In this document: positions 1 to 64,000 of the stretch, piece after piece | Position numbering within the stretch: position 1 is the first letter of the stretch | How the letters are laid out: each line of letters begins with the position of its first letter | Origin: Aquimarina longa SW024 | Lineage (GTDB): Bacteria > Bacteroidota > Bacteroidia > Flavobacteriales > Flavobacteriaceae | Assembly: GCF_001401755.1 (NCBI RefSeq) | Contig: NZ_AVQK01000010.1 | Location: 186,001 to 250,000, forward strand | Length of the DNA stretch: 64,000 nt | Direction of reading: 5' to 3' | Notes under the pieces: generated by a model | Seen by the model: the letters and a program-made list of their open reading frames with translations, nothing else | Told to the model about the DNA's origin: nothing | Database searches by the model: none | Made by a program: the position numbers and the translations under genes

Positions 1-1
1 A

Positions 2-2776
2 GATCTGTATGTAGCCAATTACCCTTCGACTACATTTAATGCTCCTAATTTTTACTATAAATTTAAAATGTCAAATATAGAGGATACAGAAACGGATCAT
101 TTGTATAGAAATGATGGAGATACGTTTACAGAAGTTACAGCGATTGCAGGGGTTAAGAGTTTTGGACTTACACTAAGTGCTACAGTAGGAGATGTTAATA
201 ATGATGGTTGGTCAGATATCTATGTATCTAATGATTTTAGTACCCCAGATTATCTGTATATAAATAATCAAGATGGAACGTTTAAAGAGGTTGTTAAAAA
301 AGCAACAGCACACACGGCTTTTTTTGGTATGGGAACTGATATTGCGGATTATAATAATGATGGGAATCTAGATATTTTTCAGGTGGATATGGATGCGCAG
401 ACGAATCAGCGCAAAAAAGCTAATATGGCAAGTATGAATCCTAGATTATTTTGGAGTACAGTTAATGCGGGTTTTCATTATCAGTACATGCATAACTGTT
501 TACAGCTCAATACAGGAGTGATTAAGGATGGAGTACCCTATTTTTCTAATATGTCTAGAATAACAGGTACTTCTTCAACGGATTGGAGTTGGGGACCTCT
601 GTTTGCAGATTTTGATAATGATGGACGAAAAGATATATTCATTACCAATGGTACCAGAAGAGAGATCAATAACAATGATTATTTTAAAACCTTAGCTAAA
701 GTAGCACATAAGAATGATAGTTTGTTACAAAGAAGCTTAATGATTCCTTCTGAGAAGATCGCTAATTTTATGTTTCATAATGTATCGAATTATAGTTTTG
801 AAGATGTTACTAAAGATTGGGGTATCGAGTATAAAGGTTTTTCTAATGGAGTAGTCTATGCTGATTTAGATGCTGATGGAGATTTAGAAGTGATTACCAA
901 TAATATTGATGACTACGCATCAGTTTTTAAAAATAAAAGTTCGGAAAAGAATAATCATATCACAATCCAGTTTAAAGGAGGTAATACAAATACTCTTGGA
1001 TTAGGTAATAGAGTATATATAACAACAGAGGGGCAAACCCAAATGCAGGAACTTACCTTATCCAGAGGATTTCAGTCATCAGTTGCGCCACAACTACATT
1101 TTGGGCTAAACCAATCCAAAATAATCGAAGAACTAAAGGTCGTCTGGGCAGATGGAAAATCTCAAACTCTTTATAATATTGATGTGAATCAAAGGATGGT
1201 ACTAAAGTATGATGATGCAATAAGTTCTGATACTATAGAGTTGTCAGAAAAAGAAACAACTGTATTTACTACAGAAACCAGTACTTTTTTTCCTAATTAT
1301 AGACATCAGGAGAATGCATATAATGATTTTTCTAAACAAGTTTTGCTTCCGCATAAGATGTCATCACTAGGTCCCGGAGTAGCAGTAGGAGATTTAAATG
1401 CTGATGGATTAGAGGATTATTTTATAGGGGGCGCATCGGGATATTCTGGGAGTATATTTTTTCAGCATATAACAGGTTTTAAAAAACAAGCGGTAGCGGT
1501 ACTCCAAAATGATCGATTGTATGAAGATATGGGGGCTGTTATTTTTGATGTAGATCAGGATGGGGATAATGATCTCTACGTAGTAAGTGGTGGATATGAG
1601 TTTTCTGCGGCATCAGAATTACTACAAGATAGGTTATATCTTAATGATGGTAAAGGGAATTTTACCAAAGTAAAAGAAGGAGCATTACCAGTACTATTAA
1701 CAAGTGGATCTCGGGTATATCCTATAGATTTTAATAAGGATGGAAAACAGGATGTATTAGTTTTGGGGCGTCAGATACCTGGGCATTATCCTGCTGCGGC
1801 AAATAGTTATTTATTACAAAATACTACTGAAAATGGAAAGGTGCAGTTTAAGAATGTTACGGCTACATTTGCTAAAGAGTTAACTGATCTAGGGATGGCT
1901 ACAAGTGCTATAATTACAGATTATAATAATGATAGTTGGTTAGATTTTATGATTGTTGGGGAGTGGATGCCTATACGGGTTTTTAAAAATACAGGGACAG
2001 GGTTTAAAGAGGTGTCACAAGAGTTAGGATTAACCACAGCGACTACAGGCTGGTGGTGGAGTATCGCACAAGGAGATTTTGATCATGATGGGGATATGGA
2101 TTATATGGCAGGGAATAATGGATTGAATTATAAATATAAGGCAACAGAGGATGAAACCTTTGATATCTATGTTAATGATTTTGATAAGGATGCTAAAGAA
2201 GATATTGTACTGAGTTATTATAATGATGGGAAACAGTTTCCGGTAAGAGGGAGGGAGTGTTCATCGGATCAAATTGCTACGATTAAACATAAGTTTAAAG
2301 ATTATAAAAGTTTTTCTGAAGCCACACTAGTGGATGTGTATACTAAAAAATCTTTAGAATCTTCATTGCACTATCAGGTACAATCTTTTGCAAGTGTGTA
2401 TATAGAGAATCAAGGGAGTAAGTTTGTAATTCATTCCTTGCCAAAGGAAGCCCAGATATCTTCAATTCATCAAATCTTGGTCAATGATTTTGATAAAGAT
2501 GGTTCTCTAGATGCTCTTATTGCGGGTAATATGTATGGATCAGAAGTAGAAACTCCTAGAAATGACGCTGGATATGGGTTGTTTCTAAAAGGTAATGGAA
2601 AAGGAGGTTTTAATCCTATGCCAGCTACAGAAAGTGGTGTGTTTATACGAGGAGATGTTAAAGATATGGCTCTGTTACAGACCAGTACATCAGATTATTG
2701 TATCATAGCTAAAAATAATGATCATCTACAGGTGGTAAAGACCAATGCTCAATATAAAAAAGAGGAACAACCATAG
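2..2776 (+). CDS. FG-GAP/VCBS repeat protein with ASPIC/UnbV domain, 5' end outside window
   Basis: The frame is open from base 2, in phase with the first ATG at 68, so the gene starts upstream of the window. Many blade motifs of the D-x-N-x-D-G type are visible (DVNNDGWSDI, DYNNDGNLDI, DFDNDGRKDI, DLNADGLEDY, DFDHDGDMDY), marking calcium-binding FG-GAP/VCBS beta-propellers. Between them, near residues 300-375 counted from the ATG at 68, is an ASPIC/UnbV-like segment (GLGNRVYI, then LHFGLNQ and VVWADGK). Such proteins are extracellular or surface-attached in Bacteroidota and often lie beside SusC/SusD pairs. The substrate or partner cannot be told from the sequence. Confidence 0.85.
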   Translation, partial: DLYVANYPSTTFNAPNFYYKFKMSNIEDTETDHLYRNDGDTFTEVTAIAGVKSFGLTLSATVGDVNNDGWSDIYVSNDFSTPDYLYINNQDGTFKEVVKKATAHTAFFGMGTDIADYNNDGNLDIFQVDMDAQTNQRKKANMASMNPRLFWSTVNAGFHYQYMHNCLQLNTGVIKDGVPYFSNMSRITGTSSTDWSWGPLFADFDNDGRKDIFITNGTRREINNNDYFKTLAKVAHKNDSLLQRSLMIPSEKIANFMFHNVSNYSFEDVTKDWGIEYKGFSNGVVYADLDADGDLEVITNNIDDYASVFKNKSSEKNNHITIQFKGGNTNTLGLGNRVYITTEGQTQMQELTLSRGFQSSVAPQLHFGLNQSKIIEELKVVWADGKSQTLYNIDVNQRMVLKYDDAISSDTIELSEKETTVFTTETSTFFPNYRHQENAYNDFSKQVLLPHKMSSLGPGVAVGDLNADGLEDYFIGGASGYSGSIFFQHITGFKKQAVAVLQNDRLYEDMGAVIFDVDQDGDNDLYVVSGGYEFSAASELLQDRLYLNDGKGNFTKVKEGALPVLLTSGSRVYPIDFNKDGKQDVLVLGRQIPGHYPAAANSYLLQNTTENGKVQFKNVTATFAKELTDLGMATSAIITDYNNDSWLDFMIVGEWMPIRVFKNTGTGFKEVSQELGLTTATTGWWWSIAQGDFDHDGDMDYMAGNNGLNYKYKATEDETFDIYVNDFDKDAKEDIVLSYYNDGKQFPVRGRECSSDQIATIKHKFKDYKSFSEATLVDVYTKKSLESSLHYQVQSFASVYIENQGSKFVIHSLPKEAQISSIHQILVNDFDKDGSLDALIAGNMYGSEVETPRNDAGYGLFLKGNGKGGFNPMPATESGVFIRGDVKDMALLQTSTSDYCIIAKNNDHLQVVKTNAQYKKEEQP

Positions 2777-2876
2777 CAGAAACGTACTAATCTTAGGAAT
2801 AAAGCTTTTAAAAGTTTCATTTAAATAGAATTTTTGACACTATCCCGTTAAGTATGTAACTTAAAATATCAAAGGG

Positions 2877-3526
2877 TTAGCCTTTTTTTCTAAATACCAT
2901 TTTCAAATCAGTTACTAAATAAAACCCAACAAATCCAAAACTGCTTATAGCCATTATATATTACCCTTCTGGGATAAGTAAAAATATATTCACGCCTATT
3001 AAAAATAGACAAAATGGATAGGTAAATAATCTAATCAATATATTGTTAAATGACCATTCTTTTTCAGGTTGCTTTTCCCTAATTTCAATATCCAATATTT
3101 CATATATTTCTTCAAGCTGATTTTTTGTTTCGAATAGATAGAGTTTACGAAAAACTGTTATTAGAATCAGCAAGAAAACCAACCCAATTAGAATTAGGAA
3201 CCAATTTTCTAGAAAATCAAAATCAGTTGAGAAATTGATAAAAACAAAGTATAGAATTCCGATTAAAATAATCCAATGAACGTTTTTCCGATAGGATTCA
3301 ATTTACTCGTTATATTCGTCAGATGATTATTTGTATTAAGTTCAAATTTAAAAATCGGATAGAAAGCACTATTCCACAAATTCTGTTTCCAAACTTTTAT
3401 TTCGTTCCGATCAATTTCTCCTTTTGGTCTAAAATCACGAGAAAAAATATTCCATAAATGATTCAGAAAAGTGTCTTCTTTTCTCAATTTAATTAGTTTT
3501 TCTATGTCTTTTTTTGTGATTTCCAC
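2877..3526 (-). pseudogene. Decayed membrane-protein gene (frameshift plus internal stop)
   Basis: Two open segments on the minus strand belong to one broken gene. The first begins with GTG at 3526 (MEITKKDIEK) and ends prematurely at NPIGKTFIGLF. After a one-base loss near 3265-3300 the next frame continues into hydrophobic segments (ILIGILYFVFINF, then LILIGLVFLLILITVF), an acidic stretch and FCLFLIGVNIFLLIPEG. A TAA at about 2959 then interrupts a tail that stays open to 2877 (MAISSFGFVGFYL). Reassembled, it would be about 215 residues with three or four membrane spans. I do not recognise a named function. The two lesions suggest true decay rather than one sequencing error. Confidence 0.7.
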
Positions 3527-3678
3527 TTTACTTTACTTACTGACAACAATACAATAAATAACAATTGCTACTACATTTTATGTATTTTTTAATTTACCAA
3601 AAGCTTACCTCTAACTTACTTATACTTAATTTAATAATTGTGATGAATTACTCGATTATATAGGATTATGTTATATGT

Positions 3679-6243
3679 TTACTTATTGTTAGCGTATCTT
3701 TTGTAAAGGTTATCTGTAGCTTGTAATAGCTTATTTTTTAAGTTTTTATTAAGCTCTGGATGTGTGGCGATATAATTATCGACTATAGAATAAGCATCTA
3801 TTGAGTTATATCTACCTATTGTATTGTTTAACCATCCCAATGGGAAAAAGATATCTCCTGTTTCTTGGACTTCCTCAAGAAGATCTAAGCTCATTTTTAC
3901 AGTTTTAATTCCTTCGTTTTGCCATAAAGGATGATGAATATACCAGCAAGCTGTTAGAACCCAATTTTCTTTTTCTCTATTCTTAAGATCTTTAAATGTT
4001 CTAAAATAAGCGGTTCTTTTTGCAGGATCAGAATCTAGTGCCGGTTTTAAAAAATCAAAACGCTTTATTTTGTCTGGATTGGTAAGCTCTGATTTAGATT
4101 TTTCTAATATATGAGGTGCTTTAGGATGACCAAATAGTGCTAATTGTTGTGCTAAATTGATATAATCATCTTGGTTTAAAATAAGGTTATCTATAGTTTC
4201 TTCTTTATTCCATATTTTATACAATCGTGAAATTCCTGACTTAGAATGTGCAATAGATTTATAAGTATTGAAGAGGTTTTTTTTAATATTTTTAGATTCT
4301 GGTTGTTGTAGTCTATTGTATATTGTTTTTTCTAATTCTGGTAGATATTTAAGGCGTTGTTCTTCTGTTAATGAATTCCAATAAAGATTAGTCAATTGTA
4401 TTGAGATCATTCTTAATATTAATTCATTAGACTCTGTTTTTAATCCTGTTTTAAGATTTTTTAAAACGATACTATTATGAATAGTTCCTCTAAGAGTATT
4501 TTCATAGATGTTTAAATAAGAATGTGCTCTTGATACATCTTCTTTTATCGAAGAGGTTTGTGCTATAACTTTTTCATTAACCGGAAATACACCATACCCA
4601 TATCCATTACTATTATACAATACACATATAGGTTTTGGAGCTCCAATGGCCTGCGTTATTTCCATAGTTTTTGCATTGTTTAATACAGGAATTGTAACAG
4701 TCTTGTTTGGATATACTAAACTAATATCAAAAGATTGTGGCCAGAATTTTGCAGAGCCATCTTCAGCTTTTTGAGTTAGCGTAAATCGCTTAATATTATG
4801 AACTTCATCAAACTGAATATCTCCAGAAAATATGGGTCTACCTGTAGAGTTAACCCATACATCACTCCAAGTTTTTAAATCAAGATCTGATTTTTTATCA
4901 AGAATAGTTACTAGTTCGTTCCAGTTCGCATTACTATTTGCATAGGTGGTAATGTATTCTCTAACACCATCTTTAAATTTTTCTTTTCCTAATGAAAACT
5001 CTAATTGGCGCATCATAATAGGTGCTTTATTATAGATGATACTTCCATAAAGTGATCCTGCATTATTAAGATTGTCTAATTCTTGACGAATTGGATTTGT
5101 ACCTAGTGTACGATCTACACTATATGCTCTTGGGTAATGTGAGGTTAAAAACTGTAGATCATGATTGATATCGGTAAAAACAGGATTTACAATTTTATCA
5201 GCCATAAAATTAGCAAATACTTCTTTCATCCAGACATCATTAAACCATTGCATCGTTACTAGATTGCCAAACCACATATGTGCCGTTTCATGCGCAATAA
5301 GTTTGGCTCTAGCTAATTCTTGTGAACGCGTAGCGCTTTTATCCAAAAATAAGCTTGATTCTCGATATTGTATGGCACCTGTATGTTCCATCCCTCCGTA
5401 TTGAAACCCTGGGATTATTGCAAAATCAAATTTTTGAAACGGGAAATTATACTTAGTGTAACGTTCTAAAAAGTCCAAAGATGATTGATGTAATTCAAAA
5501 ATAGGATCAGTACTGGCACTAATTTTCTCTTCATTGGTTTCTCTAAATAACATATGCATTGGACGATTGGTTGCTCGAGAGATAGTTTCTGTAAATTCTC
5601 CAGCAACAAAAGAGAACAGATACGTACTCATTTTATCAGACTCTTTAAACTGGTAAGTTATTGTTTCATCATTAGTTTCTTTTGTCTGGATAGGAGCACC
5701 ACATAATACTTTCCAGTTTTTTGGAGCCGTAATATTAAGTTTATATGTTGCTTTAATATTGGGTTGGTCAAAACAAGGGAATACTGTTCTAGCACGATCA
5801 GGTACTAATAATGTGTAGAGATAACTAGTGTTTCTATTTAGAGATAACTCACCAGCAGTAAAAGCAATTTCTATAGTATTTGCGCCTAATTGTAATGCCT
5901 CTTTAGGAATGATAATATGCTCTTTAGCATAAGTAATCGTAGTTTCTTTTTTATTAACGATTAAGTTTTGTAAAGTGGATGGTTTTTCTTTAAAATCTAA
6001 ATAAAGAGGATGGGATAAGTCATTTATAGTAGCTTCTAGGATAAGGTTAGAAGGAATTGGAAGTTCTTTTTCTTTTGGAATATTAAATGATAAATGATAT
6101 ACAATATCTTGTACTTGCGTACTTCGATAATCTGCCATATCTAATGGAACTCCAGTACTGTTAAGAGATACTTTTTTTTGTGGAGTAAGGGAACAGGATG
6201 CGTAATAAAGAATTATAAATAAGTATATTAAACGTTTTATCAT
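3679..6243 (-). CDS. M1 family aminopeptidase lipoprotein
   Basis: An 854-residue gluzincin. It has the zinc site HETAH at residues 318-322, followed by a WMKE motif whose Glu is the expected third ligand. The exopeptidase substrate motif is a GAMEN variant, GGMEHTGA, at residues 283-290. The N-terminus (MIKRLIYLFIILYYASC) is a lipoprotein signal with a plausible lipidated Cys17. It should therefore be anchored in an envelope membrane and trim amino acids from peptide N-termini. Length is normal for M1 enzymes with a C-terminal helical domain. It is transcribed alone, away from the FG-GAP gene's end and divergent from the transporter at 6671. Substrate preference is not predictable. Confidence 0.9.
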   Translation of the reverse strand: MIKRLIYLFIILYYASCSLTPQKKVSLNSTGVPLDMADYRSTQVQDIVYHLSFNIPKEKELPIPSNLILEATINDLSHPLYLDFKEKPSTLQNLIVNKKETTITYAKEHIIIPKEALQLGANTIEIAFTAGELSLNRNTSYLYTLLVPDRARTVFPCFDQPNIKATYKLNITAPKNWKVLCGAPIQTKETNDETITYQFKESDKMSTYLFSFVAGEFTETISRATNRPMHMLFRETNEEKISASTDPIFELHQSSLDFLERYTKYNFPFQKFDFAIIPGFQYGGMEHTGAIQYRESSLFLDKSATRSQELARAKLIAHETAHMWFGNLVTMQWFNDVWMKEVFANFMADKIVNPVFTDINHDLQFLTSHYPRAYSVDRTLGTNPIRQELDNLNNAGSLYGSIIYNKAPIMMRQLEFSLGKEKFKDGVREYITTYANSNANWNELVTILDKKSDLDLKTWSDVWVNSTGRPIFSGDIQFDEVHNIKRFTLTQKAEDGSAKFWPQSFDISLVYPNKTVTIPVLNNAKTMEITQAIGAPKPICVLYNSNGYGYGVFPVNEKVIAQTSSIKEDVSRAHSYLNIYENTLRGTIHNSIVLKNLKTGLKTESNELILRMISIQLTNLYWNSLTEEQRLKYLPELEKTIYNRLQQPESKNIKKNLFNTYKSIAHSKSGISRLYKIWNKEETIDNLILNQDDYINLAQQLALFGHPKAPHILEKSKSELTNPDKIKRFDFLKPALDSDPAKRTAYFRTFKDLKNREKENWVLTACWYIHHPLWQNEGIKTVKMSLDLLEEVQETGDIFFPLGWLNNTIGRYNSIDAYSIVDNYIATHPELNKNLKNKLLQATDNLYKRYANNK

Positions 6244-6670
6244 AATATTTTTTTGTAGAGGAGATTATTTTAGTTCTAAATTTAGTATTTCGACTAATGA
6301 TAGGTGTACTTCTTGATATTTAGTTATTTATAGTATTGGTGTTTTTCATTTTTTAAAGCTTTTTTTTTCTTAATTAACCCGAGAATTTAATCAGATTATG
6401 GTATAGAGAATTATCTAAAAGGTTAAATATATGGTAAGTAAGGGAGAAAACAAGTAATTATCTTCAACAAAAAACCAGAGAATATCATCTAGTGAAGAGA
6501 AAGTTTACCTTAAGATAGACAAATGAGATTTTAAAGACACAATTCATAAGAGAACCAAAAATGTAGAAGCCTCCCTACTCAGACCAATTAGGATAGCTGT
6601 ATAAATATAACAATTGAGTCGGGTTCGTTATATTTTTGGTATCTTACTTATCAAATTTAGAATTATTATT
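6244..6670. other. AT-rich intergenic region between divergent genes
   Basis: Holds the divergent promoters of the M1 peptidase and the transporter. A TTG at 6614 would extend the transporter by 19 residues, but the added peptide is unlike the family. I see no RNA gene, repeat or strong terminator. Confidence 0.5.
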
Positions 6671-7540
6671 ATGGATAATATCTCAACAATTTTTTTAGCA
6701 ATATCTCTTATTATTATCATGTTAGGAATGGGATTGTCATTAGTTATAGATGACTTTAAAAGAATATTTGTTCATCCAAAAGCAATATTGGTAGGTTTAA
6801 CTAATCAAATATTGATTTTACCATTAGTAGGTTTTGGACTAGCATCGATATTTCCAACACAACCAGAGATAGCTATTGGAATTATGATTCTGGCAGCATG
6901 TCCTGGAGGTCCAACATCAAACTTAATATCACACTTAGCAAAAGGTGATATTGCATTATCTGTTACACTTACTGCGATAAGTAGCTTTGTTACTATTCTA
7001 ACAATACCTTTTATCATCAATTTTGCACTCTTACATTTTTTAGAACAAGGGCAAGTAATAGCACTGGATATCATTCAGACAATTATTAAAATTTTAGTAA
7101 TTACAGTTATTCCCGTAGGTATTGGGATGTTAATTAGAAAGTATAAAGAAAATTTTGCCTTAAAAATGGCAAAACCTGTTAGACGTGCTTCGGGTATTTT
7201 ACTTATCATTATAATAATAGCGATTATTTTTAAAGAAAAAGAAAACATTGTTTCTTATTTCCGACAAGCAGGAGTAATTGCTTTATGCTTAAATGCGGTT
7301 ACTATGATTATTGGGTATTATTCTGCAAAATTATTTAGGATTACGGATCAAAGAGCGATTTCTATTGCAATTGAATCTGGAATCCAGAATGGGACTTTAG
7401 CAATTACCATAGCAATTGTATTGCTTCAAAACACTTCATTTGCAGTAGCTCCTGCTGTATATAGTATCATAATGTTTTTTACAGGAGGTATTGTTGTGTA
7501 TTTAGGAATTAAGAAGCATAATGCCCAAAACAAAAACTGA
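6671..7540 (+). CDS. Bile acid:sodium symporter family (BASS) transporter
   Basis: About 289 residues with nine or ten hydrophobic helices, the BASS fold. It shows the signature region AACPGGPTSNLISHLAKGDIA, in which the Pro-Gly-Gly and Asn lie in the sodium/substrate crossing helices, and a second half with IESGIQNGTLAI, the matching symmetric crossover. I chose the ATG at 6671 (MDNISTIFL), because it places the first helix right at the N-terminus. The upstream TTG at 6614 gives a poor extension. Bacterial BASS proteins import organic anions with sodium, and the real substrate is unknown. It is monocistronic. Confidence 0.85.
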   Translation: MDNISTIFLAISLIIIMLGMGLSLVIDDFKRIFVHPKAILVGLTNQILILPLVGFGLASIFPTQPEIAIGIMILAACPGGPTSNLISHLAKGDIALSVTLTAISSFVTILTIPFIINFALLHFLEQGQVIALDIIQTIIKILVITVIPVGIGMLIRKYKENFALKMAKPVRRASGILLIIIIIAIIFKEKENIVSYFRQAGVIALCLNAVTMIIGYYSAKLFRITDQRAISIAIESGIQNGTLAITIAIVLLQNTSFAVAPAVYSIIMFFTGGIVVYLGIKKHNAQNKN

Positions 7541-7922
7541 TACTACAGAACTCCTATCTAAAAATCATTAGAAATACTATACCATATTTTAAACATCTTA
7601 GACACCTTTTTTTATATAAATTTTCTTTACAATAATTTCATATAAGAAATGGTGATTTCTGTTGTTTTAAAAATTAATTTTATATCAAGATTTATATTTC
7701 TACAAATTCTCTACAGAATTGTAATGTATTTTCGTTCGTGATTATCAACAAAAATCAGTCGTATTATTTTTCTAAATTCTATCTTACTTAAATAGCATTA
7801 GATAGAAATAACTTAGAGTCTAAATAAGGAAGACTATTTAAAACATTAAAACTACACATAACTATAAGAATAGAAATTAAAAAAAGGCTAATTTAAATTT
7901 AACACAAACACAAACTCAACTC
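7541..7922. other. Intergenic leader before the M43/phosphatase gene
   Basis: A 382-base AT-rich stretch that must carry the promoter of the large secreted protein. I see no open frame, clear hairpin terminator or repeat in it. Confidence 0.45.
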
Positions 7923-10900
7923 ATGAAAACAAGAAAACATTTATGCTTTCTGGTCGTTCTTATGTTCTTATCTGCGATAAGTACTGTATGGGCTCAGAAA
8001 GAAGAACAGTGCGGTGCAGAACCACCCGAAAATTACAACAGATTTATGCTTAATCGACTTCAATCGATTACTCGTAATAGGGCTTTATTAGCACCAGTAT
8101 CACTCCCAGTACAGCATCACGTATCTCGAAATTCGAACGGAAGTTCTCCATCAATAACCAGTGCAAAAATTAAAAATGTAATGGACGAATTAAATGCTAC
8201 TTATGCACCGATGAATATTTCGTTTTATGAATATGCTCCTATTAAATATATAGATAACAGTAGTTGGAACTCTTCATTCAATAAAAGTTCTGACAGCCAA
8301 TTGACCCAATATGAAGAAGCAAAAGCTATTAATGTCTTCTATTTTTCTAATGTAAAAGGATCTAGCAGTTCTATATGTGGTTTTGCTAAATTTCCAGGAA
8401 CAGGGAATAGAGTAATACTAAAAGTATCTTGCTCCCAGAATGGATCAACAGCTTCACATGAATTAGGACATTATTTTTCTATCTTACATACGCATTCTAC
8501 AAGCAATGGAAGAGAACTTGTAAAACGTACTAATTGTAGTCGTGCAGGAGATTTTTTTTGTGATACTCCTGCGGATCCAAAATTAAGTAATAAAGTAAAT
8601 TCTAATTGTAAATATACTGGATCTTCTAAAGACTCTAATGGAGATGCATATCAACCAGATACAAGAAATGTAATGTCATATACCTCTAAACCTTGCCGTA
8701 CAGGTGGGTTTACCAGCGAGCAACAAAATGCAATAACAACATCTCTAAAATCCGATAGAGCTTATTTATTAGCTGATACTAATGATAAAGAAGCTCCAAG
8801 TATTCCTACAGGACTTAAGGCTTCTAATACAACTGCAAATAGTACAAATCTCTCTTGGAAAGCATCAACAGATAATATAGGAGTTGCAGAGTATGAGATA
8901 TTTCAGGACAGTAAACGTGTAGGAACATCTACTGTTACTAATTTTAGTGTAAGTGGATTATCACCCAATACTAGATATAGTTTTACAGTAAAAGCAAAAG
9001 ATGCCGCAGGGAATATATCAAAAAACAGTAGTAAAGTTAGTATAACTACATCAGAGAGATCAGCTTGTACGGGGATTAGTAGTTTACCCTATACAGAAAG
9101 TTTTGAAAATGGTATAGGAGCATGGACACAAGAAACTAATGATGCTATAGATTGGACAAGAAAGTCAGGTGCTACTAAATCAAAAAAAACAGGTCCATCA
9201 GAAGCTTCTGATAGACGATATTATATCTATACCGAAGCCACAAAAAACTATACCAAAATAGCATTGTTAACTAGCCCTTGTATTGATCTGTCAAATCAAC
9301 CAAATTCACAACTTAGTTTTGACTATCATATGTATGGTTCTAATATGGGAACTATGGAATTTAGAGCTTCTACAGACAATGGTATTACTTGGAAAACGAT
9401 ATGGAGTAAGAAAGGAGATCAAGGCAATAATTGGAAATCTGAGACGATATCTTTGTCTAATTATGGAGGTAGTATTATAAAACTACAGCTTAAAGGTACT
9501 ACGGGGAGTAGTTATAGAAGTGATATGGCAATTGATAATCTAAAGATCACTTCTACAGCTCTTGATAACCAATCACCAACAGTACCAACAAATCTAATAA
9601 TTTCTAATATAACAAGTACTTCTATAGACCTTAGTTGGAATGCTTCGACAGATAATACCGATGTTATAAAATATGATGTATATCAAGAAGGAGTACTTAT
9701 TGGTTCCTCAGTAAATACAACATATAACGTTAGTGGTCTTACAGCTAATACAGAATATAGCTTTACAGTAAAAGCAAAAGATGCTACAGGAAATAGCTCC
9801 GGAAATAGTAATACAGCTAGTATCACTACATCAGAAGAATCAACTTGTACAGGAATCAGTAGTTTTCCTTATAGTGAAAGTTTTGAAAATGGTATAGGAG
9901 CATGGATACAAGAAACTAATGATGCTATAGACTGGACAAGGAAATCAAAAGGCACTAAATCAAAAAGAACAGGTCCATCAGAAGCTTCTAATAAACAGTA
10001 TTATATCTATACTGAAGCTACAAGAAACTATACTAAAATAGCCTTGTTAACTAGCCCTTGTATTGATCTGTCAAATCAACCAAACTCACAACTTAGTTTT
10101 GACTACCATATGTATGGTTCTAGTATGGGAACTATGGAGTTTAGAGCTTCTACAGACAATGGTATTACTTGGAAAACGATATGGAATAAGAAAGGAGATC
10201 AAGGCAATAATTGGAAATCTGAGACAGTATCTTTGTCTAATTATGGAGGTAGTGTTATAAAACTACAGCTTAAAGGTACTACGGGGAGTAGTTATAGAAG
10301 TGATATGGCAATTGATAATCTAAAAATTATTTCTGTAGTACCTGATACCGAGATACCAACAGTACCTACAGATCTAACAGCTTCTAATATAAGGAATACC
10401 TCTGTAGATCTTAGTTGGAATGCTTCGACAGATAATACGGGTGTTACAGGATATGATATCTATCAAGGAGGAATATCTATTGGTTCATCAACAAATACAA
10501 CATATAGTGTTCATGGTCTTACAGCTAATACAGGATATAGCTTTACAATAAAAGCAAAAGATGCTGCAGGGAATACCTCTGGGAATAGTAATACTGTTAA
10601 TATAACTACCACAAATACTGTTCAGTATACATTGAATATTAAAATAAAAGGACAAGGAATAGTAAGCGGAGGTGGAAACTACAATTCTGGAGAAGTAGCG
10701 ACTGTAAAAGCAACTCCTTCTACCGGCTGGGAATTTGGTGGATGGACAGGTGATTTATCAGTAAATACAAATCCATCATCTATTACGATGGATGTTGATA
10801 AAACAGTAACTGCTACATTTACAGAGACTCCAGTAATTAGTACCTCTACAGAAAAATATCGTTTAACATGGAGAGGTAATACCGCTACAACTATGGTTAT

Positions 10901-12338
10901 AGGGTGGAATCAAGTACGAGGAACCAACCCTGTAGTGTATTACGGGATTACAGATTTTGGAAGTAATTATACTTCTTATCCTTTACATAAAGCTGTTGAT
11001 AGAACTGTTTCTAGTAAAGGAATGAACAATAACTATGCACGATTAACGGGACTTCAGGCAGATACTGCATACTATTTTGTGATAAAAGATAGTGAAGGTG
11101 TTTCTAAACGATTCTGGTTTAAGACTGCTCCGAGTGATCCTAATACTCGACTATCTATTATTGCCGGTGGAGATTCTAGAAACAATCGTACTCCTAGAAA
11201 GAATGCAAATAGGTTGGTTGCTAAAATACGACCACATGCAGTGTTTTTTGGAGGAGATATGACAAGCTCTTCCTCTAGCTCTCAATGGCAAAATTGGTTT
11301 GATGATTGGCAATTGACGATAGGTTCTGATGGAAGAATTATTCCTGTAGTAGCAGCGCGAGGTAATCACGAAAAAGCGAATGATATCAGAGATCTTTTTG
11401 ATATTCCTACTGCTGCAGGTGGAGAGTACTATGCCTTAAGTTTTGCAGGTAATTTGGTAAGGACATATACTTTAAATACAGAAGTAAGCCCAGCAGGTAC
11501 TCAGGGTAAATGGTTAGCGAATGACTTAACAACTAATTCTGCAAATCATACTTGGGCTATAGCTCAATATCATAGAGCCACTAGGCCTCACGAACCAGGT
11601 AAATCAGAACAAAATGATCAGTATGAAGCGTGGTCAAAACCATTTTATACAAATGCAGTGCAACTGGTAATGGAAAGTGATTCTCATGTAGTGAAACGCA
11701 CATGGCCAATTAAACCATCAACAGGTTCAGGAAGTGATGAAGGATTTGTGAAAGCAGCTACTGACCCCCAAAGAGCAGTGTATGTAGGAGAAGGATGTTG
11801 GGGAGCTCCTCTAAGAAATGCTTCTGATACTAAAAAATGGACAAGAGCTTCTGGATCATTTAATCAGTTTAAATGGTTATGGATAGATAACAATAAAATA
11901 GAACTTAGAACCATAAAAGTAGACAATGCTAGTAGTGTAGGGCAATTAAGTGATACTAATATATTTGTCTTGCCCACCAATATTGATGTTTGGAATCCAA
12001 CAGGAGGAAGTGTCGTAACTATTGATAACCCGCATAAAGTAAATGCTACATTGCCAAGAACTAATATTGTATCGATAAAAAATAATACTGCTAAAAGAAA
12101 ATTAAATCTTTATCCAAATCCAATAGAATTTGGAATGTTGCATATTAAATATCATAATTATACCAATACTCATAGATCAGAAGCATTAATTAGAGATATG
12201 TTTGGAAGAGTTGTTGATAAAGTTATTTTTAAATCCGAAACAACAACTTATAACATTAACAAATTGAATACAGGGGTTTATTTTATTGTTATTAAAACAG
12301 AAAAAGGAGAAATCAGTGAAAAATTTATTAAGAGATAA
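7923..12338 (+). CDS. Secreted M43 metalloprotease / FN3-MAM / purple acid phosphatase-like fusion with T9SS sorting domain
   Basis: 1471 residues. In order: signal peptide (about 1-25); M43 cytophagalysin-type protease with HELGHYFSILH at 179-189 and Met-turn VMSYT at 250-254; FN3 (about 289-376); MAM (380-543); FN3 (550-636); MAM (640-803); FN3 (811-896); a divergent InlB-type beta repeat (about 900-968); a purple-acid-phosphatase N-terminal FN3-like domain; a calcineurin-type phosphatase with D1084 (GGDSR), D1112 (GGDMT), N1148-H1149 (GNHE), H1217 and H1255 (SDSH); and a type A T9SS C-terminal sorting domain (LYPNP to the end). It is likely exported and surface-attached or released. Each catalytic set appears complete. 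A protease and a phosphoesterase in one chain is unusual; the shared substrate is unknown, but phosphoprotein or matrix turnover is a guess. Confidence 0.88.
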   Translation: MKTRKHLCFLVVLMFLSAISTVWAQKEEQCGAEPPENYNRFMLNRLQSITRNRALLAPVSLPVQHHVSRNSNGSSPSITSAKIKNVMDELNATYAPMNISFYEYAPIKYIDNSSWNSSFNKSSDSQLTQYEEAKAINVFYFSNVKGSSSSICGFAKFPGTGNRVILKVSCSQNGSTASHELGHYFSILHTHSTSNGRELVKRTNCSRAGDFFCDTPADPKLSNKVNSNCKYTGSSKDSNGDAYQPDTRNVMSYTSKPCRTGGFTSEQQNAITTSLKSDRAYLLADTNDKEAPSIPTGLKASNTTANSTNLSWKASTDNIGVAEYEIFQDSKRVGTSTVTNFSVSGLSPNTRYSFTVKAKDAAGNISKNSSKVSITTSERSACTGISSLPYTESFENGIGAWTQETNDAIDWTRKSGATKSKKTGPSEASDRRYYIYTEATKNYTKIALLTSPCIDLSNQPNSQLSFDYHMYGSNMGTMEFRASTDNGITWKTIWSKKGDQGNNWKSETISLSNYGGSIIKLQLKGTTGSSYRSDMAIDNLKITSTALDNQSPTVPTNLIISNITSTSIDLSWNASTDNTDVIKYDVYQEGVLIGSSVNTTYNVSGLTANTEYSFTVKAKDATGNSSGNSNTASITTSEESTCTGISSFPYSESFENGIGAWIQETNDAIDWTRKSKGTKSKRTGPSEASNKQYYIYTEATRNYTKIALLTSPCIDLSNQPNSQLSFDYHMYGSSMGTMEFRASTDNGITWKTIWNKKGDQGNNWKSETVSLSNYGGSVIKLQLKGTTGSSYRSDMAIDNLKIISVVPDTEIPTVPTDLTASNIRNTSVDLSWNASTDNTGVTGYDIYQGGISIGSSTNTTYSVHGLTANTGYSFTIKAKDAAGNTSGNSNTVNITTTNTVQYTLNIKIKGQGIVSGGGNYNSGEVATVKATPSTGWEFGGWTGDLSVNTNPSSITMDVDKTVTATFTETPVISTSTEKYRLTWRGNTATTMVIGWNQVRGTNPVVYYGITDFGSNYTSYPLHKAVDRTVSSKGMNNNYARLTGLQADTAYYFVIKDSEGVSKRFWFKTAPSDPNTRLSIIAGGDSRNNRTPRKNANRLVAKIRPHAVFFGGDMTSSSSSSQWQNWFDDWQLTIGSDGRIIPVVAARGNHEKANDIRDLFDIPTAAGGEYYALSFAGNLVRTYTLNTEVSPAGTQGKWLANDLTTNSANHTWAIAQYHRATRPHEPGKSEQNDQYEAWSKPFYTNAVQLVMESDSHVVKRTWPIKPSTGSGSDEGFVKAATDPQRAVYVGEGCWGAPLRNASDTKKWTRASGSFNQFKWLWIDNNKIELRTIKVDNASSVGQLSDTNIFVLPTNIDVWNPTGGSVVTIDNPHKVNATLPRTNIVSIKNNTAKRKLNLYPNPIEFGMLHIKYHNYTNTHRSEALIRDMFGRVVDKVIFKSETTTYNINKLNTGVYFIVIKTEKGEISEKFIKR
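9061..10321 (+). repeat. 780-bp-period internal duplication (FN3-MAM unit)
   Basis: The MAM-coding stretches 9061-9541 and 9841-10321 are nearly identical in DNA, offset by exactly 780 bases and in frame. The neighbouring FN3 segments follow the same period but have diverged more. This is a recent in-frame duplication within the large secreted gene, or one kept uniform by gene conversion. Confidence 0.85.
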
Positions 12339-12370
12339 TCACAATTTCTTTATTTCTTTGTAAAAAGTAA

Positions 12371-12404
12371 AAACTGCCTGAGATTATTATTCAGGCAGTT
12401 TTTT
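12371..12404 (+). terminator. Rho-independent terminator after the fusion protein
   Basis: A perfect 11-bp stem (AAACTGCCTGA and its complement) with a 9-base loop is followed by a T run. It lies 33 bases after the stop codon. Confidence 0.85.
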
Positions 12405-12583
12405 GTAATCTTAATTTTTTCTATCGAAAAGAATTTAAGAATTTTACATTTTAGTATCGTTAAAGGCAAAAAAGTAATATAAAAAGATATTTAAGCCATT
12501 TTTTTAAATGGTCAGCAGTTAGATTAGATAAAAACTTTTAATAAATAGTTTATTTTTTAAAACACTAATTTTTACATAAACTA

Positions 12584-13465
12584 ATGACATCATTATTACA
12601 TTCTAAGCATAGATTAATTACAATTCTAAAAATTTCAGCTTTTGTTATATTCTTAGGAAGAGCCTATCAGCATATACTATGGGATCCCCCGTATAGAACA
12701 TTTTTATGGGATGAAAGTATTCTAAAGAATGTTGTTGAAAATATCTTTGGAGTAGCATGGCATGATTATGTAACCAACCTCTCTGTTGATAATACAATCT
12801 CTTTATCGATAAAAGTAATAGGAGTTTTTTATTTATTATGCGCCATTGTTACATTGCTGATGAAACCTAATATGAAGAAATTAGGCAAATTCTTTTTATT
12901 AGGAGGCAGTATCGGACTTCTTATTTTAGCACTACTATATTGTAAAGAAAAATTTTTTCATGTAGGACAGTTTTTTGAGTATACAATTCAATTTTTAAGT
13001 CCAGTGCTCCTATACATGATACTATTCACAACGATTGATTTTAAAAAGATACGTCTAATAGCCCTTATCGCTATTGCGCTTACATTTAGTTGTCACGGTC
13101 TCTATGCGATAGGATATTATCCTAGACCAGGTAATTTTATTGATATGACTTTAAACAGCATACCAATTAGTGAACCTAATGCGCATGTATTACTAAAAAT
13201 TGCAGGGATTCTTGATTTTGTTATTGCTGTTGCTATTTTTATTCCTAGGATTTCTTATGTAGCTTTAGTCTATGCATTTATATGGGGAGGATTGACAGCG
13301 ATTGCTCGTCTAACAGGACATTTTCATGTTGATTTTCTATGGAATACATTTAATCAATGGACATGGGAAGTTCTTATTAGATTACCTCATGCCTTTATTC
13401 CTTTGTTTGTAATGATTGCAGATCGTCCTAATTTATATTTCTGGAAGAGAACTCAAGCGATTTAA
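12584..13465 (+). CDS. Multi-pass membrane protein of unknown function
   Basis: 293 residues with about seven or eight hydrophobic helices and almost no soluble domain. It begins MTSLLHSKHRLITILKISAF. Conserved-looking polar points include HILWDPPYRTFLWDE near the first helix and a HFHVDFLWNTFNQWTWE stretch near the end. I do not recognise the family; it is vaguely DoxX-like. It lies 170 bases upstream of the DUF5690 gene in the same direction, but the two predicted operators fall between them, so it may be a separate transcript. A link to the phosphonate locus is inferred only from position. Confidence 0.65.
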   Translation: MTSLLHSKHRLITILKISAFVIFLGRAYQHILWDPPYRTFLWDESILKNVVENIFGVAWHDYVTNLSVDNTISLSIKVIGVFYLLCAIVTLLMKPNMKKLGKFFLLGGSIGLLILALLYCKEKFFHVGQFFEYTIQFLSPVLLYMILFTTIDFKKIRLIALIAIALTFSCHGLYAIGYYPRPGNFIDMTLNSIPISEPNAHVLLKIAGILDFVIAVAIFIPRISYVALVYAFIWGGLTAIARLTGHFHVDFLWNTFNQWTWEVLIRLPHAFIPLFVMIADRPNLYFWKRTQAI

Positions 13466-13550
13466 TATTAAATAACCTTTTTTGCTCTATATATCATAAA
13501 AGATTTTACAATTAATCAAAGCTATAATAAATATTTCTTAAACTCTATTT

Positions 13551-13567
13551 TTTTACTATTAGTAAAA
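13551..13567. promoter_or_regulatory. Predicted XRE operator, copy 1
   Basis: A perfect 17-bp palindrome with one central base, TTTTACTATTAGTAAAA (half-sites TTTAC and GTAAA, 5 apart). It lies 69 bases upstream of the DUF5690 start. Its centre is 41 bases from the centre of copy 2, about four helical turns. Binding by the regulator at 16816-17391 is inferred. Confidence 0.6.
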
Positions 13568-13592
13568 TAGTGTTCATTTTTGTGTCTTAAAA

Positions 13593-13607
13593 TTTACTAT
13601 TAGTAAA
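13593..13607. promoter_or_regulatory. Predicted XRE operator, copy 2
   Basis: The same 15-bp palindrome, TTTACTATTAGTAAA, 28 bases before the DUF5690 ATG, so it probably overlaps the transcription start or core promoter. Two identical palindromes on the same helix face suit cooperative binding by dimers. Confidence 0.6.
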
Positions 13608-13635
13608 AATATGTAATAAGAGTTCAAGACTGCAA

Positions 13636-14919
13636 ATGAAGACATCTTATCTAAAGTTCATCATACATGCATCAATAGCTTCTTTTGGAGCTTATTTCTG
13701 TATGTATGCATTTAGAAAACCTTTTAGTGTAGCTACTTTCGAAAACCTTTCTGTTTTTAATATAGATTATAAGATTGTATTAATTATAGCTCAGGTATTA
13801 GGGTATACATTCTCTAAGTTTCTAGGAATAAAAATAATATCAGAATTAAAAGCTGAGAATCGGGTAAAGTATTTAATAGGATTAATTCTTTTGGCAGAAT
13901 TAGCATTAGTATTTTTTGCAATTTTGCCACAACCGTATAATGTGATAGCCTTATTTTTTAATGGATTACCATTAGGAATGATTTGGGGTATTGTATTTTC
14001 TTACCTCGAAGGACGAAAGTTTACAGAGATACTAGGAGTAGCTTTATGTAGCAGTTTTATTGTATCCAGTGGAATTGTAAAATCTGTAGGTCTATCTCTT
14101 ATGAATATTTGGCATGTTTCTCAATTTTGGATGCCAGCCGCTACAGGAGCATTATTTATTGTACCATTATTATTTTTTGCGTGGTTGTTAGAAAAACTAC
14201 CTGTAACAACATTAGAAGATAAAGTAATGCGATCTGAACGTGTACCAATGTCTGCCAAAGATAGAAAGCATCTTTTGCTCTCATTTTTGATACCAATTAC
14301 AGGGATTGTACTATTCTATACATTACTAACAGCATTTAGAGATTTTAGAGATAATTTTGCACGAGAACTATGGGATAGTATAGGATATAAAGGGGATGTT
14401 TCGGTATATACAACTTCAGAAATTAGTATTGCAGTAGTAGTACTCCTAATTTTAGGAAGCACATTCTATATAAAAAATAATGCAAAAGCGGTATACATAT
14501 ACCATTTCTTAATCTTAATAGGAGTTTTGTGTATCGGAATTTCTACGGTTCTTTTTCAATTAGAAATACTAAACCCTTTTATTTGGATGGTTATATGTGG
14601 GTTTGGACTATACATTTGTTACGTTCCTTTTAATTGCTTGTTTTTTGACCGATTTATAGCAATGTTTAAGATCAAAGGAAATGCAGGTTTTTTGATCTAT
14701 ATCGCAGACTCTTTTGGGTACTTAGGTAGTATCACAGCACTATTATATAAAAATTTTGGACAAGCAAATTTAAGTTGGCTAGACTTTTTTATTTATGGAG
14801 CATATGGGATAACAATATTAGGAATAGTAATTATGCTAGGCTCTTTGTTGTATTTTAAAAAAGCATACCGTACTAGAATAACAACTATAGAAACAGAATT
14901 ACATTATGAAAAAATATGA
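13636..14919 (+). CDS. DUF5690 family MFS-like transporter
   Basis: 427 residues with about twelve hydrophobic helices. The opening (YLKFIIHASIASFGAYFCMYAFRKPFSVATF) matches the DUF5690 pattern, related to major facilitator phosphate-ester/organophosphate antiporters. The frame overlaps the next gene by 14 bases, so the two are translationally coupled. Given the downstream oxidoreductase and phosphonatase-like hydrolase, I infer that it imports an aminophosphonate or a related small anion. Two predicted operators precede it. Specificity is not testable from sequence alone. Confidence 0.75.
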   Translation: MKTSYLKFIIHASIASFGAYFCMYAFRKPFSVATFENLSVFNIDYKIVLIIAQVLGYTFSKFLGIKIISELKAENRVKYLIGLILLAELALVFFAILPQPYNVIALFFNGLPLGMIWGIVFSYLEGRKFTEILGVALCSSFIVSSGIVKSVGLSLMNIWHVSQFWMPAATGALFIVPLLFFAWLLEKLPVTTLEDKVMRSERVPMSAKDRKHLLLSFLIPITGIVLFYTLLTAFRDFRDNFARELWDSIGYKGDVSVYTTSEISIAVVVLLILGSTFYIKNNAKAVYIYHFLILIGVLCIGISTVLFQLEILNPFIWMVICGFGLYICYVPFNCLFFDRFIAMFKIKGNAGFLIYIADSFGYLGSITALLYKNFGQANLSWLDFFIYGAYGITILGIVIMLGSLLYFKKAYRTRITTIETELHYEKI

Positions 14920-16060
14920 CCTCGTTGTTGTAGGAGGTGGAGTACTAGGCACTTTTCATGCATATCATGCATTGCAAAATGGATTACAAGTAGCTTTACT
15001 CGAAAAAAATAAAATGCCACAAGGAGCAACTACTCAAAATTTTGGACAAGTAGTTCCTTCTGGAATGAATACCAAATGGCAGACTTATGGTAGAGAAAGT
15101 TTAAAAATATACAAAGAAATCCAACAGCAATACGATATAACACTTCGTGAGAATGGATCTGTATATCTGGCATCTAATAAAGAAGAAGTACAACTCATAG
15201 AAGAGCTACATCAGATCAATCAAAACAATCAATATACCTCGGAATTATTAACCAAAGAAGAGTGTATTACAAAATATCCTGGATTACGACCCGATTATAT
15301 ACAAGCAGGATTATTTTTTCCAGAAGAAGTTACCGTAGAAGCTCGTGAGATGATACATCGTTTACAAGATTTTATGGTAAAGCATATGAGTTTAGACTAT
15401 TTTACAAATAGAAACGTAATCGCTTGTGAACAAGTAAATAACTCTGTTAAAATAACCTCTTCTTCAGGAGAAATTTTTGAAGCAGAAAAAGTAATTATTT
15501 GTAATGGTAATGAGTTTAAAAACTTATATCCAGAACTTTTTAATAGTAGTGACTTAGAAGTTACAAAACTACAAATGTTGCAAACTAAATCTCAATCTAA
15601 CTATAAACTATCTGGTAATATTCTAACTGGATGGTCCATCAGGCGATATGAAGCATTTGCAGAATGCCCTTCCTTTTTTAAAATAAAATCTAAAGAAGAC
15701 CTTGATTCTCTACAGAAAAAATGGGGTGTACACATTTTGTTTAAACAAGCACCAGATGGATCGATAATTATAGGAGACTCTCATGAGTATGCAGATGCTA
15801 AAGATATGGAAAATCTGGGATGCACTCTTAATATGGATATAGATCATTTTATGATAGAAGAAGCACAGAAAATTATGGAGTTACCTACTTACACGATCCA
15901 AAATAGGTGGTTTGGAATGTATTCGCAATGTAAAACTAGTGATGTATTTCAGCAAACTATAGATGATACTATTCATATCATTACAGGAATTGGAGGTAAA
16001 GGAATGACAGGAAGTGCAGGATTTGCAAAAGAAAATATTACACAATTATTTAATATATAA
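14906..16060 (+). CDS. TIGR03364-type FAD-dependent oxidoreductase of a phosphonate locus
   Basis: 384 residues of the DAO/glycine-oxidase fold. The N-terminal Rossmann motif is VVVGGGVLGTFHA (residues 7-19), followed by LLEKN, where an acidic residue would hold the FAD ribose. The C-terminus has the second FAD motif IHIITGIGGKGMTGSAGFA. This subfamily is known to sit beside phosphonatase-like HAD enzymes. I recall members reported to oxidise aminoethylphosphonate or its N-methyl form to phosphonoacetaldehyde, but the substrate here is inferred. It overlaps the transporter gene by 14 bases and is followed 7 bases later by the HAD gene, so this is one operon. Confidence 0.8.
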   Translation: MKKYDLVVVGGGVLGTFHAYHALQNGLQVALLEKNKMPQGATTQNFGQVVPSGMNTKWQTYGRESLKIYKEIQQQYDITLRENGSVYLASNKEEVQLIEELHQINQNNQYTSELLTKEECITKYPGLRPDYIQAGLFFPEEVTVEAREMIHRLQDFMVKHMSLDYFTNRNVIACEQVNNSVKITSSSGEIFEAEKVIICNGNEFKNLYPELFNSSDLEVTKLQMLQTKSQSNYKLSGNILTGWSIRRYEAFAECPSFFKIKSKEDLDSLQKKWGVHILFKQAPDGSIIIGDSHEYADAKDMENLGCTLNMDIDHFMIEEAQKIMELPTYTIQNRWFGMYSQCKTSDVFQQTIDDTIHIITGIGGKGMTGSAGFAKENITQLFNI

Positions 16061-16067
16061 TATAACC

Positions 16068-16760
16068 ATGAATAAAAAAATTGACCTAGCTGTTTTTGAT
16101 ATGGCAGGAACTACTGTTAATGAGAATAATATAGTATATAAAACAGTACAGCAATCCATCAATGATCAAGGATATACCGTTAGTTTAGAGGAGGTGTTAG
16201 AACATGGTGCAGGAAAAGAAAAATACCAAGCGATACTAGATATTCTAAAAAATACAACCTCTTGTGAAGATATAGAAGATACTGCAAAAAGAGCTTTTTC
16301 GAATTTTAAACCTATTTTAAAAAACATATATAAACAATCGGATGTAAGAGCTTTTGATAAAGTAGAAGAATTATTCGGAATCTTAAGAAATAATAATGTA
16401 AAAATAGTTCTCAATACAGGATATGATTCCAAAACAGCAAATCAACTGATCAAAAAATTAAATTGGAAAAAAGGAGTTGATTACGATGCCTTACTTACTG
16501 CGGATGATGTTACTAATGGTAGACCTCATAAAGAAATGATATGTAAAGCAATGCAGATGTTTACTATCACAGATCCATCTAGGGTATTAAAAGTAGGAGA
16601 TTCTGCTATAGATATAGAAGAAGGTAAAAATGCCGATTGTGGAATTACAGTAGGTGTTTTAACAGGAGCTCAAAACAAGGAACAGCTACAAAAAGCCAAA
16701 CCAGATTTTATTATAAATGAATTGTTAGAATTAAGAAAAATTATATTCTATTTAGATTAA
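16068..16760 (+). CDS. Phosphonatase-like HAD hydrolase (TIGR03351 type)
   Basis: 230 residues. HAD motif I is DMAGT (nucleophile Asp), motif II LNTGY, and motif IV KVGDSAIDIEEGKNAD. The PhnX-like inserted cap follows motif I, with HGAGKEKYQAI near the place where true phosphonatases carry their Schiff-base lysine. The family is the closest homologue of phosphonoacetaldehyde hydrolase and typically lies next to the FAD oxidoreductase, as here. The predicted role is cleavage of the C-P bond of the aldehyde product. I chose the ATG at 16068; an in-frame ATG at 16014 lies inside the preceding gene and adds no family-like sequence. Confidence 0.82.
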   Translation: MNKKIDLAVFDMAGTTVNENNIVYKTVQQSINDQGYTVSLEEVLEHGAGKEKYQAILDILKNTTSCEDIEDTAKRAFSNFKPILKNIYKQSDVRAFDKVEELFGILRNNNVKIVLNTGYDSKTANQLIKKLNWKKGVDYDALLTADDVTNGRPHKEMICKAMQMFTITDPSRVLKVGDSAIDIEEGKNADCGITVGVLTGAQNKEQLQKAKPDFIINELLELRKIIFYLD

Positions 16761-16784
16761 AATTATATTAATTGTTTTGTTTTT

Positions 16785-16817
16785 AGAGGTCGTCTTTTAG
16801 GAGATGATCTCTTTTTT
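16785..16817 (+). terminator. Terminator of the phosphonate operon
   Basis: A 10-bp stem with two G-U pairs (AGAGGTCGTC with GATGATCTCT), an 8-base loop and a T run. It overlaps the last codon of the convergent regulator gene. Confidence 0.7.
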
Positions 16818-17391
16818 AATCCTCTTTATCCAAAAAGAAATATAAAACAATCATTTTACAAGATATTTTACTTCGATTAATAGGCACATGTGGTATACGT
16901 CCATCAAAAAAAATAGAATCCCCTTCTTTTAAAATAACTTCTTCATCTCCAATAATATAATGACATTCTCCTACTAGCATATATTTAAATTCATATGCAT
17001 CTGTTTCTACTTTATTACGTTTAGAATCAGGTTGTATTTCTAAAATAACGACTTCAAAACCAATAGAACTCAGTTGCTTCCCAAAAATATAGTTATAACT
17101 AAATCCAATAGCATCTTCTTTTTCAATAGAACTATATTCTGAAGCTCTTGTTACGATATATTTAAAATTAGTTTGTGAAGGCATTCCATTAAAAAATGTA
17201 GAAACCTCTACCTCTAGAGCAGTTATAATATTTAATAAAACGGGTAATGAAGGGATCGTTCTTCCATTTTCAATTCTAGAAATAAGTCCATTACTAACTC
17301 CAGCTTTAGAAGCAATTGCATTGATAGTCTTTTTATCACTTTTACGAATTTCTTTTAAGCGTTTACCAATACCTATTAAATAATCATTCAT
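16816..17391 (-). CDS. XRE-family regulator with C-terminal cupin sensor
   Basis: 191 residues. An N-terminal helix-turn-helix (about residues 8-62; KTINAIASKAGVSNGLISRIENGRTIPSLPVL) is followed by a cupin barrel (about 110-185; EYKFMLVGECHYIIGDEEVILKEGDSIFF-type strand pattern and a HVPINR end). Known relatives sense small amino or phosphonate compounds through the cupin. It is convergent with the phosphonate operon. A half-matching version of the operator found before the transporter gene lies 4 bases upstream of its own ATG, so autoregulation is likely. Confidence 0.8.
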   Translation of the reverse strand: MNDYLIGIGKRLKEIRKSDKKTINAIASKAGVSNGLISRIENGRTIPSLPVLLNIITALEVEVSTFFNGMPSQTNFKYIVTRASEYSSIEKEDAIGFSYNYIFGKQLSSIGFEVVILEIQPDSKRNKVETDAYEFKYMLVGECHYIIGDEEVILKEGDSIFFDGRIPHVPINRSKISCKMIVLYFFLDKED

Positions 17392-17394
17392 TTG

Positions 17395-17409
17395 TTTACA
17401 GATAGTAAG
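17395..17409. promoter_or_regulatory. Predicted autoregulatory XRE operator
   Basis: TTTACAGATAGTAAG, matching the TTTAC-N5-GTAAA pattern at nine of ten half-site positions, directly before the regulator's start codon. The remainder up to 17560 is AT-rich with nothing else recognised. Confidence 0.45.
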
Positions 17410-17561
17410 TACTACAAATATTAATAAAAAAGATAAGATTTAGAAGCTATTTCAAACATAATATTACACAAATAAGAAAGAACTATTGTTAGGGTAAGAA
17501 AACCTCTGATAGAATAAGGATATAGACTATTAAAGAAATAAGAATTTTAAAACTATAGTAC

Positions 17562-17606
17562 CTTAAAAAACAAATAATCATAAGGTAGGATTTTGATTAT
17601 TTGTTT
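17562..17606 (-). terminator. Terminator downstream of the SSB gene
   Basis: A perfect 13-bp stem (AAACAAATAATCA with TGATTATTTGTTT) around a 13-base loop, followed on the minus strand by a T run. It lies about 100 bases after the single-stranded DNA-binding protein's stop codon. Confidence 0.75.
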
Positions 17607-17702
17607 GGATTAAGATGTATGAGTACTTAATTAAAAAATTTTAGAAATTCAGACTTGCATGTGTAGGGTAAAAATATATAATCGAATACGGTTTTTAGAT
17701 GC

Positions 17703-18035
17703 TTACTTATTAAGCATTAAAAGTTCATTACAAACGATCTCGGTGATATATCGTTTTTCACCCTTAATATCCTCATAATTTCGAGAGGTGAGTTTCCCTT
17801 CGATAGCAATTTCTTGCCCTTTGTTGACATACTTTTCTATAATATCAGCGGTTTTACCCCATGCGATGATATTATGCCATTGCGTATCGGTGATTTTATC
17901 TCCTTGTTTATTATAATAATACTCATTTGTAGCTATCGAGAATTTTGCAAGCTTTTTACCAGACTCTAGATTGATAATTTCTGGATCTTGTCCTAGGTTT
18001 CCGATCAACTGTACTTTGTTTTTTAGTGTATTCAT
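17703..18035 (-). CDS. ssb: Small single-stranded DNA-binding protein
   Basis: 110 residues forming one OB fold. It shows KVQLIGNLGQDPEI at the start, WHNIIAWGKTADII in the middle and GQEIAIEGKLTSRNYEDIKGEKRYITEIV near the end, all typical of SSB. It ends soon after the OB fold and has no acidic C-terminal tail, so it would not recruit partner proteins as the replicative SSB does. It is probably a secondary, repair- or uptake-related copy. The upstream region has two CGTTTGTA motifs ten bases apart (18193-18200 and 18203-18210), possibly regulatory. Confidence 0.88.
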   Translation of the reverse strand: MNTLKNKVQLIGNLGQDPEIINLESGKKLAKFSIATNEYYYNKQGDKITDTQWHNIIAWGKTADIIEKYVNKGQEIAIEGKLTSRNYEDIKGEKRYITEIVCNELLMLNK

Positions 18036-18319
18036 GGTTCTCTTTTTTTATATATTAATATTATATCTAGAAATGATTATTCAGGTTTTTTATAATTTAT
18101 TAATTTTAAAGTGCTGTTAGATAGTTAACTGTATTTTTGATGCAAACTTATAGTGTACTTCTAGGTAAATTCGGTTAGGAAATGCTTGTTTTCGTTTGTA
18201 TCCGTTTGTAGTCGCTTATTAAATGTTAATGATTAGCTATTAGAATGAAAAATAGTTACTTTCTGTACTAAACTATCACTACCAAGAATATTGACTAATT
18301 TGATAAATAAGTAGAATGT

Positions 18320-19018
18320 ATGAGAAAAAGAATATTAATTTCATTGATTATTATGTTAATGATAGCAATAACAATCTCTTGCCAGTCAAGTGAAAATAGC
18401 ACAAAACATAAACTTAAATATGAATCCACTATCTGGATTAATTCAAAAAAAGCGGTTTGTAATGCTGGAGGAATTAATAAAGAATGTTATATGATTAAGC
18501 GTAATCTAAAACAAAAAGAATGGGAACTTTTTTCTGATGAGATTATCGGGTTTCAGTATGAAGAGGGGTATGAGTATGAGATAAAGGTAGAAACTAAAAA
18601 AATGAAGACCCCTCTAGCAGATGCTTCTTCTGTAAAATATACCTTAATGAAAGTGATCAGAAAAAAAGAAATTCAAAATGGATTATCAATAGCTAATCAA
18701 TGGATAATTTCGAGTTTTGCTGAGCAAGAGAATTTGACTATACCTGTTTCAAAAGATTCATTTATTATGATCGATGAAAAAGAAAATAAATTTAATGGAA
18801 ATGGCGCTTGTAATACAATATCAGGGGATGTACTGATTTCTGGGAATGCTATACGATTTGAAAAAATAATCTCTACTGAAATGGCTTGTGAAAACTTAGA
18901 ACAAGAAAATAAATTTATAAAAGCCCTAGAAGCGGTAACAACTTTTAAAATAATAGGTTGTGAATTGTTTTTATACAGAAAAAATGAAAAATTAGTAACT
19001 TTAGAGAGTTGCAGATAA
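18320..19018 (+). CDS. DUF4377-META domain lipoprotein
   Basis: 232 residues. The lipoprotein signal is MRKRILISLIIMLMIAITISC with Cys21. Residues about 30-115 form a DUF4377-type domain (WELFSDEIIGFQYEEGYEYEIKVE). Residues about 125-232 form a META/HslJ-like domain (FNGNGACNTISGD, then STEMACENLEQENKFIKALE). META domains are found in envelope-stress and motility-related proteins such as HslJ, but a specific role is unknown. It stands alone between the SSB and nitroreductase genes. Confidence 0.75.
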   Translation: MRKRILISLIIMLMIAITISCQSSENSTKHKLKYESTIWINSKKAVCNAGGINKECYMIKRNLKQKEWELFSDEIIGFQYEEGYEYEIKVETKKMKTPLADASSVKYTLMKVIRKKEIQNGLSIANQWIISSFAEQENLTIPVSKDSFIMIDEKENKFNGNGACNTISGDVLISGNAIRFEKIISTEMACENLEQENKFIKALEAVTTFKIIGCELFLYRKNEKLVTLESCR

Positions 19019-19149
19019 GATATTTTGAATAAAATGTATACTATTATTAATAAAATATTGAAAATAATTAGGAGCAATTTAGCTATTATAAAATAGAAAT
19101 CCTCTTTTATAATGACTCTAAATTTTTATAAACTTAAAAAGAAATAAAA

Positions 19150-19842
19150 ATGAACGCTACAGATACTATTTATATTAATGGATATAAACATGTTTCTTAT
19201 CATTCAGATATATTTTCTGAAGAAGAATTAACTATAAAAAGTAAATCGTTTTATGAATGGCTAGATAAAAGAAGATCTGTTAGGGATTTTTCTGATAAAA
19301 ACGTTCCCAAAGAAGTTATCGAAAACCTTATTAAAAGTGCTTCTACGGCTCCCTCTGGAGCACATAAACAACCATGGACATTCTGTGCTATCTCTAATCC
19401 GGCTCTAAAAAAACAGATCCGTAACGAAGCAGAAATAGAAGAAAAAGAAAGCTATGAAAATAGAATGAGTGAACGCTGGAAAAAAGATTTAGAACCATTA
19501 AATACTGATATGCACAAGCCATTTTTAGAAATAGCACCTTGGTTGATTATAGCTTTTAAAAAAGTATATGAACTCGAGAGTGGTGGACATAAGCATAATA
19601 ATTATTATGTAAACGAATCTATAGGAATAGCTTGTGGAATGTTAATATCAGCAATTCATAATGCAGGATTAGTTACATTAATACATACTCCAAGTCCGAT
19701 GAATTTTTTAACAAATATTCTTAAAAGACCTAGTAATGAAAGAGCTTTTTTATTGCTCCCAGTAGGGTATCCTAAACTTCCTACATATGTGCCGGATCTA
19801 AAGAGAAAAGGATTAGATGAAATGACTGTTTTTTATGAATAA
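19150..19842 (+). CDS. Nitroreductase family FMN-dependent oxidoreductase
   Basis: 230 residues. FMN phosphate-binding signature RRSVRDFSDKNVP near the start, then STAPSGAHKQPWTFC, and the C-terminal half with SIGIACGMLISAIHNAGLVTLIHTPSPM and LLPVGYPK. It is the compact fold that acts as a dimer with NAD(P)H. The N-terminal extension of about 35 residues and the ELESGGHKHNNYYVNES insertion resemble the iodotyrosine-deiodinase-like branch of the family. Substrate unknown. It overlaps the following acetyltransferase by 8 bases, so they form an operon. Confidence 0.85.
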   Translation: MNATDTIYINGYKHVSYHSDIFSEEELTIKSKSFYEWLDKRRSVRDFSDKNVPKEVIENLIKSASTAPSGAHKQPWTFCAISNPALKKQIRNEAEIEEKESYENRMSERWKKDLEPLNTDMHKPFLEIAPWLIIAFKKVYELESGGHKHNNYYVNESIGIACGMLISAIHNAGLVTLIHTPSPMNFLTNILKRPSNERAFLLLPVGYPKLPTYVPDLKRKGLDEMTVFYE

Positions 19843-20371
19843 TTTTAATGTACTGTTATTTAAAACATTACGATTGCATGTAAGACAACTAGAAGATAAA
19901 GATTTAGAGTCATTCTATGACATGCAAAGCAATCGAGGTGTGATGAAATATATTAAGAAAGAGATGAATTTTGAACAAAGTAAACAAGAATTAGATCGTT
20001 TTATTGGGTATTATAATGATGATTCTATTTTTTTCAAAATATGGGCTATTATAAATAAAAATACTAATCAATTTATAGGCATATGTGGAGTATACGAAAA
20101 CGATATGTCAGAGTTGGAGATTGCCTATCGATTAAGAGAATGTTTTTGGGGAAAAGGATTTGGGTTAGAAATAGCAAAAGGATTGATAACATATTGTTTT
20201 GAACAAATGAAATTAAAAGAACTAGTGGCCTATGTGGATAAAGATAATTTAAATTCAATACGTATTTTAGAGCAAGAAATGAAGTATGTAACAGAAATAT
20301 ATGTTAAAAAAGAAGATTCTGTAGAACGAAAATATAAGCTGAGTAAAAAAGAGTATTATAACAATACTTAG
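19835..20371 (+). CDS. GNAT family N-acetyltransferase (RimJ/RimL-like)
   Basis: 178 residues. It starts with LFKTLRLHVRQLEDKDLESF and has the acetyl-CoA site region ELEIAYRLRECFWGKGFGLEIAKGLI, where the pyrophosphate loop is the W-G-K-G-F-G-L segment. It then has LVAYVDKDNLNSIRILEQ. This resembles acetyltransferases acting on small amines or ribosomal protein N-termini. It is translationally coupled to the nitroreductase and overlaps the end of the convergent DUF4230 gene by 4 bases. Confidence 0.82.
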   Translation: MNNFNVLLFKTLRLHVRQLEDKDLESFYDMQSNRGVMKYIKKEMNFEQSKQELDRFIGYYNDDSIFFKIWAIINKNTNQFIGICGVYENDMSELEIAYRLRECFWGKGFGLEIAKGLITYCFEQMKLKELVAYVDKDNLNSIRILEQEMKYVTEIYVKKEDSVERKYKLSKKEYYNNT

Positions 20372-20982
20372 TATTGAATTATTTTTTCAATGTCATTATC
20401 GTTAGTTATAGCAGCATTTTTATATTTTAGTGTCCAACCTAGAGAATTTGTGAGAATATATATTTTTTGTAATTCACTGATAAGTCTATTTTTAGAGTTG
20501 GTAATAAGAGGAGATTTTTTTACTTTTTCATTTAATTGCATTAAGGCTTTTTTTCGGATCGAGTTATGATCTTCAGGGCTAAACTTATTAATAACTCCTT
20601 CTTGGATATCGTGGTACTTTATTTCTGGATTAATGTTAACTTCTGCACTAGGAATTTCTGTAATCGTTACTGTTTTATCATCTTTATTGATGATGTGTTT
20701 AATTTTTCTTAGGTCATAAGATACTTGGACATTGGCATTAACAAGGACTATTATTTTTTTCTTAGAAGAGAGAACTTTAAAATACGTTTTATCATCCTCA
20801 TAGGTTATAATATCCGAAAAATGCCCTTCTGTAACAACAAGCTTACCTACGTTTTTTATCTGATTAAGAATAAGCCCAGAAGAGGTAGTCTCTATTTTAT
20901 GGGTATTAAGTTGATCCATACCATATTTGATACCGAGTATTAAAAAGGCTGTTAAGAGCACACCAAGTAAAAAATTACGCAT
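20368..20982 (-). CDS. DUF4230 family membrane-anchored protein
   Basis: 204 residues starting at MRNFLLGVLL, which places a single N-terminal membrane helix (LLGVLLTAFLILGIKYGM) right at the start. An alternative ATG at 21012 adds only ten basic residues. The rest is a soluble domain facing out (KIETTSSGLILNQIKNVGKLVVTEGHFSDIITYED) that matches DUF4230. The family's function is not known. It is convergent with the GNAT gene. Confidence 0.75.
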   Translation of the reverse strand: MRNFLLGVLLTAFLILGIKYGMDQLNTHKIETTSSGLILNQIKNVGKLVVTEGHFSDIITYEDDKTYFKVLSSKKKIIVLVNANVQVSYDLRKIKHIINKDDKTVTITEIPSAEVNINPEIKYHDIQEGVINKFSPEDHNSIRKKALMQLNEKVKKSPLITNSKNRLISELQKIYILTNSLGWTLKYKNAAITNDNDIEKIIQY

Positions 20983-21012
20983 ATAAGTATCATTTTTTTT
21001 ATAAATGTACAT

Positions 21013-21046
21013 AAAAAAATAGCCTACCGGATAGGAAAGGCTATTT
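21013..21046 (-). terminator. Terminator after the DUF4136 gene
   Basis: Minus-strand stem AAATAGCC with GGCTATTT and a 14-base loop containing CCTATCCGG, followed by a T run (plus-strand A 21013-21019). It lies between the DUF4136 stop and the DUF4230 start. Confidence 0.75.
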
Positions 21047-21072
21047 GTATATTTATAATAGATGAAATGTAT

Positions 21073-21600
21073 TTATCCTTGTGGAGGATATTTTTCTAAG
21101 ATTGCAGTAACAATTTCATTCATTTTCTCCTGTTTTTTATGGACATCTTTAACTAATGCAGAAGATCCCATTCCTTGCCAAATCAATTCTTTTTTAGAAG
21201 CATCTATAAGATCAATATATAAAGTGCCTTCAGTAGATCTAGATACTGTATTGTAGTTAGGCCCCCAGAACCAAGGACTCCAACCCCATCCATATCCCCA
21301 ATTAAGGTTATTTTGATAGATATTTATATTTTCTTTAGTTTTTGTAAAAATGCTAACCAATACATCTGGATTAGATGATTTTTTAAAACCTTTAGCATTC
21401 ATGTCAGCTTCGATAGCTCTAAGAATACGTTTTTTATCAAGGTCGTTGATTTCTGCTTTATCGATTCCAGGTTTATAAAAAGCATAGCTTTTATAGGTAT
21501 CAAAATTAGCCTGCTTATCATAGTCTGAAGCTACTCGTACTGTAGTACAAGAACTTAGTAGTATGATAAGGATTAATGATAAAAATGAAAAATTTTTCAT
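21073..21600 (-). CDS. DUF4136 lipoprotein
   Basis: 175 residues from MKNFSFLSLILIILLSSC, a lipobox with Cys18. A longer ATG at 21663 adds 21 residues ahead of the signal and is unlikely. The mature part has TVRVASDYDKQANFDTYKSYAFY, the DUF4136 opening, then KKRILRAIEADMNAKGFKKSSNPDVLVSIF and a Gly/Trp-rich middle (GWGWSPWFWGPNYN). DUF4136 lipoproteins are common in Bacteroidota; the function is unknown. It has its own terminator. Confidence 0.8.
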   Translation of the reverse strand: MKNFSFLSLILIILLSSCTTVRVASDYDKQANFDTYKSYAFYKPGIDKAEINDLDKKRILRAIEADMNAKGFKKSSNPDVLVSIFTKTKENINIYQNNLNWGYGWGWSPWFWGPNYNTVSRSTEGTLYIDLIDASKKELIWQGMGSSALVKDVHKKQEKMNEIVTAILEKYPPQG

Positions 21601-21684
21601 AATCCTTGTGTTTTTATAGATTGAACAATAGCTTTTTGTATAAAAAATAACCTCAATAATCATACCATGAGGGAGTTATGGGAT

Positions 21685-21885
21685 TTATTTTTTAGAATAA
21701 CTATTCGTCTTTTTATCATACCCATATGGGCAATGTCTGCATCCGCTCTCACAACAATACCCTCTTCTAAGATGATATTGTTCTGTAAAACATCGATATC
21801 CTTCAGGGGTTATATAATAATCTCCCTCTTGTGGGGTTAACATTTTTTTAGGGTTATTCATAACTACAAAAATAGTATCTTGCAC
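21685..21885 (-). CDS. DUF5522 small cysteine-rich protein
   Basis: 66 residues, or 58 if the ATG at 21861 (MNNPKKM) is used. The core YYITPEGYRCFTEQYHLRRGYCCESGCRHCPYGYDKK has four clustered Cys and a His, a probable zinc or iron-sulfur site typical of DUF5522. Function unknown. It diverges 5 bases from the next gene, so the two promoters overlap each other's coding starts. Confidence 0.8.
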   Translation of the reverse strand: MQDTIFVVMNNPKKMLTPQEGDYYITPEGYRCFTEQYHLRRGYCCESGCRHCPYGYDKKTNSYSKK

Positions 21886-21890
21886 TTAAT

Positions 21891-22217
21891 ATGCCCATTG
21901 TTGTTAACAAATATTTGATAGGTCGTCATTTTGTAGGTATTGCCCTATGGCCCTTTATTGTGATCAATAACTCGTATCTTAAGAATGATGAGGTCTTTAT
22001 TAATCACGAAAAAATTCATCTAAGACAGCAAGCAGAACTTTTGGTAATACCATTTTATGGATTCTATCTTATAGAATATGTTATTAGATTGATTCAATAC
22101 CGAAATTCTCATCAGGCCTATCGTAATATTTCATTTGAAAGAGAAGCATATGTTAATGAAGACGATCTATATTATCTTAAGGTCAGAAAACCTTGGAGTT
22201 TTATAAAATACTTATAG
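21891..22217 (+). CDS. Small membrane-associated HE-x-x-H-like protein
   Basis: 108 residues. It contains NHEKIHLRQQAELL, which resembles an HExxH zinc site (HEKIH), followed by a hydrophobic stretch (LLVIPFYGFYLIEYVIRLI) and SFEREAYVNE, where an E-x-x-x-x-x-E pattern could give a third ligand. It looks like a minimal peptidase-like domain of the kind annotated only as hypothetical. It starts the operon of the PLP enzyme, glucosaminidase and hemL genes (0 to 4 base gaps). Confidence 0.6.
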   Translation: MPIVVNKYLIGRHFVGIALWPFIVINNSYLKNDEVFINHEKIHLRQQAELLVIPFYGFYLIEYVIRLIQYRNSHQAYRNISFEREAYVNEDDLYYLKVRKPWSFIKYL

Positions 22218-23162
22218 ATGAATATTTTTTCTTCAGAAAAGAAATTTATAGAAAATCAATCGATTACAGATTCTATTTTAAATGATTTTAAAGTTACTCT
22301 TGATATTAAACGCGAAGATCAAATCCATAAACATGTCTCGGGCAATAAGTTTAGAAAACTAAAGTATAATCTGCTTGAAGCTAAGAAATTAGGATATACT
22401 ACGGTACTTACTTTTGGAGGAGCATATAGTAATCATATTGCTGCAACAGCAGCAGCAGGAGAGATTTTGGGTCTAAGAACGATAGGAATTATACGAGGAG
22501 AAGAATTAGCAAAAGACCTTCAGAAAACCCTATCAGAAAATGACACATTGTACCATGCCTCTACATCAGGAATGCATCTAAAATTCATTAGTAGAGAAAC
22601 ATATAGAGAGAAAACGTCTTCAGTTTTCATAACACAATTAAAAAAAGAATTTGGAGCATGTTATATCATCCCAGAAGGAGGCACTAACTCTTTAGCTATT
22701 AAAGGATGCGAAGAAATTCTGACTTCTCAGGATAAGAACTATGATATTATATGTTGTGCAGTGGGAACAGGAGGTACTATTGCAGGAATTATTAATAGCA
22801 TAGATAGCCATCAAAAAGTCATAGGTTTTCCTGCATTAAAAGGAAGATTTCTTACTGATGAGATTAAAAAGTATACATCTAAAACAAATTGGAAGCTTAT
22901 TGAAGACTATCATTTTGGAGGGTATGGTAAAATAAATCGAGAAGGTATTGAGTTTATAAATAAGTTTAATGATCAGCAACATATCGGATTAGATCCCGTC
23001 TATACAGGTAAGATGATTTTTGGGATTTTTGACTTGATACAAAAAGGTGTTTTTAAGAAAAATACTCGTATTTTAGCTGTTCATACTGGTGGTTTGCAAG
23101 GAATAGCCGGAATGAATAAAAAATTAAAAAAAAAGAAGTTACCCCTTATTACAATTAGATAG
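22218..23162 (+). CDS. PLP-dependent deaminase / D-cysteine desulfhydrase family
   Basis: 314 residues of the tryptophan-synthase-beta fold. The PLP lysine is expected in HVSGNKFRKLKYNL (the first Lys of GNKFRK), followed by TFGGAYSNHIAATAAAG and the glycine-rich phosphate clamp CAVGTGGTIAGI. The family includes 1-aminocyclopropane-1-carboxylate deaminase and D-cysteine desulfhydrase. The D-cysteine type is more likely outside plant-associated species, but this is inferred. It abuts the preceding gene with no gap and precedes the glucosaminidase by 4 bases. Confidence 0.85.
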   Translation: MNIFSSEKKFIENQSITDSILNDFKVTLDIKREDQIHKHVSGNKFRKLKYNLLEAKKLGYTTVLTFGGAYSNHIAATAAAGEILGLRTIGIIRGEELAKDLQKTLSENDTLYHASTSGMHLKFISRETYREKTSSVFITQLKKEFGACYIIPEGGTNSLAIKGCEEILTSQDKNYDIICCAVGTGGTIAGIINSIDSHQKVIGFPALKGRFLTDEIKKYTSKTNWKLIEDYHFGGYGKINREGIEFINKFNDQQHIGLDPVYTGKMIFGIFDLIQKGVFKKNTRILAVHTGGLQGIAGMNKKLKKKKLPLITIR

Positions 23163-23166
23163 TAGC

Positions 23167-24090
23167 ATGAGAAAATTTATTATATTGTTATGTATCGCTA
23201 CAGTCATGATTTCTTGTGGAGGAAGCAAAAAAGTAGCATCTTCTAGAACAAATAGACCAATTCCTAAACGAACTACCGTTACTAATATAGAACGAACGAC
23301 TAGAGAAGTTATATCAGGAGATAACAATATCGAGAAGACTGTAAAAAAACCACTCCCTGTTTTGTCATATAAAGATAAAGTACAGCACTACATATACGAA
23401 TATGCTGGTATTGCAAAAAATGAAATGAGAGTATATGGTATTCCGGCAAGTATTACTCTAGCACAAGGAATTTTAGAATCAGGAGCAGGGTATGGTGATT
23501 TAACGCAAAGAGCAAAAAATCATTTTGGGATCAAATGCCATGATTGGAAAGGTGATCGAGTATATCATGATGATGATAGGTCACAGGAGTGTTTTAGAAA
23601 ATATAACTTGGCAAGTGAATCTTTTAGAGACCATTCCTTATTCTTAAAAGATCGCAAACGATATTCAAGACTGTTTACTTTTAGCAAAAAAGATTATAAA
23701 TCTTGGGCACGAGGTTTGCGAGAAGCAGGATACGCTACAGATAAGAAATACCCGCAAAAATTGATTGCTATTATAGAACGTTATCAGTTGTATGATTTTG
23801 ATAAGGAAGTGCTTAGCGGAAAAAAGCCAAAAAGAGTAGAAAAAGCACAAATTGTTAAAGATAAAGTAGTATTAATTGAAGCAGTTACCCCTGCTGTTAC
23901 GGTCACAACGACAGATAAGAAAGGAGAGCATACTGTAAAAAAAGGAGATACTCTATATTCGATTTCTAGAAGATATAAAATTTCTGTACAAGAACTCAAA
24001 ACATTTAATAATCTAGCAGATAATACGATCAAAATTGGTCAAGTTATAAAAGTATCCACTGCCGAGGAAGAGGAAGAAGATTTTAATTAA
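23167..24090 (+). CDS. Glucosaminidase (GH73) lipoprotein with LysM domain
   Basis: 307 residues. Lipoprotein signal MRKFIILLCIATVMISC. A glucosaminidase domain at about 75-215 shows SITLAQGILESGAGYGDLTQRAKNHFGIKCHDWKGDRVYHDDD (the ILES Glu is the likely catalytic acid) and ends in YPQKLIAIIERYQLYDFD. A LysM module closes the protein (HTVKKGDTLYSISRRYKISVQELKTFNNL). It should bind and cut peptidoglycan glycan strands at the envelope. Its stop is 3 bases before hemL, so cell-wall and tetrapyrrole genes are co-transcribed here by neighbourhood rather than pathway. Confidence 0.88.
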   Translation: MRKFIILLCIATVMISCGGSKKVASSRTNRPIPKRTTVTNIERTTREVISGDNNIEKTVKKPLPVLSYKDKVQHYIYEYAGIAKNEMRVYGIPASITLAQGILESGAGYGDLTQRAKNHFGIKCHDWKGDRVYHDDDRSQECFRKYNLASESFRDHSLFLKDRKRYSRLFTFSKKDYKSWARGLREAGYATDKKYPQKLIAIIERYQLYDFDKEVLSGKKPKRVEKAQIVKDKVVLIEAVTPAVTVTTTDKKGEHTVKKGDTLYSISRRYKISVQELKTFNNLADNTIKIGQVIKVSTAEEEEEDFN

Positions 24091-24093
24091 GAT

Positions 24094-25380
24094 ATGATCT
24101 ACAAAAGAAGTAGCGCACTATTTGCAGAAGCGCAAAAAGTAATTCCAGGAGGAGTTAATTCACCAGTACGAGCATTTAAAGCTGTTGGAGGTGATCCAAT
24201 ATTTGTTAAAGAAGCTAAAGGACCATATTTATATGATGAAGATGGTAATCGTTTGATAGACTATATTAATTCATGGGGACCTATGATCTTAGGTCATGCT
24301 TATCCTCCTGTTGTTAATGCAGTTATTGATAAAGCTAAGAAAGGAACCAGTTTTGGGATGCCTACAGAGATAGAAACCCAGATAGCAGAGCTTGCTGTAG
24401 GAATGGTACCCAATATAGATAAAATACGATTTGTAAATTCGGGTACAGAAGCTTGTATGAGTGCCGTTCGACTAGCACGTGGATATACAGGTAGAGATAA
24501 GATCATCAAATTTGCAGGATGTTATCATGGACATAGTGATTCTTTTTTAATTCAGGCAGGAAGCGGAGCAGTTACTTTTGGAAGCCCGAATAGTCCTGGT
24601 GTAACCAAAGGAACAGCACAAGACACTTTATTAGCTAGATATAATGATTTACAAAATGTAGCAGATGTTATTGCCGCTAACAAAGGAGAGATAGCATGTG
24701 TTATCATAGAACCAATTGCAGGAAACATGGGGTGTATACCACCTGTAAATGGATTTTTAGAGGGACTTAGAACCTTATGTGATGCTGATGATATTCTTTT
24801 GATTTTTGATGAGGTAATGACTGGTTTTAGGTTAGCAAAAGGAGGAGCGCAAGAGCTTACTGGAGTGAATGCAGATATTGTTACTTTTGGTAAAGTGATA
24901 GGAGGAGGGTTACCCGTAGGAGCTTTTGCTGCTCGGTCAGAAATTATGAATCATTTAGCGCCATTAGGACCGGTGTATCAGGCAGGAACTTTAAGTGGTA
25001 ATCCATTAGCAATGGCAGCAGGATTAGCAATGCTTACGGAGTTAAATACAAACTCAGGAGTGTTTAAAAGCCTGAAAGATAAGACAACATATTTGCATAA
25101 AGGTATTACTAAAGCTTTACAAGATCAAAATGTCATACATACTATTAATAGAATAGGTTCTATGATTTCTGTTCATTTTGCAGAAGATACTGTAGTAGAT
25201 TTTGATACTGCAGCAAAAGGAAATAATGATACGTTTAAAAAATTCTTTCATGGAATGCTAGCTAACGGAGTTTATATTGCTCCTAGTGCTTTTGAAACCT
25301 GGTTCATTACAGACGCTTTAACATATGCAGATCTAGATGAAACGATTTTGGCAGTACAAAAAGTAGCGAAAGCACTTTAA
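24094..25380 (+). CDS. hemL: Glutamate-1-semialdehyde 2,1-aminomutase
   Basis: 428 residues of the class III aminotransferase fold. It converts glutamate-1-semialdehyde to 5-aminolevulinate in tetrapyrrole synthesis. Hallmarks: [11 protein letters not shown] near the start, [51 protein letters not shown], the [11 protein letters not shown]sp that holds the PLP ring nitrogen, and the PLP lysine K267 in [12 protein letters not shown]. Length and order match typical HemL. It is the last gene of the tight run from 21891. Confidence 0.96.
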
Positions 25381-25412
25381 CCATAAAAACAATATAGATA
25401 TAGAATATTATA

Positions 25413-26837
25413 TCAATAACGATTAGGAGTAGAAATTTCTGGAGTAACTATTTTTTCAAATTGAATTTTGCCAGTTCCTTGTGTATTAATATTTCTCGAA
25501 TTTATAACCTGTTGATTTGATTTTAATTGCACTGTTAAATTATTTTTTCCTTTTTTTAAAGGTACTCGGGTATAGAATATTGTATTAGGTAAACTTTGCC
25601 AGTTACGAGTATCAGCTCCTTCTGTCAAGGCATTAAACAGCCCCAATAAAGCACCAAGATCACTATTTTGATCTTTTAGAGTATATTCAGAAATTTTCTT
25701 GGTTGCTAATCGCAACGCTACTTTTCCAATTTCTCTTAGAGTTCTGTCTTTTAATGTTTTAAATGCTATTTCATTATAATTTTGTGCTAACTGGAATGGG
25801 TAAGATACACTATCTAGTTGTACCTCTGCATTACTATAAAGAGGTTGTCGACTAACATATTTAGGAAAGGCTACGTTAAATATGTCTATGTCAGAAAAAT
25901 CAGAACGTCCATTTCCACCTGTAGATATAGGTAAAGGAAGGTTTAGTGAAAGTTCTTCGTTTATGATCGTTACCATTCCTGTGTTATTACCAGGTAAAAT
26001 AGTGAAGGTGTAATAAGTCTGGTCTTTATATGGTGCTAATCCATTTTCCCAAAAAACGATAGCTTCACCTCCCTCGGTATTGTTTTTAGGAACATAAGAA
26101 ATATTTAATAGTTTCTCATAACGTTCTACTTCGCTATCAAATCCCATGATATGTGCAGTTCGTAACATATCTTGACAAAGTTGACTGGGTAAGGGGACGC
26201 CAATATAGGTTCCTTGATTATTTAGGTATAAATCCACAGCATTACGATAGGATATGAATGCATCATTGATATTTCCAGAAGCTTCATATAATAACCCTTG
26301 TAATGTGTGTGCAAAAGCATCGTCTTTGTATCTGTTTTTTTTTCCAGAAGGATATTTTTCGTTTATTTTTTGTAATTGTAAAGTAATGCGTTTAGCTTCT
26401 ACAATGGCTTCATCATACTTATTTAAAAACATGTAATTAAGTGCCTTATAATAGTGTATTGCTACTTTTTCAAAATCTTCACCTTTATATGTCTCTTTTT
26501 GCGGATTTAAAAGAACACCTAATATTTGATTTCCTAGAGCTTTTTTATTAGATTCGATAAGTAGATCAGCTTTGTTAAATAACTCATTACTAAGGGTGTG
26601 ATCTCCTGTTAGATATGCTAATTTTCCTTTTTCAAATAAGTATAAGAGCTGGTTTCTTGGTTTGGTTAAAAATTTGTTCTTATCGATAACAGTAAGGGCT
26701 CCTTGTATATCCCCTTGTTGTACTTTTGTTTGAAAAAGTACACTCTTGGTATGATAACTGCTACAACTACTAAGTATTAATAGAGTTGAATATAATAATA
26801 TACTAAAGAAAGCTGATTTTATTTTTATACAAATCAT
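25413..26837 (-). CDS. COG3014-type TPR-like lipoprotein
   Basis: 474 residues from the ATG at 26837. A TTG at 26843 would add two residues. The N-terminus (MICIKIKSAFF...LLILSSC) is a lipoprotein signal. The first half has helical repeats resembling TPR (LFEKGKLAYLTGDHTLSNELFNKAD, then HYYKALNYMFLNKYDEAIVEAKRI); the rest is beta-rich. It is the third gene of a locus with an LpoB-like lipoprotein, an arrangement seen in other bacteria (COG3014 beside LpoB). A role in peptidoglycan synthase regulation is inferred from that neighbour. Confidence 0.75.
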   Translation of the reverse strand: MICIKIKSAFFSILLYSTLLILSSCSSYHTKSVLFQTKVQQGDIQGALTVIDKNKFLTKPRNQLLYLFEKGKLAYLTGDHTLSNELFNKADLLIESNKKALGNQILGVLLNPQKETYKGEDFEKVAIHYYKALNYMFLNKYDEAIVEAKRITLQLQKINEKYPSGKKNRYKDDAFAHTLQGLLYEASGNINDAFISYRNAVDLYLNNQGTYIGVPLPSQLCQDMLRTAHIMGFDSEVERYEKLLNISYVPKNNTEGGEAIVFWENGLAPYKDQTYYTFTILPGNNTGMVTIINEELSLNLPLPISTGGNGRSDFSDIDIFNVAFPKYVSRQPLYSNAEVQLDSVSYPFQLAQNYNEIAFKTLKDRTLREIGKVALRLATKKISEYTLKDQNSDLGALLGLFNALTEGADTRNWQSLPNTIFYTRVPLKKGKNNLTVQLKSNQQVINSRNINTQGTGKIQFEKIVTPEISTPNRY

Positions 26838-26847
26838 GGTCAATTAT

Positions 26848-26872
26848 AAAAAAAGCTTTCCTAAGAAAGCTT
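26848..26872 (-). terminator. Terminator between the LpoB-like and COG3014 genes
   Basis: Minus-strand stem AAGCTTTC, loop TTAG, GAAAGCTT, then a T run. It ends just before the COG3014 start, so the COG3014 gene is likely expressed by read-through or a promoter overlapping the hairpin. Confidence 0.7.
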
Positions 26873-26915
26873 ACTGTAAGTAGGTGCTTATTTTTTTTAT
26901 TTAGCTAATTTAAAA

Positions 26916-27503
26916 TTAGTTTTTAACAAACTTCTTAATTTTCTTATCACCAATCCACACTTTTTCATTAGTTTGGATATTAGTTAATTCTAAATCAATC
27001 TGATAGTAAACTACTTTTTGTCTGTTATGAGCATCTACTATAGAGTTGATATTCCCTTGCAACATATAATCTGCACCTGTCTCTAATCCAAATTTTTTCA
27101 TCGTTGATACAGAGGAGTTATTTTGTTGGTCAGCACGTTCGCTTCTTAGCTCTTCTCGCATTTTACCACCTTGTACTACTCTAACTTTCTGACGTTGAAT
27201 AAATGCTTTTTCTATATCTTTAATAAAAGTTTCACTCTCGATATGTTCATGTGATTTGTTTCGTACTAGTCCAACTATAACTACAGGTTTTTTGCCTTTT
27301 TCTTGGATATGGTCAGTTATCCAATTTCCTGTAAGTACTTCGTCAGTAAGTTCTTCTGCAGCAAGTCTAGAATCAGTATCGTTCCAACGACCACTAATAT
27401 CAATTTGTGCATCTGTAGCTACTCGGGTAACTTTTCTGGAACATGAGGTGTTTATGACTACTGCTAATAGCACTACTATAGTTGTTACTATTGATTTTTT
27501 CAT
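26916..27503 (-). CDS. lpoB: LpoB-like penicillin-binding protein activator lipoprotein
   Basis: 195 residues. Lipoprotein signal MKKSIVTTIVVLLAVVINTSC with Cys21. The mature domain has RWNDTDSRLAAEELTDEVLTGNWI, then KPVVIVGLVRNKSHEHIESETFIKDIEKAFI and GADYMLQGNINSIVDA, all matching the LpoB/CsgG-like fold. In enterobacteria LpoB activates PBP1B from the outer membrane; here a comparable role is inferred. A small secreted protein gene lies 44 bases upstream. The downstream terminator separates it from the COG3014 gene. Confidence 0.82.
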   Translation of the reverse strand: MKKSIVTTIVVLLAVVINTSCSRKVTRVATDAQIDISGRWNDTDSRLAAEELTDEVLTGNWITDHIQEKGKKPVVIVGLVRNKSHEHIESETFIKDIEKAFIQRQKVRVVQGGKMREELRSERADQQNNSSVSTMKKFGLETGADYMLQGNINSIVDAHNRQKVVYYQIDLELTNIQTNEKVWIGDKKIKKFVKN

Positions 27504-27547
27504 TATATGATTTTTATTAAGGTGTTTTTATATAGATTAAGGTATCT

Positions 27548-27943
27548 TTACCAGATAAGACAGGCTCCTAATAATCCTAATGTTAATAAATCACTTCCGT
27601 AATTGTAATAACCAGAGTTAAACCCAGAATACCCATAGTTTTCGTAATAAGTCGTGTTTCTAGCACGCTCTAATCTTCGTTGATGCCTCCAGTATGGTCT
27701 TTGAGCACGATATTGTCTTCTTAAAGAACGTAATTCTCTTTTCTCTTCTAGAGGATCAATAGCTTTATAAGTTTCTTGTAGAGTAGTTCCCTGAGCTAAT
27801 GTATATTCATTGCTATTTGTTAAGAATTTATCCATAGCTTTTTTATAGTTAGGATTTTGATCTTCTACTAGAGTTGTGGTTTTTTGTGCATAACTCGTTA
27901 ATCCTATAATAACGAAAACGAGTATTGAAACTATTTTTTTCAT
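27548..27943 (-). CDS. Small secreted basic protein of unknown function
   Basis: 131 residues with a clear signal peptide (MKKIVSILVFVIIGLTSYAQ). The mature part is basic and aromatic (REL RSLRRQYRAQRPYWRHQRRLERARN) followed by a Tyr/Gly-rich stretch and a hydrophobic C-terminus (LLTLGLLGACLIW). I do not recognise a family. It is the first gene of the LpoB-like locus, so an envelope function is likely but unproven. Confidence 0.65.
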   Translation of the reverse strand: MKKIVSILVFVIIGLTSYAQKTTTLVEDQNPNYKKAMDKFLTNSNEYTLAQGTTLQETYKAIDPLEEKRELRSLRRQYRAQRPYWRHQRRLERARNTTYYENYGYSGFNSGYYNYGSDLLTLGLLGACLIW

Positions 27944-28363
27944 AATACTTTATTATTAGTTAGTTATTTTAACAAATATCAATCATTATGCCAAAAATGA
28001 ATGGTCAAGATTTGTTTTATTAATAATAAATACTGACAATTTAAAAATAAAAAGGTTGCACAATGTTATGTAATAGTTTATATTTTATATAAAAAATAAC
28101 GTTTTTTTATAGGGACATTGCTAAAGTTAGTTAAAAAAATAGGGTATCGCTTACACCTTAAACTATAATATATCAGATAGTTATTAATACTTCAAAATAA
28201 AACTGACTGGGGTTATATTTTGGTTACTTTTTTATTTAAATCAAAAATTGTTATTTGTTTTTTAAGTATTTCTAAAAACAAATTGATGTTAAAAATAAGT
28301 ATTGATTAGTTGTTTTAATAAAATAAGATGATGGATTTAATTTTAAGTTAGATGATTATAAAG
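27944..28363. other. AT-rich intergenic region
   Basis: 420 bases between two minus-strand genes. It should hold the promoter of the LpoB locus near 27960. I see no coding frame, RNA structure or repeat elsewhere in it. Confidence 0.45.
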
Positions 28364-28915
28364 TTATAGGGCTAGCCAATCACCTAATTCTATTATATCC
28401 CCATTAGGGAACTTTACTTCATATACAATTGGATTCATTTCATTCTTTTGAATATAGGGGTATTTTTGTAAATATTCTTTTCCACTATAATCAGCGTAAT
28501 CTTCTCGTATAGGTAAAATTGCAATATGATCTATCGATTTTTGAGTATTAGCATATCTGATTTGCCATTTACAGTGTTTAGAACTAATGGCGTTTTCTGT
28601 AGCAATAAAAATAAACTTACGACTCTTTTTTATTTTATCCTCTATCTGCTCTTGTATACGTTTAGTAACCATTTTATCTTCTGATGTTATTTCTTCTAAT
28701 ATATAATCTACGTGAATAAGTATTCTAAATCCTTTTAGGAAATTAATGGCGCTATCAAGTTCTTCTAATTCATCATATTTGTAAGAAAGAAATAGTAAGG
28801 TTTTAAGGAGCTTTGTTTCTTCTTTAAAGAGTTGCAAGCTTTTGATGACAGACTTATTGTATATCCTAGCATTGTTTCTAAACTGTAGTAATCCATATTT
28901 TGACAATATATTCAT
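28364..28915 (-). CDS. Lone TIR-domain protein
   Basis: 183 residues. After about 38 residues the TIR core begins with LLFLSYKYDELEELDSAINFL, continues with a KIKKSRKFIFIATENAISSKHCKWQI strand-helix, and ends with HIAILPIREDY. It is about the length of a single TIR domain with a short N-terminus and no fused sensor. In catalytic bacterial TIRs the S-x-W-C-x-x-E box carries the NAD-cleaving Glu. Here the aligned stretch reads KHCKWQIRYA with Gln at that place, so enzymatic activity is doubtful. It lies next to the recombinase relic, as defence-like genes often do, but has no obvious partner. Confidence 0.72.
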   Translation of the reverse strand: MNILSKYGLLQFRNNARIYNKSVIKSLQLFKEETKLLKTLLFLSYKYDELEELDSAINFLKGFRILIHVDYILEEITSEDKMVTKRIQEQIEDKIKKSRKFIFIATENAISSKHCKWQIRYANTQKSIDHIAILPIREDYADYSGKEYLQKYPYIQKNEMNPIVYEVKFPNGDIIELGDWLAL

Positions 28916-29000
28916 CCGTTTTGTAACATGTTTTTATACAGATGTTTAACGATTGAGTTATGAGTTTTGTTGTGATGATTTTTATTTAAAGAGATTATAG

Positions 29001-29439
29001 AATGGATTAAGAAGAAATGAAATATTAAATTTAGAGTTAACTGATATTGATAGTAAACGAATGACGGTTTATGTAAGGAATGCTAAGAATAATAAAGACC
29101 GATATTCATTACTATCTGAAAAAACATTAAAAGACTTAAGAGCGTATTATAAGCAATGGAAACCTAAAAAATATCTTTTTGAACCCCCAAATGGGATGAA
29201 ATATTCTGGAAAAAGTGTAGGAGTAATTGTTGCTAGAGCTGCTTTAAAAGCAAATATCAAAAGAAGGGTTACACCACATATACTTAGGCATTCGTTTTGC
29301 AACTCACCTATTAGAGAGTGGAACAGATTTAAGATATATACAAACTCTTTTGGGGTATAGTAGTACAAAAACAACAGAAATTTATACTCAGGTAGCTATA
29401 AATAATTTTAAGTTAATCAGAAATCCACTAGATTTATAA
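29001..29439 (+). pseudogene. Tyrosine recombinase relic, C-terminal part with frameshift
   Basis: The frame opens at 29001, just after a stop, with NGLRRNEILNLELTDIDSKRM, the start of a tyrosine-recombinase catalytic domain. It reads on through GNKDR-like NNKDRYSLLSE to the box [11 protein letters not shown]. One extra T at about 29295 then shifts the frame. In the other frame the sequence continues as [32 protein letters not shown] (nucleophile Tyr in EIYTQV) and NPLDL, ending at 29439. The whole N-terminal DNA-binding domain is missing. The tail resembles integron-type and XerC-like Bacteroidota recombinases. It lies just upstream of attC-like cassette boundaries and could be their lost integrase. 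Confidence 0.78.
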
Positions 29440-29449
29440 ATAAATGGAA

Positions 29450-29473
29450 TATATAGGACATATATCCTATATA
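29450..29473. other. 24-bp near-palindrome before the first cassette
   Basis: Arms TATATAGGA and TCCTATATA separated by six bases (CATATA), followed six bases later by GTTACA, the presumed left boundary of the first cassette. It may be an operator, promoter element or attI-like remnant. Confidence 0.4.
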
Positions 29474-29502
29474 TCATTGTTACAGTCAAGCAAAACAAAA
29501 TT

Positions 29503-30604
29503 ATGAGAGAAATTGGACTTTTTATTTTTACAATATTAATTTTAGCATCTTGTCAAAAAGAAGCAAAGATTGATGGATATGAAATCAGTGGAATTATTAA
29601 AAACGTTCCTGATAGTACAATGGTTACATTTGGTGATTTTTTTAAGCCCACTGATTCTACTTTTGTTATTGGAGAAAAATTTCAATTTATAGGAAAAACA
29701 GAAAAACCTGAAAATGTTATCCTAAGAATAAAAGGTACTAGAGATTATTCAGAATTATGGATTGAAAATAGTAAAATAAATTTTATCGCTGAAAAAGGCA
29801 AATTTATTGATAGGGTGATTACTGGTTCTGAATCTCAGAGGCAAGCGGACATACATTATGCGAGAATAAAACCACTAAAAAAAGCTTTTTGATAGTCTTT
29901 ATAACTTATCGATTGATCAAAGTCTGACTCAGTCTTATAGAGACTCTATGGTTATGAAATACAGTCGCTTAATTCCAAAAGAGGCAGAAATAAGTAAAAA
30001 ATTCATAGAAGAGTATCCTAACTGTTTAGAAAGTACTAAAGTATTAAATAGGTATATGCGAGATTGGGGTAAAGAGATTAGTAATGAATTATTCTCGAAG
30101 ATGAATATCGATATAAAAGAGTCAGATTATGGAAAAGAAATTTCTCATTACCTAAGTTTACCCAAAAAACCAGAAATTGGAGAAAAGTTTGTAGACTTTT
30201 CACTTAAAAATATTGAAGGAAAAGAAATTAAACTTTCGGATATAAATGCAAAATATACTTTAATAGAATTTTGGTCTTCTTGGTGTGGGCCTTGTCGAAA
30301 ATCTAATCCTGAGCTAGTTAAGGAGTATAAAAAATATAAAGCTCAGGGTTTTGAAATAATCGGAGTTTCATTAGACAAGAATAAAGAAAGTTGGATCGAA
30401 GCTATTAAAAAAGATAGTCTTACTTGGCCAAATATAATTGACCTAAAGGGGTTTGAAGGTGATATAAGTTTAATTTATGAAGTAAATGGAATACCGGATA
30501 ATTTCTTAATGGATCAAAATGGAATTATTATAGAAAGAAGATTAAGAGGAGATAAATTAAAAAATAAGTTAAAAGAAATATTTGAAAAAAAAGCCAGCCT
30601 TTAA
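29503..30604 (+). pseudogene. DUF4369/TlpA-like thioredoxin gene with a single frameshift
   Basis: Two open segments form one gene. The first (from ATG 29503) has a lipoprotein start (MREIGLFIFTILILASC) and a DUF4369-type beta domain (YEISGIIKNVPDSTMV). It ends at a stop about 29890, inside a run of A and T. One base less in CTTTTTGATAG would give AFDSLYNLS and join the second segment. That segment carries a thioredoxin fold with the active site WCGPC (in FWSSWCGPCRKSN) and ends at 30604. The intact protein would be a periplasmic disulfide reductase of the TlpA/ResA kind. Attenuation by a homopolymer slip is possible, but decay or a base-call error is simpler. Confidence 0.78.
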
Positions 30605-30608
30605 CATT

Positions 30609-30667
30609 ATATAACAAAACATAATTGCCCTTCGGGATAACAACGTTTGTTATATTTAACGTTGTGC
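30609..30667 (+). other. attC-like recombination site A
   Basis: Begins 5 bases after the TlpA-like stop. Left core TATAAC and right core GTTGTG can pair with two wobble pairs. Inner arms (ATAACAAA and TTTGTTAT) surround a small CCCTTCGGG hairpin. Together these give the two nested inverted repeats typical of integron attC sites, with the AAC...GTT core. Confidence 0.5.
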
Positions 30668-30679
30668 GCAATCCCTCAT

Positions 30680-30913
30680 AGCTCCGAAAACCCTTTAGTA
30701 CTATGCTAACGAAGTCTTATTTTTACACTCTAAATAATTTAAGCTCTTTGTAAGGCCGTTTTTTAAAGTGTTGCTACTTTGTGTAAGCACGTGCGCAATC
30801 CTGGTTGAAATGTTTGCCATTTAGTACATTGGCGGCCTAAATCTTAGGACCCCGTTCAGAATATTTCTTTTTGCCTAAAGCACATTTCCTTAGAGCTTTT
30901 AAAATCGTAAGTT
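30680..30913 (+). ncRNA. Candidate bridge RNA of the IS110 element
   Basis: The 234-base leader before the transposase has no open frame. In IS110-group elements such a leader encodes the bridge RNA that pairs with target and donor DNA. It contains GTGCGCAATCC at 30791-30801, an exact copy of the 11 bases directly left of the element (30664-30674), as expected if this is the left target guide. The exact RNA ends and its fold are not determined. Confidence 0.4.
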
Positions 30914-32269
30914 ATGGAACAACAAATGACATTAGAAATCGTAAACAAAAATGCTGCTGGTATTGATATTGGTAGTCGTAGTCATTGGGTAGCCGTCGGT
31001 CAAAAAAAGTCTGATATTAAAGAATTTGGAGTATATAATGAAGATTTATACGCTCTAGCAGATTGGCTTAGAGAACATAAGATTACCTCAGTAGCTATGG
31101 AAAGTACAGGTAATTATTGGCAAAACTTACACGCTGTTTTAATTGCCAATGGATTTGAAGTTACTCTTTGTAATGGAAAGTTTACCAAAAATATAAAAGG
31201 AAAAAAGACAGATGTAATTGATTGCCAATGGATACAAAAATTGCATGCTTTGGGATTACTTTCTTCAAGCTTCTTACCCGATGAAGACACAGAAATATTA
31301 AGAACTTTTACCAGACATCGTTTAAACCTAATCCAGCAAGCTGCTGCTTCATCAAAAAAAATGCAAAAATATCTAAGGCTTATGAATATAAGATTAGATG
31401 TTGTAGTGAAAGATATTGTAGGACTTACAGGATTGAAAATTATTACAGCTATTTGTTTGGGAGAAACAGATCCTAAAAAACTAGCTAGTTTAAGACATTA
31501 TAACTGTAGAAAAAGTGAAGAAGAAATAGCTAAAGCTTTACACACAAACCGAAGAAATGATTATTTGTACGCATTAAATGATGAATTGGATACATATAAC
31601 TATTTACAAGAAAAAATTAGAAAATGTGATGATCAAATAGCTTTGAAAATTGATGACATCATTGGTAAAGATCCTGAAAAAAAAGAGCATCATATAGATA
31701 AGAAAAAGCATAAAAGAATCAATAAAAACACTCCAAAAAATATTGATATCAATCTTAAATCTTATCAAATCTTCAAAGGAATAGATTTATTAGCAATAGA
31801 AGGAACGAGTTACAATACAGCACTCACCATAATGAGTGAAATTGGATATGAAGGTATTCATAAGTTTAAAACAGCTAAACATTTTACATCTTGGCTCAGA
31901 TTAGCCCCTAATAACAAAGTAAGTGGAGGAAAAGTATTATCCAGTAAAATAGGTAAAGGAAGTAGTAGACTCAAAATAGCTCTAAGAAATGCTGCAAATG
32001 CGATTGGAAATTTAAAAGATAGTACTCCGCTTAGAGATTTTTTCCACAGAATAAATTTTAGAAAAGGAAGAGTCTCAGCTATTACAGTAACTGCTAGAAA
32101 ACTTGCTATAATTATCTGGAATATGATTGTCAAGGCTAAACCATATCAAAATCCAGAAGGATACTTATACCTTGACCAAAAAAGAAAACTTGGACTCGTC
32201 AAAAGAATTAAAAAACAAATTGATAAATTTGACATCAAACCAGAAGATCTTGAATTTAAAACTCCCTGA
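30914..32269 (+). CDS. IS110-family transposase (DEDD plus serine)
   Basis: 451 residues. The N-terminal RuvC-like domain has D18 (GIDIGS), E63 (MESTGNYW), D100 and D103 (KTDVIDCQW). The C-terminal Tnp_IS110 (transposase_20) domain has the catalytic Ser region VSGGKVLSSKIGKG (S337). Both halves are intact and normal in length, so the enzyme may be active. A charged Lys-rich insert sits near residues 255-275. It recombines DNA guided by a bridge RNA made from its own leader. Confidence 0.92.
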   Translation: MEQQMTLEIVNKNAAGIDIGSRSHWVAVGQKKSDIKEFGVYNEDLYALADWLREHKITSVAMESTGNYWQNLHAVLIANGFEVTLCNGKFTKNIKGKKTDVIDCQWIQKLHALGLLSSSFLPDEDTEILRTFTRHRLNLIQQAAASSKKMQKYLRLMNIRLDVVVKDIVGLTGLKIITAICLGETDPKKLASLRHYNCRKSEEEIAKALHTNRRNDYLYALNDELDTYNYLQEKIRKCDDQIALKIDDIIGKDPEKKEHHIDKKKHKRINKNTPKNIDINLKSYQIFKGIDLLAIEGTSYNTALTIMSEIGYEGIHKFKTAKHFTSWLRLAPNNKVSGGKVLSSKIGKGSSRLKIALRNAANAIGNLKDSTPLRDFFHRINFRKGRVSAITVTARKLAIIIWNMIVKAKPYQNPEGYLYLDQKRKLGLVKRIKKQIDKFDIKPEDLEFKTP

Positions 32270-32358
32270 TTTTGAATAAATAAAATTGACGTTAGTCAGA
32301 ATCTGTAAACTTGTATTTTTTACCAATTTTCGGTATTTTTGAACTAAATAATGTTAAA

Positions 32359-32610
32359 ATGAGTAAAAATACATCAATATCACTCGGAAATTATTTTGAC
32401 CAATTCATTCAGAGTCGAATACGTGAGGGACGATTTAAAAATGTAAGTGAAGTAATCCGTGCTGGATTAAGACTTTTAGAAGAAGAGGAAAGTAAAGCTG
32501 TAGCTCTAAAAAATGCTATTCAAGAAGGAATTGACAGCGGAATTGCTCACGATTTTAACCCAGAAAAACATCTTAAATCTCTAAAAGCAAAAAAACACTC
32601 GAATGGCTAA
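32359..32610 (+). CDS. parD: ParD-like ribbon-helix-helix antitoxin
   Basis: 83 residues from the ATG at 32359 (MSKNTSISLGNYFDQFIQSRIREGRFKNVSEVIRAGLRLLEEEE), a clear ribbon-helix-helix operator-binding domain followed by a C-terminal toxin-neutralising tail. A TTG 48 bases upstream adds no family sequence. It overlaps the toxin gene by 8 bases. The pair probably represses its own promoter. It lies inside the cassette interrupted by the IS110 element. Confidence 0.88.
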   Translation: MSKNTSISLGNYFDQFIQSRIREGRFKNVSEVIRAGLRLLEEEESKAVALKNAIQEGIDSGIAHDFNPEKHLKSLKAKKHSNG

Positions 32611-32902
32611 ATTCAAACTGACCAATAAAGCAGTTGAGGATTTATCAAAGATTTGGGATTATACTTTTGAGGTTTGGTCAGAAAAACAAGCTGACAAATA
32701 TTATGAAATGTTGATTTCTAATTGCCAAGAAATAGCTGATAATCCAGATTTAGGAAAAAACTACAATGGAATTACTAAAAATCTATTCGGAGTAAAATCG
32801 AATCGACACATTATTTTCTATCGAAATGTTGATGATAATTATGTGGAAATTACAAGGATTTTGCACGAAAGAATGGATTTAAAGAAACGAATACTGGAAT
32901 AA
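32603..32902 (+). CDS. parE: ParE/RelE-superfamily toxin
   Basis: 99 residues of the ParE/RelE fold (FKLTNKAVEDLSKIWDYTFEVWSEKQADKYYEMLI, then SNRHIIFYRNVDDNYVEITRILHERMDLKKRI). The C-terminal R-I-L-H-x-R-M-D motif is typical of ParE, whose known action is poisoning DNA gyrase. Its translation is coupled to the antitoxin gene. Toxin-antitoxin pairs are common passengers of integron cassette arrays, which fits the attC-like site 7 bases downstream. Confidence 0.88.
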   Translation: MAKFKLTNKAVEDLSKIWDYTFEVWSEKQADKYYEMLISNCQEIADNPDLGKNYNGITKNLFGVKSNRHIIFYRNVDDNYVEITRILHERMDLKKRILE

Positions 32903-32908
32903 AAACTA

Positions 32909-32977
32909 CCCACAACAATTTGTATAGTTCATTTGCTCCCTTCGGGAAGCAAACGCACCATACAAGAAACGTTATGG
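32909..32977 (+). other. attC-like recombination site B
   Basis: CCCACAAC at 32909-32916 can pair with GTTATGG at 32971-32977. Inside are ATTTGTAT and ATACAAG arms and a strong TTTGCT..AGCAAA hairpin with CCCTTCGGG at its tip. It lies 7 bases after the toxin stop. The left core complements GTTGTG at 30661-30666, the presumed start of the same cassette, before the IS110 insertion. Confidence 0.55.
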
Positions 32978-33005
32978 GCAAGTTGAACACAACACAATTA
33001 GCAGA

Positions 33006-33605
33006 ATGAATTACAACGAAATTGCAGAAAAAATAATCGAACTGAAAAATACTGATTTGGAATTTCGTGAAAAGCTAATTGAAAGTGGAAAACTTAGTGA
33101 AGGCTACAATAAAGAAATGGCTGAAATTCACAACAAAAATGCCAAAACTCTAAATGAAATAATAAATAAAATAGGTTATCCAACGCTTGACAAAGTTGGC
33201 AAAGAAGCAAATGAAGCAACTTGGTTAATAATACAACATTCTATCGGACAACCTAACTTTATGAAAAAATGTGTGAAATTATTAGAAATTGCTGTTCATC
33301 AAAATAAAGCCAATTCAAAAAATTTAGCGTACTTGACTGACCGAATAGCAGTTTTTGAGAATAAACCACAACTTTATGGAACTCAATTTGATTGGGATGA
33401 AAGCGGAGAATTGAGCCCTAATATTTTTGATGACTTGAAAAAAGTGAATCAAAGGCGAAAATCTATTGGGTTTAATTCAATTGAAGAACAAACTAAAATT
33501 ATAAGAAAACAAGCTAAAAATAATAAACAATCGCCACCGACAGACTTTGAAAAAAGAAAACAGGAAATTGAGGAATGGAAAAAAACTGTTGGTTGGACAA
33601 AATAA
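33006..33605 (+). CDS. DUF6624-domain protein
   Basis: 199 residues, mostly helical and charged. Residues about 60-150 match DUF6624 (GYPTLDKVGKEANEATWLIIQHSIGQPNF, then YLTDRIAVFENKPQLYGTQFDWD), a domain of unknown function. No signal peptide. The gene lies between GTTATGG (32971) and CCATAAC (33613), exact complements of each other, as expected for one gene cassette carrying its own recombination site. Confidence 0.75.
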   Translation: MNYNEIAEKIIELKNTDLEFREKLIESGKLSEGYNKEMAEIHNKNAKTLNEIINKIGYPTLDKVGKEANEATWLIIQHSIGQPNFMKKCVKLLEIAVHQNKANSKNLAYLTDRIAVFENKPQLYGTQFDWDESGELSPNIFDDLKKVNQRRKSIGFNSIEEQTKIIRKQAKNNKQSPPTDFEKRKQEIEEWKKTVGWTK

Positions 33606-33612
33606 AACCAGT

Positions 33613-33660
33613 CCATAACAATGGTTATAAGTAATTGCTTGTTCTCGGCTACTTCTGAAA
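33613..33660 (+). other. attC-like recombination site C, apparently truncated
   Basis: CCATAAC 8 bases after the DUF6624 stop is the perfect complement of that cassette's start. It runs into AATGGTTATAAG and a CTCGGC segment, but I find no right-hand core afterwards, so the array is probably cut off here. Confidence 0.45.
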
Positions 33661-34012
33661 ATCCGCAGGAATTTCCAAAGTAAATAAAAAAGCCTTTATT
33701 TATAGGAGATATATAAGATTTCAAAAAAACAAGTAATGATTTAGTAACGAAACTAACTTCTTCTTTCGTTTAATTTCAAATAACTTCCACAAAGTTAGGT
33801 ATCTTAAATGATAGTTTTCTAAACTTTAACAAAAAAATCTACTCACATTCAATAAAAAAGGAAATTAATCGTTTTAAGTGTACGACATTTTTAAAATAGA
33901 GCCTTGATGTAAATTCAAAATCATCACTTTTTTATGAGGAATAAATACTAAAAATCATCAACGACCATTCCGATTTTTAATCAAATATTTCTAACCCTTT
34001 AAAACAAAAGTT
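33661..34012. other. Junction region before the ICE-like module
   Basis: About 350 bases without a gene: the truncated attC tail, AT-rich sequence and then the promoter region of rteC. The left border of the conjugative-element fragment should lie here, but I see no att repeat. Confidence 0.4.
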
Positions 34013-34843
34013 ATGAACCCATTATTTGCAACAACGCTAAATGAAATCTGGAAAAAAGAAGAGCAGATACAAGAAGTTTTGAATATATCTCCTATTAAAA
34101 CTGCCAAAGAAATGGCATTGTTTACTCAAAGTCAATTAGAAAAAGTTAAGGAATATGTTTTATCATATGGTTTTGAAACGGTTGATGATGAAATTACTTT
34201 TTTTAAAGAGGTAAAACCACAAATTCAAGGAATGCTACTGTACTACAAGTACATCTATCACATAGAAACTTCCTGTCCTATAGGTTGTAGAGATAATATA
34301 ATTATTCATTATCGAAAATTTTATAAAGAACTATCAGAAAGAAACCAACAAAAATATTGTAAAAATTCATTTTATCAATATTTTAAATCTGGGAGAACTG
34401 ACAAAGATGAAGTCTTTTTTACACAACAAAAAAATAAAGACATTGTTTTCAAAAATTACGATTCGTTTAATTTTATTGATACGAAATTTACCACATTTTA
34501 TGATTGTTTATTATCGTTAATTTATTCGGAAGAAAAACTTCTTCACTTTATTGAAAGAAAAGAAGGTAAGGTGTATAGCGTTGAGGCACAATCAGAAAAT
34601 TTGCAATGGTTAGCTTCAAAAAGCTCTTTGGTTGAATTAATTTACGCATTATATTCTTCACAATCTGTAAAAGGAGTAAGTATTCGTAGTATAGCCAGTT
34701 CATTTGAAGAATTATTCAGAATAAAATTAGGCGACATACATCATACGTATCACCGAATGAAATCCAGAAGTAACAGTAGAACCCTCTTTTTAGACAGACT
34801 AAAAATTTCTTTAGAACATCAACTTCAAGTAAGCGATGCTTGA
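34013..34843 (+). CDS. rteC: RteC-family regulator
   Basis: 276 residues matching the RteC protein: an N-terminal helical part (FKEVKPQIQGMLLYYKYIYHIETSCPIG), a central dense YKELSERNQQKYC region, and a C-terminal winged-helix-like end (SIRSIASSFEELFRIKLGDIHHTYHRMKSRSNSRTLFLDRL). In CTnDOT, RteC activates the excision-gene promoter, and here the xis-like genes lie 138 bases downstream behind a terminator, matching that arrangement. Upstream rteA/rteB are absent. Confidence 0.85.
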   Translation: MNPLFATTLNEIWKKEEQIQEVLNISPIKTAKEMALFTQSQLEKVKEYVLSYGFETVDDEITFFKEVKPQIQGMLLYYKYIYHIETSCPIGCRDNIIIHYRKFYKELSERNQQKYCKNSFYQYFKSGRTDKDEVFFTQQKNKDIVFKNYDSFNFIDTKFTTFYDCLLSLIYSEEKLLHFIERKEGKVYSVEAQSENLQWLASKSSLVELIYALYSSQSVKGVSIRSIASSFEELFRIKLGDIHHTYHRMKSRSNSRTLFLDRLKISLEHQLQVSDA

Positions 34844-34853
34844 AGAGCAATTG

Positions 34854-34880
34854 TCAGTCTTGTTGAGACTGATTTTTTTT
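34854..34880 (+). terminator. Terminator after rteC
   Basis: Perfect 7-bp stem TCAGTCT with AGACTGA, loop TGTTG, and eight T. It isolates rteC from the excision genes, so the latter need their own RteC-dependent promoter in the following 100 bases. Confidence 0.85.
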
Positions 34881-34981
34881 GCACTAAAAACTGTTAAATT
34901 TCATACCCATTGGCAAGAACTTGGCAATAAAACATATCCAACCTTTTCAATTTTGCTCCATCATTTTAAATCTTTTTAACG

Positions 34982-35311
34982 ATGGAACTTATCACACTAC
35001 AATCCGAAGTATGGACGCAACTACAAGCTCAAATTAACACTATACACGAACATCTTCAACCACCTAAAGACAGCGAGTTATATAAAAACGTATGGCTCAA
35101 CCATCGTGAAGTCTGTGAGTATTTACACATCAGTTCTCGAACGCTTACTCGAATGCGAAAAGCAGGAGAAATTACCTACTCTGAAAACCGACGACAATAC
35201 TTTTATACCATTGGAGCTATTGAAGAATTGCTAAACAAACATGCAGTACCTTCCAAAGAAGAATATCTCAAAAATCTTACAGACCAAGCCAAAAAATACC
35301 TAAAACAATAA
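34982..35311 (+). CDS. Xis2c-like helix-turn-helix protein
   Basis: 109 residues. A winged MerR/excisionase-type helix-turn-helix lies at about 35-85 (VWLNHREVCEYLHISSRTLTRMRKAGEITYSENRRQYFYTIGAI). By order and size it corresponds to the first excision gene of CTnDOT-type elements, a DNA-bending excision factor and activator. It is 3 bases ahead of the second HTH gene, so both are co-transcribed. Confidence 0.8.
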   Translation: MELITLQSEVWTQLQAQINTIHEHLQPPKDSELYKNVWLNHREVCEYLHISSRTLTRMRKAGEITYSENRRQYFYTIGAIEELLNKHAVPSKEEYLKNLTDQAKKYLKQ

Positions 35312-35314
35312 GCT

Positions 35315-35611
35315 ATGAATTTGGATAGACGAGAATTTTTTGCGTGGATGGACAGAATCCAGGATCGTTTCGATTTGCTAGACGAAAAACTAAACCGATT
35401 ACAACGGCAGAAAAACGTAGTTGAGGGCGAACAATTGTTAGACAATCAAGATGTGCTAACGATTTTAAAAGTAAGCCAACGCACCTTACAACGTTATCGT
35501 TCATCAGGAAAGCTACCGTATTATTCTATCAGCGGAAAAACCTACTACCGTTTATCGGATGTAAACCACTTTATCAAGTCGCTATTCAAACATCCTGTAA
35601 CGCCAAAATAG
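35315..35611 (+). CDS. Xis2d-like helix-turn-helix protein
   Basis: 98 residues: a short coiled-coil-like start (FAWMDRIQDRFDLLDEKLNRLQRQ) and a helix-turn-helix (LLDNQDVLTILKVSQRTLQRYRSSGKLPYYSISGKTYYRLSDVNHFI). It corresponds to the second small HTH gene of the CTnDOT excision operon and likely binds DNA together with the preceding protein. Confidence 0.8.
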   Translation: MNLDRREFFAWMDRIQDRFDLLDEKLNRLQRQKNVVEGEQLLDNQDVLTILKVSQRTLQRYRSSGKLPYYSISGKTYYRLSDVNHFIKSLFKHPVTPK

Positions 35612-35687
35612 GTTTTTGTAGGTCAAACAAGGTCAAAATCAATAGAATTATTTTTTCAGAAATCACACATTGTACTTTCGATTTTAA

Positions 35688-35749
35688 ATGAACCATCTCA
35701 GAAAAGCCTCGGATAATTAAACACTTGGCTATCCCTCTGCGATTAAAAT
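35688..35749 (+). repeat. Dispersed ~62-bp sequence, copy 1
   Basis: Shares about 40 of 46 core bases (35704-35749) and further weaker similarity upstream with 60241-60303, 25 kb away. It lies directly before the DUF3945 start, so it may be a regulatory or RNA element. See the findings. Confidence 0.7.
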
Positions 35750-35758
35750 CAGAAAAAC

Positions 35759-37144
35759 ATGAGTGAAACACATCAAGAATTACCCGAACAGTTTTCGGAT
35801 ATTCTATTGGTATTAGACCAAGAAAAAAAGGAAATCAGAGCCGTAAAAGGCATTGATAAAAACGGGAATTTAGAAACCACCGACCCTAAAAAAGCAAATG
35901 AAAATGAGTTTTTAAAGGTGGATAAACACGGCGATATGCTGTCTAATTTTTTTCTGAATTACTTCCGTCAAGCAAAAGACCCAACCCGCTTTAAATTTTT
36001 TAAAGTTCCTAAAAAGCAAGTAGAAAAAATAGTAAAAATTTTTAAAGAACAATTAAAGAACCCTACAAAAGCGATGAGTGAGATGATGAAACATCACGAA
36101 GTAGATACATCAAAATTTAACACAAAAAAAGAAACAACAATGGCAACACAAGCAAAACCACAAGACACAAACACTCAAGAGGAAACACCAAAACAAGAAC
36201 CTCAAAAGAAAGGAACAAAAACCCATACCAGCGATTACAAATATCAAGAAAAAGATATCGATTGGGCAACCTTATCCAATTTTGGTATTACCAAAGAAAA
36301 ATTAGAAAAGCGAAACTTATTAGAACCACTTTTAAAAGGCTATAAAACGAATGAATTAGTAAATATAAGTCTCAATGTAGATACGGTAATTAGCCGATTA
36401 GATGCCCGTTTATCACTTCAAAAAAATGCCGAAGGAAAAATAACAATGGCGATTCACGGTATCCGTAGAGAACCAATGCTCAACTATCCATTTTTCGGAC
36501 ATCAATTTAGTGATGAAGACAAACAAAACCTCAAAAACACAGGTAATATGGGACGCGTTGTCGATTTACAAAACCTAAAAACAGGAGAAATGATCCCCTC
36601 AATAATAAGTGTAGATAGACTAACCAATGAATTAGTTGCTTTAAAGTCAGAATACATCAAAATTCCTAATGAGATTAAAGGAATTACACTAAACGAAGAC
36701 CAAAAACAAACGCTTCAAGAAGGAAAATCGTTGTATTTAGAAGGCATGACTTCAAGCAAAGGTAAAGCCTTTAGTGCCAATGTTCAGTTCAATGCAGATA
36801 AGCGATATGTAGAATTTCTGTTTGACAAACCAACGCAAAACAAACAGCAAAAACAAGAGCAAATGCCATCAGAAGAAATTCCAAAAATGATACGAGGTAA
36901 AGAACTTACCGAAGAACAACGTCAGCTTTTAAAAGACGGAAAAACCATTTACATCAGTGGATTTTTAAGTAAAAGCGGTAGTGCCTATAACGGCTATTTA
37001 AAGTTGGATGGCAAAAACGGAAAAGTAGATTTTTCATTTAAAAATCCGAATAAAAAAGAGGACAAAGTCGGACAAGAAACAAGCAAAGGTAAAGCAGAAA
37101 AAACCGACGATAAACCAACCAAAACAAAGGGTAAAAAACTATAA
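35759..37144 (+). CDS. DUF3945 domain protein (CTnDOT orf3-like)
   Basis: 461 residues. Two DUF3945 copies can be seen (about 310-365 and 375-430, each with a KGI/RGKELT...QKQTLQEGKS or EEQRQLLKDGKTIYI pattern). Charged, low-complexity stretches lie before (about 120-160, AKPQDTNTQEETPKQE) and after (KAEKTDDKPTKTKGKKL) them. In CTnDOT-type elements this gene sits between xis2d and the topoisomerase, as here. Its biochemical role is unknown. It is separated from topB by 2 bases. Confidence 0.8.
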   Translation: MSETHQELPEQFSDILLVLDQEKKEIRAVKGIDKNGNLETTDPKKANENEFLKVDKHGDMLSNFFLNYFRQAKDPTRFKFFKVPKKQVEKIVKIFKEQLKNPTKAMSEMMKHHEVDTSKFNTKKETTMATQAKPQDTNTQEETPKQEPQKKGTKTHTSDYKYQEKDIDWATLSNFGITKEKLEKRNLLEPLLKGYKTNELVNISLNVDTVISRLDARLSLQKNAEGKITMAIHGIRREPMLNYPFFGHQFSDEDKQNLKNTGNMGRVVDLQNLKTGEMIPSIISVDRLTNELVALKSEYIKIPNEIKGITLNEDQKQTLQEGKSLYLEGMTSSKGKAFSANVQFNADKRYVEFLFDKPTQNKQQKQEQMPSEEIPKMIRGKELTEEQRQLLKDGKTIYISGFLSKSGSAYNGYLKLDGKNGKVDFSFKNPNKKEDKVGQETSKGKAEKTDDKPTKTKGKKL

Positions 37145-37146
37145 AG

Positions 37147-39219
37147 ATGAAAGTAATACTTACAGAAAAGCCCAGTGTAGCGAAAGATTTAGCGCTACAT
37201 CTAGGGCTTACCCAACGCAAAAATGGCTATTGGTTGGGTAAGGGGTATGCGATAACGTGGGCTTACGGACATTTAGTAACATTAGCACTACCAGAAAGCT
37301 ACGGTATTAACGGATTTCAACGAGACAATTTACCGATTATTCCCAAAGATTTTTTGTTAATGCCTCGTCAACTGAAAGTACGAGGTGGTTACAAAATCGA
37401 TGCACGTGCTTTTGAGCAATTACAAATCATCAAAGAATTATTTGAGCGATGCGAAAGTATCATTGTAGCAACCGATGCGGGTCGTGAGGGCGAACTCATT
37501 TTCAGATACATTTATCAGTATTTACAGTGTCAAAAACCGTTTCAACGCTTATGGATAAGCTCGTTAACTTACGAAGCGATTACTAAAGGTTTTAAAAATC
37601 TGCAAAACGGAACTAATTTCGATACCTTGTATCAATCAGCTAAAGCACGCAGTCAAGCCGATTGGCTTATTGGTATCAACGCTACACAAGCGTTGAGTGT
37701 TCAAGCAAATAACGGAATTTATTCATTAGGAAGAGTACAAACACCAACGCTAGCAATGGTTTGTAAACGCTATTTGGAAAACAAAAACTTTGCGTCTGAA
37801 ACATATTGGAACATTCAACTTCAACATTCGGTATTAGGCACTACTTTTTATACGCAATCTGAAACCTCTTTTTTTAATAAAGAAACTGCCGAAAAGCTGA
37901 TTGAAAGCATCGCATTTGTAAAAACGGTAACAGTACTTGAAGTTGTTGAAAAAGAGAAAAAGGAACAACCGCCTTTGCTGTATGATTTAACCGCTTTACA
38001 AAAAGAAGCACACGTTCAATATAACTTTTCGGCATCCAAAACCTTGGAAATTGCACAGTCGTTGTACGAGAAAAAACTCATTAGTTATCCACGCACAGGA
38101 AGTCGTTATATTTCTGAAGATATGTGGCAGAAAATACCTGAATTAATTCAATTTTTAGAAAGAAATGAAACCTTAAAAGAACACGCTAAATTTTTGCGAT
38201 TACAAAAATTACAAAAACGCATTGTAAACGATGAAAAAGTAACCGATCACCACGCTTTGTTGATTACTGATTATATGCCAGCATCCATTTCAAATGAAGA
38301 AAAAACGCTTTATCAACTAATCGCTTCTCGATTGTTAGAGTCGGTGTCAGCGCCTTGTGTTAAAGAGCTTACGCAGATACGTTGCATAGCAAAAGACGAA
38401 CGCTTTACAACAAATGGAACTGTTATTGTATCCGAAGGTTGGAGAGCGATACGAGGATATTTTGAGCAAACCACAACTCAACAATTACCTGATGTGTCTG
38501 ATAAAAAAGAGCTAACGATAAAAGCAATTAAATTAGTTGAAAAACAAACACAACCGAAGCCATTACTTACCGAGGCGACCTTACTTTTTGCAATGGAAAA
38601 CGCTGGAAAAACTATTGAAAATAAAGAAGAGCGATTAGTCATAAAAGAAGTAGGTTTAGGAACGCCAGCTACGCGTGCGAATAGTATCGAAACCTTATTT
38701 AAACGTGATTATATTAAACGCCAAAAAAAGGCATTACTTCCTACCGAAAAAGGCTTACAAGTGTATCAAATTGTAAAAGACAAACGTATTGCCGATGTAG
38801 CAATGACAGGAATGTGGGAAAGGTCATTAGCAGGTATAGAAAAAGGTGAAATAAGTGAGGCAAGTTTTCAAAAAGCTATTGAAATTCACACACAACAAAT
38901 TACCAGAGAGCTGTTGCAAAGTGAGGTGAAATCACTTCCAAAAAAGCAACAATTATGTTGTCCAAAATGCAAGAAGTCTTCTGTAAAAATATATCCAAAA
39001 GTAGCAAAATGTACAGCGGAAGATTGCGATTGGCTTGTTTTTAGAACTATTTGTGGCAAAACAATGACTGAAAAAGCTATTTCAACGTTATTGGAGAAAG
39101 GGAAAAGTCCGTTATTAAAAGGCTTACAAAGTAAAGGGAATAAAATTTTTGATGCGTATTTGGTATTACATAAAGACGGAACTACTTGTTTTAAATTTCC
39201 TGTAAAAAGAAAGAAATAA
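37147..39219 (+). CDS. topB: DNA topoisomerase III, type IA (CTnDOT exc-like)
   Basis: 690 residues. TOPRIM start MKVILTEKPSVAKDLALHLG, with the acidic DAGREGELIF motif. The catalytic tyrosine is Y314 in LISYPRTGSRYIS. The C-terminus has a four-Cys zinc-like finger (CCPKCKKSS, then CTAEDCDW). In conjugative transposons this enzyme is called Exc and is needed for efficient excision in vivo. Its active residues look intact, so it can probably relax or decatenate DNA in this cell. Confidence 0.92.
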   Translation: MKVILTEKPSVAKDLALHLGLTQRKNGYWLGKGYAITWAYGHLVTLALPESYGINGFQRDNLPIIPKDFLLMPRQLKVRGGYKIDARAFEQLQIIKELFERCESIIVATDAGREGELIFRYIYQYLQCQKPFQRLWISSLTYEAITKGFKNLQNGTNFDTLYQSAKARSQADWLIGINATQALSVQANNGIYSLGRVQTPTLAMVCKRYLENKNFASETYWNIQLQHSVLGTTFYTQSETSFFNKETAEKLIESIAFVKTVTVLEVVEKEKKEQPPLLYDLTALQKEAHVQYNFSASKTLEIAQSLYEKKLISYPRTGSRYISEDMWQKIPELIQFLERNETLKEHAKFLRLQKLQKRIVNDEKVTDHHALLITDYMPASISNEEKTLYQLIASRLLESVSAPCVKELTQIRCIAKDERFTTNGTVIVSEGWRAIRGYFEQTTTQQLPDVSDKKELTIKAIKLVEKQTQPKPLLTEATLLFAMENAGKTIENKEERLVIKEVGLGTPATRANSIETLFKRDYIKRQKKALLPTEKGLQVYQIVKDKRIADVAMTGMWERSLAGIEKGEISEASFQKAIEIHTQQITRELLQSEVKSLPKKQQLCCPKCKKSSVKIYPKVAKCTAEDCDWLVFRTICGKTMTEKAISTLLEKGKSPLLKGLQSKGNKIFDAYLVLHKDGTTCFKFPVKRKK

Positions 39220-39285
39220 AAAGTTTAAATTTTCGTTCAATAACTGTTGATAGTGAGTGTTTTGACTTTTTAAAACCTAAAGATT

Positions 39286-39720
39286 ATGGAAACAACAATG
39301 GAAATAAGAGATATGTCATACTTTGAGTTGCGTTTACAAGAACTTTTAATAGAAAGTTATCCTGAATTAGCCAAGGATCAAGATTTTATAAGCGCACGAG
39401 GTGATTTAGCAGTAGATACCTATGTCGATGTAATTAAGAGAGGCGATACTCATTTAGAAGCATCTTATGAGGCTAATCAAGTGTTATTTGCTAATTTACC
39501 GTTTTCAAAAATGGATTTAGTTTTTAAGGTAGTTTGTGATGAGTTTTATCGAGATATTGCGAATGATGAACTTCGCTCATTTGCCGAACAAATGCTTCCT
39601 GTGTGTCAAGAGGTTTTTGATAAGTACGAATTACATAAAGATTTTGAGGATGATGAAATGTACGACCCATTGTACACCGAACTTACAGGAACTATTCAAA
39701 TTTGGCTAGAAGAAAATTAA
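39286..39720 (+). CDS. DUF1896 protein
   Basis: 144 residues, acidic and helical (MSYFELRLQELLIESYPELAKDQDFISARGDLAVDTYVDVIKRGDTHLEASYEANQVLF). DUF1896 is a family of Bacteroidota conjugative elements and follows the topoisomerase gene in them. Function unknown. Confidence 0.82.
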   Translation: METTMEIRDMSYFELRLQELLIESYPELAKDQDFISARGDLAVDTYVDVIKRGDTHLEASYEANQVLFANLPFSKMDLVFKVVCDEFYRDIANDELRSFAEQMLPVCQEVFDKYELHKDFEDDEMYDPLYTELTGTIQIWLEEN

Positions 39721-39726
39721 TAAGCA

Positions 39727-40209
39727 ATGAATTGTTTTAACCATATAAAAGAAAATGCAGTGGCTTCTTGTCAAGACTGCCAAAAAGGCTTGTGTACTAC
39801 GTGTGCAAGTCTTTTTTCTTTTCCTATTTGTCGCGATTGTAACAAGAGAAGACAGCAGTCTGAAAAGAAAGCGATTTACAAAGAGTTATTTTTAATGTTT
39901 GTTTTTGGGTGTGTGGGATATTATTTATTTTCTCAATTCTTTGGACATCATGATTCTGCTAACCTAAAAACGAGAACTTTTAGTGTTGTATTGTCCGTTC
40001 TTTTTGGGTTTTATGCAGGTGGAGCCTTGGTTGCAGGTTGGAAAACCTTAACCTATATCACCCCAAGTGTGTTTTTATTTCTACCCCTTGTTGGTTGGGG
40101 CATATATTTTATTGTGAAATTTTTGCTTTCTATTGCTGTGGGTGTGGTCATGTTTCCTGTTCGATTACTATTGCATACACGAAAACTACTTTCATTAAAA
40201 AGGCTGTAA
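39727..40209 (+). CDS. B-box zinc-finger membrane protein
   Basis: 160 residues. The N-terminus carries a B-box-like zinc site (CFNHIKENAVASCQDCQKGLCTTCASLFSFPICRDC), which pairs Cys and His ligands. Two or three hydrophobic helices follow (LFLMFVFGCVGYYLF, VVLSVLFGFYAGGALVAGW, FLFLPLVGWGIYFIVKF). A small protein of this layout is common in Bacteroidota elements; its role is not known. Confidence 0.7.
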   Translation: MNCFNHIKENAVASCQDCQKGLCTTCASLFSFPICRDCNKRRQQSEKKAIYKELFLMFVFGCVGYYLFSQFFGHHDSANLKTRTFSVVLSVLFGFYAGGALVAGWKTLTYITPSVFLFLPLVGWGIYFIVKFLLSIAVGVVMFPVRLLLHTRKLLSLKRL

Positions 40210-40307
40210 AATACAGCAACTAAACCGCCAAACAACGCCAAAAACACAACGAATTAAAATCCGATTAGTTCAGTGGGTACTTTTAAAAAAAGTATCAATT
40301 CATAACT

Positions 40308-43300
40308 ATGGGATTTTCAAAAAAAGCACATCTTCAACAAAATATTGAAGCAATTCAAACGGTTTTTCAGTTAGAAAAAGAACAGCGACAAGCCACGTAT
40401 AAGGAACTTCAAAAATTACAAAAATACGTTGGCTTTGGCGGATTAAAATGCGTACTTCATCCAGCAAATTCGTTTAGTGATATTGCGCATTGGTCCAACT
40501 CGGAATTGGATTTATTTTCGTTAGTAAGCGAATTACATCGCATTATAAAAGAAAACACACCCAACGAAAAGACCTACAAACGCTATATTGATAGTATTAG
40601 AAGCAGTGTGCTTACCGCTTTTTACACACCAAATGAACTTGTACACAAATTAGGGCAAACGCTACAAAATAACAATATTCAAATTAATCGTTTTTTAGAT
40701 CCCTCCGCAGGAATGGGAGTGTTTTTGTCGGCTTTAGGCAACAACAGTTCCGTAGCTTTTGAAAAGGACTTACTTACCGCAAAAATGTTACAATATACCT
40801 ATCCTGATACACTTGTAAAAGCACAAGGATTTGAAACCATTGACAAGCAATATCACAACTATTTTGATGTGGTAAGTAGTAATATTCCGTTTGGCGATAT
40901 GCAGGTTTTTGACCCCGATTTTTCAAAAAGTACCGATGCAGTTAGCAAACAAGCATCTAAAACCATTCATAATTATTTCTTTTTAAAGGCGATGGACACG
41001 CTCCGTGAAGGCGGATTGTTAGCCTTTGTTACTTCGCGAGGTGTTTTAAACAGTGCTAAAAATAAAGTTGTTCGTGAGCGTTTGTTGGAAAAATCACACT
41101 TAATAACCGCTATCCGTTTACCCAATAATCTATTTACAGAAAACGCAGGAACGGAAGTAGGAAGCGACTTTATTTTACTGCAAAAAGATAGCAACAAGCA
41201 ACAATTAACACCACAGGAACAAAATTTTATTGAAAGTTATACTACCGAAAAGGGCATTGCCAACAGTCGTTTGTTTCAATCGTTTGATAACATTGTTACG
41301 AATAAGAGTTTTATTGATACCGACCCTTACGGAAAACCTGCAATTATTCATTTACATACTGAAGGTATTACTCAAATTTCAGAAGATTTTGCTACTATTT
41401 TACAAAAGGATATAACGACAAATTTCAACAAACAGCTTTATTTACAAGAGGTACAACAACAGCAAAAAATAGTTGCTAAAAATGTTCAAAAGGAAGTAAA
41501 ATCAAGCAATGCCATTCAAGAAGAACCTCTTGTAACTTTGTACGATTTATTCAATTTTACCGAAGAAGAACGCAACCCGAATTACAAACCTAAAAAGGCA
41601 AAACGAAACAAGAAACAAAAATCAGGAATAACACCTGTCAAAACTCCTAAACTGCCCAAAATTTCAGAAGAACCACGGCCGTTTTTAAATACGATTTTAC
41701 CACATTATAAAGACGGGTGTTTGGTGCTTTATGAAACTCAAATAGGCTACTTAAAATCGTTGAACGAAACGACACCAATGTTTCATCCTGTGTTTTTAAA
41801 CTCATTACAAGAGCAACGTATCAAAAATTACTTGCCTATTCGAGATGCTTATTTTGAGTTGTATCAGCAGGAAACGGAAACGCAAACCGAACAACCAAAA
41901 CTACGAGGAAACCTCAATACATACTACGATGCTTATGTAAAGGCTAACGGAAATTTAAACAATTCCAATACTATAAAATTATTGAAAATGGATACCATTG
42001 GCAATGATATTTTGTACTTGGAACGTAGTCAGGGAAACACGTTTAAAAAAGCTGATATTTTTTACCGTCCTGTTGCTTTTAATCCTAATGAAATTACCGA
42101 GGTTGCCAACGCAAACGAAGCCTTGAGTGCTTCGCTAAACAAGTTTTCAAAGGTTGATTTTGACTATATGCAAAAAATCAGTGGAATTGATATAACAACA
42201 TTAAAATCCGATTTAAAAGACCGTGTTTTTTATCATCCATTAGTTAACGAGTATCAAATCGCCGACCAGTTTTTAGCAGGTAATGTTATTGAAAAAGCTA
42301 AAGCGATAGAAGCGTATCAAAATGAACATCCTACGAATGAATTTTCAGAAGAAATAAACGAATCTTTAGACAAATTAAAAGCAGTTTTTCCTCGAAAAAT
42401 TGAATTTGAAGAATTGGATTTTAACTTGGGCGAACGTTGGATTCCTACAAAAATTTACAGTCGGTTTGCTTCGCACTTGTTTGATACCGATGTGAATATT
42501 CGTTATACTCCCAATGGCGATACTTTTTCAGTACAATGCAATCGTAAAAATGCTACTATTTGGGATAAATGCAACGTAAAAAGCGAAAGCAGAAACTATG
42601 ATGGTATTGCCTTAATGAAACACGCTTTGGTTAATACCACACCAAAAATCACTAAAAAAGCAACCATCGATGAAAAGGAGGTCAAAATTCCTGATAGCGA
42701 GGCCATCCAATTAGCCAATAGTAAAGTTGATGAAATACGCAGTGAATTTGTAGATTGGTTACAGGCTCAAACTCCCGAGTTTAAAGAGCGATTGACCAAT
42801 CTATATAACAATACGTTTAATTGTTTTGTACGTCCAGATTATGATGGAATTCATCAAACCTTTCCAGATTTAGACCGAAAAGGGTTAGGAATTGAGGATT
42901 TATACGATAGCCAAAAAGATGTTGTTTGGATGATTAAAAACAACGGAGGTGCGATTTGCGACCATGAAGTAGGTGCAGGAAAAACCTTGGTAATGTGTTG
43001 TGCTTCTTATGAGCTCAAACGATTAGGATTAGCCAACAAACCTATGATTATTGGTTTGAAAGCCAATGTTCACGAAATTGCAGAAACCTACCGAAAAGCT
43101 TATCCGAATGCTCGAATTTTATATCCTGGCAAACAAGATTTTACACCTAATAAACGACAACGAATTTTTGCGGATATAAAAAACAATGATTGGGATGCGG
43201 TTATTTTAACCCACGACCAATTTGGTAAAATTCCGCAGTCGGCAGAAGTACAACAAGAAATTTTACAAGCCGAGTTAGAAACCGTAGAAACTAATCTATG

Positions 43301-45479
43301 GCTGTTAGAAAAACAAGGAGAAGAAGTGTCGAGAGGAATGATTCGAGGAATGTATAAACGCAAAGAAAATTTAGAAGTAAAACTAAAATCAATCGCCTAT
43401 GATATTGAACAACGTAAGGACGATATGATAGATTTTAAAATTATGGGTATTGACCATTTGTTTGTAGATGAAAGCCATAAATTTAAAAATTTGATGTTCA
43501 ACACACGTCACGATAGAGTGGCAGGGTTGGGGAATTCACAAGGAAGTCAACGTGCATTGAATTTATTGTTTGCATTGCGTACCATTCAACAAAAAACAGG
43601 TAAAGATTTAGGGGCGACCTTTCTATCAGGTACTACGATTTCTAATTCCTTAACAGAATTGTATTTATTGTTTAAGTACTTACGACCAAAAGCATTGGAA
43701 AAGCAAAACATTCATTGTTTTGATGCTTGGTCGGCTATTTACGCTAAAAAAACAACCGATTATGAATTTTCAGTAACCAATAACATCGTTCAAAAAGAGC
43801 GGTTTCGATATTTTATCAAAGTACCTGAATTGGCACAATTCTATTCAGAAATTACCGATTACCGAACCGCTAAAGATATTGGTATCGACCGTCCTGAAAA
43901 GAATGAAATATTATACAATATTCCACCAACTCCTGAACAAGAAGATTTTATTCAACGGTTAATGAAGTTTGCAAAATCGGGTGATGCGACTATTTTAGGA
44001 AGAGAACCTTTATCAAAATCTGAAGAAAAAGCCAAAATGTTAATTGCCACCAACTATGCACGAAAAATGTCGTTGGATATGCGAATGATTTCACAAGGAT
44101 ACAGCGACCATATCAACAACAAAGCCTCACATTGTGCCAAGAAAATTAACGATTATTATCAAAAATACAAAGCGCAAAAAGGAACACAGTTTGTGTTTTC
44201 AGATTTAGGAACGTACAAGCCTAATCAGTGGAATCCGTATTCCGAAATTAAACGAAAATTGGTTGAGAATTATGGTATTCCAGAGAGTGAAATCCGATTT
44301 ATACAAGAAGCCAAAACAGATAATGCTCGTAAAAGTTTTATTAAGCAAATGAATGAAGGAAAAATCCGTGTGTTATTCGGTTCTACGGAAATGTTGGGAA
44401 CAGGTGTTAATGCCCAAAAACGAGCGGTTGCTATTCATCATTTAGATACCCCTTGGAGACCGAGTGATTTAGCACAACGAGATGGTAGAGCCATTAGAAA
44501 AGGTAATGAAATTTCAAAACATTTCGCTGACAATAAGGTAGATGTACTAATTTATGCTGTTGAAAAATCGTTGGATAGTTATAAGTTCAATTTACTACAT
44601 AACAAGCAATTATTTATAGACCAATTAAAGAAAAATAACCTCGGAAAACGTACCATTGACGAAGGAAGTATGGATGAAAAATCGGGAATGAATTTTTCGG
44701 AATACGTAGCTATTTTATCGGGTAATACCGATTTATTAGAAAAGGCAAAAATTGAAAAGAAAATCACCGCTTTAGAAAGTGAGCGAAAAGCGTTTCATGG
44801 TTCAAAATGGGCATCTAAAAACAAATTAGAAAATCTTACCAAGTTGGCAGTACTTGGCAAAGAACGAGTTACTGCAATGCAAAACGACCAGCAACAGTTT
44901 CTATCGAGTTTGCAAAAGGATGAAAACGGAACTATTTTAAACCCAATTCAGTTGAAAAATTGTAATGCTACGGATGTAGAAGCTATTGGAAAACACCTCA
45001 ACAAGTTATCCAAAGAAATGAATACCCAAGGAGAATATCGCAGTATTGGTAGTTTATATGGATTTACCTTACTGATTAAAACGGAAGCAACCATGAAGGA
45101 TGAGTTTGATTTTACTCAAAATAGATTCTTTGTGTTAGGAAGCGGAGATATAAAATATACATACAACAATGGTAATTTAGCACTTGACCCAAAACTGGCT
45201 TCTGCTAATTTTCTAAACGCTTTGTTTAAAATTCCTTCATTAATTGAAAAGGAAGCACAGAAATTACGCGAAAATGAAGTGCAAATTCCTACATTAAAAG
45301 AGGTTGTAAATGCAGAATGGCGAAAAGAGCCTGAATTAAAGGAATTAAAAATAGAATTAGATAGTTTAAATCGAAAAATACAAAATGAAATTACTCCAAA
45401 TGATACATCAGAGAGTAGATTGGTTGTAAATAAAAATGTAGAAAAGGTAACAAATAACTTTACCCGAAAAGTTTCTTAA
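40308..45479 (+). CDS. Fused N6-adenine DNA methylase and SNF2-type helicase
   Basis: 1723 residues. The N-terminal methylase has a SAM-binding [10 protein letters not shown] (D131) and a catalytic NIPF motif (N192), the amino-methylase signature. The helicase half has Walker A GAGKT (889-893), DESH (1054-1057) and motif [12 protein letters not shown] from Q1390. Between them lies a long poorly conserved region, and a coiled C-terminus follows. Such proteins are hallmarks of CTnDOT-type elements and are thought to protect or remodel incoming DNA, but their function has not been settled. The frame is intact over 5.2 kb. Confidence 0.85.
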
Positions 45480-45589
45480 GATATTGTATTGTTAATTCAA
45501 GATAGTTTTATATAACAATATCTATATTTGTGTAATCATCTCATACCATTTTAATTTTGAATTTACTGTAATAATTAGTAAATTTAATT

Positions 45590-46410
45590 ATGCTAAAAAA
45601 GATCAAACTAATTATTAGAGAAGAGCTAGAGTTTTTACAGCGGGAGTATTCAAAATCCCAAAGTTCCTTATCCAAGGATAGAATTAAGATACTTATCTTT
45701 ATCAAACAAGGGAAGTATACGTTTCAGAGTGAAATTGCTAAAAATTGGATAGAACAGAAAAAACCGTTCGAGGTTGGATACAGCAATATTCAGAGTCTGG
45801 TTTCAAAGAATTAAAAACTATTAAAAGTGGAGGAAACAACACAAAAATTTTATCTGAAAAAGCCAAAGATTTTATAGCAAATAAGCTTTCTGATTCGACT
45901 ATCTTGATCACTTCCTATATTGAGTTACAACTTTTGATTGCCTCTGAAATAGAAGAAATCGTTTCTTATTTTGTATTATATGCTCACTGTAAGCAAAATC
46001 ATAAGTAGTACGTAAGTACTCACTACAAGAAAGGTCCTAAAGCCGAAGAGCTTTTTAAAAAACCTTGAAACTTCATTCAAACAAATTAGTTCTAGTCTTG
46101 ATATAGATGTCATTACATCTGTTAATCTTTATGATCAGGATGAAAGTAGATTCTGTTTAATCACCAAACAAGCTAGAGTAATTACAGTCAAAGGTGTAAA
46201 ACCTATAGGGAACTATAAGCATAGCTATCAGTACAAATGGTTATGGGGAAGCTTTTCTCCAATTACAGGTGAAAATTTTTGTATGACTACCAATGTAGTT
46301 TGTAAAGAATTATTTATAAGATTTTAGGATAGTGTCAACTCAAAATATTAATCGTTGACAACACGGCTTTTCATTCTACAAAAGATTTAGAGCTACCCAA
46401 AAATATATAG
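45590..46410 (+). pseudogene. Decayed IS630-family transposase
   Basis: Three overlapping frames together read as an IS630 DDE transposase. There is a helix-turn-helix start (LKKIKLIIREELEFLQREYSKSQSSLSKDRIKILIFIKQGKYTF), a frame change near 45750 into RTEKTVRGWIQQYSESGFKEL, and a C-terminal RNase-H part at about 46090-46330 (DESRFCLITKQARVI, WLWGSFSPITGENFCMTTNVVCKELFI) and 46340-46410 (VDNTAFHSTKDLELPKN). Frameshifts, stops and a deletion before the last part make it nonfunctional. It marks the right side of the conjugative-element fragment. Confidence 0.75.
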
Positions 46411-46433
46411 TATTAACGTGATTTCTATGATAA

Positions 46434-46820
46434 CTATCTCGTTATTGCTATTGGCTTTTTATTTTTATCAATAGCAACAAAAGTAAATTCGCCATTTATT
46501 GCCCGCTCTCTATGTTCAGAATACATTTGCTCTACATACATTTCTACACCTACTTTTAGGCTTTTATTTCCAAGATGAATTACTTTACCTATGAGTTCTA
46601 CAATTGTACCTGCTGGTATAGGTTTTTTAAAATCAATTTTTTCACTACTTACCGTAACTACTCGTTGTCTAGTAAATCGTGTTGCGGTTATAAAAGCTAC
46701 TTCATCCATTAACTGTAATGCAGTACCACCAAAAAGTGTGTCATAATGATTAGTGGTATTTGGAAAAACTGCTTTAAAAATATGTGTCTCTGATTGTCGT
46801 ATTCGCTCGTTTATTGTCAT
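46434..46820 (-). CDS. Acyl-CoA thioesterase, hotdog fold (YciA-like)
   Basis: 128 residues. It has the hotdog active-site stretch NHYDTLFGGTALQLMDEVAFITATRF (Asn and Asp-type acid of the YciA/BACH group) and the partner strand VSSEKIDFKKPIPAGTIVELIG. It likely hydrolyses short or medium acyl-CoAs as a multimer. It overlaps the preceding CWC gene by 4 bases and shares the riboswitch-controlled transcript, though why a B12-linked transcript should include it is not clear. Confidence 0.85.
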   Translation of the reverse strand: MTINERIRQSETHIFKAVFPNTTNHYDTLFGGTALQLMDEVAFITATRFTRQRVVTVSSEKIDFKKPIPAGTIVELIGKVIHLGNKSLKVGVEMYVEQMYSEHRERAINGEFTFVAIDKNKKPIAITR

Positions 46821-47071
46821 TTTTTTGTTTGATTTTTATAAAATATGCCCAAAATACTTTTTAGCTTGTTTTGAAAATTTTGATTATGATATTCTGCTTT
46901 TAACATCTTCATACATTCTGCACAAAGACAATCTTCGTGTTTTGAATTAATATACTTTAACTCATCATTACTCAATTTTACAAATGTGCATTGGCAAAGC
47001 AAAATAGAACCTACTTTACATTCAAAAAAACTATTACATTTTGGGCAATATTTTTCTTCGTGTTTTGTCAA
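46817..47071 (-). CDS. Cysteine-rich CWC-type protein
   Basis: 84 residues. A start Cys pair CPKC, then FECKVG, CQCTF and CLCAEC form a zinc- or iron-sulfur-binding set of the cysteine-rich CWC family. No ATG is available, so TTG at 47071, 7 bases after the metE stop, is the likely start. Function unknown. Last metE-operon-like neighbour before the thioesterase. Confidence 0.7.
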   Translation of the reverse strand: MTKHEEKYCPKCNSFFECKVGSILLCQCTFVKLSNDELKYINSKHEDCLCAECMKMLKAEYHNQNFQNKLKSILGIFYKNQTKK

Positions 47072-47078
47072 TTAATAC

Positions 47079-49397
47079 CTATTGATTAACTAATTCTTTT
47101 TTCGTGAGAGAATTAGCTACTTGTTTAGATGCTTCCACCATTGCTTTTAGAGCTTTTTCGGTTTCTTCCCAATGACGAGTTTTTAAACCACAATCAGGAT
47201 TTACCCATAGCTGATTAGCAGGAATAACAGCTTGCGCTTTTTCTAAAAGATGCACCATTTCTTCTTTCGAAGGAACTCGTGGTGAATGAATATCATAAAC
47301 TCCTGGACCAATTTCATTAGGATATTTGAATTCCGCAAAAGCGTCTAATAATTCCATTTGTGAACGAGAACATTCAATAGTGATAACATCAGCATCCATA
47401 TCGGCTATATTATGGATAACATCATTAAATTCTGAATAGCACATATGTGTATGTATTTGTATTTCATCGTTTACACCGCTCGATGAAATTCTAAAAGCAC
47501 GAACTGCCCATTGCAAATAATTTTGCCAATCTGCTTTTCGTAAAGGTAATCCTTCTCGAATGGCAGGTTCGTCTATTTGAATTATTTTGATACCCGCTTT
47601 TTCTAAATCAGCAACTTCATCACGAATAGCCAATGCAATTTGATTACAAGTTACTGAACGAGGCTGGTCGTCTCGAACAAAAGACCATTGTAATATGGTA
47701 ACGGGTCCTGTTAACATTCCCTTTACCAATTTTTGAGTAATTGATTGCGCGTATTGAGACCAATATACAGTCATTGGTTTTGGTCGAGACACATCTCCAA
47801 AAATAATTGGCGGTTTTACACATCGGCTTCCATAGCTTTGTACCCATCCGTATTTTGTGAATGTAATTCCTTCTAACTGTTCGCCGAAATATTCAACCAT
47901 ATCGTTGCGTTCAAATTCTCCGTGTACCAAAACATCAATTCCAATATCTTCTTGCCATTTAATTGTTCTTTTAGTTTCCTCTTTTAACAAATTATCATAT
48001 TCTACGGTTGTTAGTTCGCCTTTTTTGAATTTTGCTCTCCAACTTCTTACTTCTTTAGTTTGCGGAAACGAACCAATGGTCGTAGTAGGAAATAAAGGTA
48101 ATTTCAACGCTTTATGCTGTTCATTTTTTCGAATGTTAAAACTGTTTTTTCTTCTTGTATCTTTTTCATTAATAGCATTTACTCTTTGTTTTACACTATT
48201 GTTGTGAATTAATGAGGAATTGTTTCTGCTTGTTGCTGCATTTTTATTTTCCGTATATATATTCAGAAATGTTTCGTCGGTTGTGCCACTTGCCAATTCT
48301 TTTAATGCAACTACTTCTTCTACTTTTTGCTTGGCAAAAGCTAACCAATTTTTAATTTCAGAATTTAGTTGTGTTTCAACATCTAAATCACAAGGCGAAT
48401 GAAGTAAAGAACAAGACGAAGCAATGAAAATTCTTTCAGAGCCTAATGTTTCGGCCGCTTTTTCAATAAGTTTTAGTGATTTTTCAAAATTATTTTTCCA
48501 AATATTTCTTCCATCTACCACACCAAGTGATAAACTTAAATTGTTTGGAATTGTGGCTAAAACCTCTTCTAATTGCTCTGGATTTCTTACCAAATCTATG
48601 TGTAAAACATCAGCTTGAAGCGAAGTTGCAAGTGAAAGATTATCTTTTAAACCATCAAAATAGGTGGCAATTATGAATTTTAACTTCGGAAACTTTGCTC
48701 GGATTTCTTTATAAACAAAACGAAATGTCTCTTTAGCTTTATCTGATAAATCTAATGCTAAAAATGGCTCATCAAACTGAATATATTCTGCTCCTTGTTG
48801 TTCTAATTTCTTTAAAATTTCAATATAAACGGGTAGTAAATTTTTTGCTAAATCGAGTTTATTAAAACCTTCTTCTTTTTCTTTACCAAGCAACAAATAA
48901 GAAACCAAACCTATAATTACAGGTTTTGCATTAATTCCTGTTTGTTTTGCGCCTTCGAATTCGTTTAAAATCTTATTAGAAAAAAGCTGAAATTCTTGGT
49001 CTTTGTAGAATTCGGGAACAATATAATGGTAATTCGTGTCGAACCATTTTGTCATTTCCATTGCGGTAATGTCAAGTCCGTTTTTTTGATAACCTCTTGC
49101 CATAGCAAAATATAAATCTTGCTCGTTGTTCGATTTTACTGCGATTTGATTATAGCGCTTTGGAATTGCACCAACCGTTAAAGTCATATCTAAAACTTGG
49201 TCGTAGTAGGAAAAATCGTTACAAGGTACAAGATCGATACCTGCTTGCTTTTGAATGTTCCAATTTTGAATACAGAGTTTTTTACCTATTTCAAGAAGTT
49301 CGTGTAATTTGATTTTGCCCGACCAATACTGCTCGCAGGCTTTTTTGAGTTCTCGTTTGCTACCAATACGCGGATAGCCAAGATTGTGCGTTTGCAT
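47079..49397 (-). CDS. metE: Cobalamin-independent methionine synthase
   Basis: 772 residues, the normal length of two barrels. It transfers methyl from 5-methyl-tetrahydrofolate polyglutamate to homocysteine. The start has HNLGYPRIGSKRELKKACEQYW (folate side). The zinc site ligands are seen in IHTHMCYSEF (His, Cys), in ECSRS (Glu-Cys region) and at the end in NPDCGLKTRHW (Cys). The interior FPTTTIGSFPQTKEVR is the start of the second barrel. A cobalamin riboswitch precedes it, so it is turned off when vitamin B12 allows the MetH route. The two downstream genes follow closely (7 bases, then a 4-base overlap). Confidence 0.96.
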   Translation of the reverse strand: MQTHNLGYPRIGSKRELKKACEQYWSGKIKLHELLEIGKKLCIQNWNIQKQAGIDLVPCNDFSYYDQVLDMTLTVGAIPKRYNQIAVKSNNEQDLYFAMARGYQKNGLDITAMEMTKWFDTNYHYIVPEFYKDQEFQLFSNKILNEFEGAKQTGINAKPVIIGLVSYLLLGKEKEEGFNKLDLAKNLLPVYIEILKKLEQQGAEYIQFDEPFLALDLSDKAKETFRFVYKEIRAKFPKLKFIIATYFDGLKDNLSLATSLQADVLHIDLVRNPEQLEEVLATIPNNLSLSLGVVDGRNIWKNNFEKSLKLIEKAAETLGSERIFIASSCSLLHSPCDLDVETQLNSEIKNWLAFAKQKVEEVVALKELASGTTDETFLNIYTENKNAATSRNNSSLIHNNSVKQRVNAINEKDTRRKNSFNIRKNEQHKALKLPLFPTTTIGSFPQTKEVRSWRAKFKKGELTTVEYDNLLKEETKRTIKWQEDIGIDVLVHGEFERNDMVEYFGEQLEGITFTKYGWVQSYGSRCVKPPIIFGDVSRPKPMTVYWSQYAQSITQKLVKGMLTGPVTILQWSFVRDDQPRSVTCNQIALAIRDEVADLEKAGIKIIQIDEPAIREGLPLRKADWQNYLQWAVRAFRISSSGVNDEIQIHTHMCYSEFNDVIHNIADMDADVITIECSRSQMELLDAFAEFKYPNEIGPGVYDIHSPRVPSKEEMVHLLEKAQAVIPANQLWVNPDCGLKTRHWEETEKALKAMVEASKQVANSLTKKELVNQ

Positions 49398-49477
49398 CTT
49401 TTTACTTTTAAAAGTTAAACATAAATTTTAAAAGTTCTTTGAAATGCTTCGCAATGCTTTTTAAGTAATAAGTTTGG

Positions 49478-49545
49478 AAAAAAATGACATAGCAACAAGG
49501 CACAGCTCTCCCGTAAAAAGAAAAAAGCGCTTAAAAATATGTCAT
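49478..49545 (-). terminator. Probable terminator of the cobalamin riboswitch
   Basis: On the minus strand ATGACATA and TATGTCAT flank a 46-base loop and are followed by a T run. It lies between the riboswitch and metE, as an expression platform would. The large loop lowers confidence. Confidence 0.5.
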
Positions 49546-49589
49546 CTGTAAGACCAAAAGCTTCAAACCGCGAAAGCATTGTCCATTCA

Positions 49590-49765
49590 GAATAGGCAGG
49601 TCTCCTGACTTATAACAGTTTTATCGTCCTTCCCATTAAAAACAGTGGACATAAATTTGATAAAACCTTTGGGGTGTTACTTACAGTTGCGCGACAGCTC
49701 TGGATTTGCACCAGATTCCCTATTAATCTACCTTAAGTAAAACCTAATCCGTTTGATGAAGTATG
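49590..49765 (-). promoter_or_regulatory. Cobalamin (B12) riboswitch upstream of metE
   Basis: The minus strand carries the class hallmarks in order: GGTGCAAATCC with its GGGAA lead, then GCTGTCGCGCAACTGTAAG (the B12 box region), the middle stems with CCACTG, and AAGTCAGGAGACCTGCCT at the 3' side. These are the conserved core and kissing-loop parts of adenosylcobalamin riboswitches. It controls metE, the enzyme that is dispensable when B12 is present. Confidence 0.93.
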
Positions 49766-50000
49766 TTAAAGAACAATAACAGCAAAGCTAAAGATTATTT
49801 TTTTGGTTTCAGTCCCTTAAAGAGTAAATTTTTAAGGCCTTTAAAATAAGATAGATTAATCTTAAATGTTATGAATTTGTTTTGTAGAGACAAAAACTAA
49901 AAAGTTTATTTTATATTTTAATATTGGATAATTTAGAAAAAAACAATGCTATATCTTACAGTAATTTATGCTTACTTTTAAGTAGGCTTATTATGGCCAT

Positions 50001-50372
50001 TTATGCCATTTCGTAAATAACATCAAAGAGTTTTTCCAATCGTTCTTGTTGTGAGAATGTCTTTTTAATGTTATTGTGCAATACCGAATTAAAGGCATTT
50101 TATCCTAATCATAAATTCGGGTTTTGATTGAGGCTTCGGTATAATTAAATCAGTACAATTCTTACTGTGCTTTATCTCAAAAGCAATTTCAGATTGTGAA
50201 ACGTGTAATCCGTTAGAACAAACTTCACGATAAAACCCAAAATGCCTTGATGTTTTTTCACTACCGTAGTACGAGTTTTAAATCGTAATATTGGTAAAAT
50301 GTTATCATTGGTATTCTTCAGTGAAAATTGATTTCCGTCGTTAATAATAAAATCAGTAATAAACCAACTCAT
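50001..50372 (-). pseudogene. Decayed DUF932-like (plasmid/ICE-type) gene fragment
   Basis: Three frames on the minus strand join into one coding relic. The first is MSWFITDFIINDGNQFSLKNTND and ILPILRFKT from 50372. After a frame change it reads TSRHFGFYREVCSNGLHVSQSEIAFEIKHSKN and KPEFMIRIK, and after a missing base AFNSVLHNNIKKTFSQQERLEKLFDVIYEMA, ending at a TAA at 50001-50003. The VCSNGL box resembles the DUF932 proteins of mobile elements. At least two frameshifts. It is cut at its N-terminal side by the direct repeat at 50359. Confidence 0.55.
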
Positions 50373-50448
50373 TACTGTAGGCTGTTTTCAATTAAAAACA
50401 CCTAATTTAACAAGCCCATTTTTTTTTAAAATACTCATATTCACCTTT
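50359..50448. repeat. Left direct repeat flanking the AraC-DUF2490 block
   Basis: The segments AATAAACCAACTCATTACTG and TAATTTAACAAG...AAAATACTCATATTCA recur at 53210-53288 in the same order, with small gaps and a few mismatches. The right-hand part is a homologue of the last codons of the lipoprotein gene at 53241-53855, so the boundary of that gene was copied to this side. Confidence 0.72.
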
Positions 50449-50514
50449 GTTTTTTCCCTCACCAAAAAACCACTTAACTTTGAAAGTTGAGTTTAACGAA
50501 AGTAAAATAACAAG

Positions 50515-51342
50515 ATGGAAAAAATTCCTGTAAGATGTATTAAGGAAGAAAAACCAAAGTCAAATTCCATTGAGGGTTTCAAAATTTACGATTTGGAAAA
50601 ATTGTTAAATGGAAATATAATGCACCAAAAAACGCATAGACATAACTTCTATTTCATTTTATTAATCGAAAGCGGAAATGGCAAACATAGCATAGACTTT
50701 AATACTCACACTATCTCAAAGTACAATGTGTTTTTCTTAAGACCAGGACAGGTTCATTCTCTAATTCTTTCGGCAGACAGCAAGGGTTACATCATTCAAT
50801 TTACAGAAGATTTTTTTCAAGCCAGAAAATTCAAAATAGCGAACAGCCAACAACTTAATGATGGAATATACCACGAAATCAAACCAGTTGTTTCAAAAAT
50901 CGAAAATGAATACATCAATAAACGAAAGGATTACAGAACTGTAATTTTATCTTGTTTAAAAATACTGCTAATAGAACTTTCCCGATATAACTTTAATTCT
51001 ATTCCTAAAAAAAATCATTACAACCAACAGCGTCTGGAAGAACTTTTGGAATTGATAGAAATCTATTTTAAGGAACAGAAAACCGTTGCATTCTATTCTG
51101 AAAAAATGAACCTTACCACCTATCAATTAAATACCATTACCAAGGCACTTCTCGGCAAAACACCTTCAATGCTTATCAATGAATATGTTGTTTTAGAAGC
51201 AAAAAGACTTTTGTTAGCAACAAATAATCAAGTACAACAAATAGCCTATTTATTGGGCTATGAAGATGTTTCCTACTTCATTAGATTTTTCAAGAAAAAC
51301 ACCTCTTATTCGCCCGAAGCTTTCCGAAAAAACTTTGAATAA
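50515..51342 (+). CDS. AraC-family transcriptional regulator
   Basis: 275 residues. An N-terminal cupin-like arm (MHQKTHRHNFYFILLIESGNGKHSIDFNTHTISKYNVFFLRPGQVHSL) senses a ligand. The C-terminal two helix-turn-helix motifs are at about 175-270 (FYSEKMNLTTYQLNTITKALLGKTPSMLINEYVVLEAKRLLL, then IAYLLGYEDVSYFIRFFKKNTSYSPEAF). It is the first gene of the four-gene block and probably regulates the membrane and methyltransferase genes just downstream (82 bases). Confidence 0.9.
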   Translation: MEKIPVRCIKEEKPKSNSIEGFKIYDLEKLLNGNIMHQKTHRHNFYFILLIESGNGKHSIDFNTHTISKYNVFFLRPGQVHSLILSADSKGYIIQFTEDFFQARKFKIANSQQLNDGIYHEIKPVVSKIENEYINKRKDYRTVILSCLKILLIELSRYNFNSIPKKNHYNQQRLEELLELIEIYFKEQKTVAFYSEKMNLTTYQLNTITKALLGKTPSMLINEYVVLEAKRLLLATNNQVQQIAYLLGYEDVSYFIRFFKKNTSYSPEAFRKNFE

Positions 51343-51424
51343 GCACCATAAAACCTAAATTTTGTCCTACTAAACAAGAGGTTTAAGTATCTAATTTTGC
51401 CTAACATAAAGCATTAGATAATTT

Positions 51425-51913
51425 ATGAATACTTGGAAAAGGACATTTATTTTAGGGATTGGAGCAACATTTCTAACAGACATTTGGGCAATATTGCTTC
51501 GCATTTTTGAAATAAAATCAAGCGGACTGCTAATTATTGGTAATTGGGTTTCTAACAATCTTTTTAACATAGATGCAAGTACTACACAGGCTTGGATTAT
51601 TGGTTGGACAACGCACTACATAATAGGTATTGCATTCGCTTTTATATTTATTTCAATTTTTAAAAACGACTGGTTTTACAGCCCAAAATTACCAAAATCC
51701 TTATTGTTCGGACTCATTACTGTAATTTTTCCATTATTTATAGGTTGGCCAATTATAGGATTTGGGGTTGCTTTTTCAAAAACCCCAATTCAATTCACAC
51801 TTGTTTCAAAAGCCATAATACTTCATTTGGTTTACGGAATCGGAATTTATCTCACATCAATATTAATTCTTAAAATCAATCATAACAAAAAAATAGATAA
51901 TGAGCAATTTTAA
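51425..51913 (+). CDS. DUF2938 membrane protein
   Basis: 162 residues with four hydrophobic helices, the DUF2938 layout (FILGIGATFLTDIWAILLRIF, TTHYIIGIAFAFIFISIF, SLLFGLITVIFPLFIGWPIIGFGVAF, IILHLVYGIGIYLTSILIL). The function of DUF2938 is unknown. The end overlaps the methyltransferase start by 14 bases. Confidence 0.82.
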   Translation: MNTWKRTFILGIGATFLTDIWAILLRIFEIKSSGLLIIGNWVSNNLFNIDASTTQAWIIGWTTHYIIGIAFAFIFISIFKNDWFYSPKLPKSLLFGLITVIFPLFIGWPIIGFGVAFSKTPIQFTLVSKAIILHLVYGIGIYLTSILILKINHNKKIDNEQF

Positions 51914-52535
51914 CGATTTAGAATACCAAGAATTTTGGAATGAAAGGTACAAAAACCAACAATTCGCCTACGGAACGAAACCCAATGCATTTTTCAAAAA
52001 CTGCATAAACCAATTAACACCCAAAAACATTTTATTACCTGCTGATGGCGAGGGTAGAAACGGTGTTTATGTAGCAAATTTGGGTTGGAAAGTGGTTTCT
52101 ATAGATTTAAGTGAAGAAGGGAAAAATAAGGCATTGCAATTGGCAAAAGAAAAAAACACATCTCTTGAATACATTGTTGGCGACATTGGGCAGTGTGATT
52201 TCCCTAAAGAATCATTTGATTGTATTGGTTTGATTTATGCTCATTTTTCGCCTGATAAAATCGCTACAATCCATCAAAAATTGAATGATTCGTTAAAACC
52301 AAAAGGCTCAATAATTTTTGAAGCGTATAGTAAAACACATTTGCCATTTAAAGAAAATAACCCAAAGATTGGAGGTCCGCAAAGCTTGGATATGCTTTTC
52401 TCGGTAAAAGAAATAAAAAGGGATTTTCCAAATTTTGATTTTAAAATTTTAGAAGATGTAAAAGTTCAACTGAATGAGGGCAATTTTCATAATGGAATCG
52501 GAAAAGTAATAAGGGGGTTTGGCACAAAAAAGTAG
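51900..52535 (+). CDS. Class I SAM-dependent methyltransferase (TehB-like)
   Basis: 211 residues. It begins YQEFWNERYKNQQFAYGTKPNAFF, the thiopurine/TehB-like opening. Motif I is LLPADGEGRNGVYVANLGWKVVSIDLSEEG (SAM site), followed by the motif IV-like ESFDCIGLIYAHFSPDKI. The substrate is unknown; relatives methylate tellurite, thiols or small acids. It overlaps both neighbouring genes, by 14 and 17 bases, so it is coupled with them. Confidence 0.82.
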   Translation: MSNFNDLEYQEFWNERYKNQQFAYGTKPNAFFKNCINQLTPKNILLPADGEGRNGVYVANLGWKVVSIDLSEEGKNKALQLAKEKNTSLEYIVGDIGQCDFPKESFDCIGLIYAHFSPDKIATIHQKLNDSLKPKGSIIFEAYSKTHLPFKENNPKIGGPQSLDMLFSVKEIKRDFPNFDFKILEDVKVQLNEGNFHNGIGKVIRGFGTKK

Positions 52536-53211
52536 TTTTAAATATATAGCGTTTTTTGCCTTTTTGTTATCAATTATACATTGTAAAGCCCAAAAAGCAG
52601 ACCAATTTAATTCTTGGTGGTACTATTCTGGCGAATATACAATAAATGATAAAATTATGATTAGACCTCTTTATGCTTGGAGTAGAAACGAATTTATAAA
52701 GAATTGGCAACAGTCCAAACTATCAGTAGGCGTTCATTATATCGAAATTAAAAACGTCCGTTTTGGAGCGGGTTATGAATGGATAATACTATTCCCCTAC
52801 GGAGCCCACCCAATTCCTGAAAAAAGAACCGAACATCGCATTTTTGAAAGCATAGAAGTAAAAAATAAAATAGGCAAGGTAAAAGTAGGCTACAAAGCAA
52901 TGCTGGAACAACGTATTTTCAAAGACAAAACAACTCATCGCGTTCGTATGAAAATAGGCGTAAAAATTCCGATTTCGCAGTCTGAAAAAATTAATTTATT
53001 AGCATTTAATTCAATTTTTCTAAACATTGGCAATGTCAAAAACCAAAATTATTTCAATCAAAACAGAGCGTTTATAGGTATAGAAACAACTTTGACCAAA
53101 TCAACTTCCTTTAGTTTAGGATATATGAACCAATATCTTGTTATAAATCCTAACCGCATAGAAAATAATCACACACTTATGGTAGGGTTAAATCATAAAT
53201 TTAAACTTTAA
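52519..53211 (+). CDS. DUF2490 outer-membrane beta-barrel protein
   Basis: About 230 residues with a signal peptide (FAFLLSIIHCKAQ). The rest is amphipathic beta strands with alternating aromatic residues (WWYYSGEYTINDKIMIRPLYAWSRNEF, ending in HTLMVGLNHKFKL, a typical C-terminal barrel strand). TTG at 52519 is the only usable start near the signal; no ATG lies close by. The DUF2490 family is predicted to be an outer-membrane barrel of unknown role. Confidence 0.75.
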   Translation: MAQKSSFKYIAFFAFLLSIIHCKAQKADQFNSWWYYSGEYTINDKIMIRPLYAWSRNEFIKNWQQSKLSVGVHYIEIKNVRFGAGYEWIILFPYGAHPIPEKRTEHRIFESIEVKNKIGKVKVGYKAMLEQRIFKDKTTHRVRMKIGVKIPISQSEKINLLAFNSIFLNIGNVKNQNYFNQNRAFIGIETTLTKSTSFSLGYMNQYLVINPNRIENNHTLMVGLNHKFKL

Positions 53212-53288
53212 TAAACCAACTTATTACTGCTAATAACCACTTAATTTAACAAGACCAATTTGTTTTTAAAATACTCATATTCAACTTT
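53210..53288. repeat. Right direct repeat flanking the AraC-DUF2490 block
   Basis: ATAAACCAACTTATTACTG, then TAATTTAACAAG and AAAATACTCATATTCA, the same order as at 50359-50448. It overlaps the end of the DUF2490 gene by 2 bases and the last 16 codons of the next gene. It also keeps a trace (AGTTGGTTTATT on the minus strand) of the DUF932-like fragment on the other side. Confidence 0.72.
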
Positions 53289-53855
53289 ACTTTTTTTAAT
53301 AAATTTGTCATTTATATTTAACAAAAGAGTGTCCGATTTAAAAGAAAAAATTAATTTTTCGCCTTGTTTTCTAATTTTTAGAAAATTTATAACCTGACTT
53401 TCTTCACTTGATGTTTCAACATTTATATTGCCGATGAATTTTATGTTAGTATTTTCTATTACGTAGACTTCTAACCCGCAATCTTGTTCCATACTTAATT
53501 GACAAACCAATATAAATTTACTCCCATTTTTGTAAAAAGTAGGATTACAATGCCAAACATCCATTAAACCATGTGATTTATAAGTAATTTCTTTTTTATC
53601 ATTTAAAAATAAAATTCTTATTCCGTAATCTTTAATAGTGTCTGGAAATGTTATTTTTCCATTAATTGGAATATAATTACCAATAACCAAAAAGTTTTTT
53701 TCTAAATTATATACAGAAGTTATATCAAAGTTTTTTTCTTTAAAGTTAAAATTGTCTATTTCTTTCAGTTCTATTTTTTCTAATAAATCATCGGTTTTTT
53801 GAGCATTTATATGTGTTAAACTCAATATAAAAAGGATAATAAAATATTGTTTCAT
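53241..53855 (-). CDS. Secreted protein of unknown function
   Basis: 204 residues with a signal peptide (MKQYFIILFILSLTHINAQ). The mature part is predicted beta-rich (IELKEIDNFNFKEKNFDITSVYNLEKNFLVIGNYIPINGKITFPDT). Three Cys are in the middle (VWHCNPTF, VCQLSMEQDCGL). I do not recognise a family. Its 3' end is inside the right direct repeat, and a copy of that end also survives at the left one. Confidence 0.65.
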   Translation of the reverse strand: MKQYFIILFILSLTHINAQKTDDLLEKIELKEIDNFNFKEKNFDITSVYNLEKNFLVIGNYIPINGKITFPDTIKDYGIRILFLNDKKEITYKSHGLMDVWHCNPTFYKNGSKFILVCQLSMEQDCGLEVYVIENTNIKFIGNINVETSSEESQVINFLKIRKQGEKLIFSFKSDTLLLNINDKFIKKSKVEYEYFKNKLVLLN

Positions 53856-53922
53856 GTTTTTATTTAATATTAAGATGATTTAAATGCTTGATTTTGAGAA
53901 ATTTTAATTGAATATATGTTTT

Positions 53923-55101
53923 TTACTTTATCACTCCATCAAAAATTACATTTAATGTTTCCATCATTACAGTAGCTGTGTTTTTTCCACTTTGGTTTGT
54001 AATGATAAAAGCCCCGAAATTATGTTTTGGAATAATAAATATATAACATTGCGATCTTGGAACTCCTCCATGATGATAATATTGTTTTCCTAATTTTTTG
54101 TTAGACGAGTCTATATTCCAAAAATATGAAAGTGCAAATTCTTCATTAAATTGGACCAGTGGCTTGTGCGATTCTTGTACAATTTCATTATCTTTTAATT
54201 GATACTTTATAAATTTCATTAGGTCAGGTAGCGTAGATTTGATACTTCCAGAAGCTCCCCAAGGTAGTTTTTCGATCGGAGATGTGATTGTTGGATTATC
54301 TGTATGATAACCGCATGCCAAATTTGTTTTTTGAGCTTGAGTAAGCGTAATGCTAGTGTTTTTCATTCCGATTTTTTCAGAAAAGAATTCGATTAACAAA
54401 TCTTCAAAATCGGCTTTGTAAATTACTTCTAAAATATGAGCTGTTAATTCTGTTCCTGCGCTTGAATATGCATACTTAAAACCTGGTATTGTATCTGTTT
54501 TAATAGCATGAATATCTTTAAGAAATTGACTTTTGCTATAATTTTTTAGTACTTCATTTATTTTCATAGGGGTGTCATAGTTTAAAAAGTTATTTAATAT
54601 AGCATTTAATTTTAAAGGAAGTACATTAGGAAAACCGCTAGAATGTGTTAATACATGTTTAATTTTTATGGGGGTATTTGAGTAGCGTAGGTTTTGGTAT
54701 TCTTTACCTAAATACATGCTAATTTCATCCTCAACATTTATTTTCTTTTCTAAAACAGCATTCGCTACCATAGTACCAGTAAATACTTTACTTAAAGACC
54801 CAATTTCGTAAATTGTTGTATTAGTTGGCGTGTTTCCTTTTCCTTTTACCAACTCACCGTAATGATTTATATACTCTTTTCCGTTGTAATATATGGCAAT
54901 TGAAGCAGAATTGATTAAAGGCTTATTAATCATATTTGTTGTAGCACTATCAATTAATTGTATAAATTGAGTATCAATATTTTTTGTTTTAGTACTGTTT
55001 TTTAATTTTTCTTTACAGCCTATAACCATTAACGATAAAATTAATATCATATATTTTTTTATGACGCTCTTTGGTATTGATAAATTATTATTGTGTGTCA
55101 T
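53923..55101 (-). CDS. Class-C-type serine hydrolase (beta-lactamase family)
   Basis: 392 residues. Active-site S102-x-x-K105 in EIGSLSKVFTGTM; the second motif is the Y-S-S in KYAYSSAGTE; the third HHGG near residue 340. Membrane segment and possible lipobox at residues 18-29 (ILILSLMVIGC). Probably lipid-anchored and facing outside. Such enzymes include beta-lactamases, DD-peptidases and esterases, which cannot be separated here. The preceding small gene overlaps it by 4 bases (ATGA), so the long start at 55101 is favoured. Confidence 0.85.
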   Translation of the reverse strand: MTHNNNLSIPKSVIKKYMILILSLMVIGCKEKLKNSTKTKNIDTQFIQLIDSATTNMINKPLINSASIAIYYNGKEYINHYGELVKGKGNTPTNTTIYEIGSLSKVFTGTMVANAVLEKKINVEDEISMYLGKEYQNLRYSNTPIKIKHVLTHSSGFPNVLPLKLNAILNNFLNYDTPMKINEVLKNYSKSQFLKDIHAIKTDTIPGFKYAYSSAGTELTAHILEVIYKADFEDLLIEFFSEKIGMKNTSITLTQAQKTNLACGYHTDNPTITSPIEKLPWGASGSIKSTLPDLMKFIKYQLKDNEIVQESHKPLVQFNEEFALSYFWNIDSSNKKLGKQYYHHGGVPRSQCYIFIIPKHNFGAFIITNQSGKNTATVMMETLNVIFDGVIK

Positions 55102-55292
55102 TTTCGTAATTTTTTAAAACTATAACTACAAGATTTGTGTTCTTTATATTCAATTTTATGCTCCGATAAAAGTTGAGAAATTATTGCTCTTGTTTCTTCT
55201 TCATTAAATCCAATTTTTTCTCCAAGGTCAATTTCATTTAATTTACCGTTGTTTGCTACTAATGCTTTGTAATATATTTCTTTATTTTTCAT
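55098..55292 (-). CDS. Small winged-helix-like protein
   Basis: 64 residues (start MKNKEIYYKALVANNGKLNEIDLGEKIGFNEEETRAIISQLLSEHKIEY). The length and pattern resemble a single winged helix, and similar short proteins appear in Bacteroidota as putative transcription factors. It precedes the serine hydrolase gene with a 4-base overlap. Confidence 0.7.
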   Translation of the reverse strand: MKNKEIYYKALVANNGKLNEIDLGEKIGFNEEETRAIISQLLSEHKIEYKEHKSCSYSFKKLRK

Positions 55293-55336
55293 GTATTCAA
55301 AATTTTAACATAGTTGTTTAATCGAAAAGAATTCCT

Positions 55337-56164
55337 CTATGAGGATTTTTGAACAGCTATCATTATATGCGGACTAAAAGATAACAAGTTACTATCATTT
55401 TCGGTAATATTAATAAGTTCTAACAATGTATTTTTCTTTTTGTTATTTAACATACTTGTAAAGTAATCTTTAGCTAACCAAGCCATACCTTCAACAGCAT
55501 ACATATTAAGGTATGTTAATTTTTGAGCCATAAACTCTTGTTTGAGTTCTTTAGGATTATGATAATACGCTTCTGCCAATAACCAAGGGAAATCGTCTGG
55601 TGGATTATGAATTCCACTAGTTAATTCTTCTTTACACATGTTAAAAAATGTTTTTTTATGAATTAAACCATTTAGTAAGCCAACCAAGGTAGATGCCGTA
55701 TAATTAATAGCAAAGCCTAAAATAATTCCATTGTTTTTTAAAACACGTTTAGCTTCACTAATGGTAGTATTTCTATCTTCTTTTTTTTGAAGATGATAAA
55801 GAGGACCGTGTAAAATTATTAGGTCTGCAAAATTATTCGGAAATTTTAAATTTCGAGATTCACCCAAATGTACAGAAAATTTATTTTTTAGCCTATCTGC
55901 TCTACTTTGGGCTATTTTTATATGTTTTAAAACAGGGTCTAGTAAATGAACTTGATGTCCTTTTTTGGCAAGCCATTCTGAATATTTTCCTGTACCTCCA
56001 CCAATATCAATTATTTTTAATGATGAATTTGATATGTATTTTTCTATAAGTGTTTTAACTCTTTCAAACTCGAATACTCCCATTCCTTTGTTTAGTCTGG
56101 TTTCTTCGGATGCTTTGTTATAAAAGCGTTCTATATTTCTGCTAATTAATTGTTTTTGTTTCAT
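55337..56164 (-). CDS. Class I SAM-dependent methyltransferase
   Basis: 275 residues. Motif I LKIIDIGGGTGKYSEWLAKKGHQVHLLDP (SAM binding Gly and acidic residue) and the motif IV-like LIILHGPLYHLQKKEDRN, followed by ALRVLKNNGIILGF-like text (SEAKRVLKNNGIILGF). A longer C-terminal part distinguishes it from the shorter TehB-like enzyme at 51900. Substrate unknown. Confidence 0.85.
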   Translation of the reverse strand: MKQKQLISRNIERFYNKASEETRLNKGMGVFEFERVKTLIEKYISNSSLKIIDIGGGTGKYSEWLAKKGHQVHLLDPVLKHIKIAQSRADRLKNKFSVHLGESRNLKFPNNFADLIILHGPLYHLQKKEDRNTTISEAKRVLKNNGIILGFAINYTASTLVGLLNGLIHKKTFFNMCKEELTSGIHNPPDDFPWLLAEAYYHNPKELKQEFMAQKLTYLNMYAVEGMAWLAKDYFTSMLNNKKKNTLLELINITENDSNLLSFSPHIMIAVQKSS

Positions 56165-56399
56165 TGTAAGATGTTCAAAGAAAATTGTTTCAAAGATTTT
56201 GAGTCAACACAATCATAATTAAGTTGTTGACTATGTTTTTGCGATTATATTTTATGAAATAAAAGGATGTTATTGTCTATGTATTGAATAGTTGAAGTTT
56301 TTTCAATACATTACTTACTCATTTTTTTGAGTTTGTCTTTTTTTATAAGACTTTAGACAATATGTTGAATTAATATAACAGGCTACAAAGATAGAAAAA

Positions 56400-56786
56400 T
56401 TAATTTTTCTCAAGAGGTTTGGTATATTTCACAATATCAATTCCAATTCCGTTAGGATCTTCTATAGCAAAATGTCTTTCTCCCCAAGGTTCATCTCTCA
56501 TATCTACTTTAATTTCTACACCTTTACGTTTAATATTTTCGTAAAGTTCATCTACATTTTCAACTTCAATAGTTATGTACATGCCTTTACCTAAAAATGG
56601 TTCATGAAAAAACGGTTGTTGTGTAGGATGATGTGGTAAAAGAAAACTTAAAGCATCTTTATTATTAGGGGTTTTTAAAAGTAAATAAAATTCATTTTCA
56701 AACTTGATTTTAAAACTTAAGTTTTCTACGTAAAAAGACTTTGTTTCAGAAAGCTTGCTTGTTAAAATTCCAGCGTTTAATCTCAT
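56400..56786 (-). CDS. VOC superfamily (glyoxalase-like) protein
   Basis: 128 residues with paired beta-alpha-beta-beta-beta units (AGILTSKLSETKSFYVENLSFKIKFENEFYLLLKTPN, then MYITIEVENVDELYENIKRKGVEIKVDMRDEPWGERHFAIEDPNGIGIDIVKY). The end (FAIEDPNGIGI) is the usual metal-binding Glu strand. Enzyme activity or an antibiotic-binding role cannot be told apart. It overlaps the DUF4386 gene by 4 bases. Confidence 0.85.
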   Translation of the reverse strand: MRLNAGILTSKLSETKSFYVENLSFKIKFENEFYLLLKTPNNKDALSFLLPHHPTQQPFFHEPFLGKGMYITIEVENVDELYENIKRKGVEIKVDMRDEPWGERHFAIEDPNGIGIDIVKYTKPLEKN

Positions 56787-57502
56787 GATTTAGTTATTGA
56801 TTGTTTTGTAAGCATATCAAGGCTTGATAAATAGTTTGGGTTAAACCCTTTAGTTATTAGCCATATTGCCAAAACTATTTCTAGCAATGCTGTAGGAAAC
56901 GTTAGAGTTACATAAATTGGTGTAATAATATCTATAATATTAAACATAAGAAGTGAGCTTGCTACTACACAGCTTAATAAAGTTACAATAATTCCCGATA
57001 CAGACAACCACCTAGCTACGAGTTTCGATTGATAAAGAATATAGTAAAATAGTATGTTTCCTACACTTAAAATTAAAGGCATTGCAATATGGTTGATTAA
57101 GTTTCTTGCCAAACGTAATAAGTTATCTAATGTTTGAAAATATAACAAATCCGAGTTGTTTAACGTTACAAATTCTTTGCTTAAACCTAATAATAACAAT
57201 ATACTTAACCATCCCATAAACATAAATGTAACAGCAATAATTCTAAAAGCAAGAAATCCTATTGCTAAATTGGCATTAACTTTTTTAAATAATGAATACA
57301 GAATTATTGGAATACTGGCATAAATTATAGCTAAAATAAAATGCATTAAAGCTCTAATTAGTATAGCATTTGTATGTATAGAAACATCTGTAAGGTTATT
57401 AGGAGTATCAATAACCGTATCAATACTTAAAACACCTACAACTATACTAAAAACTAATAATACGCCTACAACAATCGATTTTTTTCTAATAGTGCTTACC
57501 AT
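56783..57502 (-). CDS. DUF4386 membrane protein
   Basis: 239 residues with six or seven membrane helices (KSIVVGVLLVFSIVVGVLSIDTVI, ALMHFILAIIYASIPIILYSLF and others). DUF4386 proteins are found in many Bacteria and have no assigned function. Co-transcribed with the VOC gene, overlapping by 4 bases. Confidence 0.82.
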   Translation of the reverse strand: MVSTIRKKSIVVGVLLVFSIVVGVLSIDTVIDTPNNLTDVSIHTNAILIRALMHFILAIIYASIPIILYSLFKKVNANLAIGFLAFRIIAVTFMFMGWLSILLLLGLSKEFVTLNNSDLLYFQTLDNLLRLARNLINHIAMPLILSVGNILFYYILYQSKLVARWLSVSGIIVTLLSCVVASSLLMFNIIDIITPIYVTLTFPTALLEIVLAIWLITKGFNPNYLSSLDMLTKQSITKS

Positions 57503-57640
57503 ATAATTTTATAAAAAACTCAACTTATGAGTTTCGCTTCAAAAATACGATAGCCTTACTTTTAACTTATTGACTTAAGTTAAGAAAAGCGATAATGAGC
57601 ATTTTTATAGGCGATTTGGTAAACAATATATTGTTGAAAT

Positions 57641-58228
57641 TTAAATAGATGAATTCATTTTATTCATTAATCTTTTTTTAATTCTACTTAAAGATTCTGG
57701 TTTTATACCTAAATAACTAGCTATTTGATATTGAGGTGCTCTTTGAATAATATTAGGTCGTGTTTTTAATAGATGCAAATAACGCTCTTCAGGGTTCGAT
57801 GTTTTAAATTCGGTAAAAGATGTTTGATGCTTTGTAATTATTTCTTCTGCTATTATCCTTGATAAAGATTCTAGTTGTGGATATTTTTGAAACATCTCAT
57901 TCTCTATGGTAGGATTAGCAACATTAAGAACTGTATCTTCAATACATTCTAAATAATATTTAGATGGTGTTGATTTTCCGTAATTAGCAGGTGTAACGAC
58001 TTGTTCTTCTGTATAAAACTCAATGGTTTTTTCTTCTCCTTCTTTAAAAAAATAACTTCTAATACATCCTTTTAATACGAAAAAACATTCATTTGAAAGG
58101 TTTCCTTCGCTAAGTAAAATCGTTCCTTTTTTATAGTTTTTAAAAAATGTACTTTCGGCAATTATATCCTCTAATTCTTTAGTAATTACAGTATATTTTG
58201 AGAGGTATTCTATTATTTGCTTATTCAT
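57641..58228 (-). CDS. Crp/Fnr-family transcriptional regulator
   Basis: 195 residues. A cyclic-nucleotide-binding-like barrel (about 20-115; FKNYKKGTILLSEGNLSNECFFVLKGCIRSYFFKEGEEKTIEFYTEEQVV), without the strict R-S phosphate-clamp pattern, and a C-terminal helix-turn-helix (APQYQIASYLGIKPESLSRIKKRLM). It resembles cAMP-independent Bacteroidota Crp-like proteins. The target is unknown; it may serve the DUF4386-VOC pair. Confidence 0.85.
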   Translation of the reverse strand: MNKQIIEYLSKYTVITKELEDIIAESTFFKNYKKGTILLSEGNLSNECFFVLKGCIRSYFFKEGEEKTIEFYTEEQVVTPANYGKSTPSKYYLECIEDTVLNVANPTIENEMFQKYPQLESLSRIIAEEIITKHQTSFTEFKTSNPEERYLHLLKTRPNIIQRAPQYQIASYLGIKPESLSRIKKRLMNKMNSSI

Positions 58229-58283
58229 TAGGTCGATGCTTATTATTGCACTATTAGACGTATTAATTATTAAAAAACTACAA

Positions 58284-58796
58284 CTACCAAGGCAACCCTT
58301 TTAAATCGATGAGTTTAGGTTTTACCTTATTTTTATTAGCCAAAAGCATTGTATTTGCTTTCCAGAGTTGCTTACCATTAGGTTGTTTAAAATATACAGG
58401 GCAATCAATAGCATACCAACCCAGTTTTTTATAGAAAGGAATAAGTGTATCTGCACATAGTAAAACCCCATAATCGCATTTTAAATCATTAAAAATATAT
58501 GTTTCGGTTTCTTTTAAAAGCTTACTGGCATAACCTTTTCCTCTATACTCTTTTGGAGTAATTACATTGTTTATTCCTGCTACTTTATACGTTTCGTCAT
58601 TAATAGTAATCGCTCGCTGTACAATGTTATAAAATGTAGCTATTTTATTGTTATGATAAAAAATGAGTGTATAATCTGGTGAAGCCCATTTAGTTTTGTT
58701 TACTATTGGTATATGCCCAAACTCGGTATCTATATAGTTTTTTAAGATTGTTTTAGTATTGCTATCGAGTTCAGAATATTTAGTTATTTTTATCAT
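58284..58796 (-). CDS. GNAT family N-acetyltransferase
   Basis: 170 residues. The acetyl-CoA-binding segment is GINNVITPKEYRGKGYASKLLKETETYIF (the R-G-K-G-Y-A loop), followed by YGVLLCADTLIPFYKKLGWYAID, typical of the GNAT C-terminal half. Substrate unknown. Alone between two minus-strand genes. Confidence 0.85.
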   Translation of the reverse strand: MIKITKYSELDSNTKTILKNYIDTEFGHIPIVNKTKWASPDYTLIFYHNNKIATFYNIVQRAITINDETYKVAGINNVITPKEYRGKGYASKLLKETETYIFNDLKCDYGVLLCADTLIPFYKKLGWYAIDCPVYFKQPNGKQLWKANTMLLANKNKVKPKLIDLKGLPW

Positions 58797-58835
58797 ACAT
58801 TAGTGAAATAATATGCTACAAAACTATGAAAAAAG

Positions 58836-60140
58836 TTATTTACTCTTTTTTTTAAATCGCTGTAACACTCCTGCTTTAGCTACTATAATTGCTGTTACCT
58901 TTCCTTTTTTGTTTTTTATAAATTCAACTGTTCTGTTATTATTTTTTGAAAGGAAAAATTTAGTTTCTGATTCTGGTAATAACACATCGTTATATTTAGC
59001 ATAATAAAGTTTATTATTTTTCTTTAAAATTGTTACATTTTCGTAAGTTCCGATGTAATCGTTATAAATTTCTGGATTTATTTTTACCTGTACATGTTTG
59101 TATGGAATTTCAACAGGTTTATTAAAAATAATAGCAGACAGCGCATAGGCTATTAAATACGAAGGAGATTGATTGTTAGATAAAACTGTTATAAAAATAT
59201 CGTCTTTTATAAACTTATTAAAAGAAGTCATCACGCCAAAAAAACTACCATCATGTGCTACTAATTCATGATTGTGATTATAAAAAGGATTGATCAACAA
59301 TCCAAACCCAAAATTATGTTTATTGTAAGATGTGAGCATTTTCTTTTTAGCATTTTTATTAAGTAGCTTATTTGTTTCAAACAATGCTTTATTCCATAAA
59401 AATAAATCGTCTATGGTGGTATAAACTCCGTCATGCCCTATATTATAATTCCAGTTTATATACGGATTTTTTACCAGTACATTTTCTTTTAAATAATACG
59501 TTTTGGCTAATTTAGAAACTATTGAATCGTTTGTACTTACCCCAGTATTATACATTTTTGCTCTCTTAAATATATTTTGCTTTAAATAGGTAGCATAAGG
59601 TTGTTCTGATACTTTTTCTATAATTTGCGAAAGTAAATAATACCCAATATTACTATAAGAAACGTTTGTTCCTGGTTCAAATAAAAAAGATTTTTCGGCA
59701 ATATGTTCTAAAACAGTGTCTTTTTGTAGCGATGTTTTAGCTAGGTACAATTCGTCAAAATCCATTTGAAAACCAGCGGTATGTGTTAGCATCATTTTAA
59801 TGGTAATTGCATTTGCTTTAGGAAATTTTGGAAAGTATTGTATTAATTTATCTTCGAGCGATAGTTTTCCTTTTTCTACAAGTTGTAAAATTGCAACTGC
59901 GGTAAATTGTTTAGAAACAGAGGCTAAACTAAACTTTGTGTCTAATGTAGTAGGAATTTTCCATTCATAATCGGCAAATCCGTATGCTTTTTTAAGTAAT
60001 ATCGAATCGCCTTTTGTTACTAAAACAGTTCCTGAAAAGCCATTAATACTGGCTTGAGCATTCATATACTTTTCTAATTTTGTCTTGTTTTGAGAAAAGG
60101 ACAAACCACTAACACATAGCAATAATATTAAAAATTTCAT
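58836..60140 (-). CDS. Class-C-type serine hydrolase (beta-lactamase family), second copy
   Basis: 434 residues. Signal peptide MKFLILLLCVSGLSFSQ. The active-site motif is S74-x-x-K77 in SLASVSKQFTAVAIL; Y162-S-N164 in VSYSNIGYYL; HDG in VAHDGSFFG. A C-terminal beta domain (YIGTYENVTILKKNNKLYYA) is like that seen in esterase/penicillin-binding relatives. Both serine hydrolases are near each other in the same direction, but the sequences differ and are not a recent duplication. Confidence 0.87.
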   Translation of the reverse strand: MKFLILLLCVSGLSFSQNKTKLEKYMNAQASINGFSGTVLVTKGDSILLKKAYGFADYEWKIPTTLDTKFSLASVSKQFTAVAILQLVEKGKLSLEDKLIQYFPKFPKANAITIKMMLTHTAGFQMDFDELYLAKTSLQKDTVLEHIAEKSFLFEPGTNVSYSNIGYYLLSQIIEKVSEQPYATYLKQNIFKRAKMYNTGVSTNDSIVSKLAKTYYLKENVLVKNPYINWNYNIGHDGVYTTIDDLFLWNKALFETNKLLNKNAKKKMLTSYNKHNFGFGLLINPFYNHNHELVAHDGSFFGVMTSFNKFIKDDIFITVLSNNQSPSYLIAYALSAIIFNKPVEIPYKHVQVKINPEIYNDYIGTYENVTILKKNNKLYYAKYNDVLLPESETKFFLSKNNNRTVEFIKNKKGKVTAIIVAKAGVLQRFKKKSK

Positions 60141-60240
60141 TTATTTAAGTTTAATCAAGAACCTATGGTTCAGTTATTTAATTATTTAAGTAGGTGATAA
60201 CCATTGTTTACCAAATGTCCATTATGGGCTTTCATTGTTA

Positions 60241-60303
60241 ATCAACTACCTCAAGGCAAGCCTCGGGGAATTAAACCCTTGACTATCGCCCTGCGATTAA
60301 AAT
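60241..60303 (+). repeat. Dispersed ~62-bp sequence, copy 2
   Basis: Matches 35688-35749 (about 40 of 46 core bases at 60258-60303, plus similarity upstream at AACTACCTCA). It overlaps the stop codon of the MarR gene. See the findings. Confidence 0.7.
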
Positions 60304-60731
60304 TTACAGTTTTGGGTTATTTTACTTAAAGTTTCGTATAATTTTACTTGCTCGTGCGTCGAAATATTTCTTAAAGCAGTTTCTCTATTTTTTTTAATAA
60401 CAGGATTAAGCATTTTTATAGTATTTATACCTTTTTGAGTAATTTTTATTTTAGTTTTTCGCCTGTCGTTTTTGTTAGTAGTTTTTATAATATATTCTTT
60501 TTGTATCATAAGGTTTAGTATTCTCGTTATAGAGGCATAATCTTTAAATATAAGGTCGGCTAATTCTGTTTGAGTAAGTTCGTTTTTATCAATTATTATT
60601 AATATAAGAGCCTGATCTACAGTAATGCCTTTTACAACACTTGCAATGTTTTTAAAACTTAATTTTCTGTAAGCTTTAATAGTTTCTTCTATAGCATATA
60701 AAACTGTATTTGTTGGAGTGTCTAAATTCAT
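60297..60731 (-). CDS. MarR-family transcriptional regulator
   Basis: 144 residues of the winged-helix MarR fold (VDQALILIIIDKNELTQTELADLIFKDYASITRILNLMIQKEYIIKTTNKNDRRKTKIKITQKG). The N- and C-terminal helices that form the dimer are present. Its neighbours on either side are unrelated, so it has no evident target operon. The tail lies in the dispersed repeat. Confidence 0.9.
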   Translation of the reverse strand: MNLDTPTNTVLYAIEETIKAYRKLSFKNIASVVKGITVDQALILIIIDKNELTQTELADLIFKDYASITRILNLMIQKEYIIKTTNKNDRRKTKIKITQKGINTIKMLNPVIKKNRETALRNISTHEQVKLYETLSKITQNCKF

Positions 60732-60849
60732 TTTATTTGGTATTATTTACTTGTAATTAGTAAAAAAATATCTTAAAATCAAAAGATTTGCGAAGATGAA
60801 AAATAGGCTAACCTTTAGAAGTTATAGTTATTCTTAACAGCTGTTATTA

Positions 60850-61335
60850 TTAATCTAATTCAAAATTAATTACTTTATTTCCCTCAAAGCTTATAGGTCT
60901 ATTTCTTTGTTTTGCAGGAGCAATTATTGGTAATAATTTTATTAATCTAATACTTTCATCAAGAAGATATTCATTTCCTTTAGCTGAAACATTACTAACA
61001 CTTCCATTTTTGTTAATTATATACTTTATAAGTACTCGCCCCTGTATTTTATTCTTTTTAGCTATTTTAGGATACTTCAAATTATTTTTTATGAAATTAT
61101 TGAATTGTTGCTCAAAACATTCATTAATATTATTTTTCTTTTCTGATTTACAATTCTTGAAAATAGGCGGGTTATCTATTATTGCAAAAGGAATATCAAC
61201 ATCTTCTTCATTCCAAAGAGATTGACCTAAAGGAAATGATTTAATTTTAGTTTCTCCTTTAACATTTTGCGTTTTTACAGCAGAACAAGAAAACAAAAGT
61301 GCGATAATTAAATGTAAAAATATTGTTTTTTTCAT
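60850..61335 (-). CDS. TonB C-terminal-like lipoprotein
   Basis: 161 residues from MKKTIFLHLIIALLFSC, a lipobox with Cys17. The upstream ATG at 61389 gives an N-terminus unlike any signal. The mature part has a helical middle (CFEQQFNNFIKNNLKYPKIAKKNKIQGRVLIKYIINKNGSVSNVSAKGNEYLLDESIRLIKLLPIIAPAKQRNRPI), which is the TonB C-terminal fold, but no membrane anchor for the proton-motive ExbB/D complex is present. Such TonB-like lipoproteins are common in Bacteroidota with unclear roles. Confidence 0.72.
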   Translation of the reverse strand: MKKTIFLHLIIALLFSCSAVKTQNVKGETKIKSFPLGQSLWNEEDVDIPFAIIDNPPIFKNCKSEKKNNINECFEQQFNNFIKNNLKYPKIAKKNKIQGRVLIKYIINKNGSVSNVSAKGNEYLLDESIRLIKLLPIIAPAKQRNRPISFEGNKVINFELD

Positions 61336-61450
61336 TTGTATGAGTTTAAATAGTTGCCAACAAATATAATAAATTATTTGATATATCAAATAATAATATA
61401 GAATTAATAACTATCTTTAATTGAAAAGACCTGATGCTAATCTGAAAATC

Positions 61451-61480
61451 AAAAACCTCCGTTAAAAACGGAGGTTTTTT
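61451..61480. terminator. Bidirectional terminator between S41 and TonB-like genes
   Basis: Stem AAAAACCTCCGTT and AACGGAGGTTTTT with a 3-base loop. The A/T ends work on both strands; it mainly ends the S41 peptidase transcript (minus strand). Confidence 0.9.
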
Positions 61481-61522
61481 ACTCTAACTTTGCATTCTAT
61501 GATTTGAAAAATATTACTTGTT

Positions 61523-62983
61523 TTAATGTAAATACGTATCAAATAAAAATTGTATTTCGGGATCTTTTTCCAAAAGAGAGTACTCTAAATATTTTTGCAT
61601 AGGAATTTTATTGTCTGGTATAATTCCATGTTTTGATGTTGTGTTCTTGTCAAAAAATAATTCTGTTATAGGAATTCTTACCTTTAATTTTGTTTTTGGG
61701 AGCTTATAAGTTAAAAAATAGCCAGCAAAGGTTGAATTTTCATTCCCTCCGGTTTCTTCTCCGATAGTTTTTCCTCTATTGTGATCTTTAAATAGCTTAG
61801 CAAAATAAACGGCAGCAGAAAAGGTTTGTCCTCCTACTATTAGATATACATTACCTTTAAAATTGTCTTTATCTGCAGGAAAATTTTCTAATATACCTTC
61901 TTTTAGTCGATCATTACCAATATAGAGGCTGTCTTTTGTTTCGTTAAACCTTTGATACAAGAAGTTTTCAAAATCTCGAACTACATCTTCTCCAGCAGGA
62001 CTTCCATTATCGTTAAGTAAGTTTTCTTTTTCAATTTTAATACTAGAAGCTCTATAGTTAAATACATTTTTAAAACTTGAATCCGTAATAAAAGAAAACA
62101 ATAAGGCAGCTATATTTGGATTACCTCCTTGATTATATCTTAAGTCAATAGCAATGTTATTATATTTTTCTTTATTAACTCGCTTAAAAAATTTGCTAAA
62201 CTCATCATAAGCAGAAGTTTCTGTAAGATTAAAAGAATTTACAGTGAGCACCCCAAATTTTTTATCTTTATAATAATGAGGATGTATGGTACTTTCCTTT
62301 TCTAATTTATTAATAGGTAAAATAGATAGCTTGCTTATTCTATATAGCTCGTAATAATCAATAGAAGGTAAGGTTACTGTTTTTACGTCTTTGGTCTTTA
62401 AATCTAAATATTCAATTTTAAACGTTTTTGGGTTTCTCTCAATAAGATTAGAAAAGTACAAGGGAAATGAATTATAAGTAAGATGAGATGCCGTTTTAGT
62501 TACATTATAATTGTCTCCATGAATGTGTTTATTCATCCTCTTTACCAATTCTTTTGTAGTAATATCTTGGATTTTGATTATTTCTGTACCATAAGGAAGT
62601 ATTTTGCTCTTTATATTAGTAAATATTCTATAATTTTTAACAAGTACAGGAAAAGGAAAAAAAGATGAGTTTTCAATAACATCGTAAGTAAATTCATTAG
62701 GAAGCGTGTATTCCAAATGCCCATCACCAGTTCTATTAATACATTTTATGAAATTAGGATATGAAGGCGTTTTTTTTAATAGAGATATAGCCTGTTTTTT
62801 TTCCTCTAACTGCTCTTTTTCAGAGATTATTTTATAAGGATTTGGATGTTGTTTTTTTATCAGTTGATTTAATAAAGATAAATCAGAGAGATAATCATCT
62901 AATGTTAATTCGTCTATTTTTAAGGTTTGCGAAACGCAAGGAATAAAACATAAAAAAATAAGTGAGAACAGAGAATTTTTCAT
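61523..62983 (-). CDS. S41-family C-terminal-processing-like peptidase
   Basis: 486 residues with a signal peptide (MKNSLFSLIFLCFIPCVSQ). The S41 fold has DLRYNQGGNPNIAALLF (substrate binding) and the catalytic Ser389 in VGGQTFSAAVYFAKLFKDHNRGKTIGEETGG. The general base Lys expected in tail-specific proteases is not obvious by eye. The N-terminal part (KKTPSYPNFIKCINRTGDGHLEYTLP) resembles Bacteroidota S41 homologues. Extracytoplasmic protein processing is likely. Confidence 0.87.
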   Translation of the reverse strand: MKNSLFSLIFLCFIPCVSQTLKIDELTLDDYLSDLSLLNQLIKKQHPNPYKIISEKEQLEEKKQAISLLKKTPSYPNFIKCINRTGDGHLEYTLPNEFTYDVIENSSFFPFPVLVKNYRIFTNIKSKILPYGTEIIKIQDITTKELVKRMNKHIHGDNYNVTKTASHLTYNSFPLYFSNLIERNPKTFKIEYLDLKTKDVKTVTLPSIDYYELYRISKLSILPINKLEKESTIHPHYYKDKKFGVLTVNSFNLTETSAYDEFSKFFKRVNKEKYNNIAIDLRYNQGGNPNIAALLFSFITDSSFKNVFNYRASSIKIEKENLLNDNGSPAGEDVVRDFENFLYQRFNETKDSLYIGNDRLKEGILENFPADKDNFKGNVYLIVGGQTFSAAVYFAKLFKDHNRGKTIGEETGGNENSTFAGYFLTYKLPKTKLKVRIPITELFFDKNTTSKHGIIPDNKIPMQKYLEYSLLEKDPEIQFLFDTYLH

Positions 62984-63306
62984 AATAGGATATAGTAAAT
63001 AAGTGAGTTCGATTTATAGATCATTTATTATCAGTTTTTTTGTTATTACAAATGAGGTGCGAATGAAGTAATCTTATGAAAATATATAAATTTGTAGAGA
63101 TTGCTTCGTCCTACGTCCTCGTGATGATGAATTTTATTAATAAAAACATGTAAGGTTCATTATCGATTTTTTTATATCGAGGGTTAGGGGAATCCTCCGA
63201 TATTCTTATAAAAGGGGTGTTTTTTTATCTTAAGATCACCTCTAAAAACTATTATTTTTTTTGTTGTTTAGATTTTAGAGTAATTTTTAGTTTTTATTTT
63301 TAAAAC
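62984..63306. other. Intergenic region with a hairpin
   Basis: 323 bases. A hairpin with arms ATATCGAGG and TCCTCCGATAT lies at about 63173-63205. The AT-rich remainder has no gene that I can see. Confidence 0.5.
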
Positions 63307-63513
63307 TCACTTCACAGTTTTATCTACTGATTTTTCTGAATCAAAAGTACAAGATTTTTTTTGAAAGTTATCTACAAAAGTCTTTTTAACTGGATCCCAC
63401 CGAGGAGTGTTTACCCTTTGGGGACAATAATCTACCTCCTGACAACAACTGTAAATTACAGTTAAGACAAATACCAACGTAAACAATTGTTTAGCTATTT
63501 TATTTAAATTCAT
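63307..63513 (-). CDS. Small Cys-rich lipoprotein
   Basis: 68 residues from MNLNKIAKQLFTLVFVLTVIYSC, a lipobox with Cys23. The mature part has a CCQEVDYCPQRV start and basic end, with a TPRWDPVKKTFVDN stretch. No known family. An ATG at 63549 would add 12 residues ahead of the signal, which is less likely. Confidence 0.55.
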   Translation of the reverse strand: MNLNKIAKQLFTLVFVLTVIYSCCQEVDYCPQRVNTPRWDPVKKTFVDNFQKKSCTFDSEKSVDKTVK

Positions 63514-63813
63514 TTTTATTGTTTTTAGTAAAATATTCAAAACATACATATCACACCTTGTGAAAATGGCATTTATAGTTTGTTATAAAAGCAATAGCGG
63601 ATTTATTACACATCAATTTTTCGGTTAAACATGTTTTTTTATATTTACTTACTTCATCTTAGTGATTAAACCGCTATTGCTTTATATATTGTTTTAAAAC
63701 GTTTTCTTATTATTAAAGGAGACTTACTTTATTTTTTCGATAAACCGATTAATTCATAAAGGTTTGTAGGTAATCAACTTTAATTATTAAGTCACAACTC
63801 GTATTTAATAGAG
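63514..63813. other. Intergenic region
   Basis: About 300 AT-rich bases between two minus-strand genes, probably containing the promoter of the small lipoprotein. I see nothing else in it. Confidence 0.4.
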
Positions 63814-64000
63814 TTATAAATTAGTAGAGGTTTCAAGATTAAAATCGGTATCTGTACTTGTGTTTGAATTCTTATTGTTTTCAAAACTAATACCGCTACC
63901 ACTAGCATTAGCTTTAAGTTCTATATTACCATTGATAGTACCTGTAGCTTTTACAAACAATTGAAACCCTTTTTGTACGGTAAAGTTTTTAGACCAGTTA
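63814..64000 (-). CDS. C-terminal end of an unidentified protein, start outside window
   Basis: The minus-strand frame is open from the window edge to a TAA at 63814-63816. The visible 61 residues include TVQKGFQLFVKATGTINGNIELKANASGSG and an Asn/Ser/Thr-rich end (NNKNSNTSTDTDFNLETSTNL). It is like the stalk or passenger end of a secreted or surface protein. No family assignment is possible. Confidence 0.6.
   Translation of the reverse strand, partial: NWSKNFTVQKGFQLFVKATGTINGNIELKANASGSGISFENNKNSNTSTDTDFNLETSTNL

Follow-up and report, generated by a model that had tools for sequence, protein, structure and literature searches.

The window, that is, the whole stretch of 64,000 nucleotides analysed here, very probably holds the decayed end of a Bacteroidota cassette platform that resembles integrons. 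Such platforms, which occur in many Bacteroidota, keep genes as exchangeable cassettes in the manner of integrons, but beside a different recombinase. Its parts in the window comprise a recombinase relic, an attI-like site, three cassette units with attC-like sites, and an IS110 element, as follows:

29001 to 29439, + strand: tyrosine recombinase relic, C-terminal catalytic part in two frames (Pfam PF00589, Phage_integrase, E 1e-15)
29447 to 29481 (approximate), + strand: attI-like site, palindrome ATATAGGACATATATCCTATAT, then CATT and GTT (GTT at 29479-29481), followed by unit 1
29479 to 30660, + strand: unit 1, DUF4369/TlpA-like (AhpC-TSA) gene, interrupted into two ORFs
30597 to 30669, + strand: attC-like site 1 (R'' 30597-30605, L'' 30609-30616, L' 30648-30655, R' GTT 30661)
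30661 to 32970, + strand: unit 2, parD-parE toxin-antitoxin pair, carrying an IS110 insertion
30673 to 32302, + strand: IS110-family element (transposase 30914-32269), 12 bases past the parDE unit start
32908 to 32979, + strand: attC-like site 2 (R'' 32908-32916, L'' 32920-32927, L' 32958-32965, R' GTT 32971)
32971 to 33680, + strand: unit 3, DUF6624 gene (33006-33605)
33611 to 33680, + strand: attC-like site 3, left half only (R'' 33611-33619, L'' 33623-33630)

The degenerate tyrosine recombinase that a sequence-only reading of the window had placed at 29001-29439 is real, in that it matches Pfam Phage_integrase and its pieces share 63% and 75% identity with a related, intact recombinase on contig C10. 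The cassette interpretation offered in that reading also holds, but the attI-like site at about 29447-29481, which is near-identical to that of locus L129 and has the same layout at other loci, had been overlooked. Likewise, the proposed three-unit array consists of real units but includes the IS110 element, located between the parDE unit start and parD, that had been missed, and the unit described as a TlpA-like pseudogene exists but as two ORFs (DUF4369 and AhpC/TSA), with a stop that overlaps R''. The pairs GTTGTG (30661) with CACAAC (32911) and GTTATGG (32971) with CCATAAC (33613) are present as reported. The start of unit 1 (GTT 29479) is complementary to its own R'' (30597-30605) at 7/9 bases, the parDE unit start GTTGTGCGC to its R'' GTTGTGGGT at 7/9 (by eye), and the DUF6624 unit start to its R'' at 8/9. 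With GTT fixed and six free bases, at least four matches are expected by chance with a probability of 0.038 and at least five with 0.005. Complementarity at only 7-8 of 9 bases counts against our interpretation, and the window by itself is only suggestive of cassettes; it is the arrays found in this genome and its relatives that establish the cassette reading.

Folding with DNA parameters, compared with shuffles, bore out the proposed fold clearly at site 2 (z -3.1 for the top and -4.5 for the bottom strand) and weakly at site 1 (z -1.1 and -1.75), while site 3 had no excess stability over shuffles (z -0.75 and -0.56). The third site is attC-like, but is only the left half of a site of ~130 nt that was cut at ~33680, with full homologues on contigs C26 and C19; it shares 80-88% identity with longer sites in L029 and L032. 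Site 1 has a counterpart, 84% identical, at the end of contig C10, and site 2, the L boxes of which contain an A.C mismatch common in the family, has 10 matches in its own genome, counting itself. Rfam at gathering scores returned no match at the sites and found only a cobalamin riboswitch.

Cassette arrays were apparent elsewhere in the genome, where 49 strict cassette units were recovered against one in a reversed-key control, and chains on contigs C25, C26, and C27 had exact 9-base start/R'' complements. In these units a cassette begins with nine bases that form the exact reverse complement of the R'' box at its own end, which is what recombination as a circle at GTT would produce. The longest ORF ran in the array direction in 40/47 distinct cassettes from this genome and 106/116 from other loci, and the cargo includes restriction and other anti-phage genes. 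Units of this kind recur, in chains that vary in content, both here and in other Flavobacteriaceae. Two cassettes were each present in two arrays, with identity ending at GTT at the one judgeable end of each; at the other ends, one meets similar preceding sites and one meets N. The AAC...GTT architecture R''-L''-(stem)-L'-R' was found in 140 distinct sites. The cassette start logo (n=47) is GTTRKVNNN and not GTTRRRY, with GTT and the purine at position 4 in agreement and T commonest at position 5, in line with the earlier remark that the core departs from the classical one. Overall, the checks proposed with that reading supported its suggestion, namely integron-like cassettes that belong to a less known system in Bacteroidota and lie beside the relic of a recombinase. 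A looser unit test over 93 loci gave 324 units against 68 in the control, an excess that favours our interpretation, with a sizeable background that weighs against it. The covariance model R1 rests on 10 long-class sites only, all from this genome, and picks up too few sites of the 68-, 174-, and 180-200-nt classes. A first site scanner, which combined AAC...GTT with a fold-back score, produced far too much noise at the high AT content of this genome, and the complementarity-chain test was used instead.

Could the sites be IS110/REP-like or terminator repeats between genes, with a coincidental look of cassettes? IS110 copies do occur at some sites, and the sites come after stop codons, where they could terminate transcription. 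However, exact 9-base end complementarity chained over many units (49 versus 1 in the control), units common to different arrays, and the presence of only five IS110 copies (in fetched loci of this genome, all after CGTTNNNNNYAAT) against 47 distinct cassettes make this extremely improbable.

Across the family, the second helix, which was unused in site selection, was paired in 96.5% of cells versus 70.2% when shuffled, with a covariation of 0.577 versus 0.128. Two conserved G.T wobbles occur on the bottom strand only, where G.U was found at columns 28/121 in 39/39 sites and at 22/127 in 34/39, and the bottom strand folds lower than the top in 99/117 sites. The wobbles suggest that the folded bottom strand would be the substrate, as for attC. 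These data bear on a double-strand Xer-like system, in which the core sites (GTT plus palindromic boxes) would be recognized as duplex and the foldable centre would be incidental or regulatory. Such a system fits an enzyme closest to XerA/Xer and IntI folds that lacks the IntI insertion, and an attI that is a compact palindrome, but has against it the covariation of two helices, the unselected one far above controls, and bottom-strand wobble pairs that are needless for duplex recognition. We regard it as unlikely, although it differs from our preferred reading only in the folded-strand step, and the confidence placed in the two overlaps.

The arrays are linked to a particular recombinase. An intact recombinase of the relic's family, for which a search had been proposed, was indeed found beside such sites, and an attI-like site with an attached first cassette complementary to it lay 3' of the tyrosine recombinase in 45/54 testable loci, against 2/54 and 3/54 with altered keys and 4/52 in upstream windows (the 54 remained from 80 core loci after 26 had been excluded, 3 because no ORF was recognised and 23 for having <1.5 kb downstream). 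For distant members across the phylum the same was observed in 16/23 loci and in 0/23 of the control (25 recombinase ORFs, two too near a contig end being omitted), and among the seven misses are L267, a relative at 34% identity, and L285 (+ strand), where the recombinase is a different one. Xer genes had an attI-like site and cassette in 0/19 loci (20 Xer loci, L317 without a recognised ORF). As a positive control, the same detector with a 7-base key found arrays beside real intI genes in 6/12 loci; 14 IntI loci were considered, two without a recognised ORF, and of the 12, six had clear arrays, five none, and one was ambiguous, with a single unit per strand and one in the control. As in an integron, these loci have an attI-like site beside the recombinase gene, at which the cassettes start. 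The 9/54 core and 7/23 further loci without an exact first-cassette match stand against our interpretation, as does the altered-key background, by which a few hits may be chance.

The recombinase of these arrays is, from its sequence, not IntI, because it is without the ~42-residue IntI insertion and falls outside the IntI clade. Specifically, 91-92 residues, once 96, separate the catalytic boxes in 38 recombinase rows versus 133 in 24 IntI rows, such that the longer spacing is absent in 38/38 and present in 24/24; the KYP motif occurs in 0/38 versus 22/24. The recombinase scores 188 bits against TIGR02249 (cut-off 265), while NF040815 (recomb_XerA_Arch) matches at 224.4 and 220.2 bits, just above its cut-off of 220. 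A fold search ranked the integron integrase 2A3V and XerA 5HXY first, and 11/13 rows labelled Xer formed a clade apart from the array recombinase. A search of phage records at E 1e-40 found nothing related to the recombinase. Other Xer-like genes of this genome reside on contigs C7 and C20. An additional N-terminal domain of ~100 residues is present in many members; its candidacy as an I2 replacement was weakened by 290-319-residue frames with the signature (L284, L296, L297, L299).

An ordinary integron array (CALIN), served in trans by a classical IntI with the neighbouring recombinase as a bystander, would have the same anatomy as attC arrays, and true IntI exceeds the cut-off in 105/395 sampled genomes of the wider phylum. 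Yet IntI above cut-off occurs in 0/36 relatives, this genome included, and the 108 IntI-matching genomes include one of the same class (for which the sample size is not given) and none of the same family. Together with the position of the attI-like site, which in many genera is 3' of the other recombinase, and cassette starts of GTTRKVNNN, not GTTRRRY, this renders the alternative very unlikely.

We consider it somewhat probable that the platform represents a second integron lineage, IntI-independent and phylum-wide in Bacteroidota, in which folded single-stranded sites are recombined without I2, paired G.T wobbles determine strand choice, and tet(X) has been circulated as a gene cassette by the lineage and not only by ISCR2. 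In the platform itself, the reading that we hold to be very probable, a XerA/IntI-like tyrosine recombinase without the IntI insertion has after it, on its own strand, an attI-like palindrome with GTT at its end; circular cassettes, most of them comprising a single gene or operon, would insert there. Each cassette ends in a foldable site, R''(NNNNNNAAC)-3-L''(8)-...-L'(8)-5/6-R'(GTTNNNNNN), and crossover inside GTT would place the bases with which the cassette begins beside its R'', making R' and R'' perfect complements in the circle. The neighbouring recombinase would be the enzyme that moves the cassettes, and cassette DNA would presumably circulate as circles and recombine as a folded single strand. 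Against this platform reading, some same-genus genomes have R1 sites but lack an intact family member, G002 and G011 having only pieces of the recombinase and G004, G005, and G012 no member that was listed, a pattern implying that arrays persist without the recombinase or that another enzyme serves them. Moreover, the recombinase is without the insertion to which IntI work (PMC7790495) ties folded single-strand recombination as the I2 innovation; the need for I2 in such recombination becomes testable.

On two plasmids, one of Empedobacter and one of Bacteroides, the tet(X) gene is bounded by cassette ends of this system, with cassette start and R'' complementary at 10/10 and 9/10 bases. The tet(X3) plasmid carries a short 'XerD' (221 residues) that is related (51.5% over residues 146-375) and that precedes, at the tet(X3) unit, a palindrome resembling attI together with GTT. 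In the xerD/tnpF-tet(X) units of Acinetobacter and Bacteroidota plasmids, the recombinase covers the C-terminal part only; PMC8635130 attributes their spread to ISCR2, and PMC7473080 leaves to future work whether the tet(X)-adjacent 'XerD' mobilises tet(X), a question that becomes testable. Among the matches listed in open-access PMC, no paper was found to describe tet(X) as an attC-type cassette, although an earlier description is possible.

IntI is what defines an integron, and it is on IntI systems that attC models have been trained; with another recombinase, a platform would not qualify as a complete integron. Elements of the IS110/IS1111-attC group are known at cassette recombination sites, and the IS110-family element here is similarly placed, unlike them 12 bases inside the cassette start, after GTTNNNNNYAAT. 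Bacteroidota are among the phyla with integrons in reviews (PMC8618304, PMC9668308); a non-IntI integron of Flavobacteria was not found among the matches listed in open-access PMC, although an earlier description is possible. Xer recombinases (NF040815; XerA 5hxy, XerH) are alike in the catalytic core and a palindromic attI, but the array recombinase is tied to cassette arrays and is distinct from the resident Xer genes. The integron (intI, attI, attC; superintegrons, CALINs) likewise joins attI to short cassettes with foldable R''-L''-L'-R' ends, cassette ends at GTT, a start complementary to R'', one orientation, a bottom-strand-biased fold, and toxin-antitoxin and defence cargo. In contrast to it, the recombinase here is outside the IntI clade and without the IntI insertion, reads toward the array (in six IntI loci with arrays, integrase and array are on opposite strands), and lies beside sites with a core of GTTRKVNNN rather than GTTRRRY, in which asymmetry comes from G.T wobbles.

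The array region of the window (29001-33680, from the recombinase relic to a half site) lies in a genome of 5.5 Mb in 67 contigs, and is laid out as follows.

Order of features in the window's array
from 29001, recombinase relic, first element
GTT at 29479, attI-like palindrome ending CATT/GTT, 3' of the relic
between palindrome and attC-like site 1, unit 1, DUF4369/TlpA-like
between sites 1 and 2, unit 2, parD-parE, with an IS110 element 12 bases past the unit start
between site 2 and the truncated site 3, unit 3, DUF6624
end of array, to 33680, attC-like site 3, left half only

Unit starts matched the complement of their own R'' box at 7/9, 7/9 (parDE, compared by eye) and 8/9 bases. The sequence-only reading had proposed attC-like ends for all three units; folding against shuffles upheld this for site 2 (z -4.5, bottom strand) and weakly for site 1, while site 3 did no better than shuffles because it is cut. 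Site 2 DNA had ten matches in the genome, itself included. Just 5' of the relic, a TIR-domain protein (Pfam TIR_2, ThsB_TIR; 28364-28915, minus strand) is a possible defence gene. Beyond site 3, 34013-39219 holds an RteC-like gene (profile search: RteC only), more ORFs and a topoisomerase-like ORF, and may be the first part of a conjugative element (CTnDOT type) that truncated the array. The window also contains a Cobalamin riboswitch (RF00174, 100 bits; 49578-49762, minus strand).

All five IS110-family copies in the fetched own-genome loci follow the 12 bases that open a cassette, CGTTNNNNNYAAT, so the element appears to target cassette starts.

IS110 copies
window 30673-32302
L030 ~2312-3942
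L032 ~4153-5783 and ~13303-14932
L027 ~833-2445

Cassette units recurred around other genes, a recurrence that the sequence-only reading had set as a check for related genomes. On contigs C25, C26 and C27, successive sites are chained: GTTNNNNNN, the nine bases directly after one site, is the exact reverse complement of NNNNNNAAC, the opening of the next. A strict rule (nine exact bases, both ends structured, spacers of 3 and 5/6) found 49 units in 18 own-genome loci versus 1 with the six free bases reversed. The distinct cassettes (n = 47) had a median length of 870 bases, and in 40 the longest ORF ran in the array direction; in many, the start codon lay 12-45 bases past the GTT and the stop 2-16 bases short of R''. 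Two cassettes are common to C25 and C26. One comprises 1338 identical bases, with identity starting at C/GTT and the other end falling in N in C25. The other is 97.5% identical over 1618 bases and similarity stops at its own site's GTT; its left edge is not sharp because the preceding sites resemble each other, although the bases immediately before the GTT do differ. A looser rule gave 324 units in 93 loci versus 68 in the control, a background that makes single loose matches untrustworthy. Genome fragments frequently ended at arrays.

A Pfam search of 20 cassette proteins, drawn from 49, placed five in restriction or other anti-phage families (PvuRts1I-like, GmrSD, Shedu, Mrr/nSTAND3, and a Schlafen-type helicase with GIY-YIG). 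Five more matched transglutaminase, rRNA-methylase, decarboxylase, DUF695 and TonB_C (the last just below cut-off), and ten matched no Pfam family.

The 140 distinct confirmed sites fell into length classes of ~70, 130, 170 and 190-200 bases. Selection demanded at least 7/8 paired L-box positions; 84 sites had a top-strand A.C at position 7 of the 8-base L boxes, which on the bottom strand is T.G, a wobble pair, and other L-box mismatches numbered 13. The bottom strand folded lower than the top in 99 of 117 sites (DNA folding; 120 taken from the 140, three with N dropped). A second helix, which played no part in selection, was analyzed in 39 of the 53 sites in the ~130-base class, after removal of 13 near-duplicates and of one site that extended past its locus: 96.5% of cells were paired, versus 70.2% shuffled and 30-58% slid, and the covariation score was 0.577 versus 0.128 in shuffles. 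All 39 rows had a G.U pair in this helix, the top-strand equivalent being A.C. The strongest indication that the folded bottom strand would be the substrate comes from the two wobbles confined to one strand. The GTT is too short for the cut to be positioned inside it.

The presence of a recombinase of the relic's family beside such sites was borne out on contig C10, which carries an intact relative of 375 residues. A palindrome ending CATTGTT lies 3' of its stop, cassette 1 begins at the palindrome's GTT (GTTGTAAGT) and its own R'' (ACTTACAAC) is the exact complement, as are the start GTTGTCATT and R'' AATGACAAC of cassette 2 (both partly by eye). A family scan confirmed at least 571 relatives; 80 named loci were kept (Aquimarina, Tenacibaculum, Maribacter, Arenibacter, Winogradskyella, Flavivirga and others), 54 of them testable (ORF plus 1.5 kb downstream). 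The attI/first-cassette signature, a GTT at most 185 bases past the stop that opens a unit whose first nine bases are complemented exactly by its structured R'', was present in 45 of these (mostly 35-50 bases from the stop, maximum 174), versus 2/54 and 3/54 with altered keys and 4/52 upstream windows. Among 33 further fetched loci (best phylum-wide matches, relatives, own contigs), 16 of 23 recombinase ORFs had it (GTT within 260 bases; reversed key 0/23), five in genomes of the phylum outside the class of A. longa (L284, L288, L291, L297, L299). Resident Xer genes had none (0/19), and, as a positive control, that detector run with a 7-base key found arrays beside true intI in 6/12 loci. A recombinase of the wider family, 34% identical (G033:C1:2599637-2600752, L267), lacked the signature. 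On a Parabacteroides plasmid (L335, 8368-12859), a recombinase relative precedes several immunity-type genes in a row (Tdi1, SMI1/KNR4), and the signature was looked for there and not found.

The tet(X) genes of three plasmids were flanked by cassette ends of this system or stood at an attI-like site.

tet(X) loci
L334 5043-7064
L337 157-1483
L338 4008-5334

In Empedobacter falsenii, the unit opens with GTTATGTGCC after a C and closes with R'' GGCACATAAC, its exact 10-base complement; the site has 137 bases, L boxes AAATTGGC/GCCAATTT paired 8/8, and spacers of 3 and 6. A Bacteroides fragilis plasmid has the same unit and site, with one base different at the start, and the two sequences diverge past the closing GTT. 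The left edge is less sharp: the last bases before the opening GTT differ, yet the similarity search extends ~24 bases leftward. In Acinetobacter indicus, a short family recombinase is followed by an attI-like palindrome and GTTATGTGCC, then tet(X3), at whose 3' end no complete site was found. The ISCR2 route published for tet(X) (PMC8635130) is compatible with a tet(X) cassette, and the ISCR2 step would come later.

The recombinase was compared with IntI and Xer. TIGR02249 scored 188 bits on it (cut-off 265). The catalytic arginine box lies 91-92 residues from HxLRH in the family (one row 96; n = 38) versus 133 in IntI (n = 24 distinct, out of 30 loci), the KYP motif was in 0/38 versus 22/24 rows, and, in an alignment to integron integrase 2A3V, IntI residues 180-238 have no counterpart in the family. 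In a 75-row tree (midpoint rooting, few outgroups, program warning of long branches), IntI formed a single clade (100/99), the family and the 34% identical G033 recombinase were joined outside it (85/95), and a separate clade held 11 of 13 rows labelled Xer. The predicted structure (pLDDT 85, pTM 0.59) had its best fold matches in 2A3V and XerA. IntI above cut-off occurred in none of 36 relatives and in 105 of 395 genomes of a phylum sample, one same-class genome among those matching. Sites matching R1, a covariance model from 10 own-genome sites, were in 19 of 21 same-genus genomes, and a near full-length family recombinase (at least 64% identity) in 12; others had fragments, or no family member among the matches listed, so sites and intact gene coincide imperfectly. 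Judged by these features, the recombinase is not IntI. In the six intI loci with arrays, the array lies on the strand opposite intI, whereas here array and recombinase share one strand. Integrons being defined through IntI, we do not class this system among them; as read from its sequences, it would work like one.
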